Positions 1-64,000 of a DNA stretch of 64,000 nucleotides are shown here, one piece after another (position 1 is the first letter of the stretch; every line of letters begins with the position of its first letter). Both the position numbers and the translations under genes were made by a program. A model generated the notes under the pieces. That model was not told the DNA's origin, made no database searches, and worked only from the letters and a program-made list of their open reading frames with translations. The DNA is from Clostridia bacterium (lineage in GTDB: Bacteria > Bacillota > Clostridia > RUG12999), in the NCBI GenBank assembly GCA_022801925.1, contig JAAWTG010000006.1, positions 1 to 64,000 of the forward strand. Reading direction: 5' to 3'.

Positions 1-99
1 AGGTAGAAAATTTGGAATTGTCCACTGTAGGACGTGGAATATGGCAAGAAATCTGAAAATCATGGAAAATGAGAAACATCCACTTGACGACTTGAAAAA
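1..99. repeat. mouse major (gamma) satellite fragment, chimeric contig end
   Basis: These bases do not continue the bacterial gene that follows. They match, with only a few differences, the 234-bp mouse gamma satellite unit as I remember it, including the blocks GTCCACTGTAGGACGTGGAA, CATGGAAAATGAGAAAC and CCACTTGACGACTTGAAAAA. The match stops at about base 99-100, where the bacterial reading frame of the heparinase-like gene begins. This is most simply an assembly or library chimera between host DNA and a gut bacterium. The short open frame at 41-238 on the plus strand is created by this fusion and is not a gene. Confidence 0.9.
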
Positions 100-1551
100 C
101 GGCGGTACCTCGTCAAAAACGTCGCATTTGAATTCTGCCGGTCCTTGCAAACAACCACCCACCACAGGCACACTATGCCCAAAAGAACTCAGCGCCGCTT
201 CCCGATACCGTTCTTTTTCAAATGTCGTATTGGTGTAGCGCGTATAACCAACGTCGGCAATCACGCTTTCTCCCTTCACAGAAATCACGAAAGTGCCCAA
301 ATCGTTGTGGTTATGCGGCTCCTGATTCGTACCGCCTTTGATACATGCACCAAGCGTCATATCCTGATTGCGGCACACCAAAACATCATATCCGTCATAC
401 ATGCTGCGCAGCGGGTCTCTGCCCGTCCGCTCCTGCATTGTGCCGCTTAATTTAGATTCCCACGCCAACAGGCACAGCGCAAAATTCACATGGTAACCTG
501 TCAGCAAATCTGCCGGCAGTTCTGTATGCTCTGCGCGACGCATGTGATAATAGCACAAATTGAAAGAAGATGGCTGTTCGCCGAACATGCAATCCGCAAT
601 GGCAGGATAATCGTCCTTTGTCATGGTGAAATCAAGACCGAATTTCGCCGCGCGGCACAAATCCCCCTGCAAATATAAATCCACCGCGCCGCCGGTTGCG
701 CGGGCAACCGCATCCGCACCGGCAATAAAATGGGCAAAGCCATAATTCCAATAGGACAAACCCTCCGCACAATATCCGTTTTTCAGACTTTTCGCATACT
801 GCGCCATACAATGTTCATAAACGGCAATATACAGGGCTTTTTTATCCTCTTCACCAAAATATAACATCCCCGCCGTCATTGCGCCACTACATACAGCAAT
901 CCAGTTCCCAAAGACGTCCAGCCAGTAGAGCGGCACCAATTCTCCTGTTAGCGGCTTATCTGTTTCGCCCCGCAACTTTCTTTCATAAATATCCAGTGCC
1001 CGCGTTTGCACGCTGTCCCGCATCATTTGTCGGATATTTCCTGAAAGCTGCTCTCCCAGACAGCTGTCGCAAGCGATAAACGCCCATACGATTCCCGCTG
1101 TATATAAATCAACCAATCCGCATCTGTTCCGATACTGTGCATAGCCAAATGCCCTGTCATGCCCTGCATTGACCCAAGATTTCATGGTACATATCGTCTC
1201 AATATACGCCTCTATTTTAGGCAGAAATCTTCCCTTATTTTCCATGCATTCTGCCAAAAGCATGTCCTCCAGATTCCGCACCAGCGCAGACTGCACCCGA
1301 TTTATTTTTCCACTGTGTCCCAATCGTTCTGCGCTATAGTATAGTGCATCGTCAATGACCGCGATATCTTCCTGCAAAACAGTTTTCGCTTTTTGAAAGA
1401 GCGCCGGCGCGCCGGTATGGCGCGCCGCCTTCTCCCAAATTTCTCTGTCATCCTTCGGAGCACCCAAAGCATAAACGCCAATGGATACCGTTTCCGCAAG
1501 TTCTTTTGCCCGCGCTTTTATCTCTGCTGTGATATAGTTTTTTCCTTTCAT
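100..1551 (-). CDS. heparinase II/III-like protein, 3' end lost
   Basis: Intracellular enzyme of the heparinase II/III superfamily, by family knowledge an alpha/alpha-toroid plus beta-sandwich lyase acting on uronic-acid polysaccharides or their oligosaccharides. About 484 codons are bacterial and open until the satellite junction. The diagnostic motif NQEPHNHNDLGTFVISVKG lies near residue 415 and starts the Hepar_II_III beta-sandwich that holds the catalytic histidine. There is no signal peptide, unlike the secreted lyase just upstream, so it would act on imported oligosaccharides. ATG at 1551 is chosen because GAGG lies 12 bases upstream; an in-frame ATG at 1563 sits directly on that site. 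It is last in the operon, 16 bases after the secreted lyase. The missing 3' part is an artefact of the contig end. Substrate cannot be read from sequence. Confidence 0.85.
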
Positions 1552-1567
1552 TGCTGCAATCATTCCT

Positions 1568-4500
1568 CTATTCTGCCTCATCCGCCAGTGCCAGAGAATC
1601 CTCAATGAACTCAAAGGCAATTTCCGACAAGTTCCCCCACTCATTTTCATTGTTCCCGTTTAGGGTAATTTTGATATAACGCGCCCGCTGTCTGTCGAAG
1701 GTATAGCGTTCCAGATTTTCTGTGGTACCCGAGGTTTTACCCTCGAATACGGTCGTGTAGTTTTCTCCGTCCTCCGAGAGATGAATCCCCATATTGTAGC
1801 GTCTGGAGGCGCCCAGATAGAAGGCAAGCGAAATGCTGTCCATTTCCTTCATTTCTTCTAAATCATACTGAATCCATTGTTCGCCTTCCGTTGCAAAACG
1901 CGTTGTTAAATCTCCGTCCATGGTCATAGACGGCGCATTTTCCGGCTGCGGCACATAGCTTGCTTCCACCTTATATCTGGTTTCCACCGTTTTCGGTACA
2001 GTCGCCACCAAATAACGCGAATCACTTTTTTTACCGGTTTTATCTTTGCACAAAATCCGCAGATATCCCTGACTATATTCTGTTTTTACGTCAACTGTTT
2101 TGTCATTGCAAATGACGTCATACGAAAAATCAGCGGAATCACTGATGTAGTTATATACATATTTGTCCGGTTTAAAATCTGCCAGCGGATTTCCGTTAAT
2201 TTGTATGCTGTCGATGGTGACGGTTTCCTTTTGCTCCAGCGGCCAATTGTCCAGACGTTTCATCTGCGGCGCGGACGTTGGAATTTCGTCTCCCCAAACC
2301 AGCGGCACCATCCATATCGACAGCGTGGCACGATTTTCATAATCGCATTTCACATATAATTTTTGGTAATCCAAACTCGTTCTTTGGTCATATCCGCCCA
2401 CCGTCGCCGTCATGGGCAGTGGTTTTGCGTCCATCACGCCGAAACTTGCATTGCCGGGCGACAAGATTTTACAATAGAGCCGTTTATCCCCCTGCGTCAG
2501 AATTGCTTCGTCGCCGTTTATTTCAATATCTGCCTTGGTGTGCATAGACCAATATACCGTGTGGTTTCCTTCCGACTGAATTTCGTCCTGCACCAAAAAT
2601 TCACGACGGTTGTTGATGAGAGAAATCCCGCGCCGCACGTTTGTTGCATATCTTCTGTAGGCGTCGCTGATGTCCATGATGACATAGGGCGCTTTTCCCG
2701 GCGTAAAATCCGCTTTTTCAATCGTAGAATAACTATTTGGCTCCTGTCCGAATTCAATCGCCGGATAGGTTCTGCCCGGGTCAAACAACAGTGTGTTATG
2801 CCCCTGAACAGAGCGTTCATAGTAGAGATAGCGCGTATGGCGAAAGAGCGAATAATAACCCGGTCTTGTATAATCGCCGCCGACGCTTTGCAAATCGCAG
2901 CCCCATTCCACGCCATTCGCCGCTAACGTAAATGTTCCGATATCCATGTCCGCATGGCTCGTTTGCGGAAATCCCGCTTTAAATCCGGCAAACAGCGCAT
3001 TTTCGTCCTCCCAGTTGCTGCGCATGGTTCCAATCGGCGATTGTCCGTCAAATGTTTTATCTTTGTCCAACGTGTCATAAACAGACCCGGTGCTGTCAAA
3101 CAGCACATCGTCGCAATACCAATACGGTGCAATAGTCGAGAAATCGTCCAATATTGTTGCCTGCTCTATCTGATATTTTGCAAAAATGGGGGCGTCAAAC
3201 CGCCGTGCCAGATAGAACAATGATTTTGAAGCAATATATCTCGACCGGTCGTCTCCATACTTAAACCGAATGGATTTATTTGGTCCCTGCAAATAGATAG
3301 GATAATATCCTGTCGTGGAAATTCCCTGAAAATCGCCCACGCCGTAGTCCTGTCCGAAGGTGTAATTCACTGCCGCTAAAAAATTCACAAAATTGTCCAG
3401 CATATACGCCCAGTAGGAAGGTCCCTCCGGAAAACCGCCGTCCGGATAGTATTCCAGCAGCGAAATCGGAATGTTGGCAATCGACTGCCGCACAATTTCC
3501 AAACAAGCATCCGTCTCTTCATCCAGCAGTGCACATGCTAAAACCGCTATACCGCCGTTAATAACCGGATTCCAGTTGTTATATCCTGTATTGGGTGAAC
3601 CTTGCATTACATAAATGCCGTTTTTCAGCGCGCCTTTGATAACATAATCCTTTTGTTCTTTCGTCATGGTTTCATAAATCAAATCATAGCCCAATCCCAC
3701 ATTCAGCGCGCTCGCACCTAAATTCAGCTGTTTGGCTCCCCCTTGATTCCAATCCGGAAAGTCGGCAACTGCCGCCATATATTCATAACAGGTGTCTGAA
3801 TAGCGTTTATCTTTTGTGAGTTGATATGCCATGCCCAGTGACCCAATTTCCGCGCCGCCTCTGGCAATATCGCCCGCCGCGTTTATTGCATATACCGGTG
3901 CGCCGCGTGTTATTGCTATCTCCGCCGCCGCTAATACAGATTCCTTCCATTTCACAATTGCTTCCTGTCCTTGCGCCGCCAGCGCCCTCACTCTGTCCCA
4001 ATCTTCTTGATTTCCGTAGATACGCGGGTGGCTTTTCGTCGGAAGCGTTTTATGATAATCTTCCTCCAGCTTTTCTATGCTGGGAACCTGCTTTGCGTCA
4101 TAGATTTCGTCCCATGTGGGATAGTCCTTGACAACGGATTCAAACTTATCCATACCGGTCTTTGTCAGCGCCTCAATACTTTTTCCCTCATAGGTGTTTA
4201 CCACCGCTTCGTCCACAACGTTTCCCGACATTTCTTGTTCTTTTTTCCCGATACCGATTTTGGTTTGAAGCATCGGACGGTTTTTATATGTAATGGTTTT
4301 TTCGTCAAATGCACCGGTCGTTTCATAGATTTCAACACTGGGAGAAATCACCCCGCCGAACAGGTATATCACTGCTTTGACAACACTTTTTCCATCACTG
4401 CTGAGCGTGATTTTCAAATGCGGTAAATTCATTGCGCTTTCTTTGGTTGTAAATGTTCCGCTATAGTCCGTATTTTTTTCATATGGAATCCAAATTGCTG

Positions 4501-4846
4501 TATGCAATTCTCTTTTGGCGCGCGTCCAATATTGTTTTACCGTTGCCGTGACATCGAAAGAATACCAAATACCGTTGTTTTCCAGAAAATTCTCATTGAA
4601 CTTGACGTCGTCATGTCTCTCTTCCGTAAAGTCAAAGGAATAGTAAGGAATGTTTCTCATATTGGTAGAATATACTGCACTTTTTGCCGCAGCGTCTTCG
4701 CCGTAATTTCCGTTTGGCTGCGTTTTCGTGACAGAAGCGTCCGCTGTCGGAAGATATACCAGTTCTTTGGGCTGTGCGCCCAAAACAGGCGTGGACAGAG
4801 AAAGCAGCAATATCAGCGCCAAAAGCAATGCTATGCGTTTCATCAT
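1568..4846 (-). CDS. secreted heparinase II/III-like polysaccharide lyase with discoidin domain
   Basis: 1092 residues. A signal peptide (residues 1-23, cleavage after VLG-A) leads to a DNRLRE/CBM96-like beta domain at about 30-160, the alpha/alpha-toroid lyase region at about 270-620 with YPDGGFPEGPSYWAYML and NWNPVINGG, the Hepar_II_III sheet with SHADMDIGTFTLAANG near residue 632 (the histidine aligns with the catalytic His of the family), and an F5/8-type-C (discoidin) domain at about 960-1085. It is expected to eliminate uronate-containing chains outside the cell; heparan or chondroitin, alginate-like chains and bacterial exopolysaccharide all remain possible. It has no SLH domains or sortase signal, so it is either released or held by its discoidin domain. 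It follows the 828-residue SLH gene by 12 bases in the same operon. A second ATG two codons in is equally usable. Confidence 0.87.
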   Translation of the reverse strand: MMKRIALLLALILLLSLSTPVLGAQPKELVYLPTADASVTKTQPNGNYGEDAAAKSAVYSTNMRNIPYYSFDFTEERHDDVKFNENFLENNGIWYSFDVTATVKQYWTRAKRELHTAIWIPYEKNTDYSGTFTTKESAMNLPHLKITLSSDGKSVVKAVIYLFGGVISPSVEIYETTGAFDEKTITYKNRPMLQTKIGIGKKEQEMSGNVVDEAVVNTYEGKSIEALTKTGMDKFESVVKDYPTWDEIYDAKQVPSIEKLEEDYHKTLPTKSHPRIYGNQEDWDRVRALAAQGQEAIVKWKESVLAAAEIAITRGAPVYAINAAGDIARGGAEIGSLGMAYQLTKDKRYSDTCYEYMAAVADFPDWNQGGAKQLNLGASALNVGLGYDLIYETMTKEQKDYVIKGALKNGIYVMQGSPNTGYNNWNPVINGGIAVLACALLDEETDACLEIVRQSIANIPISLLEYYPDGGFPEGPSYWAYMLDNFVNFLAAVNYTFGQDYGVGDFQGISTTGYYPIYLQGPNKSIRFKYGDDRSRYIASKSLFYLARRFDAPIFAKYQIEQATILDDFSTIAPYWYCDDVLFDSTGSVYDTLDKDKTFDGQSPIGTMRSNWEDENALFAGFKAGFPQTSHADMDIGTFTLAANGVEWGCDLQSVGGDYTRPGYYSLFRHTRYLYYERSVQGHNTLLFDPGRTYPAIEFGQEPNSYSTIEKADFTPGKAPYVIMDISDAYRRYATNVRRGISLINNRREFLVQDEIQSEGNHTVYWSMHTKADIEINGDEAILTQGDKRLYCKILSPGNASFGVMDAKPLPMTATVGGYDQRTSLDYQKLYVKCDYENRATLSIWMVPLVWGDEIPTSAPQMKRLDNWPLEQKETVTIDSIQINGNPLADFKPDKYVYNYISDSADFSYDVICNDKTVDVKTEYSQGYLRILCKDKTGKKSDSRYLVATVPKTVETRYKVEASYVPQPENAPSMTMDGDLTTRFATEGEQWIQYDLEEMKEMDSISLAFYLGASRRYNMGIHLSEDGENYTTVFEGKTSGTTENLERYTFDRQRARYIKITLNGNNENEWGNLSEIAFEFIEDSLALADEAE

Positions 4847-4858
4847 CTATCCTCACCT

Positions 4859-7345
4859 CTATTCATATATAATGACTTCCATGACGCTTGTTCCTCTGGA
4901 GCGCAAAACAATTTCACTGTCCGGCGTCACATCTGCCAAACTACCATAGCGGATTTCTTCGCTGCCCACAATGATAACTTTTGCCGCACCCGCAGCATAG
5001 ATACGGTAATCCGACGGTTTGGACGGTGCGTCTTTGTCTGATATTTTAATCATATCGCCATAGCGGCTGTCCACTTTCCCATAAATCCACTCAAACCAGC
5101 GAAGCCCGTCCGTACCGGAAACTTGTTCGTCTTTGTGCGTATAGGTTTTTGTATCTACTGCATTTGCAACCTCCAAATACACATCCAGCACATATTCCGT
5201 TGCCTCATTATATTTAATGATAATGGCGTCGCCTTTTTTCAGGTTTTCCACCAAATGATAGTTTTCACTACTGACAAAATATCGCAGGGCGCCATCTCTG
5301 CTGTGGCAATACAGATAATATTCCGGTTCGCCGCGTTTTTCGTTGATTCCCTTTGTCACCTTGTCCACAACCATCAGCGGATTATAGTTTTTGTCATCAT
5401 TGTTTATTGTTCCACTGTTCTGTGTTGTTTCATTTCTGCGCACCACTGCTGCCGCTGTATTAAAATCGGTCACATCATATGCAGCAATTTCAGACGACTT
5501 ATAGACGCCGGCAACCTGGCTGGCGACAGAATAGTCTTCATCTACTGCATCTTCCGTAAATTTGGGAACGGAAAAGATGACCGTATTTGAATTATAGATA
5601 AAATCTCCGTCCACTCCAAACACTCTCGTACCGGACTGCGCTCTTTGCGCAAATCCGAAATCCATCGACAGTTTATCGCTTGCCACCGTATAAATCGTTT
5701 TGATGTTTCCGTTCTCGTCCGTTTGATATTTAATAATTTGCGGCACAAATTCACCAAATTCAAAAAACGCGCTTTTTGCCGTTTCTTCCGTCATTGTTTT
5801 ACCATTTAATTTCACCTTGGAAGCAGTCTTGAAAATGTCAATCTGCCCGTCGTCCAGCAATACTTTCATGTCAAAGTTACTTAAAAACGCGCCGTCCGAG
5901 GATATTTTTATCAGATATCCATAGCGCATGGTTTCCTGCAAACTGGAGCGTATATAAGCCACTTTCCCGAACGGGTCCAGCCGCAAATCCACTTTATTAC
6001 CGGCAGACAGTTTTTCCATTGCTTCCGCGTTTTTCAGCAGTCCCGGCGCAATTTCATATTCCGTACCGCCCAGATCCACAGTTTTCTCCCCAATCGCTTC
6101 CACTAAGCCGGACACCTTTTTGTCCGATACCAATATTTTGGCAAACTGTCCTGTCTTATCGACCGCAACCAAAGCAATCTGGCTCTGTGAAATATCGTTG
6201 AAGTTCACCTGCGTTCCGTCGCGGAACACTTCAATGCGTTTGCATTCCTCCAAAGACGGAATGGTGTTGCCGTAGAAATCCGTCAACGTGCGCGTATTAT
6301 AGTTTACTAAATTCACTGCACAAACGTCATAATGATAGACGCTTACCACATCATAGGTACCGTCATTGTCGTTGTCTATCAACGTAATACTGCCTGTTTC
6401 CGGCAGCATATCCGCCGCGGTGATTTCAAAATAGCCATTTCCGTTATACAGATAATCTGCACTGCCGGAAATGTTATATTTCTGATTGTCCACCGTGTAG
6501 ACGGTTTTCAGCGTCGTTTTGCTTTCATTGATGTCGTCCACCAAAATTTCCACCACGTTGTTGCGGTAGGTTTCGCAATAGACAATTTCCCCCTCGTCCT
6601 CGTCTACATATGCTTTGACGCGGTATCCCAGCAATCCGTCATAGTTTTCGCTCCCGATAGGATAGGTATATCCACCAATCACCATCTGACCGCTGCTGTT
6701 TCTCGCGCCCGTCAGGCTTGCGCCGTTTACAGCGGTCACAACGCCGTCTATCTGGTTCAGGTGAAAATATTCCACCAACGCCTCCCCGCTGTCCGAATTG
6801 TTGAACGTCATTGTTTCGCCAACTGTTTTTGTTTTCAGCACCGGCGCTTTCAGGGCATTGCTTAGCATTTTCGCGCAGGCTTTTCCATCAAACGTACTGC
6901 CTACGGGGACGCCTTTGAACAACCCCAAATTCTGTGCCTGCGCCAAAAAACTGTTGTTGATTCTGCAAACCGGATGATATCCCAATGCGCAAACCAAAAT
7001 TTTTGCCGCATGGGCGGTCTCAATCGCTGCGTCCGGATTGTAGTTTCCGCTTCCATCGCCGTTAATATATCCCATATCTGACAGCAACGTAATCTCTGCC
7101 GCATAGGGATGGTTTTCCGCAACATCCGCATAGATTTTTCTTGCCACCACCGGCTCAATGTTCATAAATTTCACGACAATATACGCAAATTCTGCTCTGG
7201 AAATGCTTTCTCGCTGCGCGAATCCGCTGTCCACAACACCCAAATGCACCAGCAACTCTTCGTCGGCGTTCTCTTCGGCAAAGGTAACCATTTGGAACGA
7301 AAGCAGCAGCAACAGAAATATGCAACTCAATTTTAAATATTTCAT
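4859..7345 (-). CDS. SLH-domain surface protein of unknown function (828 aa)
   Basis: Signal peptide (1-23), then about two SLH modules at 25-170 (ISRAEFAYIVVKFMN, GYINGDGSGNYNPDA), then a long beta-rich region of about 650 residues with no enzyme motif I can recognise. The middle contains an acidic stretch LIDNDNDGTYDVV, which recurs as LIDNDNDDVMEVV in the 906-residue protein at 44056-46776. The two share N-terminal SLH placement and overall plan and are clearly paralogues. The SLH end should bind pyruvylated wall polymer and display the rest. RBS GGAGGAG precedes ATG. It sits between another SLH protein and the secreted lyase, so a role in holding substrate or the lyase at the surface is plausible but inferred only from position. 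Confidence 0.8.
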   Translation of the reverse strand: MKYLKLSCIFLLLLLSFQMVTFAEENADEELLVHLGVVDSGFAQRESISRAEFAYIVVKFMNIEPVVARKIYADVAENHPYAAEITLLSDMGYINGDGSGNYNPDAAIETAHAAKILVCALGYHPVCRINNSFLAQAQNLGLFKGVPVGSTFDGKACAKMLSNALKAPVLKTKTVGETMTFNNSDSGEALVEYFHLNQIDGVVTAVNGASLTGARNSSGQMVIGGYTYPIGSENYDGLLGYRVKAYVDEDEGEIVYCETYRNNVVEILVDDINESKTTLKTVYTVDNQKYNISGSADYLYNGNGYFEITAADMLPETGSITLIDNDNDGTYDVVSVYHYDVCAVNLVNYNTRTLTDFYGNTIPSLEECKRIEVFRDGTQVNFNDISQSQIALVAVDKTGQFAKILVSDKKVSGLVEAIGEKTVDLGGTEYEIAPGLLKNAEAMEKLSAGNKVDLRLDPFGKVAYIRSSLQETMRYGYLIKISSDGAFLSNFDMKVLLDDGQIDIFKTASKVKLNGKTMTEETAKSAFFEFGEFVPQIIKYQTDENGNIKTIYTVASDKLSMDFGFAQRAQSGTRVFGVDGDFIYNSNTVIFSVPKFTEDAVDEDYSVASQVAGVYKSSEIAAYDVTDFNTAAAVVRRNETTQNSGTINNDDKNYNPLMVVDKVTKGINEKRGEPEYYLYCHSRDGALRYFVSSENYHLVENLKKGDAIIIKYNEATEYVLDVYLEVANAVDTKTYTHKDEQVSGTDGLRWFEWIYGKVDSRYGDMIKISDKDAPSKPSDYRIYAAGAAKVIIVGSEEIRYGSLADVTPDSEIVLRSRGTSVMEVIIYE

Positions 7346-7370
7346 GTTTCATTCTCCTCCCAATTTTCCG

Positions 7371-9017
7371 TTACCCATTTTGCTGCTGTACAATGATACC
7401 ATACACCATTTTGGCGCATTCCGCCCGTGTAAGATTGCCGTAGGGGTCAAAGTTCCCGTCGTCTTTTCCGGAAATAATACCCATGCTGTAAAGCGTTTCC
7501 ACTGCTTCTTTAGCATATGCTGCAATGGAATCTTTGTCACCAAACGGCAGCTGTGCCGTCTGCGCCCCGCCGATGAATCTGCAAATCATCACAGCAATAT
7601 CCTGTCTGCTGATAACATCTTCCGGACGGAAAGAACCGTTTCCGTCGCCAAGCGTCAGGTTCGCTGCTACGGCTTTGCGGATATATGGTGCATACCAACT
7701 ATCCGCCGCAATATCTGAAAATGCAGCATCTGATTCTTCCGTCAGCGAAAACGCGCCAACCAAAATTTTAACCACTTCCGCTCTGGTAATTTGGTCGTTC
7801 GGCGCAAACGTTTTTCCGCCTTTTCCCGAAATAATCCCCATATCTGCCAGTTTCTCAATGCTTTCCGCTGCCCACGGCACGGAACTTACATCATTGAACC
7901 GTCCAGTTTCTTCCGTGGTACCAGAGCCTGTCCCCGGCGGCGGTGAAATCGGCGGAACACCGGAAATGGCAATATCCGCACCGGACGGTCTTCTGCCGCC
8001 GCCTCCCCCGCCGCCAAAACCGGAAGGCACCTTATTTTGATTCGCTTTGTCTTCCGCAACCACTTCAATGATAGCGGAAAGAATTTCTGAACGTTCCTGA
8101 AATTCCGTTTCCTCCAGTTTTTTCAGAATTTTAACGACAACATCCTCCTTGTTTTTATGAATCGTGTCATAAATGTCCAGATATTTGTCCTGCTCCTGAA
8201 TCACGCGGTCAATATCGCTGCGTGACGCCGCGTTTAGATAGGGAATCGCCATAATGGCATTAAATTTCTCCGCTACATTTGCCATGGACAAATCCGCTGT
8301 GTTTTTCAGCCGTTCATTGACATAAGTCTGGTATTGATCATACACTTCCGTCAAAGTAATCCCCAAAATCTCCGCGTTCTCTTTTAAAATTCCGGTAATT
8401 TCCGCTGTGCTCGCGTTTTTGATGTCCTCCAGAATTTTTTCCCCTGTTGACGCGGCATATGCTTCGTTCAGCGCTGCCGGAAAACTTTCCATAATCTGCG
8501 CGAATGTTGCATGTGGTTTTTCCTGCAAAAGCGCTATCAGCTCCGCTTTGGACGCAAGCGCTCCATATTTTGCAGTATCAATGCCAAGCGCCCATGCATA
8601 TTGTGTCACAAAGGCATTCAGCTTTTGCTCGCCGCTTGCTGTGTCCGCATCGCTTAACGCATTTGACAATGCCTGTACAATCGTGCTGCGCGTTCCTTCG
8701 CTGACGTTCACAAAGTCAAACAATTCCTCTTCCGTTTCATTTGCCCGCACCAGCACAACGCTGTATTCCCCTTCTGCCGCCTCATCAGACAACTTCAGTT
8801 CCGCGGAAAACGCTTCTTCCTGTGCAAACAAAAGGTCCGTATATTCATATGCGCCCGTTTCCTTGTTGCGCACCACAATCAGCGCGGTTTTCTGTTCCTG
8901 CGCCGGCGCGTTCACCGAAATCAAATTCGTATCGTAATCAATGCTTGCCTCCATTGCAAACGCGCTCCCGCTGATGAAAGTCAAACAAACACATAACCAT
9001 AACGCTATTTTTTTCAT
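7371..9017 (-). CDS. SLH-domain surface protein, helical N-terminal region (548 aa)
   Basis: Signal peptide (1-21, SAFA-M). Residues 22-110 look like a beta domain, 110-330 are strongly helical with many Ala, Glu and Lys and no recognised motif, 335-375 form a Gly/Pro-rich linker with GFGGGGGGG, and three SLH modules fill 380-548 (ADMGIISGKGGKTFAPNDQ, ISRQDIAVMICRFI, GIISGKDDGNFDP). SLH is at the C-terminus, opposite to its neighbour at 4859-7345. It probably acts as a wall-bound scaffold or binding protein. It lies 27 bases after the second permease gene and 25 bases before the 828-residue SLH gene, inside the polysaccharide operon. No catalytic motif is visible, so enzyme function is not claimed. 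Confidence 0.8.
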   Translation of the reverse strand: MKKIALWLCVCLTFISGSAFAMEASIDYDTNLISVNAPAQEQKTALIVVRNKETGAYEYTDLLFAQEEAFSAELKLSDEAAEGEYSVVLVRANETEEELFDFVNVSEGTRSTIVQALSNALSDADTASGEQKLNAFVTQYAWALGIDTAKYGALASKAELIALLQEKPHATFAQIMESFPAALNEAYAASTGEKILEDIKNASTAEITGILKENAEILGITLTEVYDQYQTYVNERLKNTADLSMANVAEKFNAIMAIPYLNAASRSDIDRVIQEQDKYLDIYDTIHKNKEDVVVKILKKLEETEFQERSEILSAIIEVVAEDKANQNKVPSGFGGGGGGGRRPSGADIAISGVPPISPPPGTGSGTTEETGRFNDVSSVPWAAESIEKLADMGIISGKGGKTFAPNDQITRAEVVKILVGAFSLTEESDAAFSDIAADSWYAPYIRKAVAANLTLGDGNGSFRPEDVISRQDIAVMICRFIGGAQTAQLPFGDKDSIAAYAKEAVETLYSMGIISGKDDGNFDPYGNLTRAECAKMVYGIIVQQQNG

Positions 9018-9044
9018 CGTCTTTTCCTCCTTTATGATTGCCGT

Positions 9045-9917
9045 CTATCCCTTAATTGCACCAACCATAATTCCTTTCACAAAATACCGCTGGATAAAGG
9101 GATAAACCAAAAGAATCGGAACCGTGGTAAAAATAATAGTAGCATATTTAATGCTTTCTCCAATTTCATAAGCGCCGCTGTCGGACATCGCGCTGGTGCT
9201 GCTGCTGATTAAAATTTCGCGCATAATCAGTTGCAGCGGATATTTGCTGCGCTCCCGCAGAAACAGCATCGCGTCAAACCAAGCGTTCCAATGCGAAACG
9301 CCGTAGAACAGCGTCATCACGGCAAGCACCGGTACAGACAGCGGCAAAATCACCTTAAACAAGATAGAAATATCGTTCGCGCCGTCTATGCGCGCCGCTT
9401 CCTCTAAGCTTTGTGGAATCTGCATGAAATTCGTCCGCATAATAATCAAGTTGTAGGTTGAAATAGCGCCCGGTAAAATCAGTGAAAACAGACTGTCCTT
9501 TAAATGCAGCGTGTTGGCAATGATAAGATATCGGGGTATCATACCGCCGCTGACATACATGGTTATAATAATCACTGCCATCAAAATATTTTTCCCCCGC
9601 AAATTTCTGCGGCTGAGCACGAACGCCCCAATCGATGTCATAAACAAATTCAGCAACGTTCCGCTCACCACCACCAAAAGGGTCGTGAGATAGCCGGAGG
9701 TAATATTGGGATTTTTCATAACCAGCCCATACGCTTTCAAGCTGAAGCCGACCGGATATAGCAGCAACCCCCTGTGTTTGAGCAATTCTCCGGAATCGCT
9801 CATTGACGCAAACAGCACGTGAATCAGCGGATACGCCGTAATGACCATCATGCCAATCATGATAAGGATGTTAATTTTACAAAAAATTCTTCTGCCGATA
9901 CTTTCTTTCACTTTCAT
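9045..9917 (-). CDS. carbohydrate ABC transporter permease, YtcP/LplC type
   Basis: 290 residues with six predicted membrane spans and the EAA loop EAARIDGANDISILFKVIL at about 190-210, which docks the ATPase. It pairs with the permease gene 16 bases upstream and the solute-binding lipoprotein to form a CUT1-type importer of the LplABC/YtcQP-YteP group. By family knowledge these import uronate-containing oligosaccharides such as unsaturated rhamnogalacturonan pieces, which fits the two lyases in the operon. No ATP-binding subunit is encoded nearby; these systems usually borrow a shared MsmX-like ATPase from elsewhere in the genome. Length and topology are normal for the family. Confidence 0.9.
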   Translation of the reverse strand: MKVKESIGRRIFCKINILIMIGMMVITAYPLIHVLFASMSDSGELLKHRGLLLYPVGFSLKAYGLVMKNPNITSGYLTTLLVVVSGTLLNLFMTSIGAFVLSRRNLRGKNILMAVIIITMYVSGGMIPRYLIIANTLHLKDSLFSLILPGAISTYNLIIMRTNFMQIPQSLEEAARIDGANDISILFKVILPLSVPVLAVMTLFYGVSHWNAWFDAMLFLRERSKYPLQLIMREILISSSTSAMSDSGAYEIGESIKYATIIFTTVPILLVYPFIQRYFVKGIMVGAIKG

Positions 9918-9933
9918 AACGATTTCCTCCCCC

Positions 9934-10884
9934 TTACCACAGGCTGTTGTCCGTCAGCCGTTTGCTGATTTTGTTTGCGCTGACCAGTAGAATCAAATTA
10001 ATGAGACTGTTGAACAACCCAATTGCCGTCGTGTAGCTATACCGCCTTGACGCGCCCAATCCCAGCCGGTAAACATAAGTGGAAATAACGTCCGCCGTCT
10101 CATAGGTATTGCCGTTGTAGAGCAATATAATTTTTTCGTAGCCCAAATTCATGAGTTTGCCGATTTCCAAAATCAGCAGGGTCACAATGGTGGGCAGCAG
10201 CCCTGTCAGCGTGATGTGCCATGTCTGCCGCAGCCGCCCCGCGCCGTCAATGGTCGCCGCTTCATATAGTTCTTGGTCGATTCCCGACAGCGCCGCCAGA
10301 TAAATAATGCTGCCCCAGCCAATGCTTTGCCAAATGCCGGAGGAAACATAAATGGTGCGGAAATATTGTGGATAGTTCAAATAATATTTTCCTTCGCCGC
10401 CGAACAATTTCACAATTTGCGTAATCAATCCGTCGTCTGCCAAAAAGTCAATCAACATGCCGCATACCACAATCGTAGAAATAAAATGCGGCAGATAGGT
10501 GACCGTCTGCACTACTTTTTTGAATTTCTCCTGCCGGATTTCATTGAGCAGCAACGCAAACAAAATGGTTGCCGGAAACGACCACAACAGGTTGTATACA
10601 CTCAGCAATAAGGTGTTGCGCAGCAAACGCAAAAAATAGTAATCGTTAAAAAAGTCTTTAAAATTTTTCAGCCCCACCCACGGGCTTCCCATAATGCCTT
10701 TTGCAACGTCATATTCTTTAAAGGCGATCACTGCTCCATACATTGGTAGATAGTGGAATAATATGTAATACGCAAGTACCACCGCGGCAAGCACATAAAT
10801 CCATACGTCGCGCCGCAAGTCTTTCAAAATACTCACCCGCCGGTTTTTCACCCGCAGTGCGTTTCCTGCTTTCAATTCATACAC
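9934..10884 (-). CDS. carbohydrate ABC transporter permease, LplB/YteP type
   Basis: 316 residues, six predicted spans, with the family N-terminal sequence YILFHYLPMYGAVIAFKEY and the EAA loop YEAATIDGAGRLRQTWHIT at about 210-230. Forms the other half of the transmembrane channel with the 290-residue permease downstream. The start is GTG: AAAGGAAG lies 8 bases upstream. It is placed 37 bases after the solute-binding protein gene. Neighbours imply import of oligosaccharides released by the secreted lyase. Confidence 0.9.
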   Translation of the reverse strand: MYELKAGNALRVKNRRVSILKDLRRDVWIYVLAAVVLAYYILFHYLPMYGAVIAFKEYDVAKGIMGSPWVGLKNFKDFFNDYYFLRLLRNTLLLSVYNLLWSFPATILFALLLNEIRQEKFKKVVQTVTYLPHFISTIVVCGMLIDFLADDGLITQIVKLFGGEGKYYLNYPQYFRTIYVSSGIWQSIGWGSIIYLAALSGIDQELYEAATIDGAGRLRQTWHITLTGLLPTIVTLLILEIGKLMNLGYEKIILLYNGNTYETADVISTYVYRLGLGASRRYSYTTAIGLFNSLINLILLVSANKISKRLTDNSLW

Positions 10885-10921
10885 CGTTTTTTCTTCCTTT
10901 CATTTTCATAGCGCCGGATTC

Positions 10922-12505
10922 TTATCGTAATTCATACCGCTGCATTGCATTTTTATAAATCTCCAAAATCCGGTCAATCTTCATAGATTGCAGTGTTGCC
11001 ACATATTTATCAAAATTCTCTATCGGTTCCGTTCCCATGATGAATTTCGCAAACATTTCTTCCTGATAGGTATCAATGGTCGCCTGCAATGTGGACATTT
11101 CTGTTACTTCTTCCTCCAGCGGCGTCACCGGCGGCAAATCAAATGCCACTGCGCTGCCTAAATTTTCTGCAAAAATATCCATTGCCTCCAGTTGCTGCGG
11201 ATATTTGTAATATTGTTCGATATAATAAGGGTCGTCGCCAAAACCAGGATTGGGTGACGTTGCTCTGCAATATTTTCCAATCATTTCATTCATGGAACGT
11301 CCTTCTGCGTTGTTTGCAATTTCCTCCGTATAGGTTGGTTTCTCCCCTACCATGGTGTAACTGACGTCCTGCACGCCAAAATTTTTCAGTCTACGTCCCT
11401 CTTCTGTATACAAATAGTCCATAAATTTCGCCGATTTTTCCAAATCCTTGTTCTTCGTAGAAAACGCCGTGGTATTCGTCAGGCTATATGTCATGTCTGC
11501 CGCCGCATCAAAGCCATAGGGTTTGGAAACATAAAGCTGCGCTGCCTCCCCACTTTTCAGAGAAGGGCTTTTCACTGCCGTCAACTGGAATGTATCGTCC
11601 GGCGCAGCCGCTAAAAGCTTGCCCAGCGTCCCGCCAATAAACCCATAAAATGACCCTGTCATGGAATTGAGAATCTTTGATTCCACCATGCTCCCATCAT
11701 TGGAGAAAATACCTTTGTCCAAATATCCTTTTTCAAACCAACGGTTCATCAGTGTGAGATATTCTTTAAATTCCGGCTGCATAGGCGCATACTTCACTTC
11801 TCCCGCTGCGTCAACATAGTATTTGCTGCCAATACCGAAACTTTCCGAGAACAGTTTTGCATAATTCATGCGGTAGGAATCTGTCGAAAACGGCGTCTCT
11901 ATGCCAAGCTGCGTTTTGCAGCCTTCAAAATAGGCTTCCCAGTCTTCAATGCTTTTCGGCGCTTCCATGTGGAGCTGTTCCAAAAAATCTTTCCGGATAA
12001 AATAGCCGCCGGGTATCAGTTTGGGCATGACGGAAATACCACCGAAGGCAAAAATCTGACCGTTGTCTGTGGAAAACGCCTTTTTCAATTCATGATTCTT
12101 TTCCAGCAGCGCTTGATAGTTCGGCGCATAATTTTTCACCGCATCGTCCAGCGGTAAAATAATGCCGTCCGCCACCGCTTTGCCCGGACCTCCTGCATCA
12201 GTTGACCAGCTCCGTTCAATCATGTCCGGATAGTCGCCGGAAGCAATCAACAAATTATATTGTTCCGCTTCCTGTCCCGTCGGCGGATGCATAAATTCCA
12301 CTTCCACGCCCGTTTCTTCACTTAATTTTTGATACATCGGCAGTTCTGCATAATTGGATATGGTCGTAATCTGCGAACTGTTTATTCCCACCCAATAAGT
12401 CAATTTTTGATTTGTGTTTTGTGTTTCTTTTTTTTCTCCCTGGTTGCCGCAGCCTGCCATGCAAAGCAGACACAACGCAAGGGCAAGACATCCGATTCGT
12501 TTCAT
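10922..12505 (-). CDS. extracellular solute-binding lipoprotein of the LplA/YtcQ type
   Basis: About 527 residues. Lipoprotein signal peptide with lipobox LCMAGC, then a short Gln/Lys/Asn linker and a two-lobed binding-protein fold. ASGDYPDMIERSW and the sequence LDDAVKNYAPNYQALLEKN are typical of the long (about 500-residue) solute-binding proteins that work with LplB/YtcP permeases. It is tethered to the outer face of the membrane and should deliver oligosaccharides to the two permeases downstream. I chose the second ATG (12505) because AGGAGG is 8 bases away, while the first (12511) is only 2 bases from it. The gene follows the 504-residue secreted protein by 12 bases. Confidence 0.9.
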   Translation of the reverse strand: MKRIGCLALALCLLCMAGCGNQGEKKETQNTNQKLTYWVGINSSQITTISNYAELPMYQKLSEETGVEVEFMHPPTGQEAEQYNLLIASGDYPDMIERSWSTDAGGPGKAVADGIILPLDDAVKNYAPNYQALLEKNHELKKAFSTDNGQIFAFGGISVMPKLIPGGYFIRKDFLEQLHMEAPKSIEDWEAYFEGCKTQLGIETPFSTDSYRMNYAKLFSESFGIGSKYYVDAAGEVKYAPMQPEFKEYLTLMNRWFEKGYLDKGIFSNDGSMVESKILNSMTGSFYGFIGGTLGKLLAAAPDDTFQLTAVKSPSLKSGEAAQLYVSKPYGFDAAADMTYSLTNTTAFSTKNKDLEKSAKFMDYLYTEEGRRLKNFGVQDVSYTMVGEKPTYTEEIANNAEGRSMNEMIGKYCRATSPNPGFGDDPYYIEQYYKYPQQLEAMDIFAENLGSAVAFDLPPVTPLEEEVTEMSTLQATIDTYQEEMFAKFIMGTEPIENFDKYVATLQSMKIDRILEIYKNAMQRYELR

Positions 12506-12517
12506 TTTCATTTCCTC

Positions 12518-14032
12518 CTATTTCCATCCGTCTTTCGTCAGTTCATATTTTTCATTTACGAGCGGCCGTACCACCGTCCCGATATCCTCTACGGCAAAAA
12601 ACCGTACGGTACTGTTCGTATCTGTCACCGCCTGCGTCAATGTCACCGTCCGTTCTGCATTCGCCTCCAGTGAAACCGCTTCTCCCGCAACCACTTTGGT
12701 ACAAACATTTCCTTGCACCTGTGCCCATAGGAGCCGCACCTGTTTTGTTTCGTTTGTTTCATTCAGCAGCGTCACGTTGTATTCCAGTTCACCTTCGCAT
12801 AAAGTATTCTGTTCTACTTTTCCCGATATCGTTTCCTGATATTTCAAAGATATCTTGGGCGGATTGGCGCTATAGCTTGTATCAACGTTCAGACCACCTT
12901 TACAGCTTGTGGTCTGCTGAACCGCAAAAGCAACATATCGCTGCCCTGCCGCAATTGCCTGATTGATGTATTCTGTCAAATTGAAATCCATGTATTTTTT
13001 ATAGGTTCCGCCGCCGTCATCTTTCGCCGGCATGTTAATGCTGGCAACCATTTCCCCATTCGCCGGTACGTCTGCATATTTTAATCCTTCGCTCATATCA
13101 ACGTTTGAAATATCCAGCGCCCAAACGCCGACAATTTTTTCTGTTGTATCATAACTTGCAATGCCATATAAAGAATAAATGCATTCCTCCAGCACGGTGT
13201 TTTCCGGAAGTTCCCACGCCGATAAATCCAGCACGGCAATCACGCGTCTCCTATAACCTGCGCCGCCCATATTAACCGCCCAATTTTTTTCTGTAGTTGA
13301 GGTATATTTTGATTCATCAGCGTCCCAATGAGATGCACTAAACCACGGCGCAGTGTTTACCGTCTTTTGCTGTGTACCGTTTTTTTCTGCCATAACACTA
13401 TGACTTTTTGCAACGACACCCAACTTGCGCAAGCTATACATTACTTTGGGCGGATTCGCGCCATAGGTTGTTTGAACCTCCATACCGCCGTTTTTACAAT
13501 TAACGGTGTGTTGGACAGAAAAACCAACATACCGCTGTCCTGCCGCAATTGCCGCACTCACATAATCCGATATGTCAAAGTCTATATATTTTTCATATTT
13601 TTCTGTACCCACTCTTGCCGGCATGTCAAAACTGGTAATCATTTCTCCATTCGCCGGAACCGTTTGATAGGTCAATGGGGTACTGTTCAAATCAATACCT
13701 GAAAAATCCAACGCCCAAACGCCAACCACGCTATCCAGCTGTTCATAACTTGTGATACAATACAAAGAATAAATCATCGTATCGACCGTCATACCCTTAG
13801 GCATTTCCAATTGGTTCAAATCCAGCACTGTAATCTGCCGTCTGTTGTATCCGTTTCCACCCATGGTCACAGGCTGCTTTACATCCGTTGATGTGAAACG
13901 CGACTCGTTTCCGTCATCGTGCGTGACGCTGATAAACGGCGCCATTGTTTGTGTCAATTCTTCCGCACACACGGTATTCAAACCGCATACCAACGCCGTC
14001 AGCAGCAAAAAACTGATGATTCTTTTTTTCAT
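12518..14032 (-). CDS. secreted protein with two CBM96/DNRLRE-like repeats
   Basis: 504 residues with a signal peptide (1-24). Two units of about 165 residues are close copies of each other: residues about 28-205 and 220-395. Shared blocks include NMGGAGYRRR/TMGGNGYNRR, VGVWALDISNVD/VGVWALDFSGID, VPANGEM and AAGQRYV followed by ANPPKV/ANPPKI. The pattern resembles DNRLRE (CBM96) carbohydrate-binding domains, each probably a beta-sandwich. A third, shorter beta domain ends the protein. No SLH or sortase signal. It is the first gene of the operon, directly behind the promoter at 14091-14120. I take it as a soluble or surface glycan-binding protein; an enzyme function is not visible. RBS GGAGGAG precedes ATG at 14032. 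Confidence 0.75.
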   Translation of the reverse strand: MKKRIISFLLLTALVCGLNTVCAEELTQTMAPFISVTHDDGNESRFTSTDVKQPVTMGGNGYNRRQITVLDLNQLEMPKGMTVDTMIYSLYCITSYEQLDSVVGVWALDFSGIDLNSTPLTYQTVPANGEMITSFDMPARVGTEKYEKYIDFDISDYVSAAIAAGQRYVGFSVQHTVNCKNGGMEVQTTYGANPPKVMYSLRKLGVVAKSHSVMAEKNGTQQKTVNTAPWFSASHWDADESKYTSTTEKNWAVNMGGAGYRRRVIAVLDLSAWELPENTVLEECIYSLYGIASYDTTEKIVGVWALDISNVDMSEGLKYADVPANGEMVASINMPAKDDGGGTYKKYMDFNLTEYINQAIAAGQRYVAFAVQQTTSCKGGLNVDTSYSANPPKISLKYQETISGKVEQNTLCEGELEYNVTLLNETNETKQVRLLWAQVQGNVCTKVVAGEAVSLEANAERTVTLTQAVTDTNSTVRFFAVEDIGTVVRPLVNEKYELTKDGWK

Positions 14033-14090
14033 AAGGTTCTCCTCCATTTCTTTTTTTCTCGTATTCTCTTTTGTCGCTTCCTATGGTTCC

Positions 14091-14120
14091 AGTATAAATC
14101 CGCCGCTCCCCTTCCGTCAA
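14091..14120 (-). promoter_or_regulatory. sigma-A-like promoter of the polysaccharide operon
   Basis: On the minus strand TTGACG and TATACT are separated by 18 bases, about 60 bases before the ATG of the 504-residue secreted protein. An imperfect inverted repeat TTGTCAGTTGACGG overlaps the -35 box and could be an operator for the upstream AraC-type regulator; that is inference. Confidence 0.65.
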
Positions 14121-14221
14121 CTGACAATCCTTAACCCGCGCTATCAATATTTAACCTTTTGCTAAATATCGGGAAAATGCGGATTGACAAGTCTTTTCTC
14201 CCTGCGTTTTATTCGTTTATC

Positions 14222-14265
14222 AAAGAAAAAACTGCATGTCCTTTTGCCCCCAAAACATGCAGTCC
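14222..14265 (-). terminator. intrinsic terminator after the AraC-type regulator
   Basis: Nine-base stem ACTGCATGT/ACATGCAGT followed on the minus strand by TTTTTTC. It ends the regulator transcript, so the downstream operon must start from its own promoter at 14091-14120. Confidence 0.75.
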
Positions 14266-14345
14266 CTTTTTTATGATTTGATTCAAGCCATACGAAAGGC
14301 TTGCCCTATTACGACGCGCGGCGCTTGCCTATATTATCCCCTCTG

Positions 14346-16526
14346 TTATTTATTCAGTTCTCTAAATTGTGTTGGCGTAACGCCTTCATGCTTTTTAAAT
14401 GCCCGCAGCAACGCCAAACTGTTTGCAAACCCCGCCTCTTCCGCAATTTCATTGACGGTCTTTTCCGTTGTTCTCAAAATCTCTTTTGCAATTTCCACAC
14501 GGCTTTTGGTGATATAATTCAACAAACCATCGGAATAATTGCTTTTAAAATACCGCGACAAATAGACCTCGCTGATGTTGAAATTCTCCGCAATTTTGCC
14601 GTTGGTCAAATTCGGGTCGGCAATATTTTTGTCTACATAGTCTTGAATTTGTCTGAAAAAGTTTTTCTCTTGCGTCCGTTCTTCGTTTTCGTAATACATA
14701 TCCATAAATTCTGTCAAATGTTCATAATATTCCTCCAGCGAACTGCTTCTCATTCCTTCCTGCAATGCGCTGAAGTCTACTTTTCTGTTTTTTTCCTGTT
14801 CCTTTAGTTTCGCAATAATGGCTTCTGTGATCGTTTTCAGAATCATTTGCGCCTCCGATAGCTTCGGTTTGGCAGGTCCGCAGCGAAACAATTCGTCAAT
14901 GACCAGTTTCACCTTTTCAGGTTCATTTTCAATCACCGCTAACAAAATTTTCTGCTCCATCTTTTTGGTGTATTTTTCATATAACACGGATTCTTTTACA
15001 TCATATATGCCAATCGCATCGCTGTCATCCACAAAAAGCATATAATCCAACACCCCCATTGCTTGACGATAGGATTCGGAAATATTCTTTCCGCCTTTGA
15101 GACATTCTCCACAAACAACAAAACAGGAAATATGAAGCTGTTCCTCCAAAAAGTCTACAAACTGTTCCAGCCGCTCATGTACTAATTTTTTATCTTCTAC
15201 GCAAATCACAGCGTTGACAGCGCCTTTTGTTGACGTCATATTCACCTGACATCCATCTTGCGTCATCATCTCGCTGAACACATTTTCCACTGCAAAACAC
15301 ATCGCTTCAAAATCGCGTTCTACCGTTCCCTCCGATATAAATTTGGTAATATCCTGAAAGAAAATAACAGTAACCATTAAATCTGTATCACTATCAATTC
15401 CATAGTTTGTTTTCAGTTGTTCTTCCATATAGGAAGTATAGGTAGATCTCACCAAATATTCCGCCAACAGTTTTTCATTCTTTGATTTTGTCTGCGAATA
15501 TTGCATTTGATGCAGCCGCGTTTCGATATATTGGTACTCATTTTTTCCGTTTGGTTTTCCAAACATTTTCACAATCTTGCGCAGCGGCGCATAGTTATAA
15601 TAAGAAAACAATATCGCAAACACAATGCCAACCAGCACACTTGCGAGAATGGTCAGCAGCCAAACATTGCGCATTTGCTGCTGCACCTGATAAAAGAAAG
15701 TATCCTCTGTGATGATGACATAGTTTAAATCCATAATTGCACTTTTTGCATACATTGCAATATAGTTTGCTCTATCCGCATTTTGGAGCACAATATGACC
15801 GGCGGTATTGTTGTTTCCCATGAAATCCAATTCCAACTCTGTGCCGCCCAAAACGATTTTCGTTTTTTCATCCCGTGGACAAATTGCCAAAGACCGCCCC
15901 TGTTCCATGCTAAAACTTTTTTCAAAATCCAAAATATCTTTATCCGCCAATGTGGCAACAAGCGTCACTTCATACTCCGTTCCGGAAAACAACGTGTGAC
16001 AGCAGACAAAACGATATTCCTCATCAAGCCTGAAATCATATTTATAGTTGCTGTTTACCTTTGCAATCCACTCAGAATATGTTTTGGCATAAGGCGTTCC
16101 CCATACTTGGTATGCCACTTTCCCGCTGGAAATATAATTCGTTCTCAGCACCAAACCCGATTTTTTCAAAACAATATTAAAATCCTGTGGGATTTGCCCT
16201 GCATATTGCCGCAAACTGTCATGCACGAAACCGTTCACTTCTGCCCACTGACTGTTACTCATATTTTCCGGATATGCCGCAATGGTACGAAAACGTGCAT
16301 CCCCTTCCAATGCAAAAATGAAATGAACAAAATTGCCAATTCTTTCGTCAAATTCACTCCGCACTTTTTCTGTCAGTAAATTATTATAGCTTTGAATTTC
16401 CTGCTCAAATTTCACCCTAAAATTACTGTACGAAATAAAATTCACACATACCGGCACCAGCATTGCACACATATACGTGAGCATCCATATATAAATAATA
16501 CCTATTTTTTTGCTGTTCCTCTTCAT
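14346..16526 (-). CDS. membrane-bound sensor and AraC-family transcription regulator
   Basis: About 726 residues. A first transmembrane helix (about 12-34) is followed by a long extracellular sensing region (about 35-285, dCache-like in length and position), a second helix at about 287-312 (LLTILASVLVGIVFAI), a cytoplasmic region and a C-terminal AraC double helix-turn-helix at about 620-726 (NLTNGKIAENFNISEVYLS, then KTVNEIAEEAGFANSLALL). This is the YesS/YtdP architecture, known in Bacillus to control pectin oligosaccharide operons from the membrane. The gene lies directly upstream of the polysaccharide operon and probably activates it when a released sugar is bound outside. ATG 16526 is chosen because AGAGGA lies 8 bases upstream; an earlier start at 16547 lacks a site. 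Confidence 0.87.
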   Translation of the reverse strand: MKRNSKKIGIIYIWMLTYMCAMLVPVCVNFISYSNFRVKFEQEIQSYNNLLTEKVRSEFDERIGNFVHFIFALEGDARFRTIAAYPENMSNSQWAEVNGFVHDSLRQYAGQIPQDFNIVLKKSGLVLRTNYISSGKVAYQVWGTPYAKTYSEWIAKVNSNYKYDFRLDEEYRFVCCHTLFSGTEYEVTLVATLADKDILDFEKSFSMEQGRSLAICPRDEKTKIVLGGTELELDFMGNNNTAGHIVLQNADRANYIAMYAKSAIMDLNYVIITEDTFFYQVQQQMRNVWLLTILASVLVGIVFAILFSYYNYAPLRKIVKMFGKPNGKNEYQYIETRLHQMQYSQTKSKNEKLLAEYLVRSTYTSYMEEQLKTNYGIDSDTDLMVTVIFFQDITKFISEGTVERDFEAMCFAVENVFSEMMTQDGCQVNMTSTKGAVNAVICVEDKKLVHERLEQFVDFLEEQLHISCFVVCGECLKGGKNISESYRQAMGVLDYMLFVDDSDAIGIYDVKESVLYEKYTKKMEQKILLAVIENEPEKVKLVIDELFRCGPAKPKLSEAQMILKTITEAIIAKLKEQEKNRKVDFSALQEGMRSSSLEEYYEHLTEFMDMYYENEERTQEKNFFRQIQDYVDKNIADPNLTNGKIAENFNISEVYLSRYFKSNYSDGLLNYITKSRVEIAKEILRTTEKTVNEIAEEAGFANSLALLRAFKKHEGVTPTQFRELNK

Positions 16527-16610
16527 AAACCTATCCTCTTCTATCAATTTCCGGGCTCCACATATTTCTTTGCAGCGTTGCTGTTATCTGCTTATTTACA
16601 TCTCTATTCT

Positions 16611-16639
16611 ATTTTACTCCAACCGCCTTATCATGCCAA
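16611..16639 (-). promoter_or_regulatory. promoter candidate for the AraC-type regulator
   Basis: TTGGCA and TAAAAT with a 17-base spacer on the minus strand, 85 bases before the regulator start. The rest of the gap up to guaA is AT-rich, holds a second weaker TATAAT box near 16705-16715 and the guaA terminator, and nothing else that I recognise. Confidence 0.5.
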
Positions 16640-16803
16640 GTATCAATTTTTAAACCACGCCTGCACTATTTAACACCACCCGCTTTTCCTCACATCATAT
16701 CCGGCATTTTACGGAGATATTATATCACCCATCGAGAGCAATATATCAAAAATTTTAAATAAATTTTCAAAATATTGCTTAGCAAAACTTTATTTAGACA
16801 AAC

Positions 16804-16850
16804 AACCAGCCCCAATTTGTACTTCCTGTACAAATTGGGGCTGGTTCAAT
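16804..16850 (-). terminator. intrinsic terminator of guaA
   Basis: A perfect 19-base stem (16806-16824 with 16830-16848, loop TTCCT) lies 11 bases after the guaA stop codon. The minus-strand tail is GTTTGTCTAA, so the U-run is weak but the stem is very stable. Confidence 0.8.
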
Positions 16851-16860
16851 CATTTTTAAA

Positions 16861-18393
16861 TTATTCCCACTCGATTGTTGCCGGAGGTTTGCTTGTGATG
16901 TCATAGACAATGCGGTTGATGTGTCCCACTTCGTTGACGATACGGCTGGAGGCTTTTTCTAAAACGTCGTATGGGATTCTCGCCCAATCGGCGGTCATGA
17001 AATCGCCTGTCTGTACGCCGCGCAGCGCCAAAGTGTAGTCATATGTCCGCTCGTCTCCCATGACGCCAACGCTGCGCATACTGGTCAGCACAGCAAAATA
17101 CTGGTGGATATCTCTATCCAGTCCTGCATTTGCTATCTCTTCACGGAAAATAGCATCTGCATCCTGCAAAATCTGCAATTTTTCTTCTGTGATGTCGCCA
17201 ATAATACGAATAGCAAGTCCGGGGCCCGGAAATGGCTGCCGGTATACCAATTCGTCTGGAATACCAAGTTCCAGTCCGACTTTGCGCACTTCATCTTTAA
17301 ACAAACTGCGCAGCGGTTCCACAATTTCTTTGAAATCTACATAATCCGGCAGTCCGCCGACATTATGGTGGCTTTTAATCACGGCAGATTCGCCCACGCC
17401 GCTTTCCACCACATCGGGATATATCGTGCCCTGCACCAGAAAATCTACTGTTCCAATTTTCTTCGCTTCTTCTTCAAAGACGCGGATAAATTCTTCGCCA
17501 ATGATTTTCCGTTTTGTTTCAGGGTCGCTGACGCCGCTGAGTTTTTCCAAGAAACGTTCCTTTGCATTCACCCGAATGAGGTTTAAATCAAACGTATCTT
17601 TAAAGACGCGTTCTACCGTATCGCCTTCATCTTTGCGCAACAGACCATGGTCTACAAAAATACAAGTTAAATTTTTGCCAATCGCTTTATGTACCAACAA
17701 TGCCGCAACAGAGGAATCCACGCCACCTGACAACGCACACAGCGCTTTTTTGTCACCAATTTTTTCCCGCAGGGCAACAATGGTATCTTGTGTGAAAGAC
17801 GACATTTGCCAGTCGCCGGTACAGCCGCACACATCAAACAAAAAATGATGCAGCATATCTTTGCCGCGCGGCGTATGATCCACTTCCGGATGGAACTGCA
17901 CTGCATAAAGCTTCTTTTCTTTGTTTTCAAACGCCGCAGCAGGGCAGTTATCGGTAGTTGCCGTAATCTCAAACCCTTCCGGTATCTGCTGCACATAGTC
18001 CGTATGGCTCATCCAGCATGTTGTGTCTGTTTCAATATCTTGAAACAGCGGACTGTCTCCCAGTTTCACCTGTGTTTTTCCATATTCACGCTGCGGCGCA
18101 GTAGAAACTTTACCGCCCATAATATGCGCAATCAATTGGCTGCCGTAACAAATCCCCAAAATTGGTATCCCCATCTCCAGCAGTTCTTTGCTGCAAAGAG
18201 GTGAATCCGCCGCATAGACGCTATTGGGTCCTCCTGTAAAAATAATGCCGCTAGGCTGTTTTGCCCGAATCGTCTCCAAATCTGTTGTATACGGCAATAC
18301 CTCCGCATAAACGCCTTGTTCTCTGACCCGCCGCGCAATTAACAGATTATACTGTCCACCAAAATCCAATACGATTACCAATTGATGTTTCAT
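16861..18393 (-). CDS. guaA: GMP synthase (glutamine-hydrolysing)
   Basis: 510 residues, normal family length. Converts XMP, glutamine and ATP to GMP in the last step of guanylate synthesis. The class I amidotransferase domain (about 1-190) shows the nucleophile in [13 protein letters not shown] near residue 80 and the His/Glu pair in QFHPEVDHT near 167. The ATP pyrophosphatase domain carries the PP-loop [13 protein letters not shown] near 222, and the C-terminal dimerisation domain ends with the family tail KPPATIEWE. It stands alone with its own terminator, between the regulator of the polysaccharide operon and a radical SAM gene. Confidence 0.97.
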
Positions 18394-18474
18394 TCACCGC
18401 TCCCGCCTTTCTCTTTCGTTCCGCATAAACTTCCTTATTGTATTATCATACCACAAAATAAACGAAAAATCTAC

Positions 18475-20106
18475 CTAAAAATACGCGGTAATATTCCATA
18501 CTTCTTTTGCAGTTTTATCAACCAACCAAATCCCGTCTTGATTTTCCCACAGACTATAGCGGCGGTGCCACATTTTTTTCTCTCCGTTTGGCTTTATGGT
18601 CGCCGTAATATCCGGCATTTGCAGCACCTCTGTCAATCGCAGCCGCGCTTTACGCCAATCTGCCGCCCATGCCGGCAACTGTACATCAGGACAATCCACC
18701 AAAAAATCCTGAACCGCCGCATGACGCATTTCTTCTACCCAAATTCCTGCATCCTGTAAAAAGCTGACAATCTGTTCAAACCGCTGCGCCCGGCGATGCG
18801 GTGCGCTGAGCCAGCCCTGCCGCGCCATATATTTTGCGATTTTCTGACACAAATCAAACACACTGTCTATTTTTTTCTCCAGCAAACGCCGCAAACGCAC
18901 AAATGCACCCTGATTCCAAAAAACGTCTACCACTTCTTCTATTTCCTTGAGCTGTGCCAGTTCTTCAAACGAAATATCATTGCTTTTCACCACTTCATAG
19001 GGTGGTTTTTCACTCCATGCATAACCATATTGTGCCGTTCGTTGCGCCAGCGGCGTACCCGGCAAAATTTTCAAAAATCCCAATTGCAGTTCATTCGCCT
19101 GCATTGCCATTGCTCTGTCAAAAGAACTGCGAAAATCCGCAAAGGTTTCATGCGGCAATCCTGCAATGAGGTCTAAATGCACCTCCACAGTTCCGTTGCG
19201 CCCAATATATGCTAAATTCTGCGCAATTTGTTCCACCCGACACGGGCGGTCTACTGCGCGGAGCGTTTTCTCGTGCACGCTTTGCAGCCCCACCTCCAGC
19301 CGCACTTTTCCGGCCGGCAACTGTACTAATTTATCCATCAGCGCGCGGGACAAAATATCTGCCGAAACTTCAAAATGAAATTCCGTCCGCCCGCCCAGCC
19401 GTGCAATGATGTCCAAAATTTTTTGCGCCCGTTCATCATCGCTGTTAAACGTGCGGTCTACCAATTTCACCAGCCGCACATCGTAGTCTGCAAACGTTTT
19501 AAAATCCTGCTCTACCATTTCCAGCGGCTTATAACGCACGCCTGTTTCCGCTGCGGACAAACAATAGGCGCAGCGGTAGGGACAGCCACGCGAACTCTCG
19601 TAATAAAAAATGGCTTCTTTTTCCGCCAATTCTTCTGCCGTATAAGGAAACGGTATTTTTGCCAAATCCATAGGCGCCGCTTTACTGACAGCGCCGCCGC
19701 GGCAGACAAGTCCCGGAATTTCTCTCTCTCCGCGCAGCAACGCCGCATAGGTTTCTTCGTTTTCCCCACACATTACCGCGTCTGCAAACGGACAGCGCGC
19801 CAAAATTGCCTTCGGCATATATGCTACTTCCGGTCCACCCAAAACGATCATCGTTTGCGGCGCCGCTTTTTTCACAATCTCTGCCAACGCCAATATTTTC
19901 TCTGCATTCCAGATATAGCAGGAAAACCCAATAACGTCCGCTTTTTTGCGGACGACTTCCGCCGCAATCCGCATGGTTTCCTGCGCGGTTGTAAACTCTA
20001 ACACCTCCGCCGCAAGTCCCTGTGCTTGCAGGTAGGCGCGGATGCTGCGCACTGCCAGACTTTTATGCACATATTTCGCCGCCATGGCAACCAGCAATAC
20101 GTTCAT
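18475..20106 (-). CDS. B12-binding domain radical SAM protein, DUF4080 family
   Basis: 543 residues. N-terminal cobalamin-binding Rossmann domain (about 1-130), radical SAM domain with the cluster motif CPYRCAYC near residue 176 and VRLEVGLQSVHEKTL near 265, and a C-terminal DUF4080 domain (about 390-530). By family knowledge these enzymes use a 4Fe-4S cluster and S-adenosylmethionine, with cobalamin likely as methyl carrier; the substrate is unknown. Starts at ATG 20106 after GGAGGA. It is followed by only 81 bases before guaA. If it really needs cobalamin, it is one consumer for the uptake locus at 50-58 kb. Confidence 0.88.
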   Translation of the reverse strand: MNVLLVAMAAKYVHKSLAVRSIRAYLQAQGLAAEVLEFTTAQETMRIAAEVVRKKADVIGFSCYIWNAEKILALAEIVKKAAPQTMIVLGGPEVAYMPKAILARCPFADAVMCGENEETYAALLRGEREIPGLVCRGGAVSKAAPMDLAKIPFPYTAEELAEKEAIFYYESSRGCPYRCAYCLSAAETGVRYKPLEMVEQDFKTFADYDVRLVKLVDRTFNSDDERAQKILDIIARLGGRTEFHFEVSADILSRALMDKLVQLPAGKVRLEVGLQSVHEKTLRAVDRPCRVEQIAQNLAYIGRNGTVEVHLDLIAGLPHETFADFRSSFDRAMAMQANELQLGFLKILPGTPLAQRTAQYGYAWSEKPPYEVVKSNDISFEELAQLKEIEEVVDVFWNQGAFVRLRRLLEKKIDSVFDLCQKIAKYMARQGWLSAPHRRAQRFEQIVSFLQDAGIWVEEMRHAAVQDFLVDCPDVQLPAWAADWRKARLRLTEVLQMPDITATIKPNGEKKMWHRRYSLWENQDGIWLVDKTAKEVWNITAYF

Positions 20107-20233
20107 GGGTTTTCCTCCTTTTTCCGCCTATTCAAACAATAAATGCCTCATCTCATGCAAAATCATCTATTTTCTAAACTATTGACAGTGTTCGGCAAAC
20201 AAAAGCCGCATATTTTATGCCGAAACCATCGCT

Positions 20234-20773
20234 CTAGCCCTGCTGCCGTTTTGCTTTTGACAAGAAGTATCCCACAATTGTTTTCATGTCCTTAATTTCA
20301 CCGCTCCCAATCATTTGTTCCACCTGCTGCGGTGAAAACGTCAGCACATCCACAAATTCGTCCGGGTCAGGGTGTCTTTCCCCCATTGTCAAACCGTCCG
20401 CATAATAAATATGAATGATTTCGCCGCAGTATCCCGGCGTCGGATAGAATCCGCCCAAATAGTCAAACCGCTGCGCCCGATACCCTGTTTCTTCTTCCAG
20501 CTCCCGCCGTCCGCATACGTCGTGGTCTTCGCCGCGCTCCAGTTTCCCTGCCGGAATTTCCAATATCTCTTCATCATAGGGTTTGCGAAACTGACGCACG
20601 AAAATGATGCTTCCTTCTTCCGTATAGGCGACAATCCCCACGCCGCCCGGGTGTTCCACCAACTCGCGTTTTGCCAGATTGCCGTTGCACAGCCGAACGG
20701 TATCTTCTTTCACATGAATAATACGTCCGTCATAAATCACTCTGCTGTCCACGGTTTCTTCGTTATATTTCAT
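20234..20773 (-). CDS. Nudix hydrolase, ADP-ribose pyrophosphatase type
   Basis: 179 residues. The Nudix box GX5EX7REUXEEXGU is intact around residues 75-97, reading from AGKLERGEDH to RRELEEETGY. An upstream FVRQFRKPYDEEILEIPAG block is typical of NudF/YqkG-like ADP-sugar pyrophosphatases, which clear ADP-ribose to AMP and ribose phosphate in the cytoplasm. The box supplies the divalent-metal-binding glutamates. It appears monocistronic: a bidirectional terminator lies upstream at 20886-20926. Exact substrate preference cannot be read from the sequence. Confidence 0.9.
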   Translation of the reverse strand: MKYNEETVDSRVIYDGRIIHVKEDTVRLCNGNLAKRELVEHPGGVGIVAYTEEGSIIFVRQFRKPYDEEILEIPAGKLERGEDHDVCGRRELEEETGYRAQRFDYLGGFYPTPGYCGEIIHIYYADGLTMGERHPDPDEFVDVLTFSPQQVEQMIGSGEIKDMKTIVGYFLSKAKRQQG

Positions 20774-20885
20774 ACCGTTTCTACCTCTTTTCCTATTTTT
20801 GCCTTCCGCTATCTAACAGATATCAATGTATGTGCTGTCTGTCATAGCAGTTTCCCGCCATCAGATACTTTTTCATAGCAGAAAT

Positions 20886-20926
20886 TGAAAAATAGGCATG
20901 AACCGTTTTTCGTTCATGCCTATTTC
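20886..20926. terminator. intrinsic terminator between small membrane protein and Nudix gene
   Basis: Stem AAATAGGCATGAAC (20890-20903) with GTTCATGCCTATTT (20912-20925), loop CGTTTTTC. It ends the secD-secF-membrane protein transcript running on the minus strand. Confidence 0.75.
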
Positions 20927-20953
20927 CATTCAGCAAAGAAATGCGTTCTTTGC

Positions 20954-21253
20954 TTAAATAAATGCGTATATAATCAGTGCAATGGTTAATGCGTATATGA
21001 CAACAAAAGAAATTGCTTTTATCAGATTAAAGATAAACTTCTTTTTCTCTGTCATGTTCGGCTGTTCATAGGACACGATAATTGCATATCCGATTCCCAG
21101 CAAAATCGGCAGTAACACCAAAAACGGCGTAATCTGAATGCCAAACAACCGTTTTGTTGCAAATGGAATCACACCCACCGCCACAAAAATCAATACTAAA
21201 ATTAACCCGACGCAAACCTGATATTTCTCAAAAATTTTCAAGACTTTTTTCAT
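20954..21253 (-). CDS. small three-helix membrane protein, function unknown
   Basis: 99 residues with three hydrophobic segments (about 13-33, 40-62 and 75-98) and a basic N-terminus MKKVLKIFEK. I do not recognise the family. It lies 37 bases after secF and before the terminator, so it is probably co-transcribed with secD and secF. Its size and topology would fit a SecDF accessory or a general hypothetical membrane protein; nothing in the sequence decides this. RBS is AGGA within GAAAGGACGCGCGACG before ATG. Confidence 0.75.
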   Translation of the reverse strand: MKKVLKIFEKYQVCVGLILVLIFVAVGVIPFATKRLFGIQITPFLVLLPILLGIGYAIIVSYEQPNMTEKKKFIFNLIKAISFVVIYALTIALIIYAFI

Positions 21254-21290
21254 CGTCGCGCGTCCTTTCTGTTTTACATAATATCAGCCG

Positions 21291-22184
21291 TTAAGCCGCT
21301 TTTTTCTTTGTGCCGCCCTTATTGCCGCGCAGCATGTTCCATGTCGGAGCAGCGATAAAGATGGAAGAATAGGTTCCTACGATAACACCAACCATCAATG
21401 GCAGTGCAAATCCGCGAATCGATTCAGAGCCCAGCACATACAGGACTACCAACGTTACAAACGTTGTACCGGATGAGTTAATAGACCGGCGCAGCGTCTG
21501 CAAAATACTCTTTTCGCAAACCTCGGAAAATCCTTCTTTTTTCAGATATTTTCTATTTTCACGCACACGGTCAAAAATGACAATCGTTGCATTGATAGAA
21601 TACCCTATGATGGTCAGAATTGCTGCGATAAACGATGCGTTGACCGGAATACGGAAAATCGCATAAAACGAAATCATCAGCAATGTGTCATGAATCAGCG
21701 CAATCACCGCAGCCACACCGGACGTGAATTCAAAACGAATTGTGATATAAATCAGCATGAGGATACATGCAACGATAACCGCCATAATTGCACCGGTCAA
21801 AATCTCACTGCTGATTGCCGCGCTGATGTTGTTGCTTTCCAGCGGCTGTTCGCTTGTTAAGTTAAAATCTGTTTTAATCTTCTGAAACACTTCGTCACGC
21901 GCAGCAGTTTCCAGAGATTTCATTTTGACGATAACCTCGTTTGCATCTCCAACCTTCTGGATACTATACGGTTTTTCACCGATAGTCTGTTCAATCGCAG
22001 AGGAAAGTGCTGATTCCTCATACGGATTTTCCATATCAATCCGCATCATGGTACCGCCGGAAAAATCAATATCAGTCACAAACCCTTTGTTCACAATCAA
22101 AAAGACTGCGCCAATCAGGATAATTGCCAACGACAGGCAAAGAAATTTCGGATAATTTTTCATAATACTAAACTTGCGTTCCAT
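21291..22184 (-). CDS. secF: protein translocase subunit SecF
   Basis: 297 residues, six membrane helices with the large periplasmic-type loop between helices 1 and 2. The family motif IDFSGGTMMRIDM follows the first helix (about 37-49), and YSINATIVIFDRVREN in helix 4-5 is diagnostic. With SecD it uses the proton motive force to complete protein secretion through SecYEG. It follows secD by 19 bases. The many secreted SLH proteins and lyases in this genome depend on this pathway. Ends in a basic Lys-rich tail. Confidence 0.95.
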   Translation of the reverse strand: MERKFSIMKNYPKFLCLSLAIILIGAVFLIVNKGFVTDIDFSGGTMMRIDMENPYEESALSSAIEQTIGEKPYSIQKVGDANEVIVKMKSLETAARDEVFQKIKTDFNLTSEQPLESNNISAAISSEILTGAIMAVIVACILMLIYITIRFEFTSGVAAVIALIHDTLLMISFYAIFRIPVNASFIAAILTIIGYSINATIVIFDRVRENRKYLKKEGFSEVCEKSILQTLRRSINSSGTTFVTLVVLYVLGSESIRGFALPLMVGVIVGTYSSIFIAAPTWNMLRGNKGGTKKKAA

Positions 22185-22203
22185 TTTAACAGCACCTCCT
22201 TTC

Positions 22204-23469
22204 TTATTTTACACCTATTCCATATAATTTTCTGTTTTTCACATTTAGCTGAACCAACTGAACCAGCAGGAATTTCGTAATGACGATTGCTGTAAACATA
22301 CTGACCAGCACACCAATCAGCAGCGTCACTGCAAACCCTTTCACGGTTCCGGAACCCAGCCACAGCAGCACTGCCGCCGCAATCACGGTTGTTACGTTAG
22401 AGTCTACAACCGCCGCAATTGCGCGGTGGAAACCCGATTCCACAGACGCCCGCAATGTTTTGCCAAGCTTGAGTTCATCTATGATACGTTCAAATATAAC
22501 GACGTTCGCATCGACCGCCATACCCATAGACAGGATAATACCTGCAATACCGGGCAAGGTCAAATTCACTTTGAACCAGCCCAGCAACAATACCGTCAGC
22601 GCCGTATAGAATGACAGCGCAATTGCGGACACCAAGCCCGGCAGACGATAGAAAACAAGCATATAGAGCATGATTAAAATCAAGCTGATGAACGCTGCCA
22701 TAATACTGTTGTTGAACGCCGTTTCTCCCAGCGTCGCGCCAACGCTGCTCACGCCGACTTCTTTCAGCTTAAACGGCAGCTGACCTGCACGAATCAATCC
22801 TGCCAGTTCCCGCGCATATTCTACTGTGAAATTTCCGCCGGAAATGATACAGGTCGTATCAGTAATCTGCGTTTGTACGCGCGGACTGGAAACCACTTGG
22901 TCGTCCAACATGATAGCAATGAAGTTCTGTCCTTCCGGTTGTCCTGCCAAACGGCCGGTCGCTTCAGAAAATTTCTGCACACCGGAATCTTTTAATTTCA
23001 GCTCTACATAGTTTTCCGGCGCCGTGGTTTCACTGAGTTTGTCAAACTTCGCTGTTGCCGTATCCACATCGTCTCCCGTCATAACAGTGTTGCCCTCAGG
23101 GTCTGCAAAAGACAATTGCGCTGTTTTCCCCAACAGTTCCACCGCTTCACGCGGGTCGGAAACAGACGGAATTTCAACATAGAACCGTTTATCTCCTTGA
23201 CTCTGTACATTCGCTTCTGTATATCCCTGTTCTGTGAGACGTGTTCTCAAAATAGAAACCACGGTGTCTCTTTGCTCGTCTGTGATGGAGTCTGCATCCG
23301 CGTCATACTGAATAGACGAACCGCCCGCAATATCCAATCCTTTTTTGATGCCATTCATTGCAGGATTAATTTTCCAGCTTCCCAGCGTTACGCCAAATGC
23401 CGCAACAAAAATCATAATACCGATGATGAGAAGCATTCCTACAAGCTTAATTATGCTTTTCCCTTTCAT
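22204..23469 (-). CDS. secD: protein translocase subunit SecD
   Basis: 421 residues from ATG 23469. GGAGGA lies 7 bases upstream; an upstream in-frame start at 23505 adds 12 residues without a site. First helix at about 7-27, the extracytoplasmic P1 domain with GLDIAGGSSIQYD and RTRLTEQGYTEANVQ, then five helices including VDANVVIFERIIDELK. At about 420 residues it is the short Gram-positive form. Partner of the SecF gene 19 bases downstream, and of YajC at 26826-27191 by family knowledge. Confidence 0.95.
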   Translation of the reverse strand: MKGKSIIKLVGMLLIIGIMIFVAAFGVTLGSWKINPAMNGIKKGLDIAGGSSIQYDADADSITDEQRDTVVSILRTRLTEQGYTEANVQSQGDKRFYVEIPSVSDPREAVELLGKTAQLSFADPEGNTVMTGDDVDTATAKFDKLSETTAPENYVELKLKDSGVQKFSEATGRLAGQPEGQNFIAIMLDDQVVSSPRVQTQITDTTCIISGGNFTVEYARELAGLIRAGQLPFKLKEVGVSSVGATLGETAFNNSIMAAFISLILIMLYMLVFYRLPGLVSAIALSFYTALTVLLLGWFKVNLTLPGIAGIILSMGMAVDANVVIFERIIDELKLGKTLRASVESGFHRAIAAVVDSNVTTVIAAAVLLWLGSGTVKGFAVTLLIGVLVSMFTAIVITKFLLVQLVQLNVKNRKLYGIGVK

Positions 23470-23574
23470 GTTTTTTCCTCCTCTTGTTAAGAGACGTACC
23501 CTCACACTGCGTCTCTCTTATGCCGCGTTTTTGAAACTTTGGACAGACCTGTCCCACGGCAATCACATGATACT

Positions 23575-23603
23575 ATTATATTATGGTTTGTCCCCTTAGT
23601 CAA
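23575..23603 (-). promoter_or_regulatory. promoter of secD-secF
   Basis: TTGACT and TATAAT spaced by 17 bases on the minus strand, about 105 bases before secD. The gap between here and the terminator at 23812-23852 is AT-rich and holds nothing further that I recognise. Confidence 0.75.
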
Positions 23604-23811
23604 GGCTTTCCGTTATTTTTTTTGCTAAATCTGTAAAAAATTACAGTTATCGCTGCAAACAGCCTGTCCTTTTTTCTATTTTGTCCTTTCTACGTGCAAG
23701 GTATGAGACACCCGCTTCGTTTTTCCTATTTAGCATTTTCTTGTTCAAACATCTACTCGAACCGGTAAATGATACTTCAACAATTCATTTTTTGCTTTTT
23801 CTGCTTGATTT

Positions 23812-23852
23812 CACCAAAAAACAAAAGAAGCAGGGCGTTTCCTGCTTCTTTA
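23812..23852 (-). terminator. intrinsic terminator after the HD-domain gene
   Basis: Stem AAAGAAGCAGG/CCTGCTTCTTT with loop AAACGC on the minus strand, followed by TGTTTTTTGG. It closes the queA-to-HD gene run. Confidence 0.8.
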
Positions 23853-23893
23853 TCTTCTTATTGCCGTACGGCAAATATTTTTGTTTTCGCCCT

Positions 23894-24556
23894 TTACAGA
23901 ATTGCTGCGCCGTTGATAATCAGTTTAAACCGGTATCCCAAAAATGCGGCGGCGCGTTTACACATGTTCATTCTGGTCATAAAAATTTCCAAATAATCCA
24001 TGGCGGAAGAAATGGCGTCGTCAATCCTCAGCGATAGCTGGATGACTTTCTTTTCTTCCAGCACTTCAATTTTGCTTTCATGTACCGCATAGTTCACTCG
24101 GTCATGAATATCAAAATGTTCTATATCGGTGTTGCGCACCCGACTGGTGCGCACGTCCGCTTTATCCGCCAAAATAATGGCAGCCGAAACCGGATTGACC
24201 GCATATCCTTCTCCCTCGTTGTGGTTGCCGATTGCCGACACTATCGTCATGATTTCCGCCGGCGGCATACCCAAATCTTTCAGCAGTGAAAACGCCATTG
24301 CCGCGCCCGTCTGCGCGTGCATCTGGCGGTTAATCGCATTGCCGATATCATGCAAATATCCGGTAATGCGCGCAAGTTCCTGTTCCCGTTCGCTGTAGCC
24401 CATGTCGCGCATGAGCCGTGCAGCGGCGGCGGACACCCGTCCCGCATGAACATGCGAATGTTCTGTATATCCCATTACTTTCATGGTTTCTTCTGCACAA
24501 TCGATCATGTGAATCACAAGTTCATTTTCCCGAATGTCGTTGTATGTGATTTGCAT
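23894..24556 (-). CDS. HD-domain phosphohydrolase
   Basis: 220 residues. HD-superfamily metal ligands are visible: HSHVHAGRVS near residue 36, ITGYLHDIGNAINR near 67 (the HD pair), and AIGNHNEGEG near 107, then LADKADVRTSR near 130. Such enzymes hydrolyse phosphomonoesters or phosphodiesters, often nucleotides; the substrate here is not evident. It is the last gene after the SCIFF maturase (42-base gap), an arrangement I associate with Clostridia. ATG 24556 is chosen with AAGGAAG 8-9 bases upstream; a GTG at 24565 overlaps that site. Confidence 0.85.
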   Translation of the reverse strand: MQITYNDIRENELVIHMIDCAEETMKVMGYTEHSHVHAGRVSAAAARLMRDMGYSEREQELARITGYLHDIGNAINRQMHAQTGAAMAFSLLKDLGMPPAEIMTIVSAIGNHNEGEGYAVNPVSAAIILADKADVRTSRVRNTDIEHFDIHDRVNYAVHESKIEVLEEKKVIQLSLRIDDAISSAMDYLEIFMTRMNMCKRAAAFLGYRFKLIINGAAIL

Positions 24557-24598
24557 AAACTTCACTTCCTTTTGGCAGATAGCAGTCCCCTCTTACTC

Positions 24599-25972
24599 TT
24601 ATTCTTCCGCCAACGCCGCTTTAATGGCAATGGCACATTCAATGCGTTTGCGCTGCAATTCACAGCCCAAATCATAGGGTTTGTTCAAATCTCCGTTAAA
24701 CTGCTGCGCATTGGCAGGACAGCCGCCGCTGCAATAGAATTTCGCCCAGCAGTCCCGGCAAGCCGGTTTACTGTAGACATTGCAGCTTGCAAAGGTTTCG
24801 CTGATGTCGTGGCGGAACGGTTCCTCCTGTTTCAAGACATTACCCATGCGAAAATCTTCGTTGCCCACAAACTGATGGCACGGATAGATATCGCCATTTG
24901 GCGCAACCGCAAGATATTCGCTGCCGCTGCCGCAGCCGCTGAGACGTTTATAGACGCAAGGACCCTGATCTAAATCCACCATGAAATGGAAGAAGTTAAA
25001 CCCGTTCCCTTCTTTGCGGCGGCGGATATATTCCTTTGCCAAAATATCATATTGTTCATCGATTTTGGGAATATCCTCATATTGCAAGGCATAGTCCACA
25101 TCAAACGGCGCAACCACCGGCTCCACGGAAGTCTGTTTGAATCCCAAATCCGCCAAATGCAGCACGTCCTCAGCAAAGTCGAGGTTGTGACGCGTGAATG
25201 TCCCGCGCACATAGTAGTTATCCTGTCCGCGCAATTCCGCCAGCTTTTGAAATTTCGGTACGATTTTATCATAGCTGCCCGAACCGTCCACGCGGCAGCG
25301 TACGCGGTCGTTGACCTCTTTGCGTCCGTCAATGCTCAGCACAACATTTACCATGTTTTCGTTGATATATTCCATGATGTCGTCTGTCAGCAGCATACCA
25401 TTGGTGGTAATGGTGAACCGGAACTGTTTGCCCGTTTCCCGCTCACGGTTACGCGCATATGCCACAGTGGATTTCACCACATCGAAATTCATCAGCGGTT
25501 CTCCGCCGAAAAAGTCGATTTCAATGTTGCGGCGGTTGCCGCTGTTCGCAATGACGAAATCAATCGCCGCTTTGCCCACTTCCGCCGGCATCAGTTCCCG
25601 TGTGCCGCCAAATGCGCCTTCGTCCGCGAAACAGTAGGCGCAGCGCAGGTTACAGTCATGCGCAATGTGTATACACAGCGCTTTGACAACCGGCTGGTTG
25701 TGATAATTTTTCGCAATTTCCGCATAGGCGTCCGGTGTGAACAGCAACCCCTGTCCCACCAATTCTTTCAGTTCTTCATATGCCTGCGCCAACTCCTGCC
25801 GTGCAAAAGCATTCAGTTCCGCCAAAACCGTTTCCCGCGGCGGCATATCCTCCCAACCATGTGCTACATAATATTCTGTCAGTGCATAAGCCGCCGGTTC
25901 CATGATATGTACCGCACCACTGTACACATCAACAACGATATGGGTTCCTTCCCATGTAAAACAATGTACCAT
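24599..25972 (-). CDS. thioether cross-link-forming SCIFF peptide maturase (radical SAM/SPASM)
   Basis: 457 residues. N-terminal recognition region of about 90 residues (VHCFTWEGTHIVVDVYSG), radical SAM domain with CNLRCAYC near residue 107 and FFGGEPLMNFD near 158, then SPASM-type auxiliary cluster cysteines from YLAVAPNGDIYPCHQF through KPACRDCWAKFYCSGGCP. The family installs thioether links between cysteine sulfur and an acceptor residue in the SCIFF peptide, whose gene is at 26164-26307. The peptide is released or kept for an unknown purpose. This pairing is near universal in Clostridia, and the enzyme is full length. Confidence 0.95.
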   Translation of the reverse strand: MVHCFTWEGTHIVVDVYSGAVHIMEPAAYALTEYYVAHGWEDMPPRETVLAELNAFARQELAQAYEELKELVGQGLLFTPDAYAEIAKNYHNQPVVKALCIHIAHDCNLRCAYCFADEGAFGGTRELMPAEVGKAAIDFVIANSGNRRNIEIDFFGGEPLMNFDVVKSTVAYARNRERETGKQFRFTITTNGMLLTDDIMEYINENMVNVVLSIDGRKEVNDRVRCRVDGSGSYDKIVPKFQKLAELRGQDNYYVRGTFTRHNLDFAEDVLHLADLGFKQTSVEPVVAPFDVDYALQYEDIPKIDEQYDILAKEYIRRRKEGNGFNFFHFMVDLDQGPCVYKRLSGCGSGSEYLAVAPNGDIYPCHQFVGNEDFRMGNVLKQEEPFRHDISETFASCNVYSKPACRDCWAKFYCSGGCPANAQQFNGDLNKPYDLGCELQRKRIECAIAIKAALAEE

Positions 25973-26114
25973 CTATCTATTCTCCTTAAAATCACACAAA
26001 TCTATTCCTTATATGATGCATTTTTGCATCATGTCACAAAAAAACGCAAACCGCTCTGTGAACATTCTGTCACAGAAACGGCAACTCAGTTAAGGATTTT
26101 CACTTGCTATGTTT

Positions 26115-26150
26115 AAAAAGGCATCCGCCCTTTTGGGGCGATGCCTTTTT
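26115..26150 (-). terminator. intrinsic terminator after the SCIFF peptide gene
   Basis: Stem AAAAAGGCATCGCCC pairing with GGGCGGATGCCTTTTT (one mismatch) on the minus strand, 14 bases after the SCIFF stop, with a T-run. It lies before the maturase gene and may set a higher level for the peptide than for the enzyme. Confidence 0.8.
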
Positions 26151-26163
26151 GATATCCTGCTAT

Positions 26164-26307
26164 TTATTTGATGTTTTCACATTTCTGGTTTGCTACCGTA
26201 CAGGATGTTTTGCAAGCAGACTGGCAAGATGTTTGGCATTCGCCGCATCCGCCTCCCGCTACGCTTTTTGTCAGCACTTTTCCATTTAATGTTTTAACCT
26301 GTTTCAT
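26164..26307 (-). CDS. SCIFF ribosomally synthesised peptide (six cysteines in forty-five)
   Basis: 47 residues, too short for usual gene finders. Begins MKQVKTLNGKVLTKS and carries the six-cysteine core GGGCGECQTSCQSACKTSC, with the last cysteine in NQKCENIK: cysteines at 21, 24, 28, 32, 36 and 43. This is the canonical SCIFF precursor, the substrate of the radical SAM maturase encoded 191 bases downstream. TAAGGAGGAAAC gives an ideal ribosome binding site before ATG 26307. A terminator follows directly. The mature role of SCIFF is not established. Confidence 0.97.
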   Translation of the reverse strand: MKQVKTLNGKVLTKSVAGGGCGECQTSCQSACKTSCTVANQKCENIK

Positions 26308-26368
26308 TGTCTGTTTCCTCCTTATTATATGAACGAATGTGCAAAAATGTGCGCACTCATCCGATTTT

Positions 26369-26797
26369 TTAGTAACGGCGGCGGCGTTTCGGTTTAGTGT
26401 TCAGACCGACAATTCCGCCCATTGCGCCAATGAGCAACGCGGTTATCAATGTTAAAATCCATTTTACCGAGAGAATCGGAGACGCGCCGGTCAGCCACCC
26501 CAAAACGACCATCACCATTCCATAGATACCTGTGACAACCGCTCCCGCCAGCCAACCGCCGGAATGCGCTTTGCGACCTGCAAGAAACGAGGCTGCAAAC
26601 ATTACGGCAATGCTGACCACAAACATGGTGGAACGAACCGCTCCCAAAGGCAGCGGCGCCAGTTTATAAATCACTGCCAGTACCAACACGGCAAGGAAGG
26701 TGACAACAAACTCAAACACAATCAACGGCATACCTGACGCCGAACGTCTGGCAATCTGCGGACCAAATACGGATGATTTTCTGCTGTATGGTTCCAT
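26369..26797 (-). CDS. TIGR04086 family membrane protein
   Basis: 142 residues with four predicted membrane helices after a short cytosolic tail (MEPYSRKSSVFGP) and a basic C-terminus KPKRRRRY. Position between yajC and SCIFF and the size match the TIGR04086 family, a Clostridia protein of unknown function. It follows yajC by 28 bases and precedes SCIFF by 61 bases. No catalytic motif. Confidence 0.85.
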   Translation of the reverse strand: MEPYSRKSSVFGPQIARRSASGMPLIVFEFVVTFLAVLVLAVIYKLAPLPLGAVRSTMFVVSIAVMFAASFLAGRKAHSGGWLAGAVVTGIYGMVMVVLGWLTGASPILSVKWILTLITALLIGAMGGIVGLNTKPKRRRRY

Positions 26798-26825
26798 TCG
26801 GCCCTCTCCTCTCTTTTGGGATTTT

Positions 26826-27191
26826 TTATTTATCCTCTACATATTTCAAAACGTCTTTAATGCCCCATTTTGCAACATGAATCGGTGTTTTGTCCGGTGT
26901 GGATTCAATGATGAACGTATCGTCTTTAATACGGGTCACTGTGCCATAAATGCCGCCGATTGTCAGCACATCATCGCCCACTTGAATGGCATTAATCATA
27001 TCCCGCGCCTGTTTATCTTTTTTGCGCTGCGGACGAATAATCATAAAATAGAATACCACAAAAATCAGCACCATCGGAATCAACATGCCCCAAATACTGC
27101 CGCCCATTCCCATACCTGCCGCACCGGCCGCTGCTGCGTCCGCCGCCGCTTCGCCTTCTGCAAAAACGGTCATACCTAATAACTGTTCCAT
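26826..27191 (-). CDS. yajC: preprotein translocase subunit YajC
   Basis: 121 residues. One membrane helix at about 32-53 (LIPMVLIFVVFYFMIIRPQ) followed by the family sequence RKKDKQARDMINAIQVGDDV and a small beta domain with GGIYGTVTRIKDDTFII. Unusual is an Ala-rich stretch of about 16 residues before the helix (EGEAAADAAAAGAAG). YajC associates with SecDF at the translocon. It is the third gene of the queA-tgt-yajC order, 146 bases after tgt. Confidence 0.93.
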   Translation of the reverse strand: MEQLLGMTVFAEGEAAADAAAAGAAGMGMGGSIWGMLIPMVLIFVVFYFMIIRPQRKKDKQARDMINAIQVGDDVLTIGGIYGTVTRIKDDTFIIESTPDKTPIHVAKWGIKDVLKYVEDK

Positions 27192-27337
27192 AGTTTACCT
27201 TCTTTCTGTATCTTTCCTTGTTTGTCCTGATATGGTTCATAAATAAGCTCACTTTTATCAGTCTTTAGCTAACACTTATCCATATTATTAATTATACATA
27301 CTTTTTCCAAATAATCAAGTCTTTTGCGCCATCTTTT

Positions 27338-28468
27338 TTATATTTTTCGCATATATTGTTCTACCGCCCAATTTTTATAGGCTTCATAGCGTTGCTCTTC
27401 AATCGCTGTACGGATTTCCTCCATCATATGGTTATAAAAATAGAGGTTATGCAGTACACACAGACGCAGCCCCAGCATTTCTCCTGCTTTGAGTAAATGG
27501 CGGATATAAGCACGCGAAAAATGCTGACAGGCAGGACAGCCACAGTCGGGATCAATGGGTAACGGGTCCCGCTCAAATTTTTGATTCAGAATATGCATAT
27601 AGCCTTTGGAAGTGAACAGCGACCCATGCCGCGCGTTACGCGAAGTAATCACGCAGTCAAAAAAGTCCACGCCGCGCCAAACGGCTTCCAAGATGTTGGC
27701 AGGCGTTCCCACACCCATGAGATAGCGCGGACGGTCTTCCGGCATGTGCGGCTCCACCGTTTCAATGATGTGATACATGGTCTCTGCGCTTTCGCCCACT
27801 GCCAATCCGCCGATAGCATAGCCGGGCAAATCCAGTTTTGCGATTTCCTGCATATGCTGCACACGAATGTCGTCATAGGTGCCGCCTTGGTTAATGCCAA
27901 ACAGCAATTGCTGCGGGTTAATCGTCCCTTCCTGTGCATTCAGCCGCGCCAGTTCCGCCTTGCAGCGTTCCAGCCAGCGCGCAGTCCGCGCCGCCGATTG
28001 CTCCACATATTCCCGCGGCGCCGGATTTTCAATACATTCATCAAACGCCATGGCAATGGTGGATGCCAAATTGGACTGAATCCGCATACTTTCCTCCGGC
28101 CCCATGAATATCTTTCTACCGTCTACATGCGACTGAAACGTCACACCCGCTTCTTTTATTTTACGAAGCTGTGCCAGCGAAAATACCTGAAATCCGCCGC
28201 TGTCCGTTAAAATGGGGCGATCCCAGTTCATAAACTTGTGCAGACCGCCCAAATCACGGATAATTTCATCACCCGGTCGGATATGCAAATGATAGGTATT
28301 GGACAGTTCCACCTGACAGCCGACTTCTTTTAAATCCAGCGCCGAAACCGCGCCTTTAATCGCTGCGCTGGTTCCCACGTTCATGAAAACCGGCGTTTGC
28401 ACTGTCCCATGCACGGTTTCAAACGTGCCGCGGCGCGCCTTTTTTTCCTTTGTCAGTAGTTTAAACAT
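27338..28468 (-). CDS. tgt: queuine/preQ1 tRNA-guanine transglycosylase
   Basis: 376 residues, normal length. Exchanges guanine-34 of tRNAs with GUN anticodons for preQ1. Seen are LTDSGGFQVFSLAQLRK (substrate-binding aspartate, about 90), the LFGINQGG loop near 208, CVITSRNARHGSLFT near 278, and the zinc site CGCPACQHFSRAYIRHLL near 317-334. It follows queA by 15 bases and the two act in sequence in queuosine formation. Confidence 0.97.
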   Translation of the reverse strand: MFKLLTKEKKARRGTFETVHGTVQTPVFMNVGTSAAIKGAVSALDLKEVGCQVELSNTYHLHIRPGDEIIRDLGGLHKFMNWDRPILTDSGGFQVFSLAQLRKIKEAGVTFQSHVDGRKIFMGPEESMRIQSNLASTIAMAFDECIENPAPREYVEQSAARTARWLERCKAELARLNAQEGTINPQQLLFGINQGGTYDDIRVQHMQEIAKLDLPGYAIGGLAVGESAETMYHIIETVEPHMPEDRPRYLMGVGTPANILEAVWRGVDFFDCVITSRNARHGSLFTSKGYMHILNQKFERDPLPIDPDCGCPACQHFSRAYIRHLLKAGEMLGLRLCVLHNLYFYNHMMEEIRTAIEEQRYEAYKNWAVEQYMRKI

Positions 28469-28483
28469 GATTTTTCTCCTTTT

Positions 28484-29518
28484 CTACTCCCGATTGTTGA
28501 CAAACATGCTGTCGCCAAAACTATAGAATCGGTATCGCTCGCGAATTGCTTCCCTATAGGCATTCATCGTATGTTCATATCCACCAATGGTGCTGACCAG
28601 CATAATCAGCGTGGACTGCGGCAGATGAAAATTGGTAATCAGGCAGTCCACCGCTTTCATTTGATAGCCAGGGTAGATAAAAATGTTGGTATACCCGCTG
28701 CACGCTTCCACAGTGCCATCTTCTTTTGCAATGCTCTCCAGCGTGCGGCAGCTCGTCGTCCCCACCGCAATGATACGTCCGCCGTTTTTGCGGCAGCGGT
28801 TGATTTTATCCGCACATGCTTGGTCTACCACATAAAATTCGCTGTGCATTTCATGGTCTTCCACCTTTTCCACCTTCACAGGGCGGAATGTCCCGATGCC
28901 GACATGCAGCGTCAAATACGCCAGTTCCACGCCTTTTTGCTCCAGTTTTTGCAGCAGTTCCGGCGTGAAATGCAGTCCCGCCGTAGGTGCGGCGGCGCTG
29001 CCGTCATGTTTCGCATATACCGTTTGATAGCGTTCTTTATCCTCTAATTTATGCGTGATATAGTGCGGCAGGGGCATTTCTCCCAAGCTGTCCAGAATTT
29101 CTTCAAACACACCTATGAATGAAAACCGTACAATACGGTTACCGTTTTCCAGCACTGTTTCAATCTCCGCCTTAAGCTGTCCGTCACCAAACACCACTCG
29201 TTTGCCCTCCCGCAGTCTGCGTCCGGGTCGTACCATGGTTTCCCAATGCGTGTCGTCAATGCGGCGCAGCAGCAAAAATTCTACCGCGCCGCCGCTACCT
29301 TCTATCGCGCCATAGAGTCTGGCGGGAATGACCTTGGTGTTGTTGAGCACCAAACAATCGCCGCTGTCCAATTCTTCTATCATATCGGCAAAATGGCGGT
29401 GGCGCAGTTTGCCCGTTTTCCGGTTCATAATGAGCAATCTGGACTGGTCGCGCTTCCTGATAGGCGTTTGGGCAATCAGTTCCTGCGGCAACTCAAAATC
29501 AAATTGTTTTACGTCCAT
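28484..29518 (-). CDS. queA: S-adenosylmethionine:tRNA ribosyltransferase-isomerase
   Basis: 344 residues. Starts with [17 protein letters not shown] and has DRYQTVYA-like and [11 protein letters not shown] blocks, then [14 protein letters not shown] and [15 protein letters not shown], all diagnostic for QueA. Transfers the ribosyl group of SAM to preQ1-34 in tRNA to make epoxyqueuosine. First gene of the queA-tgt unit, with a promoter 42 bases upstream. Confidence 0.97.
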
Positions 29519-29559
29519 TCTCTTTTTTCTCCTTTTTCTCCTGCAAACATATTACTTAT

Positions 29560-29588
29560 ATCTTACACTATCCCCGCCGGAAAATCAA
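29560..29588 (-). promoter_or_regulatory. promoter of queA-tgt
   Basis: TTGATT and TAAGAT with a 17-base spacer on the minus strand, about 42 bases before the queA start. From here to the terminator at 29859 (about 270 bases) I see no gene. A TTTACA-17-TACAAT box lies on the plus strand at 29816-29844. Confidence 0.6.
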
Positions 29589-29858
29589 GAGGAGAATCTA
29601 CCGCCACACCGCCGGAAACCTTGTTGGGTACCACGGGCAGAGGCGACCAACAAACTTTTTTTGATCATATCCCAAAGCATATAGAGCTTGCTTTTTTGTT
29701 TCACCTGAAGGGAATGCGTATCCTTTAAAAGGGACAAACCATCTTCTTTTTCCCTATTAATATAAAATATTTTTACTATTTTGACAAATTTCCCCTATAT
29801 TTTTGTGGGAACATATTTACAAGCAAGTCGGAATTTGGTACAATAGATATGTGTGTAC

Positions 29859-29907
29859 AAAAAAAACCCCTCAAAAAGAGACATTTTCACTCTCTTTTTA
29901 AGGGGAA
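29859..29907 (-). terminator. strong intrinsic terminator of the large ncRNA
   Basis: Fifteen-base stem on the minus strand, CCCCTTAAAAAGAGA with TCTCTTTTTGAGGGG (one mismatch), directly followed by eight T. There is no protein gene upstream of it for 900 bases, so it terminates the non-coding transcript. Confidence 0.85.
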
Positions 29908-30740
29908 CCATTATAGTTCCTGAAAGGTTGGAAATAATACCTATTGGTTCGTTTATCTTTTTCGCGACCCATAGTATAATAGATATAGGCGTATTTGCTA
30001 TGCCATGAAGCAAAAACATTTGCTTGCAAGGATGTTTTTGCGAAGCCGTCGATGATGCAGCTACGCAAAGCGCAGGTTTCGAGCGAAGCATTGAAACGAT
30101 TCGGCGACGCTTTTTGATTCATGAAATCTTTGGACACGTGCCGAAGATTTCATACCCTACAGCGTTCGGAGTGCTGTGTCATGCGGCGCGACACGCGAGT
30201 GAAGAACGGTGGCAGAGGGAATTCCCAAGGGGGGATGAATCGATGGCGTAAGCCGGAGAGAATCCCTTCTTGGAAAATAGTATGCCATAAACGCAAAACA
30301 GATTCGCCATCGTGCACGAGGGCGGTTCCACATCGTTGCCCGGCGGGAAATCTCCCATGCCAATCGTGCATCTTTGCTGATATATCCCCGTTGCAGCGGA
30401 ACTACCAATTCCGCTACAACAGGTCTCTCTTCCATCCCATATTCACAAGAAGAGAGTCCAAAACCTCATATGCGTTATCATTCTGTAGGGCACTGCACCC
30501 AGCCGCTCCCTACAACTATGTCTTGCACGACATTTATCCAGACATGTGTGCTTTTTTACCAAAAGCGCTTTCACCCCTATGCCCATGGGGTGGGTTAACT
30601 TCTTCTTAAAACAAGAAGCTTCGCCGCCGGCAGTCGCCATGCGTCTGCCATACCCTTTTGGCAAAATTCCCTTGGCATTTTTTCGTTCTCTGTCCAAGGG
30701 TGCATTTTGTTTGCCTGTTTCCAACGCCGTATAAGGCTTT

Positions 30741-30769
30741 TTGGCACATTTGCAGATATGAATTATATT
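30741..30769 (+). promoter_or_regulatory. promoter candidate for the two tandem-HTH genes
   Basis: TTGGCA and TATATT with a 17-base spacer on the plus strand. Transcription would start near 30776 and run through the ncRNA promoter into the first regulator gene, so the two promoters overlap face to face. Confidence 0.4.
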
Positions 30770-30782
30770 AGTTTACTATACC

Positions 30783-30811
30783 ATTATATATCAACCGTTT
30801 GTGTGTGTCAA
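30783..30811 (-). promoter_or_regulatory. consensus sigma-A promoter of the large ncRNA
   Basis: TTGACA and TATAAT, both exact consensus, with a 17-base spacer on the minus strand. It is the best promoter in the window and points away from the HTH genes into the region without genes. Confidence 0.9.
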
Positions 30812-30855
30812 GCAGAATTTCAAAATTTTTTCAATTTTTTAAGGAGATGGTAATC

Positions 30856-31299
30856 ATGGCAAGTTCATTTGCACTCAGGCTCCGCGAAGAACGTGAGAAA
30901 CAGCAATGGTCAAAGCGTTTTCTTGCTACGGCTATTGAAGTGAACGAAAATACCTATCACCACTATGAGGACGGAGATTGTTTTCCCAGTTTGCCGAAAC
31001 TGCTGGCGCTGGCAAATTGTTTGAATGTTTCTCTGGATTACTTATGCGGCCGCAGCCATATCCGTCAAATCTTTTCCTTGCCGCCGGAAGCAAATATTCA
31101 TGCGCTGCTGGCAGAAAATCTAAAACAATTACGTCAGCAAACGGGCTTAACCCAAAAAGAAATTGCCGAGGAACTTCATATGCACGAACATTCTTATCAG
31201 GCGTATGAAATCCAAACACGGTTTCCAACTTATCAAACCTTTTTAAAGCTAGCAAATTATTACCACGTACCATTGGACAGGCTCATCAAAATTCATTAA
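30856..31299 (+). CDS. XRE-family regulator with two HTH domains (147 aa)
   Basis: Two Cro/C1-type helix-turn-helix domains in one chain: residues about 6-62 (LRLREEREKQQWSKRFLATA, LNVSLDYLCGRS) and about 85-143 (LKQLRQQTGLTQKEIAEEL, YHVPLDRLIKIH), joined by a short linker. Each has the family end in which a V-[SP]-L-D motif follows the recognition helix. ATG 30856 follows AAGGAGATGGTAATC. The gene is divergent from the large ncRNA and 38 bases before a second protein of the same plan, so the pair arose by duplication. A DNA-binding role is clear; the target is not, though the divergent RNA promoter is an obvious candidate. Confidence 0.85.
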   Translation: MASSFALRLREEREKQQWSKRFLATAIEVNENTYHHYEDGDCFPSLPKLLALANCLNVSLDYLCGRSHIRQIFSLPPEANIHALLAENLKQLRQQTGLTQKEIAEELHMHEHSYQAYEIQTRFPTYQTFLKLANYYHVPLDRLIKIH

Positions 31300-31337
31300 T
31301 ACATATCCCAGTAATGACACAAAAGGAGGAAATATTT

Positions 31338-31799
31338 ATGGCAAACCTAACCACACGGCTGCGGGAACTGCGCAGAGAACAAGATATGACCCAAGAGGCG
31401 CTTGGCGCAGCTATCGGCATTGGCAAAAGCACTTATCAGAACTATGAACAGGGTATCAGCGGTGCGCCGCTTCACCGGCTGCTGGATTTATCGGAATATC
31501 TGGACGTTTCGTTAGACTATCTTTCCGGTCACAGCGACGAACGTATCCGCGTGAGCGGCAGACTCAACGTTGTGGCACTGGAGCCGTTCTCTCAGCGTCT
31601 GCGCAAAATCCGCAAGGAACACAAGATGACGCAAAAAGCGGTCGCGGAACAAATTGGTATCATCGGGCGCACCTATATCAAATATGAGCATGGCGAAATC
31701 GTACCGCCGATTGATAAGCTAATCAAACTTTCCGACCTGTTTGACATAACAATGGACGAACTGGCAGGACGCACAGATTTGGATAAACGGAAAATCTGA
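31338..31799 (+). CDS. XRE-family regulator with two HTH domains (153 aa)
   Basis: Two Cro/C1-type HTH domains, residues about 6-62 (LRELRREQDMTQEALGAAI, LDVSLDYLSGHS) and about 82-140 (LRKIRKEHKMTQKAVAEQI, FDITMDELAGRTD). ATG 31338 has AAAGGAGGA 7 bases upstream. It follows the similar 147-residue gene and ends in a terminator that is shared with the converging disrupted XRE gene. Tandem HTH in one small protein suggests binding to paired half sites without dimerising, or a fused dimer; that is inference. Confidence 0.85.
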   Translation: MANLTTRLRELRREQDMTQEALGAAIGIGKSTYQNYEQGISGAPLHRLLDLSEYLDVSLDYLSGHSDERIRVSGRLNVVALEPFSQRLRKIRKEHKMTQKAVAEQIGIIGRTYIKYEHGEIVPPIDKLIKLSDLFDITMDELAGRTDLDKRKI

Positions 31800-31818
31800 C
31801 GGATATAAAATATTGTTC

Positions 31819-31863
31819 GCCTAAGCAGATGGAACTTTTTCTATCTGCTTAGGCTTTTTTATT
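31819..31863. terminator. bidirectional terminator at the convergent HTH genes
   Basis: Stem GCCTAAGCAGAT/ATCTGCTTAGGC (31819-31830 and 31842-31853) followed by six T on the plus strand. Its palindrome also codes for the last residues and stop of the converging XRE pseudogene. Confidence 0.85.
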
Positions 31864-32411
31864 TGTTCTTTTTCGGGCGGAACATATGTCAAAATATCCT
31901 GCAATTCACAATTTAACACATAACAAATTTTAGACAGCAGCGTTAAATCTACTCTATCTAAGTCCTTACATTGATACCATCCCTTGACAAGAGTAAACAC
32001 GTCTGACCAAAATAAAAATGGCTGCTGACCGCGTTTTCGTCCTTGGCTTGCGAAGGGCAAGCCTGCGTCCTCAGCCTTGCCAGCCCCTCATTTTTACCCC
32101 TCTGTTTTCGGTCAGATCCTATGGAGTTTTTCCGGCGAAAATCATGTAAAGGATAAGGAAGACGAATGAGCAGGGCTAGTGCCCGCGAATGAGGATGACG
32201 CAATGATTTGCAGGATTTTCGCCGGAAAAACCGTATTTACCTTTGTCAAGTGATGGTAGTATCTATTAATTGTCGTATATTTAATACCGGTATGAACAGA
32301 TAACTGATTTCGCGTATATTGCTTTCTATCTAAAAATTCTTTTAATGTCAATTTGATGTAACCAAAATCCACCTCTTGTATTTCTTTGGGTTCTTTAAAG
32401 ATACTTCTCAC
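31821..32411 (-). pseudogene. XRE-family HTH gene disrupted by a MITE
   Basis: The N-terminal half (32257-32411, GTG start with GGGGGGA upstream) encodes a sequence with LKEFLDRKQYTRNQLSVHTG and ends in TTINRYY at the insertion. The C-terminal half (31821-31974) continues QCKDLDRVDLTLLSKICYVL and ends EKVPSA. Removing the 280-bp element and one copy of the TA target restores a 102-codon frame with a single ordinary HTH_3 domain. In the present state translation stops inside the element at 32142, so the protein loses the second half of its fold. It converges with the intact two-HTH genes. Confidence 0.88.
31977..32256. mobile_element. 280-bp MITE, copy 1 (IS630/Tc1-mariner type)
   Basis: Terminal inverted repeats CCATCCCTTGACAA and TTGTCAAGTGATGG, flanked by the dinucleotide TA on both sides (31975-31976 and 32257-32258), which is the target duplication of IS630/Tc1-mariner elements. 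It is exactly as long as copy 2 at 58308-58587 and differs from it at about 13 positions. There is no transposase frame; an internal palindrome GGGCTAGTGCCC and the pair GGCGAAAATC/GATTTTCGCC suggest strong folding. Inserted in the coding part of an XRE gene. Confidence 0.92.
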
Positions 32412-32642
32412 GGCTGTCCCCCCGTTCTATCACCATTTTATCATGTATTACCCCATTTCACAATTTCCCTGTTGGTGATTATCTGCTTGCCGAATCAACC
32501 ATATATATGGTTACCCCTATAGATAATGTATTATTTTAGAATATATATAGTATACCATATCTTTTGAAAAATTGCGTCCCACCGATAGGACATCCAATTA
32601 TTTTTTTTGCAAAAATATGCGTTTCTGTTGATTTTTTCAAAA

Positions 32643-32683
32643 TTTTCGGCTAATCTATAATTATCATATAGATTAGCCGAAAA
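32643..32683. other. perfect 17-bp hairpin in the gap before the DUF6067 gene
   Basis: TTTTCGGCTAATCTATA (32643-32659) pairs without mismatch to 32667-32683, loop of seven bases. It has no good T-run in either direction, so it is not an ordinary terminator. The surrounding gap (32412-32759) is AT-rich; the 75-codon frame at 32531-32758 on the minus strand crosses the hairpin and looks accidental. Confidence 0.6.
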
Positions 32684-32759
32684 TGGCGTTATATTAGCGT
32701 ATCTCACTGGAAAGCAACAGGCGAGTACCGTCGACTCGACCATTGGTTGGTTAGACAAC

Positions 32760-32804
32760 GAAAAGCCGGAGGTTCGATTTTATCCAATCGAACCTCCGGC
32801 TTGT
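32760..32804 (-). terminator. intrinsic terminator of the DUF6067 gene
   Basis: Seventeen-base perfect stem AAGCCGGAGGTTCGATT (32763-32779) with 32786-32802, loop TTATCC, 15 bases past the gene's stop; minus-strand tail TTTTCG. Confidence 0.8.
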
Positions 32805-32817
32805 TATATTTCTCTTT

Positions 32818-35325
32818 TTATTCCGCTATCAGCAAAATACCGCTTGCCGGTTTGATGGTATAGGTATCCGCCGGTTTGTGGGCGGCTTGCTTTTGATGTC
32901 CTGTCAAAAGCGGCGCGGTCACTTTTTTCACCTGAAACGGCAACGCACTGTAGTCCAGTTTCACGCGCACCGGTTCTTTCGCCCAGCTTGCCGCTGCAAT
33001 CAGCGCTTTTCCGTTCATTTGCCAGCAGGAAACCAAAATGCCGTCGTGCTCCGCTTTTACCGGACAATTGTTGTCCCACCAACCATAGAAATCCGCTGCC
33101 GGAACATCCAATTTATCATATAGTTTCCAAAGTTCCGGAATTGCTTCCGGCGTGCCGGTCCAGCCATAACGCGCCGTTTCGCCGAACACCAGCCCGCGGT
33201 AGAAATTACCGCCGCCTTGGAGCATTTCTCCCATGAGTCCAAACGGAATGCCGCTCATTTCCACCAGCCATTCCTCCGGCGGAGTGGTTTCATAGTCAAA
33301 TCCTTCGCCTATCCAAAGTTCATTGATATAGGGAAATAGTTCCATATAGAGCAGCAGCGAACTGGTTTGCCCTGCGCGCGCATCCTTATGGTCCCAGCTA
33401 TGCATATCCACCAGCGCACCCTCTTTTTTGTCCAGCACCCGCCGCACGCGTTTCATGGTCTCCCGTCCATATGCCGTGTCGTCAATATAAATGCCATCAA
33501 TATCCGTTTTTTCCACCAAATACCGCAGTCCTTCTATATAATAGTTGCACATACGTGAGGTTCCGCTCGTCAGCAGAGAGGCGTCCGCCTCGCCCTTATG
33601 CTTGCCATGTTTTATATCCTCCCGCCATGCAGCAATCACGTCTTTGCCAAATTCCGCTTCCACCTGTTCTTTTGCGTCTTTCTGCCACAGCGTGGCGCCT
33701 TCTTTTCCGCCCGACGCCGCGAATATTTCACTTCCCAGCGATTGCAGTACCGGCAATTCCTTCATTTTTGTCGACAACTCCCGCACGGTGTTATAAATCT
33801 TACATTTTCCGCCCAGTTTATGCACTTCTGCCGCAAAATTTTTCAGCGCTTCCGTCTCATAGAACGGATAGTTAATATAGGGGTTGAGGTCTGTTCCGTG
33901 ATGGATATTCAGCACGTTTGCCCCTGTTTTTTTCATTTCCTCCAGCCAAATCTGCGGCTCCTCGCAGCCATGCGTCTGATAGTACCGCGACGCAAAATGC
34001 GTTTTGGTGTCAATCGGTTTCAGCGGTGTCACCAGCATGGAAAAACAAAAATGCACCGTCTCGCCCTGCCGGAAAGTGCGTTCTCCGCTATAGATGCGCG
34101 CATGGCGGTCTGCACCAATATAAATGCCGCCCCGTCCGCCGTTATACCAGCCATCCGGCAAACGCAGCGGCTGGTAGTGATAATAAATATTCACATGCGG
34201 ACGCACATAAGTTTCGTCCATGAACTGGAACCGTGCGCCGCAACTCGGATACCCTATCCAAAAGCTGTCCTGGTGAACCTTTTCGCCCCACCGGAAATTG
34301 ATTTCCTGCGGCATTTTCCCGCCGCGTTTTCCCAGCCCCATAAAATAAGCGTCCTGCCCCAGCGCGAAGGGAATTTCCAGGGCAATATCTGTTACCCGCG
34401 TTTTTTTCAGCGCCGTAAATGCCGCGTCAAAATAGCAATATCCGTCAAATTCCACCCGCCCATTCACTTCCACGCGGAAATCATTCATTCCGTTTTTGCC
34501 CGTAAACCCGTAGGTTTCTTCTGACGCGCTGTCGGTATAGGCAACCGGGAATATGCGCTCTGCGCCGTCACACGTCTTCACTGAAAAAGACATTGCATTT
34601 TCCAGCAGTTCCCGCCGGCTGTCCGTATCTATTTGAATTCTGCTGTTGAACTCCGTATATACACGTTCCGGCAGTCCATATTCGTTCACCGTCACGCCGC
34701 GTCCCAGCACCCGCGCCGTCTTTCCGTCCACTTGCACCGGCGTATAGGGCGCTGTCACGCCGCCGTCCTGTGCTGTCTTGGAGTTGAACCAATGCAGTCG
34801 CGAAAATGTCTCCGGATGGTCTTGTGCCTCGGTTTTTGCGGCGGCAGTATCTACGCTGATTTGTATTTTTTTGTTGCAAACCGTTTCTCCATCCAGCAAC
34901 AACTGCACTGTCCCGCTATAATTTCCGCCCTTTGCATCTGCCGGCACATCAACGTAGCACCAAATTACGGTTTTTCCGCAAACCGGTATGGTTTCATGAT
35001 GTTCTTTGCCATAAATATCCGTTTTATCCTGCGGCAACGCTGCACATCTGTCCTTACCGATTATCCCATTTTTCCCTTTTAAATCGGAAAACGCCACCGA
35101 TAAACCGCCCGATTCCCCTGCTTTGCATTTCACAAAAAGCTGGAACGGATAAATTTCTCCGCGTTTGGCGTGTTCCAATTTTTCCGACGCTGTAATTTTC
35201 ACAGTTTGCGTCTCGTTGCCCCCAATGGGATGTTCTCTTGCTATCAAAAATACCTGCACATTTTTCACCCTTTCCCCGCTGAACTGCATATACGCGCAGT
35301 TTTTATGTTTCTTACCAAAAAACAT
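32818..35325 (-). CDS. GH123/DUF6067-like glycoside hydrolase, intracellular
   Basis: 835 residues, no signal peptide. The N-terminal half is beta-rich; a TIM-barrel-like half begins near residue 450. Blocks TDIDGIYIDDTAYGRETM (about 620), ELWIGEGFDYETTPPEEW (about 680) and EMSGIPFGLMGEM are what I remember as hallmarks of the DUF6067 proteins grouped with GH123, a family known for beta-N-acetylgalactosaminidase activity. An acidic pair in GIYIDDTAYG would be the catalytic centre. It has its own promoter (35346-35374) and terminator and stands downstream of the SLH-lyase locus, so it may trim imported oligosaccharides containing amino sugar. The start lacks a strong ribosome binding site (GGAT 12 bases upstream). 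The family call is less sure than those of the lyases. Confidence 0.7.
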   Translation of the reverse strand: MFFGKKHKNCAYMQFSGERVKNVQVFLIAREHPIGGNETQTVKITASEKLEHAKRGEIYPFQLFVKCKAGESGGLSVAFSDLKGKNGIIGKDRCAALPQDKTDIYGKEHHETIPVCGKTVIWCYVDVPADAKGGNYSGTVQLLLDGETVCNKKIQISVDTAAAKTEAQDHPETFSRLHWFNSKTAQDGGVTAPYTPVQVDGKTARVLGRGVTVNEYGLPERVYTEFNSRIQIDTDSRRELLENAMSFSVKTCDGAERIFPVAYTDSASEETYGFTGKNGMNDFRVEVNGRVEFDGYCYFDAAFTALKKTRVTDIALEIPFALGQDAYFMGLGKRGGKMPQEINFRWGEKVHQDSFWIGYPSCGARFQFMDETYVRPHVNIYYHYQPLRLPDGWYNGGRGGIYIGADRHARIYSGERTFRQGETVHFCFSMLVTPLKPIDTKTHFASRYYQTHGCEEPQIWLEEMKKTGANVLNIHHGTDLNPYINYPFYETEALKNFAAEVHKLGGKCKIYNTVRELSTKMKELPVLQSLGSEIFAASGGKEGATLWQKDAKEQVEAEFGKDVIAAWREDIKHGKHKGEADASLLTSGTSRMCNYYIEGLRYLVEKTDIDGIYIDDTAYGRETMKRVRRVLDKKEGALVDMHSWDHKDARAGQTSSLLLYMELFPYINELWIGEGFDYETTPPEEWLVEMSGIPFGLMGEMLQGGGNFYRGLVFGETARYGWTGTPEAIPELWKLYDKLDVPAADFYGWWDNNCPVKAEHDGILVSCWQMNGKALIAAASWAKEPVRVKLDYSALPFQVKKVTAPLLTGHQKQAAHKPADTYTIKPASGILLIAE

Positions 35326-35345
35326 TGTTATTTTTTTATCCTTTT

Positions 35346-35374
35346 ATAATATCATATTATTGCTGAATTGAAAA
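35346..35374 (-). promoter_or_regulatory. promoter candidate of the DUF6067 gene
   Basis: TTTTCA and TATTAT with a 17-base spacer on the minus strand, about 20 bases before the start codon. The leader is very short. Confidence 0.45.
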
Positions 35375-35384
35375 GAGAATTCAA

Positions 35385-35418
35385 CAAAAAAACTGCCCAA
35401 AATTTGAGCAGTTTTTTT
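35385..35418 (-). terminator. intrinsic terminator after the SLH-anchored lyase
   Basis: Stem AAAAAAACTGC/GCAGTTTTTTT with loop TCAAATTTTGG, eight bases past the lyase stop, ending the three-gene surface operon. Confidence 0.8.
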
Positions 35419-35425
35419 ATTATTT

Positions 35426-38400
35426 TCAGCGATTCATTTGTTTCAGCAACCTATAAATCACAACAAAGGATTCTTCACGTTTCGCATAGGCTTGCGGTGC
35501 GAATGTACCGTCGGGATATCCGCTTAACAGTCCCAGTTTCGCGGCGTATTCCACCTCTTCTTTTGCCCAGCCGGAAACCGCGTTGCCATCTGCAAACCGC
35601 GGCGTTTGCGCTTCTTCCGGCGGTGTAATTTCCGCCAATTTTGCTGCGTTGTCTAAAATGACTGCCATTTCTTCCCGGGTAATATTTGCGTTTGGATTTG
35701 CATTTCCGTCCGTATCGCCTTGTATGAGTCCCTGTTGTTTGGCTGTCTCCAAAACATTTGCATACCAATCGCCTGCTGTCACGTCATGGAATCCGCCTTG
35801 ATAAGCGCTCTCCGGCAGATTCAATGCACGAACCACCATGGCGACAAACTCGCTGCGTGTGACATCGGTTTGCAACTGCAACGATTCTCCGGAGCCTTTC
35901 ACGATTCCGGTATCATAAAGGGACGTAATTTCCTGTTCACCCCAATGCCCGCTGACCTCCGCTTTCATAGTTTCCGTCATGGAACCGTGCGTCCCTCCCG
36001 GTCCCGGCGTATCTGTCGGCGTTGGCTGGATTTCCGGTCCCGGCGTACCCGTCGGCGTGGGCGTAGCGACCGGTACGCTGATACCGCCTCCACCACCTCC
36101 GCCGCCTGTTCCATGGGAACTGTTACCCGGCGTCGGACGCGGCGTAATAATAGGCGTAGGGATGACAATCGGCGGTTTGACAATATCGGAAGGTTCTGCG
36201 CCGAAATAGACATAATCGCCGTCCTGTTTCGCCGCCATATTTTTCTGATTCATGCTTACGTTCGTAATGGTATTCCCATTACTATATACAATTAAGTCTG
36301 ATGCGCCTGCACTTTCTTCCGTAAGCGTGGAGGCGTTCAGAATCAGATTGCCAACGCTCCAATCAATGGAAATTTCCTGCTGCGCCGCCGAAGCGTTTAA
36401 CAATGTAACACCGTTTTTATCGTCCTCAATGGTTTTCACATCCTGCGCAATGATAGACAGCGCCGCGCCGTCATCTGCGGTTTCCACCAGCAGCAAACCG
36501 GCGTCGGTTGTGAAGTTGCCAACAGTATAGGTTCCTTTTTTCGCCGTGTTGTGTAGCTGGAAATATTGGTAAGTCGTGGTTGCTCCCGTTGATTCCTCCT
36601 GCATGGTGAATTCATAGGCAGAGGCGTCCTCGCGGGTCAACCCTTCCACTTCCACTTCCTGCACGCTGACGTCAAAACGCTGTCCGACATTTTCCGGCAG
36701 AAGAATCGTATTGAAAACGGCTGTTCCGCTGGTTTGCATGGTATAATCCGCATATTTGGCATTGGAGAAGCTGTTCTGCCCTTCCGAATAGTATCCGTCT
36801 TTAATCGCCGCTGCGTTAAACCGCTCCGGCGCAACCGGTACGACCTGAATGTTCACGTCGTTAAATCCTGTCCGGATTGTTTTTGTCGTGCTGTCCAGAC
36901 TGATGTTAGCCTCCGGCAGGAAATGCCAGTTTTGTACATAGGAATAGGAGCCTGCACTTTTCGGCGTCAGATAGTCGTTCACCAGCCAGAAACCAGGTTT
37001 GACAAACAAAATGCTTCTGCTGTAGTTTGCACGCGGTTCATTAGGTGTTGTTCCCAACATAAAATCATAGGAATTGTTAGTCTCCCACCGTGGAATGCTG
37101 CCGGAATTTTTTCCGATTGACTGCTGATAATTGAGATCGGTGCCCGAAGCATATACACTAACCAGATTATGCCCTCTTGTGGAAATCAGAAAATCCCTTC
37201 TGGGGTCTTTACTGTATGAACCATAGAGCGGGTCAACCAGCAAATATTGTCCATATGCCTTCACAACAAGGTTCAAATCATCCGGATGCGCATGGCTTCC
37301 CATACCGCCGTCCACACTGGTATAGAGATAATTTGCATTGGCGTCCCAGCCGGTGCGCATAGCAATTTTACGCCCAACCGGAAACAGAATGGAAGTGAAG
37401 TCCGGCGCATATCCTTCCGCGCCGTCCGAACCGGCAAACAACAAATGCGGGTCGTTATACCATTTGCCGACTGCCAGCAATCTGGATTTATAGTTTCCGC
37501 GATGACTGTAGCCGTCGCCTTCCTGGTGGTCGCTGTAGCCGGGCATGCTGGAATACATCATGTATTGCGCCAGTCCATGAATCGCTTTAATGGTTTGGTC
37601 TGTGAACGGATATTCCGTTTCTCCCATCATGTCTGCCACTTTCTTTGCGTCCACTGTGGAAGCCAGCGCGTAGTCCGTGTAGCCGAGCGCCAATTCTTTA
37701 CAGCTTGTATCCGATAACATAATACCGCCGCAAATGGTATCATAGCGCGATTTCACACGGGAAATCCAAGCGCCTGAATCTTTGAATTCCGGAAAATTCA
37801 TCGCCACGGTATAGAGCCCGAGCGTTTCCGAGGAACCCCAGTTATTAGATGATGTGAAACCCTTTGAATCGTTCGCTTCATCCCACATATATTTCATGAA
37901 ATAGGTGAACGTTTCCGCCGTCATATATTCACTGTTCAAAAGCTGCATAAACAGTCCCGGCAGACACTGCGTCCGCAGCGCCACGTCCAGCGTTTTCAAA
38001 TACGCTTTATTCGGTGTATTTGTTTTGGGAATTTTGTAGGGATTTCTAATATCCGACATTTTTTTCATAGATACCGTTATAAAATCCATAAGTTGCCGGA
38101 TGGCAGTATAAGCATAGGACTCATCTCCCGTTGCATTATAGAGTTTCACCAATTTGTCAAACCATGTATTGAAACGCAGCAGTTCCTCCTGATACCGGTA
38201 TCCCGCGCCGCTCGGCTGATCCCAGCCCCAACTGAGGTCTTGGTCGTAGGAAAAAATCAACTGCGCCAACGCGTTGGAATAGGTCAGATTATTTTCGCTC
38301 CACGAGGTATCACCGTTATGAATCACAACCACTTTTTTGGGTTTCACGTCGGCTGTTCCTGCGTCAATCGTTTGCTGTAAGGTTTTGCTGCCCTCCGGCG

Positions 38401-39604
38401 TGATGTCGCCGGTTCCCAGATTCACGCCGTTAAATCCGCGCAGATTCAGGGTTGCCGCTGTAATCGTATCTCCCTTTTTCAGTCCGTTCAAAGTAAAACG
38501 AATATAAATTCGGTTCGTTTTGTCATTCACGAGTTCCGACGTACCAATGGCATCCTCCCGCGCTTCCAGAAACATTTTTTTGCCGTAGTTTTTTCCTTTG
38601 TTTCCTCCCGCACTGATATAGGTATCGTTGGAGGGATAGAGCGTCAAGTCCGTCCCGTTTACTTTTACCTGAATATAGGGAGTACTGTCCGGCACGGTGG
38701 AATCTTTGCTATAGATTTTTGCCAGACCGCCGTCTTTATTGGTTGCCGTGATATAGAACGACAATTCCGAAGTTTTGGTGAAATTGCTTTTCACAATGTC
38801 GGTGATATCCGCCTGAACATATTTGTCTTGGTCAAAGGACATCACCGCAACCGGCGTCAGTCCGCTGTTGCCGTTATACATAAAGTTTTCTTTCAGCAAA
38901 TCCGCTGTGATAGTATCCTTCACGGTGGTACTGACGTCTTTTTTCCGGTTCCGTTTTGCTTCCACAAAAATGTAGTAGTTATATAAGCATTCTTTTGCTA
39001 ACTGATAGTCCCCTTCTTTGACTGCCTGTTCCACCGACGCCATATCGGGATATTTGGCATAGTTAATTCTTGGTTCCATTACCCATTTATTTTTTGCCGC
39101 GTCCCATTTCCCAAAAAATGCTTCGTCTGTCATGTCAGGATTATTAAAAATAACAGTGTTACCCTTATCATCTTTTCCTTCATGATAGTCATAATCATAT
39201 TGCGGGTCCTGTGCAATCGGATAGCCAAAAGTACTGTCGATATATCCGTCCGCCTGCGCTGCAATTTGCTCCTGTTCCTCCGACGTTTCCAGCGCTACCG
39301 TTGTTTCCGCCGGCTCATTTTCCGACAAATCCGGTTGTGATTCTGCGGTTTCCGGTTCCACCGGCTGTGGTTCGCCGTTTTCTTCCGCCAACATTTCTTC
39401 TGTTGTTTTATCCGGATATTCTGTCTCCGGAACCACATATTCCGGCACATCGTCCGCCAATTCGTCCATCAGCGCAAAAACGTCCTCCGGCGGCACAGCC
39501 GCCGGATCCGTTTCGGAGTCTGCCAGTGCAGTCGGAATCGTTGCTGTCAGCATAGCCGTACCCAGCAGCAATGCTAACAGCCGTTTGCTTTTTCCTCGTT
39601 TCAT
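35426..39604 (-). CDS. SLH-anchored heparinase II/III-like lyase (1392 aa)
   Basis: Signal peptide (1-28, PTALA-D) and an acidic Glu/Pro-rich segment (30-120), a DNRLRE/CBM96-like region at about 225-400 (QDKYVQADITDIVKSN, KNYGKKMFLEAREDA), the lyase toroid at about 470-720, the Hepar_II_III sheet with GSHAHPDDLNLVVKAYG near residue 770 and RGHNLVSVYASG near 815, a Pro/Thr/Gly linker at about 1155-1210 with a run of eight glycines, and three SLH modules at 1215-1392. It should cleave uronate-containing polysaccharide at the wall surface. RBS AAGGAGGAG. Last gene of the operon with the 1473- and 906-residue surface proteins; gap 12 bases. Same catalytic family as the secreted lyase at 1568-4846, but held by SLH. 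Confidence 0.87.
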   Translation of the reverse strand: MKRGKSKRLLALLLGTAMLTATIPTALADSETDPAAVPPEDVFALMDELADDVPEYVVPETEYPDKTTEEMLAEENGEPQPVEPETAESQPDLSENEPAETTVALETSEEQEQIAAQADGYIDSTFGYPIAQDPQYDYDYHEGKDDKGNTVIFNNPDMTDEAFFGKWDAAKNKWVMEPRINYAKYPDMASVEQAVKEGDYQLAKECLYNYYIFVEAKRNRKKDVSTTVKDTITADLLKENFMYNGNSGLTPVAVMSFDQDKYVQADITDIVKSNFTKTSELSFYITATNKDGGLAKIYSKDSTVPDSTPYIQVKVNGTDLTLYPSNDTYISAGGNKGKNYGKKMFLEAREDAIGTSELVNDKTNRIYIRFTLNGLKKGDTITAATLNLRGFNGVNLGTGDITPEGSKTLQQTIDAGTADVKPKKVVVIHNGDTSWSENNLTYSNALAQLIFSYDQDLSWGWDQPSGAGYRYQEELLRFNTWFDKLVKLYNATGDESYAYTAIRQLMDFITVSMKKMSDIRNPYKIPKTNTPNKAYLKTLDVALRTQCLPGLFMQLLNSEYMTAETFTYFMKYMWDEANDSKGFTSSNNWGSSETLGLYTVAMNFPEFKDSGAWISRVKSRYDTICGGIMLSDTSCKELALGYTDYALASTVDAKKVADMMGETEYPFTDQTIKAIHGLAQYMMYSSMPGYSDHQEGDGYSHRGNYKSRLLAVGKWYNDPHLLFAGSDGAEGYAPDFTSILFPVGRKIAMRTGWDANANYLYTSVDGGMGSHAHPDDLNLVVKAYGQYLLVDPLYGSYSKDPRRDFLISTRGHNLVSVYASGTDLNYQQSIGKNSGSIPRWETNNSYDFMLGTTPNEPRANYSRSILFVKPGFWLVNDYLTPKSAGSYSYVQNWHFLPEANISLDSTTKTIRTGFNDVNIQVVPVAPERFNAAAIKDGYYSEGQNSFSNAKYADYTMQTSGTAVFNTILLPENVGQRFDVSVQEVEVEGLTREDASAYEFTMQEESTGATTTYQYFQLHNTAKKGTYTVGNFTTDAGLLLVETADDGAALSIIAQDVKTIEDDKNGVTLLNASAAQQEISIDWSVGNLILNASTLTEESAGASDLIVYSNGNTITNVSMNQKNMAAKQDGDYVYFGAEPSDIVKPPIVIPTPIITPRPTPGNSSHGTGGGGGGGGISVPVATPTPTGTPGPEIQPTPTDTPGPGGTHGSMTETMKAEVSGHWGEQEITSLYDTGIVKGSGESLQLQTDVTRSEFVAMVVRALNLPESAYQGGFHDVTAGDWYANVLETAKQQGLIQGDTDGNANPNANITREEMAVILDNAAKLAEITPPEEAQTPRFADGNAVSGWAKEEVEYAAKLGLLSGYPDGTFAPQAYAKREESFVVIYRLLKQMNR

Positions 39605-39616
39605 TCTGACTCCTCC

Positions 39617-42600
39617 TTAATTCATCATTCCACAAATAATCTTTGCCGCTTCTGCGCGGGTGGCATTTTGCTGCGGCCCGAAGGAACCGTCCGCATATCC
39701 GCCGATAATACCCGCCTGCTGCATTTGCTGCACGCTGTCTTGTGCATAGCCGCTAATCTGTCCGTCATCTGTAAATGTTTTTTCATTTTCCATTTGTGTC
39801 AACGTCCGTTTCACTGCCGCCAGCGCACGCGTACTCATCACTGCCATATCTTCTCTGGTAATGTTGCTTCCTGTGCCGAACGTTGTTTCGGTTGTGCCGC
39901 TGACAATGCCCAGTTCCATCGCTTTGGCAATATAGGGATAGCACCAGTCGCTGCCGGATACGTCCGTCAAATTCACATCTTTTATATCGTTAATGGCAAT
40001 GCCAAGCGCATTCATCAGCATTTTCAAGAATTCTTCTCTGGTGATTTGTGCTTCCGGATTGAAGTTCCCGTTTTCATCTCCATTTACAATTTGGTGGGAT
40101 TTCAGCGTTTCAATGTAGTTATATCCCCAATAATCGCGGGGCACATCGCGGAAGCTTCCTGTCGTCTGTGAACCGGTCTCATTCCCTACCGGGCTGTTCA
40201 CAGAGGGCGTTGTCGGCAGTGCTGCGCCAATTCCGCCGCCTCCTCCGCCGCTGCCGCCGGACGGACGGTTTCCGACCGGCGTTCCGCCATTGCCGCCGCC
40301 AAGTCCTTGTACCGAGAAAGGATAGGAGTCTTCGCCGCCTTTTGTGGGGCTATATGTATCTCCCGTTTTTGCAAAAGCTTCCACACGCAGCGTTCCCGAT
40401 TTTGTTGTGCTGGGACGAACCACTGTCCCGTCATTCATCAATGCACTTGTATCAGAAGATGCATAAACAAATTTAGAACCGTAAAGTGCGCCTGTCTGCG
40501 GCAAATCCACATTTGCTGTCAGCCCCATCAGGCTGCCCAATTGATATTTTAATGCCAACAGGTCTGCTGTGACTTTTGTTTCTTCACCGCCGGTTAAAAA
40601 TACCTGTATTTCCGCCAATCCAACATTACTGGTTGCCACTTTTTCCGTGACGCGGAACCGGAGGTAGCGTGCCAGCGTCTGGTTCACGGAAATGAACTGC
40701 AGCGCTTCGCCAAGCGTTCCGCCTGTAGCAAGCTGCGTATAGTTTTTTCCGTCCACAGAAGATTCCAAAACAAATTTCCGCAGCGGATAGGTATCCAGAA
40801 TCATCGCTTCTTTCAGCATGATTTGGTTAAACACCTGTACTTGACCAAAATCAATGGTCAAAGCAGGGTCTTCTGTGTTCGTCCATTTCGCCGTTTCCCA
40901 GTTTGTGCCAACGTTTCCGTCCACTGCGCTTTCCGGCCCGCTGCCTTTTTTGCTGCCCACATTGGAGCTTGCCTTTTGATTCAGCGCCAAATTGCCTTCC
41001 GGAATATGAACCGCTTTCAGCGGGTCAAACACTTTTTCTATATAATTTTGAGGGTCGTCTAACATTTCCAGCCGGAACGTCATCACAATACCGTCTACGT
41101 CCTCTGTGATTGTTCCGAGTTTCCCATCGTTTCCGACCACTTCCGGTTTGGAGCTGGTCCATGTCACTTTTGTGCCGGGCAGGGCTTTCGTATTCAGTGC
41201 AATATCGCCGGATACAAAACCTTTCAACTTGGTAATTGCGCTGTAGTAGTCCACGTTATCTACAATATATTGCGGCACATAGCCTTTGTTGACAATCACT
41301 TTTACTTTATTGATTTCTACGATACCGGTGTTATTATATTTCTTTCCTTCTACGCTGTTATCCACGCCGTTGATTTCAATGTAACTCAAATTGGTGGCTT
41401 CCTCACGGATAAATTTGTTGCTTACCAGTGTTTTATAATTTTCCGTACCGTCGTCCGCCACTTCCAGCGTCAGGCGTTTGGTTTTCAAATTGAACCGCGC
41501 TTTTATTTTCAGCGTCAAATCCGCAGTCGCCACGTCCACTCTGGGATGCGTCGGGCTTTCGGACAAAGTCGGTCTGCAAACATAGGTATAACCGTGTCCG
41601 CCGCCGGCTTTTCCGCTGTAAATCGTAAAGATACGGTTTCCTGCGTCGTCATAGGGAATAATTTCCACTTTTTCGCAAGCAGCCGGCAGATGAACGTCTG
41701 CTTCCACAATCATTTCACCGGTTATTTTCAGTTTTTCATCGCCCAGCGCCGGATAAATACGGACGGTCGTCCCTGTTCCGCCGCTCGTTCCGGTACGGTC
41801 AAGCAAGAGTTTGCCGCCTTCTTGTTTGATTTTACCCACACCCGGCACCTGCTCAATGTTCGCCGCAATATCGCTGCCGGAAAAATCGGTTTCATACAGG
41901 GTATATAACCCGTTCATGAAATTGACTCCCATTTTCAAATCAAATGTTTTTTGCAGCGTTTTGCCGCCAAAAGAAAACGTTGCTGTCATGGTGACAGGCA
42001 GTTTTGCGTTATCACCCAATTTGACAATGGTTCCGTCGTTGTTCATCACGGTCGTGTCGGAGGACGTCCATGTGATGGTGGTACCGAATGCGCCTGTCTG
42101 CGGCAGGGATTTCAGGTTTGCCGTGATTTCGTCCGGATCCTCGTCCGTCAAATCCGCCATTGTCAGTTTTTCCGCCGCCGCCTCAAGAATTTGCAGCGGG
42201 TCTGTGATGGCTCCCACGGTCAAATGAAATTCTTTATACATATCTATGCCGGAATCACTCATTTTTGCCGTCAAAACAACATCTACATCGTCGCCAATCG
42301 GACGCGTCACAGCGCCTGTTGCCGAAATTGCAGCCGCATTGCTGGTCGTCCATGTCAGCGCTTTTCCGCCCACAGAAGACGGCAGAGATTTCAAATCCTC
42401 CACCACCGCGTCCGGCGTGTCGGTCAGTTTGTCAATCGTCAAATTTTCAAAGATTGCTGCAAGCGCCGCTGTTTCTGCTTGTTTATAGTTTTCCGTTTCA
42501 TAGATTTTGGAAGAATAGATTGCGATAGAATCGTCCTTATTATTACTGGGCTTCAAGCCAAGATAAATTCCTGCAAGTCCGCCCCAGTTCTGATCCATCG

Positions 42601-44038
42601 TCCTTGCTTCCTGTCCCTCAAAGTTTATTGTCCATGCACCGGTATTGTTCGTGTCCAGCGTATAAATAATCTTGTTCTTTCTATCATTGGGTGAGCCATT
42701 ACTCTGGACAACCCTTGTATCTCCGGTTGCAATCCAAACATTTGCATTGGAAGTCGTTAAACTGACGCCGGCACCTTTTGCAAGCGAACCGCCGGCTTTC
42801 TTGGAAAAGCCGACCGCCGCCAACTGTGTGGTCACATGAGGTTTCACTTCCAACTCCAACTGATATTTTCCGAACAGTTCATCTGTATAGATCGCGCTGC
42901 GCGTTGCCGCGTCATAGGGCACGGCATAGATTTTCAGCGGGTGGTTCATGGTTATCTTTTCAGCATTATCGCTGCTGTTTGCCACCGTTTTTGTCATCTT
43001 CAACGCGCCGTCTTCAATCGTATGTTTCGTCATCGTTTCCGTCTCACTTGAAACAATCCAGCCTTCCGCCATGTTGGTTTCCGTATCAATGACAGTATTT
43101 TCATAGGTTTCACTGAATATCAGTGTCGGCTCAACCGGAGACGGTGACGGGCTCGCGCTCGGGGAAGCTGAAGGCGACACCGTCGGAGACGTTGTTGGAG
43201 AAGACGATGGTGAGGTTGTGGGAGAGGTTGATGGCACCGGGTCTACGCTGGTATCCGGCGGCGTAGTCGGGTCTTCCGTTCCGTTCCATTCATAGACCTT
43301 AATGCTTCTCAGCTGCACATAGTCATCTTGGCTGAGATAATTTTTAAACTCACATTTTAGCGTACGGATATCAACGCCGCCCCAACTCGGATTGTACGGT
43401 CCGCCCAACTTTGTTTGGTTGCTTGTTCCTTCATAAACCGAAAACGCGCCGGTGGATGTATCCAAAATATATCCAAATGCATAAGGCTGTCCTTTTGTGT
43501 GGCTTCCCAAATCATTAGCATAATCTGCGCCATTGTTAGCCGCATTTCCTTTGTTAATATTAAATTTAGACGAATTACTGTTAAAAACAAAGGCGCTATG
43601 TGTTCCGTTCTCTGTTCCATTTGCTTTCTTTCCGGCACACGATGCAAAAAGCTGTGCGTTTTTACCCGCAACAGTCTTCATACCATCTACAACAGTCACT
43701 TCAAAATAGTATTTTTTAGCGCTGTCCATGATGAAATCCTGACCGTCTTTTTTCAGCGGCACTTCAAATTTCAACTGATCGCCGGCAGCCGAGTAGTTCC
43801 CATCCGCCTTTGCTTTTACTTGCAAATAATTTTCCGTTGTAGAGGTGATTTCCAAATTTGCATTCCCTGCCTGCGTCACAGTATATTCACTCTCGCCGCT
43901 TCCAAGCTGCATATTCAAAACCTGTGTCCACTGCGATTCCTCACTTCCGCCTTCTTCTGCCATCACCGGTATCATGCTGCCTATGACGGATACCATCATC
44001 ACCAAAGACAGCAGTAAACTAATACTTCTTTTTTTCAT
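39617..44038 (-). CDS. SLH-anchored multidomain adhesin-like protein (1473 aa)
   Basis: Signal peptide (1-27), an N-terminal beta region (about 35-250) and a low-complexity Pro/Ser/Thr linker (about 255-300, repeats of SPTTSPSS and SASPSP type), a second concanavalin-like region (300-530), two atrophied bacterial Ig domains (about 540-720, ALTWTTSNAAAISATGAVT and TITWTSSDTTVMNNDGTIV), another beta domain with GHGYTYVCRPTLS, a further Ig-like segment (KVTWTSSKPEVVGNDGKLG, about 960), an F5/8-type-C domain at about 1015-1150 (NLALNQKASSNVGSKKG, RYLRFRV), a Gly-rich linker and three SLH modules at about 1290-1473. No catalytic motif is evident. It looks like a large wall-bound glycan-binding or adhesion protein working beside the lyase encoded 12 bases downstream. 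Confidence 0.8.
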   Translation of the reverse strand: MKKRSISLLLSLVMMVSVIGSMIPVMAEEGGSEESQWTQVLNMQLGSGESEYTVTQAGNANLEITSTTENYLQVKAKADGNYSAAGDQLKFEVPLKKDGQDFIMDSAKKYYFEVTVVDGMKTVAGKNAQLFASCAGKKANGTENGTHSAFVFNSNSSKFNINKGNAANNGADYANDLGSHTKGQPYAFGYILDTSTGAFSVYEGTSNQTKLGGPYNPSWGGVDIRTLKCEFKNYLSQDDYVQLRSIKVYEWNGTEDPTTPPDTSVDPVPSTSPTTSPSSSPTTSPTVSPSASPSASPSPSPVEPTLIFSETYENTVIDTETNMAEGWIVSSETETMTKHTIEDGALKMTKTVANSSDNAEKITMNHPLKIYAVPYDAATRSAIYTDELFGKYQLELEVKPHVTTQLAAVGFSKKAGGSLAKGAGVSLTTSNANVWIATGDTRVVQSNGSPNDRKNKIIYTLDTNNTGAWTINFEGQEARTMDQNWGGLAGIYLGLKPSNNKDDSIAIYSSKIYETENYKQAETAALAAIFENLTIDKLTDTPDAVVEDLKSLPSSVGGKALTWTTSNAAAISATGAVTRPIGDDVDVVLTAKMSDSGIDMYKEFHLTVGAITDPLQILEAAAEKLTMADLTDEDPDEITANLKSLPQTGAFGTTITWTSSDTTVMNNDGTIVKLGDNAKLPVTMTATFSFGGKTLQKTFDLKMGVNFMNGLYTLYETDFSGSDIAANIEQVPGVGKIKQEGGKLLLDRTGTSGGTGTTVRIYPALGDEKLKITGEMIVEADVHLPAACEKVEIIPYDDAGNRIFTIYSGKAGGGHGYTYVCRPTLSESPTHPRVDVATADLTLKIKARFNLKTKRLTLEVADDGTENYKTLVSNKFIREEATNLSYIEINGVDNSVEGKKYNNTGIVEINKVKVIVNKGYVPQYIVDNVDYYSAITKLKGFVSGDIALNTKALPGTKVTWTSSKPEVVGNDGKLGTITEDVDGIVMTFRLEMLDDPQNYIEKVFDPLKAVHIPEGNLALNQKASSNVGSKKGSGPESAVDGNVGTNWETAKWTNTEDPALTIDFGQVQVFNQIMLKEAMILDTYPLRKFVLESSVDGKNYTQLATGGTLGEALQFISVNQTLARYLRFRVTEKVATSNVGLAEIQVFLTGGEETKVTADLLALKYQLGSLMGLTANVDLPQTGALYGSKFVYASSDTSALMNDGTVVRPSTTKSGTLRVEAFAKTGDTYSPTKGGEDSYPFSVQGLGGGNGGTPVGNRPSGGSGGGGGGIGAALPTTPSVNSPVGNETGSQTTGSFRDVPRDYWGYNYIETLKSHQIVNGDENGNFNPEAQITREEFLKMLMNALGIAINDIKDVNLTDVSGSDWCYPYIAKAMELGIVSGTTETTFGTGSNITREDMAVMSTRALAAVKRTLTQMENEKTFTDDGQISGYAQDSVQQMQQAGIIGGYADGSFGPQQNATRAEAAKIICGMMN

Positions 44039-44055
44039 TGTCCGTCTCCTCCTTC

Positions 44056-46776
44056 CTATCGAATCACAACAATCGCACGTACCGTTGCGCTGTTTGCCGT
44101 TGCGCTGACAAATATCTTGTCATATCTCTGGCGAATTTGTTTGATGTCGCCCAGTTCTGCTCTCTTTTCACTGCTGTCATAGATAAATACCGGAGGTCCA
44201 CTGCTACGCGTCACTTCATAGCTTGCTTCCTTGCCGTCTCCGTCTGCACTGAAATCGCATCTTAGCGTATGCACCCAACGGTTTTTATCCTCTGATACCT
44301 GATTGAAGTCTGCGTCTGCCAAATAGCCGCAGAAGGTTTCATAGTCGCCGCGTTCGTCCATTCGACCGATTGCCGGTTCCGTCCGGAAGCTGCCCAGCAC
44401 TTTCACTGCATCTATCCGGTCGCGCACGTCCAATGAATAGGAGATCAAATCTCCGTTTTTCACTTCGTTAAACTGGCTCTGATCCGTGATGTCCTCCGAT
44501 ACCAGAAATTCTGATTCTTTTCCTTCCGTTATCATTGTCACTTTTTGAATCGTATCACCGGCTTCATTTGCCGTCTTGCTGATTTTGTTCACAAATCCAA
44601 CTTTGCTGGAGGTGGTAACAACGCCGGGATTTCCTGCTTTCATGTTCATGGTTACCACAATCAAATCCACCGCATGGGTATCGTCGTTCACGTCATATCC
44701 TGTTACTGTATATTCCTGACCGTTGTTCATTTCTATGTTCACCAGATAGTCTTGCTCTGTCGGGTTTGCATTGTTTTCCGGATCCGGAATACAAATCGTC
44801 ATAGTCTGTTCACTCACGCCAAACGCGCCGCCCTGCGATTTTCCGAATGTCCGTTCATAGGAATTGTAATACTTTTTGTCATAGGTATTCACGGCTTCCG
44901 GAAAGGTGATTTCATTGATTTTACCCTGTGCATTTGTTTTATACGCAATGACCTTACCGCGCAGTCCCGACAAAACGCCGGAACTGATTCGTTTCGTCAC
45001 CAGCACCATATTGCCGTCCTCGTTTGCTTCCAGTCCGGTTACGGACGCTCTGTCTGCAATGTCCAGCACGCGCACTTCTTTGTTCTTACATGCAATTTTC
45101 GCAATGCTGGTGTTCGCACCGCCTGATTCATTTTCCACTTCTTCTATTTTTTCCGCCAACGTGTCCGGAATCAAGGCACGAATCTGATATTCCGCGCTCA
45201 TCGACTGTCCCGCCGAGGTTTCTACAATATAGGCATAGTTATCTGCCTGTTCTTTTTCTATGTAGACTACTTCATTCAAATAGTTGATATATGCAAGCAC
45301 TTCCTGACCAACTACCGCCGTCTCCAAAATGCTCTTATTTTCGCAATCAAAAACTTCTTCTCCAATGGTGATGGTTTCATCGTTTACTTCATTGATTTTG
45401 CCCTTCACCTGTTTGCTGCTGTGCACCACTTCCGTGTTCATACCATCATCAGCCGTAAAGATACTCAAAACATCATCTTTTTTGATAATTTCCGGAGAAA
45501 TGGCATTTCCTTCCGCATCTGTCAGTGTCACGATTTTTTCCTTGTCGTCCGGCGCTAATTCCAAATCTTTGCGTCCGCCAATCATGAAACCGTCTTTGAA
45601 ATACACTGTCCAATTGTTTTTCATAACATCTTCCACAATAACGCTGTCATGTGATTTCACAAACACCACTTCCATAACGTCGTCATTGTCGTTATCAATC
45701 AGCACCAAACTGCCGTGATCCAAATTCAACAGGTTCTCCGCCGTCCAAGTGCTTTGCCGGCGGTTATTTAAAATATACATGGTTTCGCCGTTCACACTGA
45801 GTTGTTCATAGGCACTGCTATTTTCTCCTGTATAGTAGGAAATCTTTGAACCGGATATTTCTTTGATGTCGTTCAAATCCACTTTCCAGCTCTGATTTTT
45901 GATGTTGGGCTTCATGTCCTGAATGACTTCTTTGCCCGTACTTTCATCTTCATAAACAAAGAAATCTACCCACTGTCCTGCATATTGTTTGAAAGAGGGG
46001 TCTTTCACTTCATAAAGTTTTCCGTTAATTTCAATCTGGTCTTTCGTGATTGTGGCAATGGGCGCCAGCAGCCATGTATCAACGGTTGCTGTTACAATCC
46101 CTGTCATTTTCATCAGATTGCCTTCGCTTTTGTCCGTCAAATCATTCCGCAGCGTCTTCCCTATCGACACTTCGTATCTTGTGGTCCTTCCGCCGCCGGT
46201 CACTACCATCATGTCAATATCCAACGCGTTATATACCAGACGAGCCACTTCACCGCGCGTCAGCGGAATCTGCGTCTGTCCCAAATTTTTCAGCAGTCCG
46301 ATTTCTGACGCCTGCATCATATATCCCGTCGGAAATCCGCCTTTTGCATTTGCTACCGTACTATATCCCAGCGTATTCACTAAAATTTTACAAGCTGCTT
46401 CTACCGTGATGTTTGCTTCCGGTTCAAATGTTGTTGCACTTGTTCCTTCAATCACGCGCAGTCCGCTGAGCATGTTGATATATCCCGCTGCCCAATGGCT
46501 CGCCGGTACGTCTGCAAACCTACCTTCTTCCGCAGACAGCGATGTGACATCTTCCAGCCCCATCAGCCGAATCACAATCGCCGTAAATTCCGCGCGGGTC
46601 ACCGGCTGTTCCAGTTCCATATTTCCGTTCTCGTCTCCGACCATAATTCTCAGAGACTGCAAATCGAACATGACCGTATCCATATCCGATTTTGCGGACG
46701 CTACCAGCCCAGACATCATTGTCGTGAGCATTGCAACTACTAAAACCATTGATAATACAATGTTTCTTTTTTTCAT
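44056..46776 (-). CDS. SLH-domain surface protein of unknown function (906 aa), paralogue of 4859-7345
   Basis: Signal peptide (1-26, VASA-K), SLH modules at the N-terminus (about 28-190: QPVTRAEFTAIVIRLMGL, SHWAAGYINMLSGLRVIEG, ANITVEAACKILVNTLGYS) and then about 700 residues of beta-rich sequence with the acidic block LIDNDNDDVMEVVFV near residue 355, matching LIDNDNDGTYDVVSVY in the 828-residue protein. No enzyme motif recognised. ATG 46776 has GGAGGAG upstream; the frame extends 44 codons further without a site. First gene of the three-gene operon, driven from 46820-46848. In both polysaccharide loci such a protein is encoded upstream of a heparinase-like lyase, which argues for a shared job. 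Confidence 0.8.
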   Translation of the reverse strand: MKKRNIVLSMVLVVAMLTTMMSGLVASAKSDMDTVMFDLQSLRIMVGDENGNMELEQPVTRAEFTAIVIRLMGLEDVTSLSAEEGRFADVPASHWAAGYINMLSGLRVIEGTSATTFEPEANITVEAACKILVNTLGYSTVANAKGGFPTGYMMQASEIGLLKNLGQTQIPLTRGEVARLVYNALDIDMMVVTGGGRTTRYEVSIGKTLRNDLTDKSEGNLMKMTGIVTATVDTWLLAPIATITKDQIEINGKLYEVKDPSFKQYAGQWVDFFVYEDESTGKEVIQDMKPNIKNQSWKVDLNDIKEISGSKISYYTGENSSAYEQLSVNGETMYILNNRRQSTWTAENLLNLDHGSLVLIDNDNDDVMEVVFVKSHDSVIVEDVMKNNWTVYFKDGFMIGGRKDLELAPDDKEKIVTLTDAEGNAISPEIIKKDDVLSIFTADDGMNTEVVHSSKQVKGKINEVNDETITIGEEVFDCENKSILETAVVGQEVLAYINYLNEVVYIEKEQADNYAYIVETSAGQSMSAEYQIRALIPDTLAEKIEEVENESGGANTSIAKIACKNKEVRVLDIADRASVTGLEANEDGNMVLVTKRISSGVLSGLRGKVIAYKTNAQGKINEITFPEAVNTYDKKYYNSYERTFGKSQGGAFGVSEQTMTICIPDPENNANPTEQDYLVNIEMNNGQEYTVTGYDVNDDTHAVDLIVVTMNMKAGNPGVVTTSSKVGFVNKISKTANEAGDTIQKVTMITEGKESEFLVSEDITDQSQFNEVKNGDLISYSLDVRDRIDAVKVLGSFRTEPAIGRMDERGDYETFCGYLADADFNQVSEDKNRWVHTLRCDFSADGDGKEASYEVTRSSGPPVFIYDSSEKRAELGDIKQIRQRYDKIFVSATANSATVRAIVVIR

Positions 46777-46819
46777 ACAGCTCTCCTCCATTTTGCTTTG
46801 TTGATTAGCACTTATCTTT

Positions 46820-46848
46820 ATTATAACATTCAAATGCCCAAATCTCAA
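46820..46848 (-). promoter_or_regulatory. promoter of the three-gene surface operon
   Basis: TTGAGA and TATAAT with a 17-base spacer on the minus strand, about 44 bases before the start of the 906-residue gene. Confidence 0.75.
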
Positions 46849-46894
46849 TTGGCAATTCAGGATTTTTGATTTGCAATTTCGGTTTTTTTTGATA

Positions 46895-46941
46895 CGCAAA
46901 AACGGCACTCCCCTTTTATCCTAAAAGGAAAATGCCGTTTT
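46895..46941 (-). terminator. intrinsic terminator after the GH95-like gene
   Basis: Stem AAAACGGCA/TGCCGTTTT with an inner CCTTTTA/TAAAAGG helix on the minus strand and a short T-run. It is 126 bases past the GH95-like stop; the space between holds nothing I recognise. Confidence 0.7.
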
Positions 46942-47066
46942 ATGCATCATAGAAGGAAACAACAAGCGCCTTTTCCATGGAATGGCACAGATGGAAAGCA
47001 GATACAACGCAAAAAATATTTACCGAATCAAATGCGCGGCGGAGATAAAATACACCTGCCTGTCAT

Positions 47067-49961
47067 TTATGAGAATACATGGTGTTTATTGCAAACAATC
47101 GTATGCACCTTCCATGCTTTCTCCGCTTCCAATTCTATCCGCAAGAGTCCATCTTGTTCATGCAAAACAGGCAAAATGCAGCCTGCATACGTTCCCCGCG
47201 CAGTATGCGCTTCACGCCGCACACCGCCGCACACAATTGTCATATCACACCGTTCGCTGCAGCCTATGAAGATATCATATTGTCCGCGCGGCAAGTCCAG
47301 CAAAAAGACCGCCGGCTTATCGCTCACCAGATAACGCTGTTCCAGCCGCTCATCCCCCTGCACCGCCAGACCTATCGCTTCCGCCTGTTCAAATCCATAT
47401 CCTTTGCGCGCGGTATACGTTTCGTTTTCCCAAAGCACGGTCATGGGCAATCCCAGCCGCCGCTCTTCTTCCGGCAGCCGTTCTTCTTCCCAGCCCATGC
47501 CAAAAAACCAGACTGTCCGCTTGCGGTGGCGCGTATCCGCCACATAATGGTCGCATACAAAAGCGTCAAACGCCCGTTCATAGTCTGTGTTTTGGTTTTT
47601 TCCTGCATAAATGCGTGCGCCTGTGTGACCGGTATAACACAGCGGTATCTCTGTACGCCGCAAAAGCGGCGCCGCGCCGCCAAATACATATCGTTTTCCC
47701 GCTTCCGGTTCCAGTACCAGAATTTCATTCTCCCACCGGCATGCGATATCCCCCGGCAGCGTCAATCCTTGTATATTCCGCAAACGAACCGTGCCGCAGC
47801 GGCGGCAAAACAACTCTATTCGCACTGTTTTTCCGTCTTTCCGCCATGCGGACACCTCCACGCCGTCTTTTGCCAACAACCGCTCAAATGCGCAATCCCG
47901 CCATGTTTCAGGCAATGCCGGAAATACTTCTATCATGCCATCGCCGCTGCTTTGCAGCAGCAATTCTGTCACCGCGGCAACCGTTTCTCCGGTGCATTCC
48001 ATCATTGCCGGATAATACATCGGCGGTTTGTTCACCAAGCATAAATTCAGCCAGCGGTTTGTTTCTTCCGCCCCCAATCCGTTCGCGCGCAAATGCAAAT
48101 CATATCCTTTTTCATAGAGCGTACGCAATGCCAGTTCGCCCAGTCCCATACGCGCCGCCGCACATGCCAGCCAGCCGAATCCAAACACCCCCAGTTCCGT
48201 ATGGTCTATCGCATAGCGCACCGTTGCTTCCGCAATGTCCCGCTGATTCTGCGGACTGAATCTGTTCCATTCCTCTGCCGGAAAGATTGGCATGAGCAGC
48301 GACGGGTGCCGCAAATGAATACCGGGCGCCGCTTCATGGGAATCTTTTAAAATAACGCCGTAATTTTGATATTCCGCCGTTTCATATTCCGGCAAACGCG
48401 CCAAAAGCGCGCTGCATACCTCTGCCATACCATCATCTGTCCGTAAAATTTCCGCCGCCCGCCGCGTGAAACGGAACAAATATTTTAGGCTGGCAATGGT
48501 AATCGCCACATTATGTCCCAGCGGTCCCTGTTCCGGCGAAATGTCAGGAAACACCTCATAGGTTCCCGCTTCATTTTGTTCCAACCGCGCCTGCCAAAAC
48601 TGCACCTGTTTCAAAAAATGCGGATATGCCTGCTGCCGCAAAAAAGTTTCATCTCCGCTGTATTCATATTGCCACCACAAAAACTGCGCGCACCACGGCC
48701 CTATACAGTTATAAAACGGGTGCGGATAGTCTCCCGCATAGCCAGGCAGCCCATGAAATTCCTCCGCAAAACGGATACCTTCCGTTTCGTGCTGCAAGAA
48801 TCCTTCGCAAAATACTTTTGACAATTCCAAATGATTTGCCGCATATGTCCCCCAGTAGGTCGCCTGAATATTCACATCCCAATACCACACGCTGCCCCAC
48901 AGCGTCAAATGGCGGATATCCCACAGTCCGTTCAGCCCACTTGCCTGTTCCCGCCGCGCACCGCCGCGGCCGCTGCAACATTCCAACACATATAAATGCA
49001 AATACCAAAGATTCTCCAAAAAGGCGTCCGGTAAAATGACGGAAGACTTTGCAAAAAACGTCTCCCAATGACGTTCGTGCGCCGCGCACCGTTCCGGCAA
49101 CGCCTGTGCATCCCGTCCGCTTTTTCCCTCCGCGGCGCGCCGGCAATCCTCCTGCTCCAATTCCGTTGCCACGCTGACCAGCACGTCAAATTCCTGCGCC
49201 GCTTCCAATAGTTCAATTTCAATTTTATCGCCGCATTGTATGGCTTTGCCCGCCGCGCCAAGCAGCCGCAGCGTCGCACAAAACCGAAACGGTTCGTCCT
49301 GCGGATAGGCTTCCCAGCCAAACGACTGACACACAGAAAACACATTGCCGCTCTGCTGTTTCAAAACAGGCTTTGTGTCTTTGCTGTTTCTGCCGCGCGG
49401 CACTTCAAATATCAGCTTTGAAACGGTTCCCTGCTGCGCCTGACGAATATGGCACACCAGCGAATCTGTTTGCTGCAAGACCTTTACGGTTGTTTCCACA
49501 AAATAAATGCCATGGTGCAGCCGGTAGGAAACCGCCGCCCGTTCCACCGATAGGCACATGTCCCGCTCCCAACCGTCCGTCTGCGGCGCATAGCAAATCT
49601 GAAGGTCTCCCACTGCCGGCAGACTTTCTCCCTGCGCCACATGTAGGCGTTTTCCTTCCTGCGGCGAAAACAGCACCTTTTGATATGCCATTGGCGGCTG
49701 TTCCGCTGCCAGCGCCGCTTTTGCGTGCTGCACAACATTTTCTTTTGTATCGCCGCCCGCCTTGTGATAGTGCCGCTGCGTTTTTTGCGCGGTGCGGCTA
49801 TAGTCCGGCAGCCCGCTGTAATACACCTCGTAATGGTTCATGGACAGCCGCATATGCCGGTCTTGCAAATATGCCATTGCGCCAAACGTCCCGTTTCCCA
49901 GCGGCAGCGCTTCCGTCCAATGTACCGCCGCATTTTCATAGCGAATTCCATGCCCCTCCAT
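47067..49961 (-). CDS. GH95-like glycoside hydrolase, intracellular
   Basis: 964 residues, no signal peptide. N-terminal beta-sandwich with WTEALPLGNGTFGAMAY near residue 14 (the family entry block), an alpha/alpha-barrel with NGLWDIRHLTLWGSVWYWDV near 350 and PWCAQFLWWQYEYSGDETF near 430, and a C-terminal beta region. This is the plan of GH95 (alpha-fucosidase or alpha-galactosidase). Since GH95 and related clan members act on other sugars too, only the clan is secure. It starts with AGAGGAG 7 bases before ATG 49961; an upstream GTG overlaps that site. It lies 17 bases after the ECF S component, so it would be co-transcribed with the cobalamin operon, which is an odd place. Confidence 0.75.
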   Translation of the reverse strand: MEGHGIRYENAAVHWTEALPLGNGTFGAMAYLQDRHMRLSMNHYEVYYSGLPDYSRTAQKTQRHYHKAGGDTKENVVQHAKAALAAEQPPMAYQKVLFSPQEGKRLHVAQGESLPAVGDLQICYAPQTDGWERDMCLSVERAAVSYRLHHGIYFVETTVKVLQQTDSLVCHIRQAQQGTVSKLIFEVPRGRNSKDTKPVLKQQSGNVFSVCQSFGWEAYPQDEPFRFCATLRLLGAAGKAIQCGDKIEIELLEAAQEFDVLVSVATELEQEDCRRAAEGKSGRDAQALPERCAAHERHWETFFAKSSVILPDAFLENLWYLHLYVLECCSGRGGARREQASGLNGLWDIRHLTLWGSVWYWDVNIQATYWGTYAANHLELSKVFCEGFLQHETEGIRFAEEFHGLPGYAGDYPHPFYNCIGPWCAQFLWWQYEYSGDETFLRQQAYPHFLKQVQFWQARLEQNEAGTYEVFPDISPEQGPLGHNVAITIASLKYLFRFTRRAAEILRTDDGMAEVCSALLARLPEYETAEYQNYGVILKDSHEAAPGIHLRHPSLLMPIFPAEEWNRFSPQNQRDIAEATVRYAIDHTELGVFGFGWLACAAARMGLGELALRTLYEKGYDLHLRANGLGAEETNRWLNLCLVNKPPMYYPAMMECTGETVAAVTELLLQSSGDGMIEVFPALPETWRDCAFERLLAKDGVEVSAWRKDGKTVRIELFCRRCGTVRLRNIQGLTLPGDIACRWENEILVLEPEAGKRYVFGGAAPLLRRTEIPLCYTGHTGARIYAGKNQNTDYERAFDAFVCDHYVADTRHRKRTVWFFGMGWEEERLPEEERRLGLPMTVLWENETYTARKGYGFEQAEAIGLAVQGDERLEQRYLVSDKPAVFLLDLPRGQYDIFIGCSERCDMTIVCGGVRREAHTARGTYAGCILPVLHEQDGLLRIELEAEKAWKVHTIVCNKHHVFS

Positions 49962-49978
49962 TTGCTTTCTCTCCTCTG

Positions 49979-50689
49979 TCACAATTTTTTGACTGTTCTA
50001 TTGTCTTTGGGCGGCGCCGCCAATCCGTATTTATACGCCGCCCGCCCCAAAATTTTCTGCCATGTGCCGCCACAAACCGCCAATAGTAGTACATTGCACA
50101 CGCCGTGCGCCGCATCCATGGGAAAACTTGTGATACAGGACGCAATAAATCCCACGCCAAACGACGCACCGTCCAGTTCTGCGAGATACCAGAGATTCAT
50201 CATCCAACCGAACACCAGTCCCCACGCGAAAGCATATATCATCTGCGGTATTTTTCGCCGCAGCAGCCATGTATCGCGCAGCAGTCCTGTCACATAGCCC
50301 ATCATACCCCACAAAAACATTTGCCACGGCGTCCATGGCCCCTGTCCCAAAAACAAGTTAGAAGCCACTGCCGCCACCGCGCCAATCATGAAACCGCTTT
50401 CGCCGCCCAGCACCAGCGCGGACGCCATAATCACAAATGAAGTGGGCTGTACGCTGGGAATCGCGCCAAACGGCACGCGACTAACCGCCGCCACCGCTGC
50501 CAACACGCCCACCAGCACCACTTCCTCCGTCTGCACCTGCCGTCCCTCAAACCGTACCAAAAACGGAAGGGCGCATACGGCTATCATCGCAAAACTGAGC
50601 AGCAAAAACATGCCGTCCAGTTTCACTGCCAGCACCATCAGACCCGCGCACGCCACAAAACATACAATTGTCAGCCATTTCTGTTTCAA
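49979..50689 (-). CDS. ECF transporter S component, probably for cobalamin or a related corrinoid
   Basis: 236 residues with about six hydrophobic segments. The central block SVQPTSFVIMASALVLGG and GQGPWTPWQMFLWGMMGY is typical of one group of substrate-binding S components. Its start is TTG with GGGAGGA 6 bases upstream, and the last four bases of the EcfA stop overlap it, so the two are translationally coupled. The neighbouring EcfT, fused EcfA and DUF4430 proteins, and the cobalamin riboswitch on the other side of the promoter, point to corrinoid uptake. The specificity is inferred from context, not read from the S component. Confidence 0.82.
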   Translation of the reverse strand: MKQKWLTIVCFVACAGLMVLAVKLDGMFLLLSFAMIAVCALPFLVRFEGRQVQTEEVVLVGVLAAVAAVSRVPFGAIPSVQPTSFVIMASALVLGGESGFMIGAVAAVASNLFLGQGPWTPWQMFLWGMMGYVTGLLRDTWLLRRKIPQMIYAFAWGLVFGWMMNLWYLAELDGASFGVGFIASCITSFPMDAAHGVCNVLLLAVCGGTWQKILGRAAYKYGLAAPPKDNRTVKKL

Positions 50690-52227
50690 TGCTGTTCCTC
50701 CCGCAATTTATCATACGCCGTTGTATAAAAATAATTGTCCGCAAAAAATTCCGCCATCGTCTGCTGCGCTGTGATTCCGCCGCCGAAAAGCATAGCGCAG
50801 CGGTCTGCACTGCGCTCCGCAAACGCAATGTCATGCGTCACCATCAGAATGGTTTTGCCTTCCTCTTTCAGCTGCCGCAGCAACTCCGCCAATTCTTCCT
50901 TAAACGCCGCATCCATGCCTTTTGTCGGCTCGTCCAGCAGTAAAATCGTGGGACGCTGCAACAATACGCTCAGCAGCGCCGTCTTTTGCTGCTGCCCGCC
51001 GCTGAGGTCATAGGGGTGTCTGTCCAGCACTTCCTCCAGTCCAAATCTCCGCACCAGCCGTTCCGTTTCCGCCGCGTCATATGTACCGATTTCCTTTGCA
51101 TATTCATAAATTTCGCCGCGCACGGTGTCATGCGTGAAATGCAGCATGGGGTTTTGCGCCAAATAGCCCAGCCGCTGGCCGCCCTTTATTTTCATCTTGC
51201 CGCGCTGCGGTTTTTCCAGCCCAAGCAAAAGTTTCAGCAGCGTTGATTTTCCTGCGCCGTTCGCACCCATCAGCGCCAACAGTTCCCCTTGATACAACGC
51301 CAAATCCAAATCTTGCAGCACCGCCGGCGCATGTTTTTCATATCGAAAGAAAATACCGCGGCAGTTTAACACCTGCTCTGTTCCCGCGGGCGCAGTCCGT
51401 TTTCGGCGGCTGCCTGTCACGCCACGCTGCCGCGCTTCTTTTACCGTAAACGGTACGCCGCCCTGTTTTCCGCTTTCCAAAAACCAAGCGGACACCTGCG
51501 GCACAAAAAGCCGCAGTTCCGGTTTTTCATAGAGCGCGCGACAAACCGCTTCGGGCGCGCCTTGCGCAAACACCCGTCCGTCCTGCAAGAACACCACTTT
51601 GTCCGCCAGAGCAAACACGTCCTCCGTATGATGTTCCGCAATGAGCACCGTGATACCGAATTCCTCGTTCACCTGTTTTAAAAACTGCAAAAAAGACCGC
51701 GCCGCCACAGGGTCAAGCTGCGCCGTCGGTTCGTCCAGCAAAATCATGGCGGGACGCAGCAGCAACACCGACGCAAGCGCCACCATCTGTTTTTCTCCGC
51801 CCGACAGCGCCTGAATCGGTTTGTCCATGAGATGTTCCATACCGAAAAAACTCACCATTTCCGCAATTCGCCGCCGCATTTCACTTACTTGCGTCTGCTG
51901 GTTTTCCAGCGAAAATGCCAATTCCTGCCACACGCTGCCCGTCACGCATTGCGCGTCCGGGTTTTGAAACACCATACCGATTTCCCGCACCGTGTTCTCG
52001 CCATAGGCGTCAAGCGGTTTCCCGCGATAGTATATAATTCCGCTTTGCTGCCCTGCCGGACGGATTTCTTTTTTGAGCTGCCGCAGCAGCGTGGTTTTTC
52101 CGCTGCCCGTTGTTCCGCAAAGCAGCACAAACGCACCTGCTTCCACATCAAAAGAAATGTCCTGTAAAACAGGACTTTGAGAAAGCGCAAATGCAAAAGA
52201 CAAGTGTTCTATTTGAAGCAGCGCCAT
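50686..52227 (-). CDS. energy-coupling factor ATPase, two fused ABC domains (EcfA1-A2)
   Basis: 513 residues. Domain 1: Walker A LLCGTTGSGKTTLL near residue 35, signature ALSGGEKQMVALA near 150, Walker B PAMILLDEPTAQLDP near 165. Domain 2: Walker A MGANGAGKSTLLKLL near 320, signature DLSGGQQQKTALL near 405, Walker B PTILLLDEPTKGMDA. Both sites look intact. It supplies ATP hydrolysis for the module with EcfT and the S component. ATG 52227 lies inside the end of ecfT (19-base overlap), with GGAGG 10 bases upstream. The frame is open for another 100 codons before it, but that stretch is the ecfT gene in another frame. Confidence 0.92.
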   Translation of the reverse strand: MALLQIEHLSFAFALSQSPVLQDISFDVEAGAFVLLCGTTGSGKTTLLRQLKKEIRPAGQQSGIIYYRGKPLDAYGENTVREIGMVFQNPDAQCVTGSVWQELAFSLENQQTQVSEMRRRIAEMVSFFGMEHLMDKPIQALSGGEKQMVALASVLLLRPAMILLDEPTAQLDPVAARSFLQFLKQVNEEFGITVLIAEHHTEDVFALADKVVFLQDGRVFAQGAPEAVCRALYEKPELRLFVPQVSAWFLESGKQGGVPFTVKEARQRGVTGSRRKRTAPAGTEQVLNCRGIFFRYEKHAPAVLQDLDLALYQGELLALMGANGAGKSTLLKLLLGLEKPQRGKMKIKGGQRLGYLAQNPMLHFTHDTVRGEIYEYAKEIGTYDAAETERLVRRFGLEEVLDRHPYDLSGGQQQKTALLSVLLQRPTILLLDEPTKGMDAAFKEELAELLRQLKEEGKTILMVTHDIAFAERSADRCAMLFGGGITAQQTMAEFFADNYFYTTAYDKLREEQH

Positions 52228-53075
52228 TTCTGCCATTCCTCCAATTCCAGCCAGACCGGCGTGATAAGGTAGCATCCGTAGAGCAAACAGGCGGTTGCCG
52301 GTTTCACGCCCCACAAAATCGAATCCATGCGCGGATACACGGAAAAGACCAGTCCGCCTGACAAACGCAGATACAAAAGCGCCGCGCCTGTCAGGACAAA
52401 AAAGCCGCACAGCAGCGCATCTTCCCGCCGAAAGCGGTAGGGAAAATAAAACGTCCGTTTTCTGTGCAATCCATAGCCCCGCGCCCGCATAGACTGCGCC
52501 GCCAGCAGCGCGTCCTCCAGCGACCACGAAACCAGCGCGCCCAGTTCCCGCGCGCCGCGGCTTATCCTTCGGCGCAAACCGCCCCGTTCTTCTTTATATT
52601 TCAGCCGGTGGACGGCGTGCAATTGCCGCGCCCGCTGCCGCAGCACCGGTATCTCCCGCATACAAAGCAGCAGTGCAAAGGTTGTTTTTTGCGCCGCCCG
52701 CGAGAACAAATACATCCATTTATCTGCATCCAAATAAACATTTCCTGCTAAAAATGCCAGCAATACAGATAGCAGAGACAATGCCAGCAGTCCGCCATAG
52801 ACCACCGATTCCAGCGTCACAGGATTTTCCCACAGAGTGAACAGCACAATCCGTCCCCGATGGGAAAACAGCGGATTGATGAGCAAAAACATTGCCGCCA
52901 GAATCAACATCATACCCAGATTGCGTTTCATCTGCCGCCCGCCGTCCAAAAGTCCGTTCACCAGCACCAGCAGTATCACGGATTCCGCCAAAACGACAGG
53001 GTGCAGCCACAGCATGGGGACTGCCGCCGTGCCTGCCAGATAAAGCAGACATGTGATAGGGTGCCGCTGTTTCAA
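52209..53075 (-). CDS. energy-coupling factor transporter transmembrane protein EcfT
   Basis: 288 residues. Membrane spans near both ends and a cytosolic coupling region with AAQSMRARGYG, the A-R-G coupling motif that contacts the ATPases. Another helix RISRGARELGALVSWSLED precedes it. With the fused EcfA and the S component it completes one ECF importer. TTG 53075 is chosen because GGAGGT is 7 bases upstream; a GTG at 53084 is in the site itself. It is 39 bases after the DUF4430 lipoprotein. Confidence 0.9.
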   Translation of the reverse strand: MKQRHPITCLLYLAGTAAVPMLWLHPVVLAESVILLVLVNGLLDGGRQMKRNLGMMLILAAMFLLINPLFSHRGRIVLFTLWENPVTLESVVYGGLLALSLLSVLLAFLAGNVYLDADKWMYLFSRAAQKTTFALLLCMREIPVLRQRARQLHAVHRLKYKEERGGLRRRISRGARELGALVSWSLEDALLAAQSMRARGYGLHRKRTFYFPYRFRREDALLCGFFVLTGAALLYLRLSGGLVFSVYPRMDSILWGVKPATACLLYGCYLITPVWLELEEWQKWRCFK

Positions 53076-53114
53076 CTGCTCCACCTCCGTTTCTGTCTGT
53101 TTTTGGTTCTTCTG

Positions 53115-53795
53115 TTAAATGCCGCCGCCGACATCTTTTCCCAGTTCCAGCGTATAAATCCAGCGCACTTCATCACCGGCATTCAGTTTCATCTGCCCCG
53201 CACTGCGCTGCACAAAATTCCCGTTTACTTCCACCATCCAGCCGCTGCCCGCGCCGCGGTCAAATTCAAACAAATTGTCAATCCCCTCCACATAAGGGCT
53301 TTTGCTGCCGCCCGACGCGACTACCGGAATCCCTGCTTCTTTTGCCACGCGGCGCAGCACGGTATATGCCGTATCGCCGTCCTCCAACGCCACAGCCGTC
53401 CGGCTGATGACGCTGGTACTATCGCTTGGAATTTCCACAGACAGATAGACCACTTTTTCCTGCGTCGGTGCTTGTACCGGCTGCTGCTCTGCCGCAGGCT
53501 GAACGGACGGTACAGCAGGCTGAACGTCTCCCTGCGCCGCCGGTTTTGCCGCATTACTGCCCGCTTCCGCCGGTTTTTGCGTTGCTGCCGAACCGAGCGG
53601 CTGCTGCGATTGCTGTGATTCTGCCGCTTCCGGCGCAGTTTCCGTTTGCTGCGGCGGTTCCTCTGTCGGCGCGCCGCCCTGCTCCGTCACGGTCGGTGAC
53701 GGGTCAGGCTGCGACTCCGGTTCCTGTTTCCCGCACCCTGCCGCAAACAGCATACATAGGCATAAAACGCCCGTTATCCATTGTTTTTTGTTCAA
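53115..53795 (-). CDS. DUF4430-domain lipoprotein, transcobalamin beta-domain-like
   Basis: 226 residues. Lipoprotein signal with lipobox LFAAGC, a long Pro/Gln/Ala/Glu linker (about 25-125) and a C-terminal DUF4430 domain (about 130-226) ending with GSGWMVEVNGNFVQRSAGQM and DEVRWIYTLELG. DUF4430 is the family of the C-terminal beta-domain of intrinsic factor and transcobalamin (Transcobalamin-like C-terminal). TTG 53795 is selected because TTGAGGTG precedes it. It lies 30 bases after the alpha/alpha-barrel SLH gene and before EcfT, so it is probably the membrane-held corrinoid-binding partner of the transporter. Confidence 0.85.
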   Translation of the reverse strand: MNKKQWITGVLCLCMLFAAGCGKQEPESQPDPSPTVTEQGGAPTEEPPQQTETAPEAAESQQSQQPLGSAATQKPAEAGSNAAKPAAQGDVQPAVPSVQPAAEQQPVQAPTQEKVVYLSVEIPSDSTSVISRTAVALEDGDTAYTVLRRVAKEAGIPVVASGGSKSPYVEGIDNLFEFDRGAGSGWMVEVNGNFVQRSAGQMKLNAGDEVRWIYTLELGKDVGGGI

Positions 53796-53825
53796 CTCAA
53801 ACACCTCAATCCATGGAACCAAATT

Positions 53826-55349
53826 CTATTTCTGCCCTTGCAGCCGCATTCCCACAACCGCCACCATTTCCCGCGTCACGGTTCCCTGCGGGTCAAAATA
53901 TCCGCCGTCTCCCTGCATGATTCCTGCCTGATAGACGGTATAAACGCCTGTTTTTGCCCATGCCGATATATCCGCATCGTCCGCTAACCGCGCTGATTCT
54001 GCTGTCTCAAACAATCCGCTGCGGCTTAAAAACACCGCCATTTCCTCTCGCGTCAGCGGGTCGTTCGGGCGGAAAGTATCTTGCGTATTCGGCGTAATCA
54101 GTCCGCCAGCCGCCGCGTTTTTCAGTTCCTCATAAAACCAATCTGATTTTGTCACATCAGCATATAAATCGGTCGGCTCTGTCTGCCCCGCTTCCGGCTG
54201 GTATGCCAAAATGCGCACCAGCAACGCCAAAAATTCCGCGCGGGTAATCGGTTTTTGCGGCGCAAAACTGCCGTCCGTATACCCTTTCACAATGCCCTGC
54301 TGCACTGCCTGCACAATAGCGTCCCGCGCCCAGTCCGACGCCGCTTCCAAATCGGTAATCTCCACCTGTGACGGTGCTCCTCCTGCAGCATATTTTCGCT
54401 GCACGTCCCGCAAGTCAAACAATCCCGCCTTGCCGCCCCGCAGCCGCTCCCACGCACTCAAGGCATAAAGCACCTGCGTCGTCGCCATTTCGTTGGCTTC
54501 GGTATCCGTCATGAGATAGCGGAATCCGCCCTCCGGCGCGGCGCTGTCTGTTAAATAATCCACTATCGTGCGTCCCTGTTTGATAAACCGCGCGTCCTGT
54601 GTCGGGTCGATTCCCACGGCGCACAGCGCGGTCAGCACCTGCGCCGCGCTCATGCTGTTTTCTACACCCATTCCGGCGTAGCCCGCCGTGTCCAGCTGCA
54701 CTTCTGCCAACCAATTTATCGCTTTTTCCACTGCCGCCGCTGCTGTCTCTTGCTGTCTGTGCGGTGCAAGCGCAGTGACTGCCGCCGCGGTTAAATCCAC
54801 ATCCGCGCCAAAGTTATCGGTAAAGACAAAATATCCTTTTTCCTTTTGCAGCGCGCATATTTTTTCCACCAGCTTGTCCGCCGTCCACAGCGCGTCCGCC
54901 GGCAAGGAATAGTCTTCGCTGTCCAGTGCCAGCAAAGTATATATGTATCCGTTCAGTCCTTGTTTTTCCACCAAATCGCTTTTGCAAAGTTCCCCAATCA
55001 AGTCCACACCCGTAACATTACGTGCGTCATATCCCAATGCATCGGCAACCAGCGCCATACGCGCATAATCCGTGGCATAGGTCAAATGGCCTCTTGCACT
55101 GATGGTCTCCTGCAAATAGGTCCCCATGCGCTGCATGTGCGCTTCCGCCGGTAAATCTGCCGCGCCGCTGCGTGCAAGCGCAAACAGGTTCCAGTCCGCA
55201 TTGGAGGAATATTCCTCCTCCTGCGCCATCAGATAGGACTGTGCTTTTTGCGCCACGCCCAATTCCTGCGCCTGCACGCCAAAAGCTCCCCATAATAGTA
55301 TCATGCATAAAATAAATGCCATTTTTCTCATGCGGCAAATTCGTTCCAT
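53826..55349 (-). CDS. SLH-anchored alpha/alpha-barrel protein, transcobalamin alpha-domain-like
   Basis: 507 residues. Signal peptide (1-28, VQA-Q), then about 270 residues of paired helices with repeats of the prenyltransferase/squalene-cyclase type (DLTAAAVTALAPHRQQE, MSAAQVLTALCAVGID, MATTQVLYALSAWERL), ending in a variable region and three SLH modules at about 325-507 (GIVKGYTDGSFAPQKPITR, DTFRPNDPLTREEMAVFL). An alpha6/alpha6 barrel is also the alpha-domain of intrinsic factor and transcobalamin. No catalytic DxDD or zinc-ligand set of prenyltransferases is visible. ATG 55349 has GGGGAAGGA upstream. First gene of the minus-strand cobalamin operon. Function in corrinoid binding is inferred. 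Confidence 0.8.
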   Translation of the reverse strand: MERICRMRKMAFILCMILLWGAFGVQAQELGVAQKAQSYLMAQEEEYSSNADWNLFALARSGAADLPAEAHMQRMGTYLQETISARGHLTYATDYARMALVADALGYDARNVTGVDLIGELCKSDLVEKQGLNGYIYTLLALDSEDYSLPADALWTADKLVEKICALQKEKGYFVFTDNFGADVDLTAAAVTALAPHRQQETAAAAVEKAINWLAEVQLDTAGYAGMGVENSMSAAQVLTALCAVGIDPTQDARFIKQGRTIVDYLTDSAAPEGGFRYLMTDTEANEMATTQVLYALSAWERLRGGKAGLFDLRDVQRKYAAGGAPSQVEITDLEAASDWARDAIVQAVQQGIVKGYTDGSFAPQKPITRAEFLALLVRILAYQPEAGQTEPTDLYADVTKSDWFYEELKNAAAGGLITPNTQDTFRPNDPLTREEMAVFLSRSGLFETAESARLADDADISAWAKTGVYTVYQAGIMQGDGGYFDPQGTVTREMVAVVGMRLQGQK

Positions 55350-55383
55350 TGTTCCTTCCCCTTTCCGACCAAATTCTTTTCCC

Positions 55384-55412
55384 AGTATATCATCATCTTT
55401 TTCCAAAGTCAA
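55384..55412 (-). promoter_or_regulatory. promoter of the minus-strand cobalamin operon
   Basis: TTGACT and TATACT with a 17-base spacer. The transcript would begin about 30 bases before the alpha/alpha-barrel gene, leaving no space for a riboswitch. The same two hexamers are used on the plus strand at 55450-55478. Confidence 0.75.
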
Positions 55413-55449
55413 CCGCCATTCTTTGATTTATTTTTTTTGCTTTTTTGTC

Positions 55450-55478
55450 TTGACTCTTTTCTGCGGCTGTGATATACT
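55450..55478 (+). promoter_or_regulatory. promoter of the riboswitch-controlled gene
   Basis: TTGACT and TATACT with a 17-base spacer on the plus strand, about 20 bases before the riboswitch. Hexamers and spacing are identical to those of the divergent operon promoter 38 bases away. Confidence 0.75.
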
Positions 55479-55499
55479 GGTAATCACTATTGGAAATAT

Positions 55500-55690
55500 G
55501 AATTAGCGTGCGGTTTGCTTTTCGTCACAGAAAAGCGTTCAGGGAATACGGTGAAAATCCGTAACAGTCACTGCTACTGTAAGGAAGGACAACCTTTGCA
55601 AAAATCCACTGGCAGCTACCATGCCGGGAAGGGGCGAAGGAAGGATGAATTCCGAGTCAGGATATCTGGACCGTTCGTTTGGCACAAATA
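55500..55690 (+). promoter_or_regulatory. cobalamin riboswitch
   Basis: The core is visible in order: AGGGAATACGGTGAAAATCC, CAGTCACTGCTACTGTAA, then the second helix area with CACTGGCAGC...GCCGGGAAGG, and GAATTCCGAGTCAGGATATC at its end. It lies in the 5' leader of the DUF4430-SLH gene, and a terminator at 55767-55796 is the likely expression platform, so the gene should be shut off by adenosyl- or methylcobalamin. Exact ends are approximate. Confidence 0.93.
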
Positions 55691-55766
55691 CCTTCTGTGT
55701 AAAGGGCATCGTGCGAATGGACAAGGACGATAAAACGTCCGGTCTATCACTCCAGATACGCACTAT

Positions 55767-55796
55767 GCCGGTTCTTAAGACAGAACCGGCTTTTTG
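55767..55796 (+). terminator. riboswitch expression-platform terminator
   Basis: Stem GCCGGTTCT/AGAACCGGC (loop TAAGAC) with TTTTTG, placed 70 bases after the riboswitch core and 40 bases before the gene. A formed hairpin would stop transcription when cobalamin is bound. Confidence 0.85.
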
Positions 55797-55836
55797 TATT
55801 TCTATTTCACTATCCATTTTAAGGAGGATTCATTTT

Positions 55837-58038
55837 ATGAAAACCAAATCTACCTTACTGCACAGAGCATGTCCATTGCTGGTGCTGTTCACTTTATTTT
55901 GTTCGCTTTTTGCAGGTTCTATTGCCGCGGAAGAACAAACGATAAGCATCCAGATTGCCGTTGCGGGACAGTCGGACAGCGGTTTTACTTTCCTGTCCCA
56001 ACCGGCAGCTGTCGAACTGGAAAGCGAAAATGCTAATGTATTTGCCGCTTTACAGACTTCCGGTATCACCTATGAAGCAACCGGCAGCTATGTGACTTCC
56101 ATTTTGGGACAAGCTGCTTCCGGCATGGACGGCTGGCAGTTTACCATCAATGACACGCTTGTTTCTGTTGGCGCACAGCAAGCGGCGCTCTCTGACGGTG
56201 ACGTTGTTCTATGGATTTATACCAAAGGCAGCAACGATTATCTCATGCCGACTTGGGAAGCTATGACCGGTACTGCACCGGCAAACAAAACAGAGTCCGA
56301 AGCGCTTATTGGCGACGGCACGGGCGTTACACTGGACGCGGACGGCTCATTGCTGACGCTTTCCACTGCGCCTGCATCTATTACATACGCCAGCGCGGGC
56401 ATTGGCGGCAGCGTGTTGTCTCAGGCATATCTGACCAAAGATGTACCGCTGGTTGTCAAAGACTATTCGCTGACCAATGTAACAGGAACCCCCACCAATT
56501 TGCAGCTTACTTTAACAGAGGACGGTATTCTGGCGGCGCCCGCTGACCCTGAAAAACCGGTTCAGGTTGACGCATTTTTGCTGCAGGCGGACGGCATGGT
56601 TTTCCGTCCCACCTCGATTACCTATACGCCGCAGACCGTTTCGGCGGAAATCAGCGTTCAGTTTGCCATTGCGGGTCAAGATGACAACGGATTTTCTTTC
56701 CTTGTTCAGCCTGCTCCGCTCACTTTGACAGCTGAGCAGCCACAGACCGTGCTTGGCACTTTAATTGCTTCCGGCACGGAATATGAAGCGACAGACGGTT
56801 TTGTCACCTCTGTAAACGGCATTGCAGCGGAAGGCATGGACGGCTGGCAGTTTCATGTCAATGACACGCCGGTTGCCACAGCGTCGGACAAAACCGCTTT
56901 GCAGCAAGGCGACACGGTTCTTTGGGTCTACAGCAAGGCGGATAACGGCTATCTCATGCCGACTTGGGAAGCCATGACCGGTACTGCGCCGGCAAACAAA
57001 CAGCAACCGGACGCAATGATTGGCGATGGCAAAACCATTCAGCTTTCCGATTCGGAAACCAAACTCACGCTTGACCCTGCGCCTGCTTCTGTGACATTTG
57101 CCTGCGCAAGTGCAAGCAGCAGCGTGTTGGCGCAAAGCTGGCTGACTGCCGGCGAGCCGCTCGTTTTAAAAACCTTTACTTTAGACAAACTTTCCGGTAC
57201 GGACACCAATTTGCAAGTCACGTTAAAAGACGGTGCATTCTATCTTGCGCCGGCAGATACCAAAAAAGCAGTAGATGTGAAACAATTCAGTCTGCAAGTT
57301 GATGGCGTGAACTATCGCGCTGCGGCGGTTTCCTACCAGCCAGCGACCAGTACGCCGACACCGACTCCAACTCCCACGCCCGGTCGTCCCAGCGGCGGCG
57401 GTCGCCCCAGTGGCAGCGGCAGCGGCGGTGGCGGAAGTGTTGTTGTGGTTCCGCCGACTTCCACGCCGGACACTTCTGCCGGCGGACAGCCTGCTCCAAC
57501 TCCCGCGCCCATTGGCACAGAATTTTCACAGTCGGATTGGTTCTATGCTCCGACGGTAGCGCTGATGGAGAAAAATATCATCAAAGGTGACGCGGATACC
57601 GGCGCGGTCCGTCCGAACGATACTATCAACCGCGAAGAAATCGCTTCTTTACTTGTATCTGCTTATGAGCTACCTGTTTTGACACATGAAAATGATTTTG
57701 CAGACAGCACCTCTTCCGATTGGGCGCTGGATTTGCTCTATACACTCAAAGAGCGCGGCGTGATGAACGGAGACGGCAGCGGTATGCAGGGACTGCAGCA
57801 GGCAACCCGCATGGATGTTGCTGTGCTGTTGGCGCGCATGGAAGGCATCACCTCTGCGGACACCGCTGTGTTAGACCGTTTCAGCGACGCTGCTTCCATT
57901 CCGGACTGGGCGCGCGCTTCTGTTGCCGCAATGGTGGAAAAAGGATATTTGTCCGGTTATGAAGATGGTACGCTGCGCCTGGAACAATCTATTTTGCGCT
58001 GCGAGACTTTTGCCCTGCTCTATCGCATGATTGGATAA
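55837..58038 (+). CDS. SLH-anchored protein with two DUF4430 units, B12-regulated
   Basis: 733 residues from ATG 55837 (TAAGGAGGATTCATTTT upstream; the frame is open into the riboswitch but has no start there). Signal peptide (1-31), then two copies of a unit of about 235 residues: DUF4430 (GMDGWQFTINDT and GMDGWQFHVNDT, then VLWIYTKGSNDYL / VLWVYSKADNGYL) followed by a second module beginning with LMPTWEAMTGTAPANK in both. A Thr/Pro and Gly/Ser linker (about 500-560) leads to three SLH modules (565-733). DUF4430 resembles the beta-domain of transcobalamin. Regulation by a cobalamin riboswitch makes a corrinoid-capture role at the wall likely. It is transcribed divergently from the ECF operon. 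Confidence 0.88.
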   Translation: MKTKSTLLHRACPLLVLFTLFCSLFAGSIAAEEQTISIQIAVAGQSDSGFTFLSQPAAVELESENANVFAALQTSGITYEATGSYVTSILGQAASGMDGWQFTINDTLVSVGAQQAALSDGDVVLWIYTKGSNDYLMPTWEAMTGTAPANKTESEALIGDGTGVTLDADGSLLTLSTAPASITYASAGIGGSVLSQAYLTKDVPLVVKDYSLTNVTGTPTNLQLTLTEDGILAAPADPEKPVQVDAFLLQADGMVFRPTSITYTPQTVSAEISVQFAIAGQDDNGFSFLVQPAPLTLTAEQPQTVLGTLIASGTEYEATDGFVTSVNGIAAEGMDGWQFHVNDTPVATASDKTALQQGDTVLWVYSKADNGYLMPTWEAMTGTAPANKQQPDAMIGDGKTIQLSDSETKLTLDPAPASVTFACASASSSVLAQSWLTAGEPLVLKTFTLDKLSGTDTNLQVTLKDGAFYLAPADTKKAVDVKQFSLQVDGVNYRAAAVSYQPATSTPTPTPTPTPGRPSGGGRPSGSGSGGGGSVVVVPPTSTPDTSAGGQPAPTPAPIGTEFSQSDWFYAPTVALMEKNIIKGDADTGAVRPNDTINREEIASLLVSAYELPVLTHENDFADSTSSDWALDLLYTLKERGVMNGDGSGMQGLQQATRMDVAVLLARMEGITSADTAVLDRFSDAASIPDWARASVAAMVEKGYLSGYEDGTLRLEQSILRCETFALLYRMIG

Positions 58039-58195
58039 GTACAGCTATAGGTCAGGACCATACTATTCTTTTTTCTAACAGCAATATTTCCTACTTTATT
58101 CTGACTAGCGCCATTCGCACGAAAATGAATGAATCTATATGAGACAAAGACGCTACTTTTCAGACGATATCCTAATAATTGATAACAATATGATA

Positions 58196-58236
58196 TAAAA
58201 AATGCGTTCGGTAGACAATACCGAACGCATTTTTTA
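58196..58236 (+). terminator. intrinsic terminator of the DUF4430-SLH gene
   Basis: Thirteen-base perfect stem AATGCGTTCGGTA (58201-58213) with 58219-58231, followed by TTTTT. It is about 160 bases after the stop. The stretch between has nothing I recognise. Confidence 0.85.
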
Positions 58237-58307
58237 GCTTTCACTAAACGGTTCATTCTTATATTTTTTTGCAAACCATTATACGATACCTAGGTATACT
58301 TATGGTA

Positions 58308-58587
58308 CCATCACTTGACAAGAGTAACCACGTCTGACCAAAATAAAAATGGCTGCTGACCGCGTTTTCGTCCTTGACTTGCGAAGGGCAAGCCTACGTC
58401 CTCAGCCTTGCCAGCCCCTCATTTTTACCCCGCTGTTTTCGGTCAGATCCTATGGAGTTTTTTCAGCGAAAATCGTGTAAATGATAAGGAATACGAAAGA
58501 GCAGGGCTAGTGCCCGCAAATGAGGATGACGCAATGATTTGCAGGATTTTCGCCGGAAAAACCGCATTTACCTTTGTCAAGTGATGG
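58308..58587. mobile_element. 280-bp MITE, copy 2 (IS630/Tc1-mariner type)
   Basis: Inverted repeats CCATCACTTGACAA and TTGTCAAGTGATGG are perfect here, with TA duplications at 58306-58307 and 58588-58589. Same length as copy 1 and about 95 percent identical by eye. No coding frame. It lies between the terminator of the DUF4430 gene and the ABM-domain gene, 16 bases from the latter's stop codon. Confidence 0.93.
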
Positions 58588-58603
58588 TATCTTCTTTATT
58601 TTA

Positions 58604-58900
58604 TCATTTCTTTTCTTCTACATAGCGTTCTACTCTTAGCTTCAATTTATATTTTCCCCGCAGTGCGGCTATCTGTGTCATTTGCTCTGATCTATGATGC
58701 AAGTCAAGCGCTTCCTGATTCTGCCAGCGGTCAATTAACAGAACCGTTTCTGTATCGTCCATTGGAAAATAATATTCATATTTTTCATTTCCCGCTTCCG
58801 CACGTACTGCACTCACAATTCCGCTTTGCACCATCTCTTCCACAAATTTTCTGGCATTTCCGTTTTTTCCTGTATAATATAAATTGATGGTAATGCTCAT
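58604..58900 (-). CDS. antibiotic biosynthesis monooxygenase (ABM)-domain protein
   Basis: 98 residues, one ABM/dimeric alpha-beta barrel domain with ITINLYYTGKNGNARKFVEE and TVLLIDRWQNQEALDLHHRS. The family includes cofactor-free monooxygenases of quinols and heme-degrading enzymes as well as proteins of unknown role; the substrate is not evident here. AGGGAGG precedes ATG 58900. The frame continues upstream as a fused 169-codon reading, but that part is the neighbouring pseudogene in another frame. Confidence 0.85.
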   Translation of the reverse strand: MSITINLYYTGKNGNARKFVEEMVQSGIVSAVRAEAGNEKYEYYFPMDDTETVLLIDRWQNQEALDLHHRSEQMTQIAALRGKYKLKLRVERYVEEKK

Positions 58901-58935
58901 GGTGTTTTCCTCCCTTGATAGGATAAAATTCGTTT

Positions 58936-59165
58936 TCATATATGTTTCGGCAGTGGCAAACCATTTGACAGTATCCACTTCACATTTTCGGAAATCTCCT
59001 TTGTGCCATCCGCTTTGATTACAGGGCAGGAAAGCATCCGAAGCCACCGCTCTGTTTTCTCCATGGAACGAGTGGCGGCAAGCGTTGTTTTGCTGCTTCC
59101 GTTCGCACCGCATATCACAATCCCCCCGCCATATTTATCTCCGCCGCTCTGTTCATGAAATTGAA
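58936..59165 (-). pseudogene. remnant of a P-loop ATPase/kinase gene
   Basis: The translated minus strand gives GGGIVICGANGSSKTTL, a Walker A loop in which the usual GSGKTT is GSSKTT, then jumps within about 25 residues to CPVIKADGTKEISENVKWI and stops at 58936. In intact relatives about 100 residues separate these parts. No start codon or ribosome site precedes the loop. It looks like an internal deletion of a small nucleotide-binding protein, followed by decay. It is 36 bases from the ABM gene. Confidence 0.7.
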
Positions 59166-59260
59166 CCTCTATTTCCTAATTAAAATATTTACCATCGCCA
59201 TGAATGAATAGAGTTATTACTTTCTTTTCATATGATTTTTTTCTTAGAAATGCACAAATA

Positions 59261-60982
59261 TTATATATATACTATATCTTTACATAACAAAGATATTTCA
59301 GAATCTGTTATTCTATCACCTTTACTAAAAGAGTCCTCAATATTAATCATAATTAGTTTTGCATCCAGCAACACATCATTAATTGTCCGTAAATTACTTC
59401 TTAACGCTAACTTAGTAATTATATCTGTTATTACTGCATCAGTATATATATGTAAATGTTCACCCAACATTTTCAGCCCATATTCAACTTTTCCAGTATG
59501 TACAATTGAATTTCTTGTCCTATATAACCTATAGATATGCCATTTGACTCGTTTTATATATTTTTGAGAAATTCTAAAAATCTCGTTTTTTGACCTTCGT
59601 AAATTCCACAGGTTATATATTTTATTTCTTATTACTGGAAATTTTTCTAATTTCCCGAAATACTCCTCTCGCAATTCTTCAAATTCAGGAAAGAATATAA
59701 ATTTTGCTATATACTCCTCTTCCAATGTGCCTTTTGAATATCCCAATTTATAGAGCAAATTTGCATAATCATCTCTATCTAAATTATCTCTTAAGTCCCC
59801 ACTAATATTTGAAAACACATTAGAAAAATAGTCCTTTTGAAGCACTGGTGTTAAATTATTTATTACACCATCAATTTTTGATTCACTATTAATATCTAAT
59901 CCTACCATTTCAAGTATTGACCAAAGACTTAAAAAACCATCTTTCAAATCCAATTGTTGTATAGCATCATTATGCAAATCTATCATTCTATTAAGTTTTG
60001 TATATGTCAATGTATCTTTTTTCTGACAGTTTAATATTATTTTATCTACTATTTTTGTTAAATCTGCCTGTGGTTCAATTTCAATTGATTTATAACCTAA
60101 AGGTTTTACAGGTATCTTTATACATATATCACGTTCTAAGTCTATTACTGCACCAAAATTTCTTATAAACTGTTTGCTATTATTACTTATAACTCTATAA
60201 AATTTAATAAAAATATTCAATCTTTCATATGCTTTTTTCATTGCCGAATAATTATCATAACTCTTAATAATAAAGTATCCCATAAAATCCGTTTCTTTTT
60301 TACTAATTTTAATGTTTTTATTTTCCTCAAAAGTTATTTTTAAACGTTTCATCATAAGTGTTTTATACTTTTCTAAATGCTTTAAAAAAGAAAAATAAAC
60401 TTTAAATTCCCTGTCTTTTAAAACAAAACTATCTATGAAATCCATAAAACACTTTTTCGGATTCTCTATCCTAGCAGATAAAATCTCTCGCATATAATTA
60501 TACACATAATCTGCCGAATATCCCATACATACTATCATAGTTATCCATGCACGTATTCCAAATTCCACTTCATTTTTGTGATTATGCATAAGTACGTGTT
60601 TCTTTATATAGTCAACAGCTAGAGACAAATATTTATGAGATGAAATTTGATTATTCAAATAGTGAATCGTTTGTCTCCTGTCTTTTTTCATACTTTTAAC
60701 AATATAATCAATATGCAAATCACCAAAATAGTCTCTTAATATTTTATCATTCTCAACATTATTGACCAGTTCATTGAAAATCTGCTCTAGTTGATAATCA
60801 CCAATTCTTTTTTGGACAACTTCTTTTTCTACGGTTATATATTCAAGCAACAACATCTTTGTGTTATATACCGGCATTCTCACAATATCACCTGAATAAT
60901 GAAATAGCATTTCCTCAAGCCGCTGAAAAAAGAATAATATACAATCATGCTCTTTCTCCCAATTCTGAACCAAGTATTTCAT
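59261..60982 (-). CDS. HEPN-like protein of unknown function (573 aa)
   Basis: 573 residues, rich in Lys, Ile and Asn and clearly more AT-rich than its neighbours, so probably acquired by transfer. Mostly helical. Near residue 490 it has the sequence RTRNSIVHTG, the R-x4-H motif of HEPN domains, preceded by long helices (IFRISQKYIKRVKWHIY), as in C-terminal HEPN domains of Apea or RloC-type proteins. HEPN RNases often act in phage defence or abortive infection. I recognise no other domain. The gene stands alone between rplQ and the ABM gene, behind its own promoter. A defence role is inference; no partner nuclease or toxin gene is visible. Confidence 0.65.
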   Translation of the reverse strand: MKYLVQNWEKEHDCILFFFQRLEEMLFHYSGDIVRMPVYNTKMLLLEYITVEKEVVQKRIGDYQLEQIFNELVNNVENDKILRDYFGDLHIDYIVKSMKKDRRQTIHYLNNQISSHKYLSLAVDYIKKHVLMHNHKNEVEFGIRAWITMIVCMGYSADYVYNYMREILSARIENPKKCFMDFIDSFVLKDREFKVYFSFLKHLEKYKTLMMKRLKITFEENKNIKISKKETDFMGYFIIKSYDNYSAMKKAYERLNIFIKFYRVISNNSKQFIRNFGAVIDLERDICIKIPVKPLGYKSIEIEPQADLTKIVDKIILNCQKKDTLTYTKLNRMIDLHNDAIQQLDLKDGFLSLWSILEMVGLDINSESKIDGVINNLTPVLQKDYFSNVFSNISGDLRDNLDRDDYANLLYKLGYSKGTLEEEYIAKFIFFPEFEELREEYFGKLEKFPVIRNKIYNLWNLRRSKNEIFRISQKYIKRVKWHIYRLYRTRNSIVHTGKVEYGLKMLGEHLHIYTDAVITDIITKLALRSNLRTINDVLLDAKLIMINIEDSFSKGDRITDSEISLLCKDIVYI

Positions 60983-61085
60983 AAAAACACTCCCTATATA
61001 AATTCTGCAATTTATTGATTTCGCGCGAAGTGGCGAAACAGTCCGGCTTGCTTTTCAACTCCGTATAGTAGTCACTTATATGGTT

Positions 61086-61095
61086 ATTATACCAT
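61086..61095 (-). promoter_or_regulatory. extended -10 promoter of the HEPN-like gene
   Basis: ATGGTATAAT (extended -10 with TGG) on the minus strand, about 105 bases before the ATG at 60982, behind the terminator of the ribosomal protein operon. No good -35 is seen. Confidence 0.5.
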
Positions 61096-61130
61096 ACATT
61101 TCCCAGGAAATCTATTCTTTTTATTGCAAC

Positions 61131-61168
61131 AAAAAATGAGATGCCGGAACATTCCATGCATCTCATTT
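61131..61168 (-). terminator. intrinsic terminator of the alpha operon
   Basis: Stem AAATGAGATGC/GCATCTCATTT on the minus strand ending in TTTTTTG, 18 bases after the rplQ stop. Confidence 0.85.
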
Positions 61169-61185
61169 CCTTATCATACAAAATT

Positions 61186-61530
61186 TTAGTCAACCAGTTC
61201 CAAAATCGCCATGGGCGCTGCGTCTCCGCGGCGCGGACCAGCTTTGATGATTCTGGTATATCCGCCATTTCTTTCTGCGTATTTCGGCGCAATTTCATCG
61301 AAGAGTTTCACAACTACTTCACGCTTTGTGATAAAGCCCAGCGCCTGGCGTTTTGTATGCAAGGTATTTTTCTTTCCAAGGGTAATCATTTTTTCAGCGA
61401 GCGAACGAACTTCTTTCGCTTTTGCTTCTGTCGTCATGATTTTTCCGTTTTCCAGCAATGATGTTACCAGATTTCTCAGCATCATCATTCTGTGCGCGGT
61501 CGGACGACCCAGTTTTCTTGTACCTGGCAT
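61186..61530 (-). CDS. rplQ: 50S ribosomal protein L17
   Basis: 114 residues with the family start [19 protein letters not shown] and end [15 protein letters not shown]. Binds 23S rRNA near the tunnel exit. Last gene of the alpha operon, 37 bases after rpoA, before the operon terminator. Confidence 0.98.
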
Positions 61531-61567
61531 ATCTCTTCAGCCTCCTTTGCGGGTTTATTTCGGAATT

Positions 61568-62515
61568 TTATTCTTCTTCTCTGCTCAGTGACAGACCCAG
61601 TGCATGCAGTTTTCCAATGACTTCTTCCAGGGATTTGCGTCCCAGGTTCCGAACCTTAATCATGTCCTCTTCGGTACGGTTGATTAAGTCTTCTACCGTA
61701 TTGATTCCCGCGCGTTTCAAACAGTTATACGCACGAACCGACAAATCCAGTTCTTCAATTGTCATTTCCAGCACTTTTTCCTTCTTGTTATCATCTTTTT
61801 CAATGATAATTTCCGTATTTTTCGCGTTGTCTGACAATTCAATGAAGAAACTCAAATAGTCGCTCAAAATTTTTGCACTGATACTAACCGCCTCATCCGG
61901 CGACACAATACCATTGGTCCACACTTCAATGGTTAGCTTGTCATAATCGGTAATCTGTCCCACACGGGTGTTTTCCACCACGTAGTTCACTTTGTGAACC
62001 GGCGTATAGATGGAATCCATCTGAATGGTACCGATAATGCCGCTGCCCGTTTTATTTTTTTCTGATGGCACATATCCTCTGCCTTTATCCACAGTCATAT
62101 CCATCACCAAACTGCCATCGCTGCTTAGCGTCGCGATATGCAAATCTGGATTCAGGATTTCCACGTCGGCATCTGTTTTGATATCACCTGCGCGAACTTC
62201 GCCTTCTCCGTTCATTTCCACAGAAAGCGTCCGCGGTCCTTCGCCATCAATCTTTACAACCAGTTGTTTCAGATTGAGGACAATCTCGGTCACATCTTCT
62301 TTTACGCCATCAATTTTGGATATTTCGTGTTGAACACCTTCAATTTTTACGGAAGTTACTGCCGTTCCTTCCAGAGAGGACAGCATGATTCTGCGCAGGG
62401 AGTTTCCCAGCGTGATACCATATCCTCGCTCCAGCGGTTCTACGACGAACTTCCCATAGGTACCGTCCGAACTCAACTCCACCCGCTCGATACGCGGTCT
62501 TTCAATTTCTATCAT
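61568..62515 (-). CDS. rpoA: DNA-directed RNA polymerase subunit alpha
   Basis: 315 residues, full length. N-terminal dimerisation domain with [19 protein letters not shown] near residue 33 and a C-terminal domain from about 245 with [20 protein letters not shown] and [19 protein letters not shown], which contacts promoter DNA and activators. It forms the scaffold on which RNA polymerase assembles. It is separated from rpsD by an unusually long spacer (264 bases). Confidence 0.98.
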
Positions 62516-62779
62516 CTCGTAACCCTCCTTATGACTTGAAGCAGAACATTTTCCCCTACTCGTATGTTTCGGGGCGTTTTCGTCGGCTATGCCGCAAACG
62601 CCTTGTCTGGTGGGAAAGAGTCTGCCGTCTTTCGCCGTTTCATCAACATTTCTAATAAGACCCTATTTCTGTTTGACCGGCATCCGGTCTGTGGAGGCAT
62701 TCTGCACTCCACATCCTTTCTACCTGCCGCGGCCTTATATTCACTCACTTTATGAGGGCGATATACAGGCATCCATTTA
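62516..62779 (-). other. structured 264-base spacer between rpsD and rpoA
   Basis: No gene. On the transcribed strand several short stems are seen: GTGGAG/CTCCAC (about 62689-62710), ACCGG/CCGGT close to it, and GGCGTTT/AAACGCC (about 62573-62602), ending before AAGGAGGG at the rpoA start. It could be a regulatory or processing leader for rpoA, or the trace of an old insertion. I found no repeat of it in the window. Confidence 0.4.
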
Positions 62780-63406
62780 TTATTTGGAGTAAAGCTCAAC
62801 AATCAAGTGTTCTTCCAGCGGGATTTCAACATCTTCACGCGCCGGTGTGGAAACCACTTTTGCTTCCATCGCATCGCCGTTATATTCTAACCAAGTCGGT
62901 TTTGTTCTGTTTGCATTCGCTTCCACGTTATTTTTGAATTTATCCAATGCTGCACTCTTTTCAGAGAGTTTAATCACATCTCCGACTTTCAGCAGAATGG
63001 AAGAAATTGTCACTCTTCTGCCATTGATTTCAAAATGACCGTGACGAATCAGCTGACGCGCTTCCGCACGGGACATGGTAAATCCCAATTTATAAACCGC
63101 GTTGTCCAGCCGGCTCTCCAAAATTGCCAGCAGGTTTTCACCTGTAACACCTTTTTTGTTTGAAGCCATTTCAAAATATTTCCGGAATTGTTTTTCCAGA
63201 ACGCCGTAGTGTCTTCTTGCTTTCTGTTTTTCACGCAACTGCAGTCCGTATTCCGACAGTTTCTTACGGCTCATGCCATGTTGCCCCGGCGCATATTTTC
63301 TTCTGTTAATCGCACATTTATCCGAGTAGCATCTGTCGCCTTTGAGATATAACTTATCTCCTTCACGGCGGCACAGTCTACATACCGGTCCAGTATATCT
63401 TGCCAT
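62780..63406 (-). CDS. rpsD: 30S ribosomal protein S4
   Basis: 208 residues. N-terminal four-cysteine zinc-type site with cysteines at 9, 12, 26 and 31 ([18 protein letters not shown]), the C+ form of S4, and an S4 RNA-binding domain with [19 protein letters not shown]. Primary binder of the 16S 5' domain. In E. coli S4 represses its operon; whether that applies here is not known. Confidence 0.98.
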
Positions 63407-63435
63407 GTTTCGTTTGCACCTCCACTCTTTTCAAA

Positions 63436-63834
63436 TTACACTCTTCTTCTTTTCGGCGGTCTGCAGCCGTTGTGCGGAATTGGTGTTGTATCCTTAATCA
63501 TGGTAACTTCCAATCCAGCCGTCTGCAACGCACGAATTGCCGCTTCACGACCAGCACCCGGTCCTTTTACGAAAACTTCAACGGTTTTCAGACCGTGTTC
63601 CATTGCAGCGTTTGCTGCGGTTTCCGCTGCCATCTGCGCTGCAAACGGCGTGTTTTTACGGGAACCTCTAAAGCCCAGTCCGCCGGCGCTTGCCCAAGAC
63701 AGAGCGTTGCCCGCTGTGTCCGTGATAGTAACAATAGTGTTATTGAAAGTTGAACGGATATGCACCGCACCTCTATCTACATGTTTTTTCTCGCGACGTT
63801 TTCTTGTACCTTTTTTCGTAGCCGTCTTTGCCAT
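63436..63834 (-). CDS. rpsK: 30S ribosomal protein S11
   Basis: 132 residues with the family end [18 protein letters not shown] and core [16 protein letters not shown]. Part of the platform of the small subunit. It lies 29 bases before rpsD and follows rpsM by 49 bases. Confidence 0.98.
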
Positions 63835-63883
63835 TTTGCACTCTCCCTCCCCACTTATGGTTTTGGTTGATTCAAATCATCTA

Positions 63884-64000
63884 TTATTTTTTCTTGTTTG
63901 CAATTGTCTTTCTGGGACCTTTGCGGGTTCTTGCATTGGTTTTTGTTTTCTGACCGCGTACCGGCAGACCTTTTCTGTGTCTGATGCCGCGGTAGCAACC
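63884..64000 (-). CDS. rpsM: 30S ribosomal protein S13, 5' end beyond window
   Basis: The last 38 codons are present: [17 protein letters not shown], then [19 protein letters not shown] and a stop at 63884. This is the C-terminal tail of S13. The rest lies outside the window. Confidence 0.96.

Follow-up and report, generated by a model that had tools for sequence, protein, structure and literature searches.

Gene content and surface anchoring of the locus

The window, by which we mean the whole 64,000-nucleotide stretch of clostridial DNA that was analyzed, holds at 49979-55349 a minus-strand operon of five genes. In order of transcription, these encode an SLH-anchored alpha/alpha-barrel protein, a DUF4430 lipoprotein, EcfT, an EcfA with two ATPase domains and an S component (Table 1). 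The barrel and lipoprotein genes are 30 bp apart, and the final genes of the operon overlap by a few bases. On the opposite strand, a cobalamin riboswitch precedes a gene for a second SLH-anchored protein, whose two DUF4430 units share 52% amino-acid identity (repeat unit 711 nt). The original prediction had set out this split layout for 49979-58038, and we recovered every feature of it in place. The three DUF4430 domains of the window are all that the genome holds (2.95 Mb, 96% complete).

Table 1. Positions of the genes and regulatory features at the locus and the evidence for each.
Feature	Position	Strand	Evidence
Secreted alpha/alpha-barrel (transcobalamin alpha-domain-type) protein, C-terminal SLH anchor	53826-55349	-	SLH x3 (116.5 bits); AlphaFold model
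DUF4430 lipoprotein (transcobalamin beta-type domain, membrane)	53115-53795	-	DUF4430 59.5 bits (cut-off 23.8); lipobox LFAAGC, Cys21
EcfT transmembrane subunit	52209-53084	-	CbiQ 24.2 bits, just below cut-off 25; position kept in relatives
EcfA with two ATPase domains (EcfA1A2)	about 50686-52227	-	ABC_tran, 2 stretches; TIGR04520 above cut-off
CbrT-type S component	49979-50689	-	6fnp chain A match: profile E=1.5e-17, single sequence E=1.3e-9
Promoter-like site of the minus-strand operon	55384-55412	-	TTGACT-17-TATACT
Promoter-like site of the riboswitch-controlled gene	55450-55478	+	TTGACT-17-TATACT, extended -10; 10/12 matches
Cobalamin riboswitch aptamer (RF00174)	55496-55687	+	100.8 bits, full model 1-189, gathering 31.5
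Intrinsic-terminator-like hairpin and T run	55767-55790	+	Between aptamer and ATG 55837
Secreted SLH-anchored protein, two DUF4430 units	55837-58038	+	DUF4430 80.9 bits (2 stretches); SLH x3, 58.5 bits; RBS AAGGAGGA before ATG

The genome encodes a CsaB-type pyruvyltransferase (PF04230), and we found no Omp85 in it, so an outer-membrane setting was rejected. Both results fit the expected monoderm with SLH-anchored proteins. Hence, three SLH domains, a CsaB-type pyruvyltransferase and the lack of an outer membrane together mark SLH anchoring to the wall.

The surface encoded here is rich in SLH proteins, since five more SLH-domain proteins lie on the minus strand of the window (4859-7345, 7371-9017, 35426-39604, 39617-44038 and 44056-46908). 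Also on the minus strand, a GH95-like glycoside hydrolase gene (47067-49982) has 4 bases in common with the end of the S-component gene, and the two may be transcribed together.

The riboswitch controls the two-unit SLH gene

The aptamer is the sole RF00174 match in the genome; it scores above the gathering threshold and is followed by a terminator before the ATG. The terminator hairpin is likely a transcriptional OFF expression platform. The riboswitch had been predicted to lie divergent from the operon and to control the SLH gene with two DUF4430 units, and this stood, with one refinement: the operon has a promoter-like site of its own, which is like that of the riboswitch-controlled gene and faces the opposite way. 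Since the riboswitch precedes and controls the plus-strand gene alone, the operon is outside its control, which we count against a B12 role for the operon. A minus-strand riboswitch for the operon was also considered and rejected, as a permissive scan of 55000-56000 (E up to 5) gave no second aptamer.

The gene set recurs in relatives

Among 148 relatives, 75 have DUF4430 and 117 have cobalamin riboswitches. For the matches listed, DUF4430 and a cobalamin riboswitch are no more than 10 kb apart in 18 of the 27 genomes that have both; by our own estimate, based on about two riboswitches per genome of 2-3 Mb, chance would give such proximity in a few percent per genome. A DUF4430 profile that covers a narrower, closer subset was also run against a collection in which each species is represented by one genome, and at least 580 stretches encoding relatives turned up. 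We took 80 of these loci, which come from Clostridia, many Paenibacillus, Flavonifractor plautii, Sporobacter, Sedimentibacter, Pelotomaculum and others.

The helical (barrel) gene lies directly upstream of the DUF4430 gene in 74 of the 77 loci with enough upstream sequence, and EcfT, EcfA and S genes lie downstream in 58 of the 64 with enough downstream sequence. An RNA scan of 16 named loci found a cobalamin riboswitch in 13, and 13 of 16 riboswitches stand directly before a helical or DUF4430 gene. Hence, the gene set is found again in Clostridia, Paenibacillus and some lactobacilli, and its occurrence beside cobalamin riboswitches, which the original prediction had suggested looking for in other Clostridia, was confirmed for Clostridia and Paenibacillus. 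Further cobalamin riboswitches precede other genes near the operon at L119:1355-1544 and at L088:4883-5413 (Butyricicoccus), the latter as a tandem pair.

The lactobacilli are represented by Latilactobacillus curvatus plasmid p1_CACC879, which has the same five-gene set at 7791-13433, its wall anchor being of the LPXTG/MucBP type rather than SLH. Identity to the window is 47% for the S component and, over the aligned parts, 30% for the helical protein and 32% for the DUF4430 protein. A cobalamin riboswitch is absent from this locus, which counts against a B12 role.

The helical protein has the fold of B12 carriers and lacks the catalytic motifs of enzymes with that fold

The N-terminal domain of the SLH-anchored barrel protein weakly matches alpha/alpha-toroid families, and AlphaFold models it confidently as an alpha/alpha toroid (pLDDT 93.4, pTM 0.93), the fold of the transcobalamin/intrinsic factor superfamily. 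In the PDB, this model matches protein prenyltransferase beta subunits, squalene-hopene-type cyclases and transcobalamin with similar scores, transcobalamin 2bb6 being at rank 11 (E=3e-4). Hence, the fold of the window domain alone cannot decide between them, which weighs against our interpretation; of the predicted structural likeness to transcobalamin, the toroid and its match to 2bb6 stood, and transcobalamin was not singled out.

Sequence comparisons were similarly divided. The window protein is below the cut-off of Pfam Cobalamin_bind (PF01122), as are most relatives, with matches in 4 of 148 genomes; both results count against kinship with the animal carriers. With 51.4 bits, the SLH protein of L046 scores about twice the cut-off of 25, and transcobalamins lead the PDB sequence matches of its helical domain taken alone (E from 0.016). 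Unlike this single sequence, a profile of SLH-type helical domains did not rank transcobalamin. Against the PDB, the helical profile matched squalene-hopene cyclases best, with haptocorrin (4kki) behind them at E=5e-4.

None of the 80 helical domains that we aligned has a complete DxDD acid motif, the mark of class II cyclases: position 160 is never D, and the residue after DxD is I, V, M, L, A, T or G in all 80. Nor does the alignment conserve a Cys/His set that would bind zinc. A true prenyltransferase or cyclase, which the original prediction had held the helical protein not to be, was therefore rejected, the fold being compatible and the catalytic motifs absent.

Asp185 of the window protein is conserved in 79 of the 80 domains. 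Aligned via L046, Asp185 and Asn231 fall on Asp176 and Asn224 of human transcobalamin, which we take to be cobalamin contacts. Gln273 of human transcobalamin is presumably another contact, and the invariant Gln292 of the window protein is a candidate counterpart. Counting against the window protein, a His shared by 69 of the 80 relatives is replaced by Tyr278 here.

DUF4430 and its natural fusions to the helical domain

Transcobalamins are known to have DUF4430 as their C-terminal part (PMC4350170). We found PF14478 in both the lipoprotein and the two-unit SLH protein of the window. As a profile, DUF4430 has the transcobalamin beta-domain as its best PDB match but insignificantly (E=0.11), which counts against the assignment. 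In most relatives the DUF4430 protein is apparently held by an N-terminal membrane helix, a simple lipobox pattern being present in 4 of 86.

Alpha and beta domains are encoded by separate genes in the window. Relatives including L060, L106 and L046 have both domains in one chain, and 27 of the 80 loci have at least one open reading frame that joins them, mostly for large SLH proteins. In L060, a single gene of 508 aa (helical plus DUF4430) replaces the two separate genes directly before EcfT, EcfA and S. Of the genetic evidence, this fusion points most strongly to joint action of the helical protein and the DUF4430 lipoprotein of the window.

We modeled the fused protein of L106 (434 residues) with AlphaFold (pLDDT 90.4, pTM 0.86). 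Entries for animal transcobalamin, intrinsic factor and haptocorrin fill the first 15 places among its PDB matches (E from 4.5e-10 to 4.2e-8); next come the transcobalamin beta-domain on its own, 5no0 (TM 0.75 by target length), and then 3u7z (TM 0.70 by target length). Hence, the transcobalamin-like reading mostly holds, and the predicted beta-domain fold of DUF4430 is borne out by this homologue. The global TM-scores of the L106 model to the B12 carriers are moderate (0.46-0.57), which counts against the likeness; at about 0.5, they imply that the domain orientation may differ from that in the animal proteins.

The transporter is of the CbrT type

The S component has CbrT of Lactobacillus delbrueckii (6fnp) as its best solved match. 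With the single sequence, the next S component follows at E=1.3; with a profile, CbrT is far ahead and the next S component is at E=0.015. Since CbrT was by far the best solved match, a riboflavin S component, as the Pfam name of PF07155 has it, was rejected, in line with the original prediction that the S component does not serve another vitamin. The S component is accompanied by a motor of EcfT and two EcfA domains, as in a CbrT-type ECF transporter. In relatives, S and ATPases are fused in one chain in 52 of 66 S-containing open reading frames, which suggests a dedicated transporter. L075:10748-13423 and 51 other open reading frames of relatives encode two EcfA domains and S in one chain of about 800-1050 aa. 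Tethering S to its ATPases departs from the usual picture of ECF transport, where the S component dissociates from the motor. SEED may list an 'additional lipoprotein component' among the roles of the cobalamin ECF transporter.

6FNP is the structure of ECF-CbrT, and CbrT is a proven importer of both B12 and cobinamide (PMC5997447). By homology of its S component, the window transporter is predicted to import cobalamin. The two systems differ in that here dedicated ECF genes share an operon with surface binders, and in the S-ATPase fusion of most relatives.

The genome was found to lack CbiC (corrin ring synthesis), CobS (cobinamide completion) and a FecCD-type permease (BtuC). From these absences we predict that the host, a gut-type bacterium, requires complete cobamides and has no further recognizable importer of the BtuCD type. 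It encodes a PduO-type adenosyltransferase and several proteins with B12-binding domains. One protein of the window, at 18475-20106 on the minus strand, combines a B12-binding domain with a CxxxCxxC motif of the radical SAM type and is a possible user of imported B12.

A proposed system for cobamide capture and import

We propose, with a probability of about 0.78, that the locus is a system for cobamide (B12) capture and import, in which bacterial members of the transcobalamin/intrinsic-factor superfamily are joined to a dedicated CbrT-type ECF transporter. This rests on gene content, conserved linkage, the riboswitch, the homology of fused relatives to the animal carriers, kinship of the S component with CbrT and the absence of CbiC, CobS and BtuC; corrinoid binding by each part, a split sandwich and the order of transfer are what we infer.

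In the proposed mechanism, the SLH-anchored alpha/alpha barrel would gather corrinoid at the wall. When B12 is scarce, the riboswitch would permit transcription of an extra wall binder, the SLH protein with two DUF4430 units. The membrane lipoprotein, which bears a further beta-type unit, would either complete a site with the alpha-barrel or take the ligand over. Most likely the binding would be as in intrinsic factor, with the corrinoid between alpha-barrel and beta-domain, here on separate chains, so that the ligand would bridge a wall partner and a membrane partner. Separated fragments of intrinsic factor assemble around cobalamin and provide a model for such a split sandwich. The corrinoid would then pass to the CbrT-like S component, with the EcfT/EcfAA motor driving import.

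It is less likely, though it merits serious thought, that the wall proteins and the lipoprotein are each complete corrinoid binders, of low or high affinity, which form a simple relay or buffer with no sandwich across chains. The riboswitch-controlled SLH protein of the window consists of two beta units with no alpha-barrel, and giant DUF4430-SLH proteins that lack a helical domain occur at many loci, as such a relay would have it. The alpha-barrel gene nevertheless adjoins the gene for the DUF4430 membrane protein almost throughout and is fused to it elsewhere, and this adjacency and fusion point to joint action.

The ligand could also be something other than complete cobamides, either another large tetrapyrrole or an incomplete corrinoid (cobinamide, cobyrate, heme). 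ECF-CbrT does take cobinamide too, and an ECF importer of heme is known (PMC7299338). We hold this improbable: many loci are under cobalamin riboswitch control, the genome has PduO and proteins of B12-dependent type, and the host, without CobS, could not finish cobinamide.

Least probable of all is a helical protein that has nothing to do with B12 and merely lies beside a CbrT transporter, being instead a structural component of the wall or an enzyme from the prenyltransferase/terpene cyclase superfamily, since for all the cyclases and prenyltransferases among the top profile and fold matches, and homologues publicly annotated 'terpene cyclase/mutase', the protein lacks the catalytic residues, is secreted, wall-anchored and kept in the operon, is elsewhere fused to DUF4430, and in the L106 fusion has B12 carriers alone as top matches.

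Relation to known B12 systems

Capture and import of cobamides, as proposed here, would combine a known kind of importer (ECF-CbrT) with capture proteins of the animal-carrier kind, split on a bacterial surface. To our knowledge, capture proteins of the transcobalamin kind have so far been described in animals. Animal transcobalamin, intrinsic factor and haptocorrin (PF01122 plus PF14478) share the alpha/alpha barrel and the beta-domain with the window proteins, at about 12-15% identity. They differ in that the window has these domains on separate, surface-anchored bacterial chains, which would feed an ECF transporter rather than receptor endocytosis.

BtuG of Bacteroides is not known to share the fold of the window proteins. 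It is likewise a surface lipoprotein that captures B12 before import and is encoded in a B12 locus, but it belongs to an outer-membrane TonB system and is found in Bacteroidetes only (PMC6143338). The predicted CbrUVT of gut Firmicutes, used as a marker of B12 uptake, is probably the same ECF class; in the accessible parts of those papers, the SLH, helical and DUF4430 proteins are not described (PMC6593275, PMC8123684). A literature search, with most subscription journals outside its range, returned no paper that joins DUF4430, transcobalamin and bacterial B12 uptake.

A wider hypothesis, which we hold tentatively and at somewhat less than even odds, is that in widespread monoderms the wall and membrane halves of a transcobalamin close on cobalamin and feed an ECF transporter, and that these surface proteins, or a bacterial ancestor common to both, gave rise to the animal carriers. 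Little work has addressed how Gram-positive bacteria of gut and soil collect B12 outside the membrane, while capture proteins are known from Bacteroides. If our proposal is true, hundreds of Clostridia and Paenibacillus genomes carry surface homologues of intrinsic factor, which bears on competition for B12 between microbe and host. The evolutionary origin of the animal B12 carriers would become testable, and a likely function would be at hand for DUF4430 and for proteins now annotated as terpene cyclases.

Two minor observations concern deposited entries. Stretches like the helical domain and/or DUF4430 were found by tblastn in a phage collection from human faeces (MT837027, MT835727 and MT839226); these entries are unannotated, are titled 'Bacteriophage sp.' and may be bacterial fragments. 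The bacterial structure that matched the DUF4430 part of the L106 model, 3u7z, is RUMGNA_00854 of Ruminococcus gnavus, deposited as a 'putative metal binding protein'; from this match, it may be a corrinoid-related protein.
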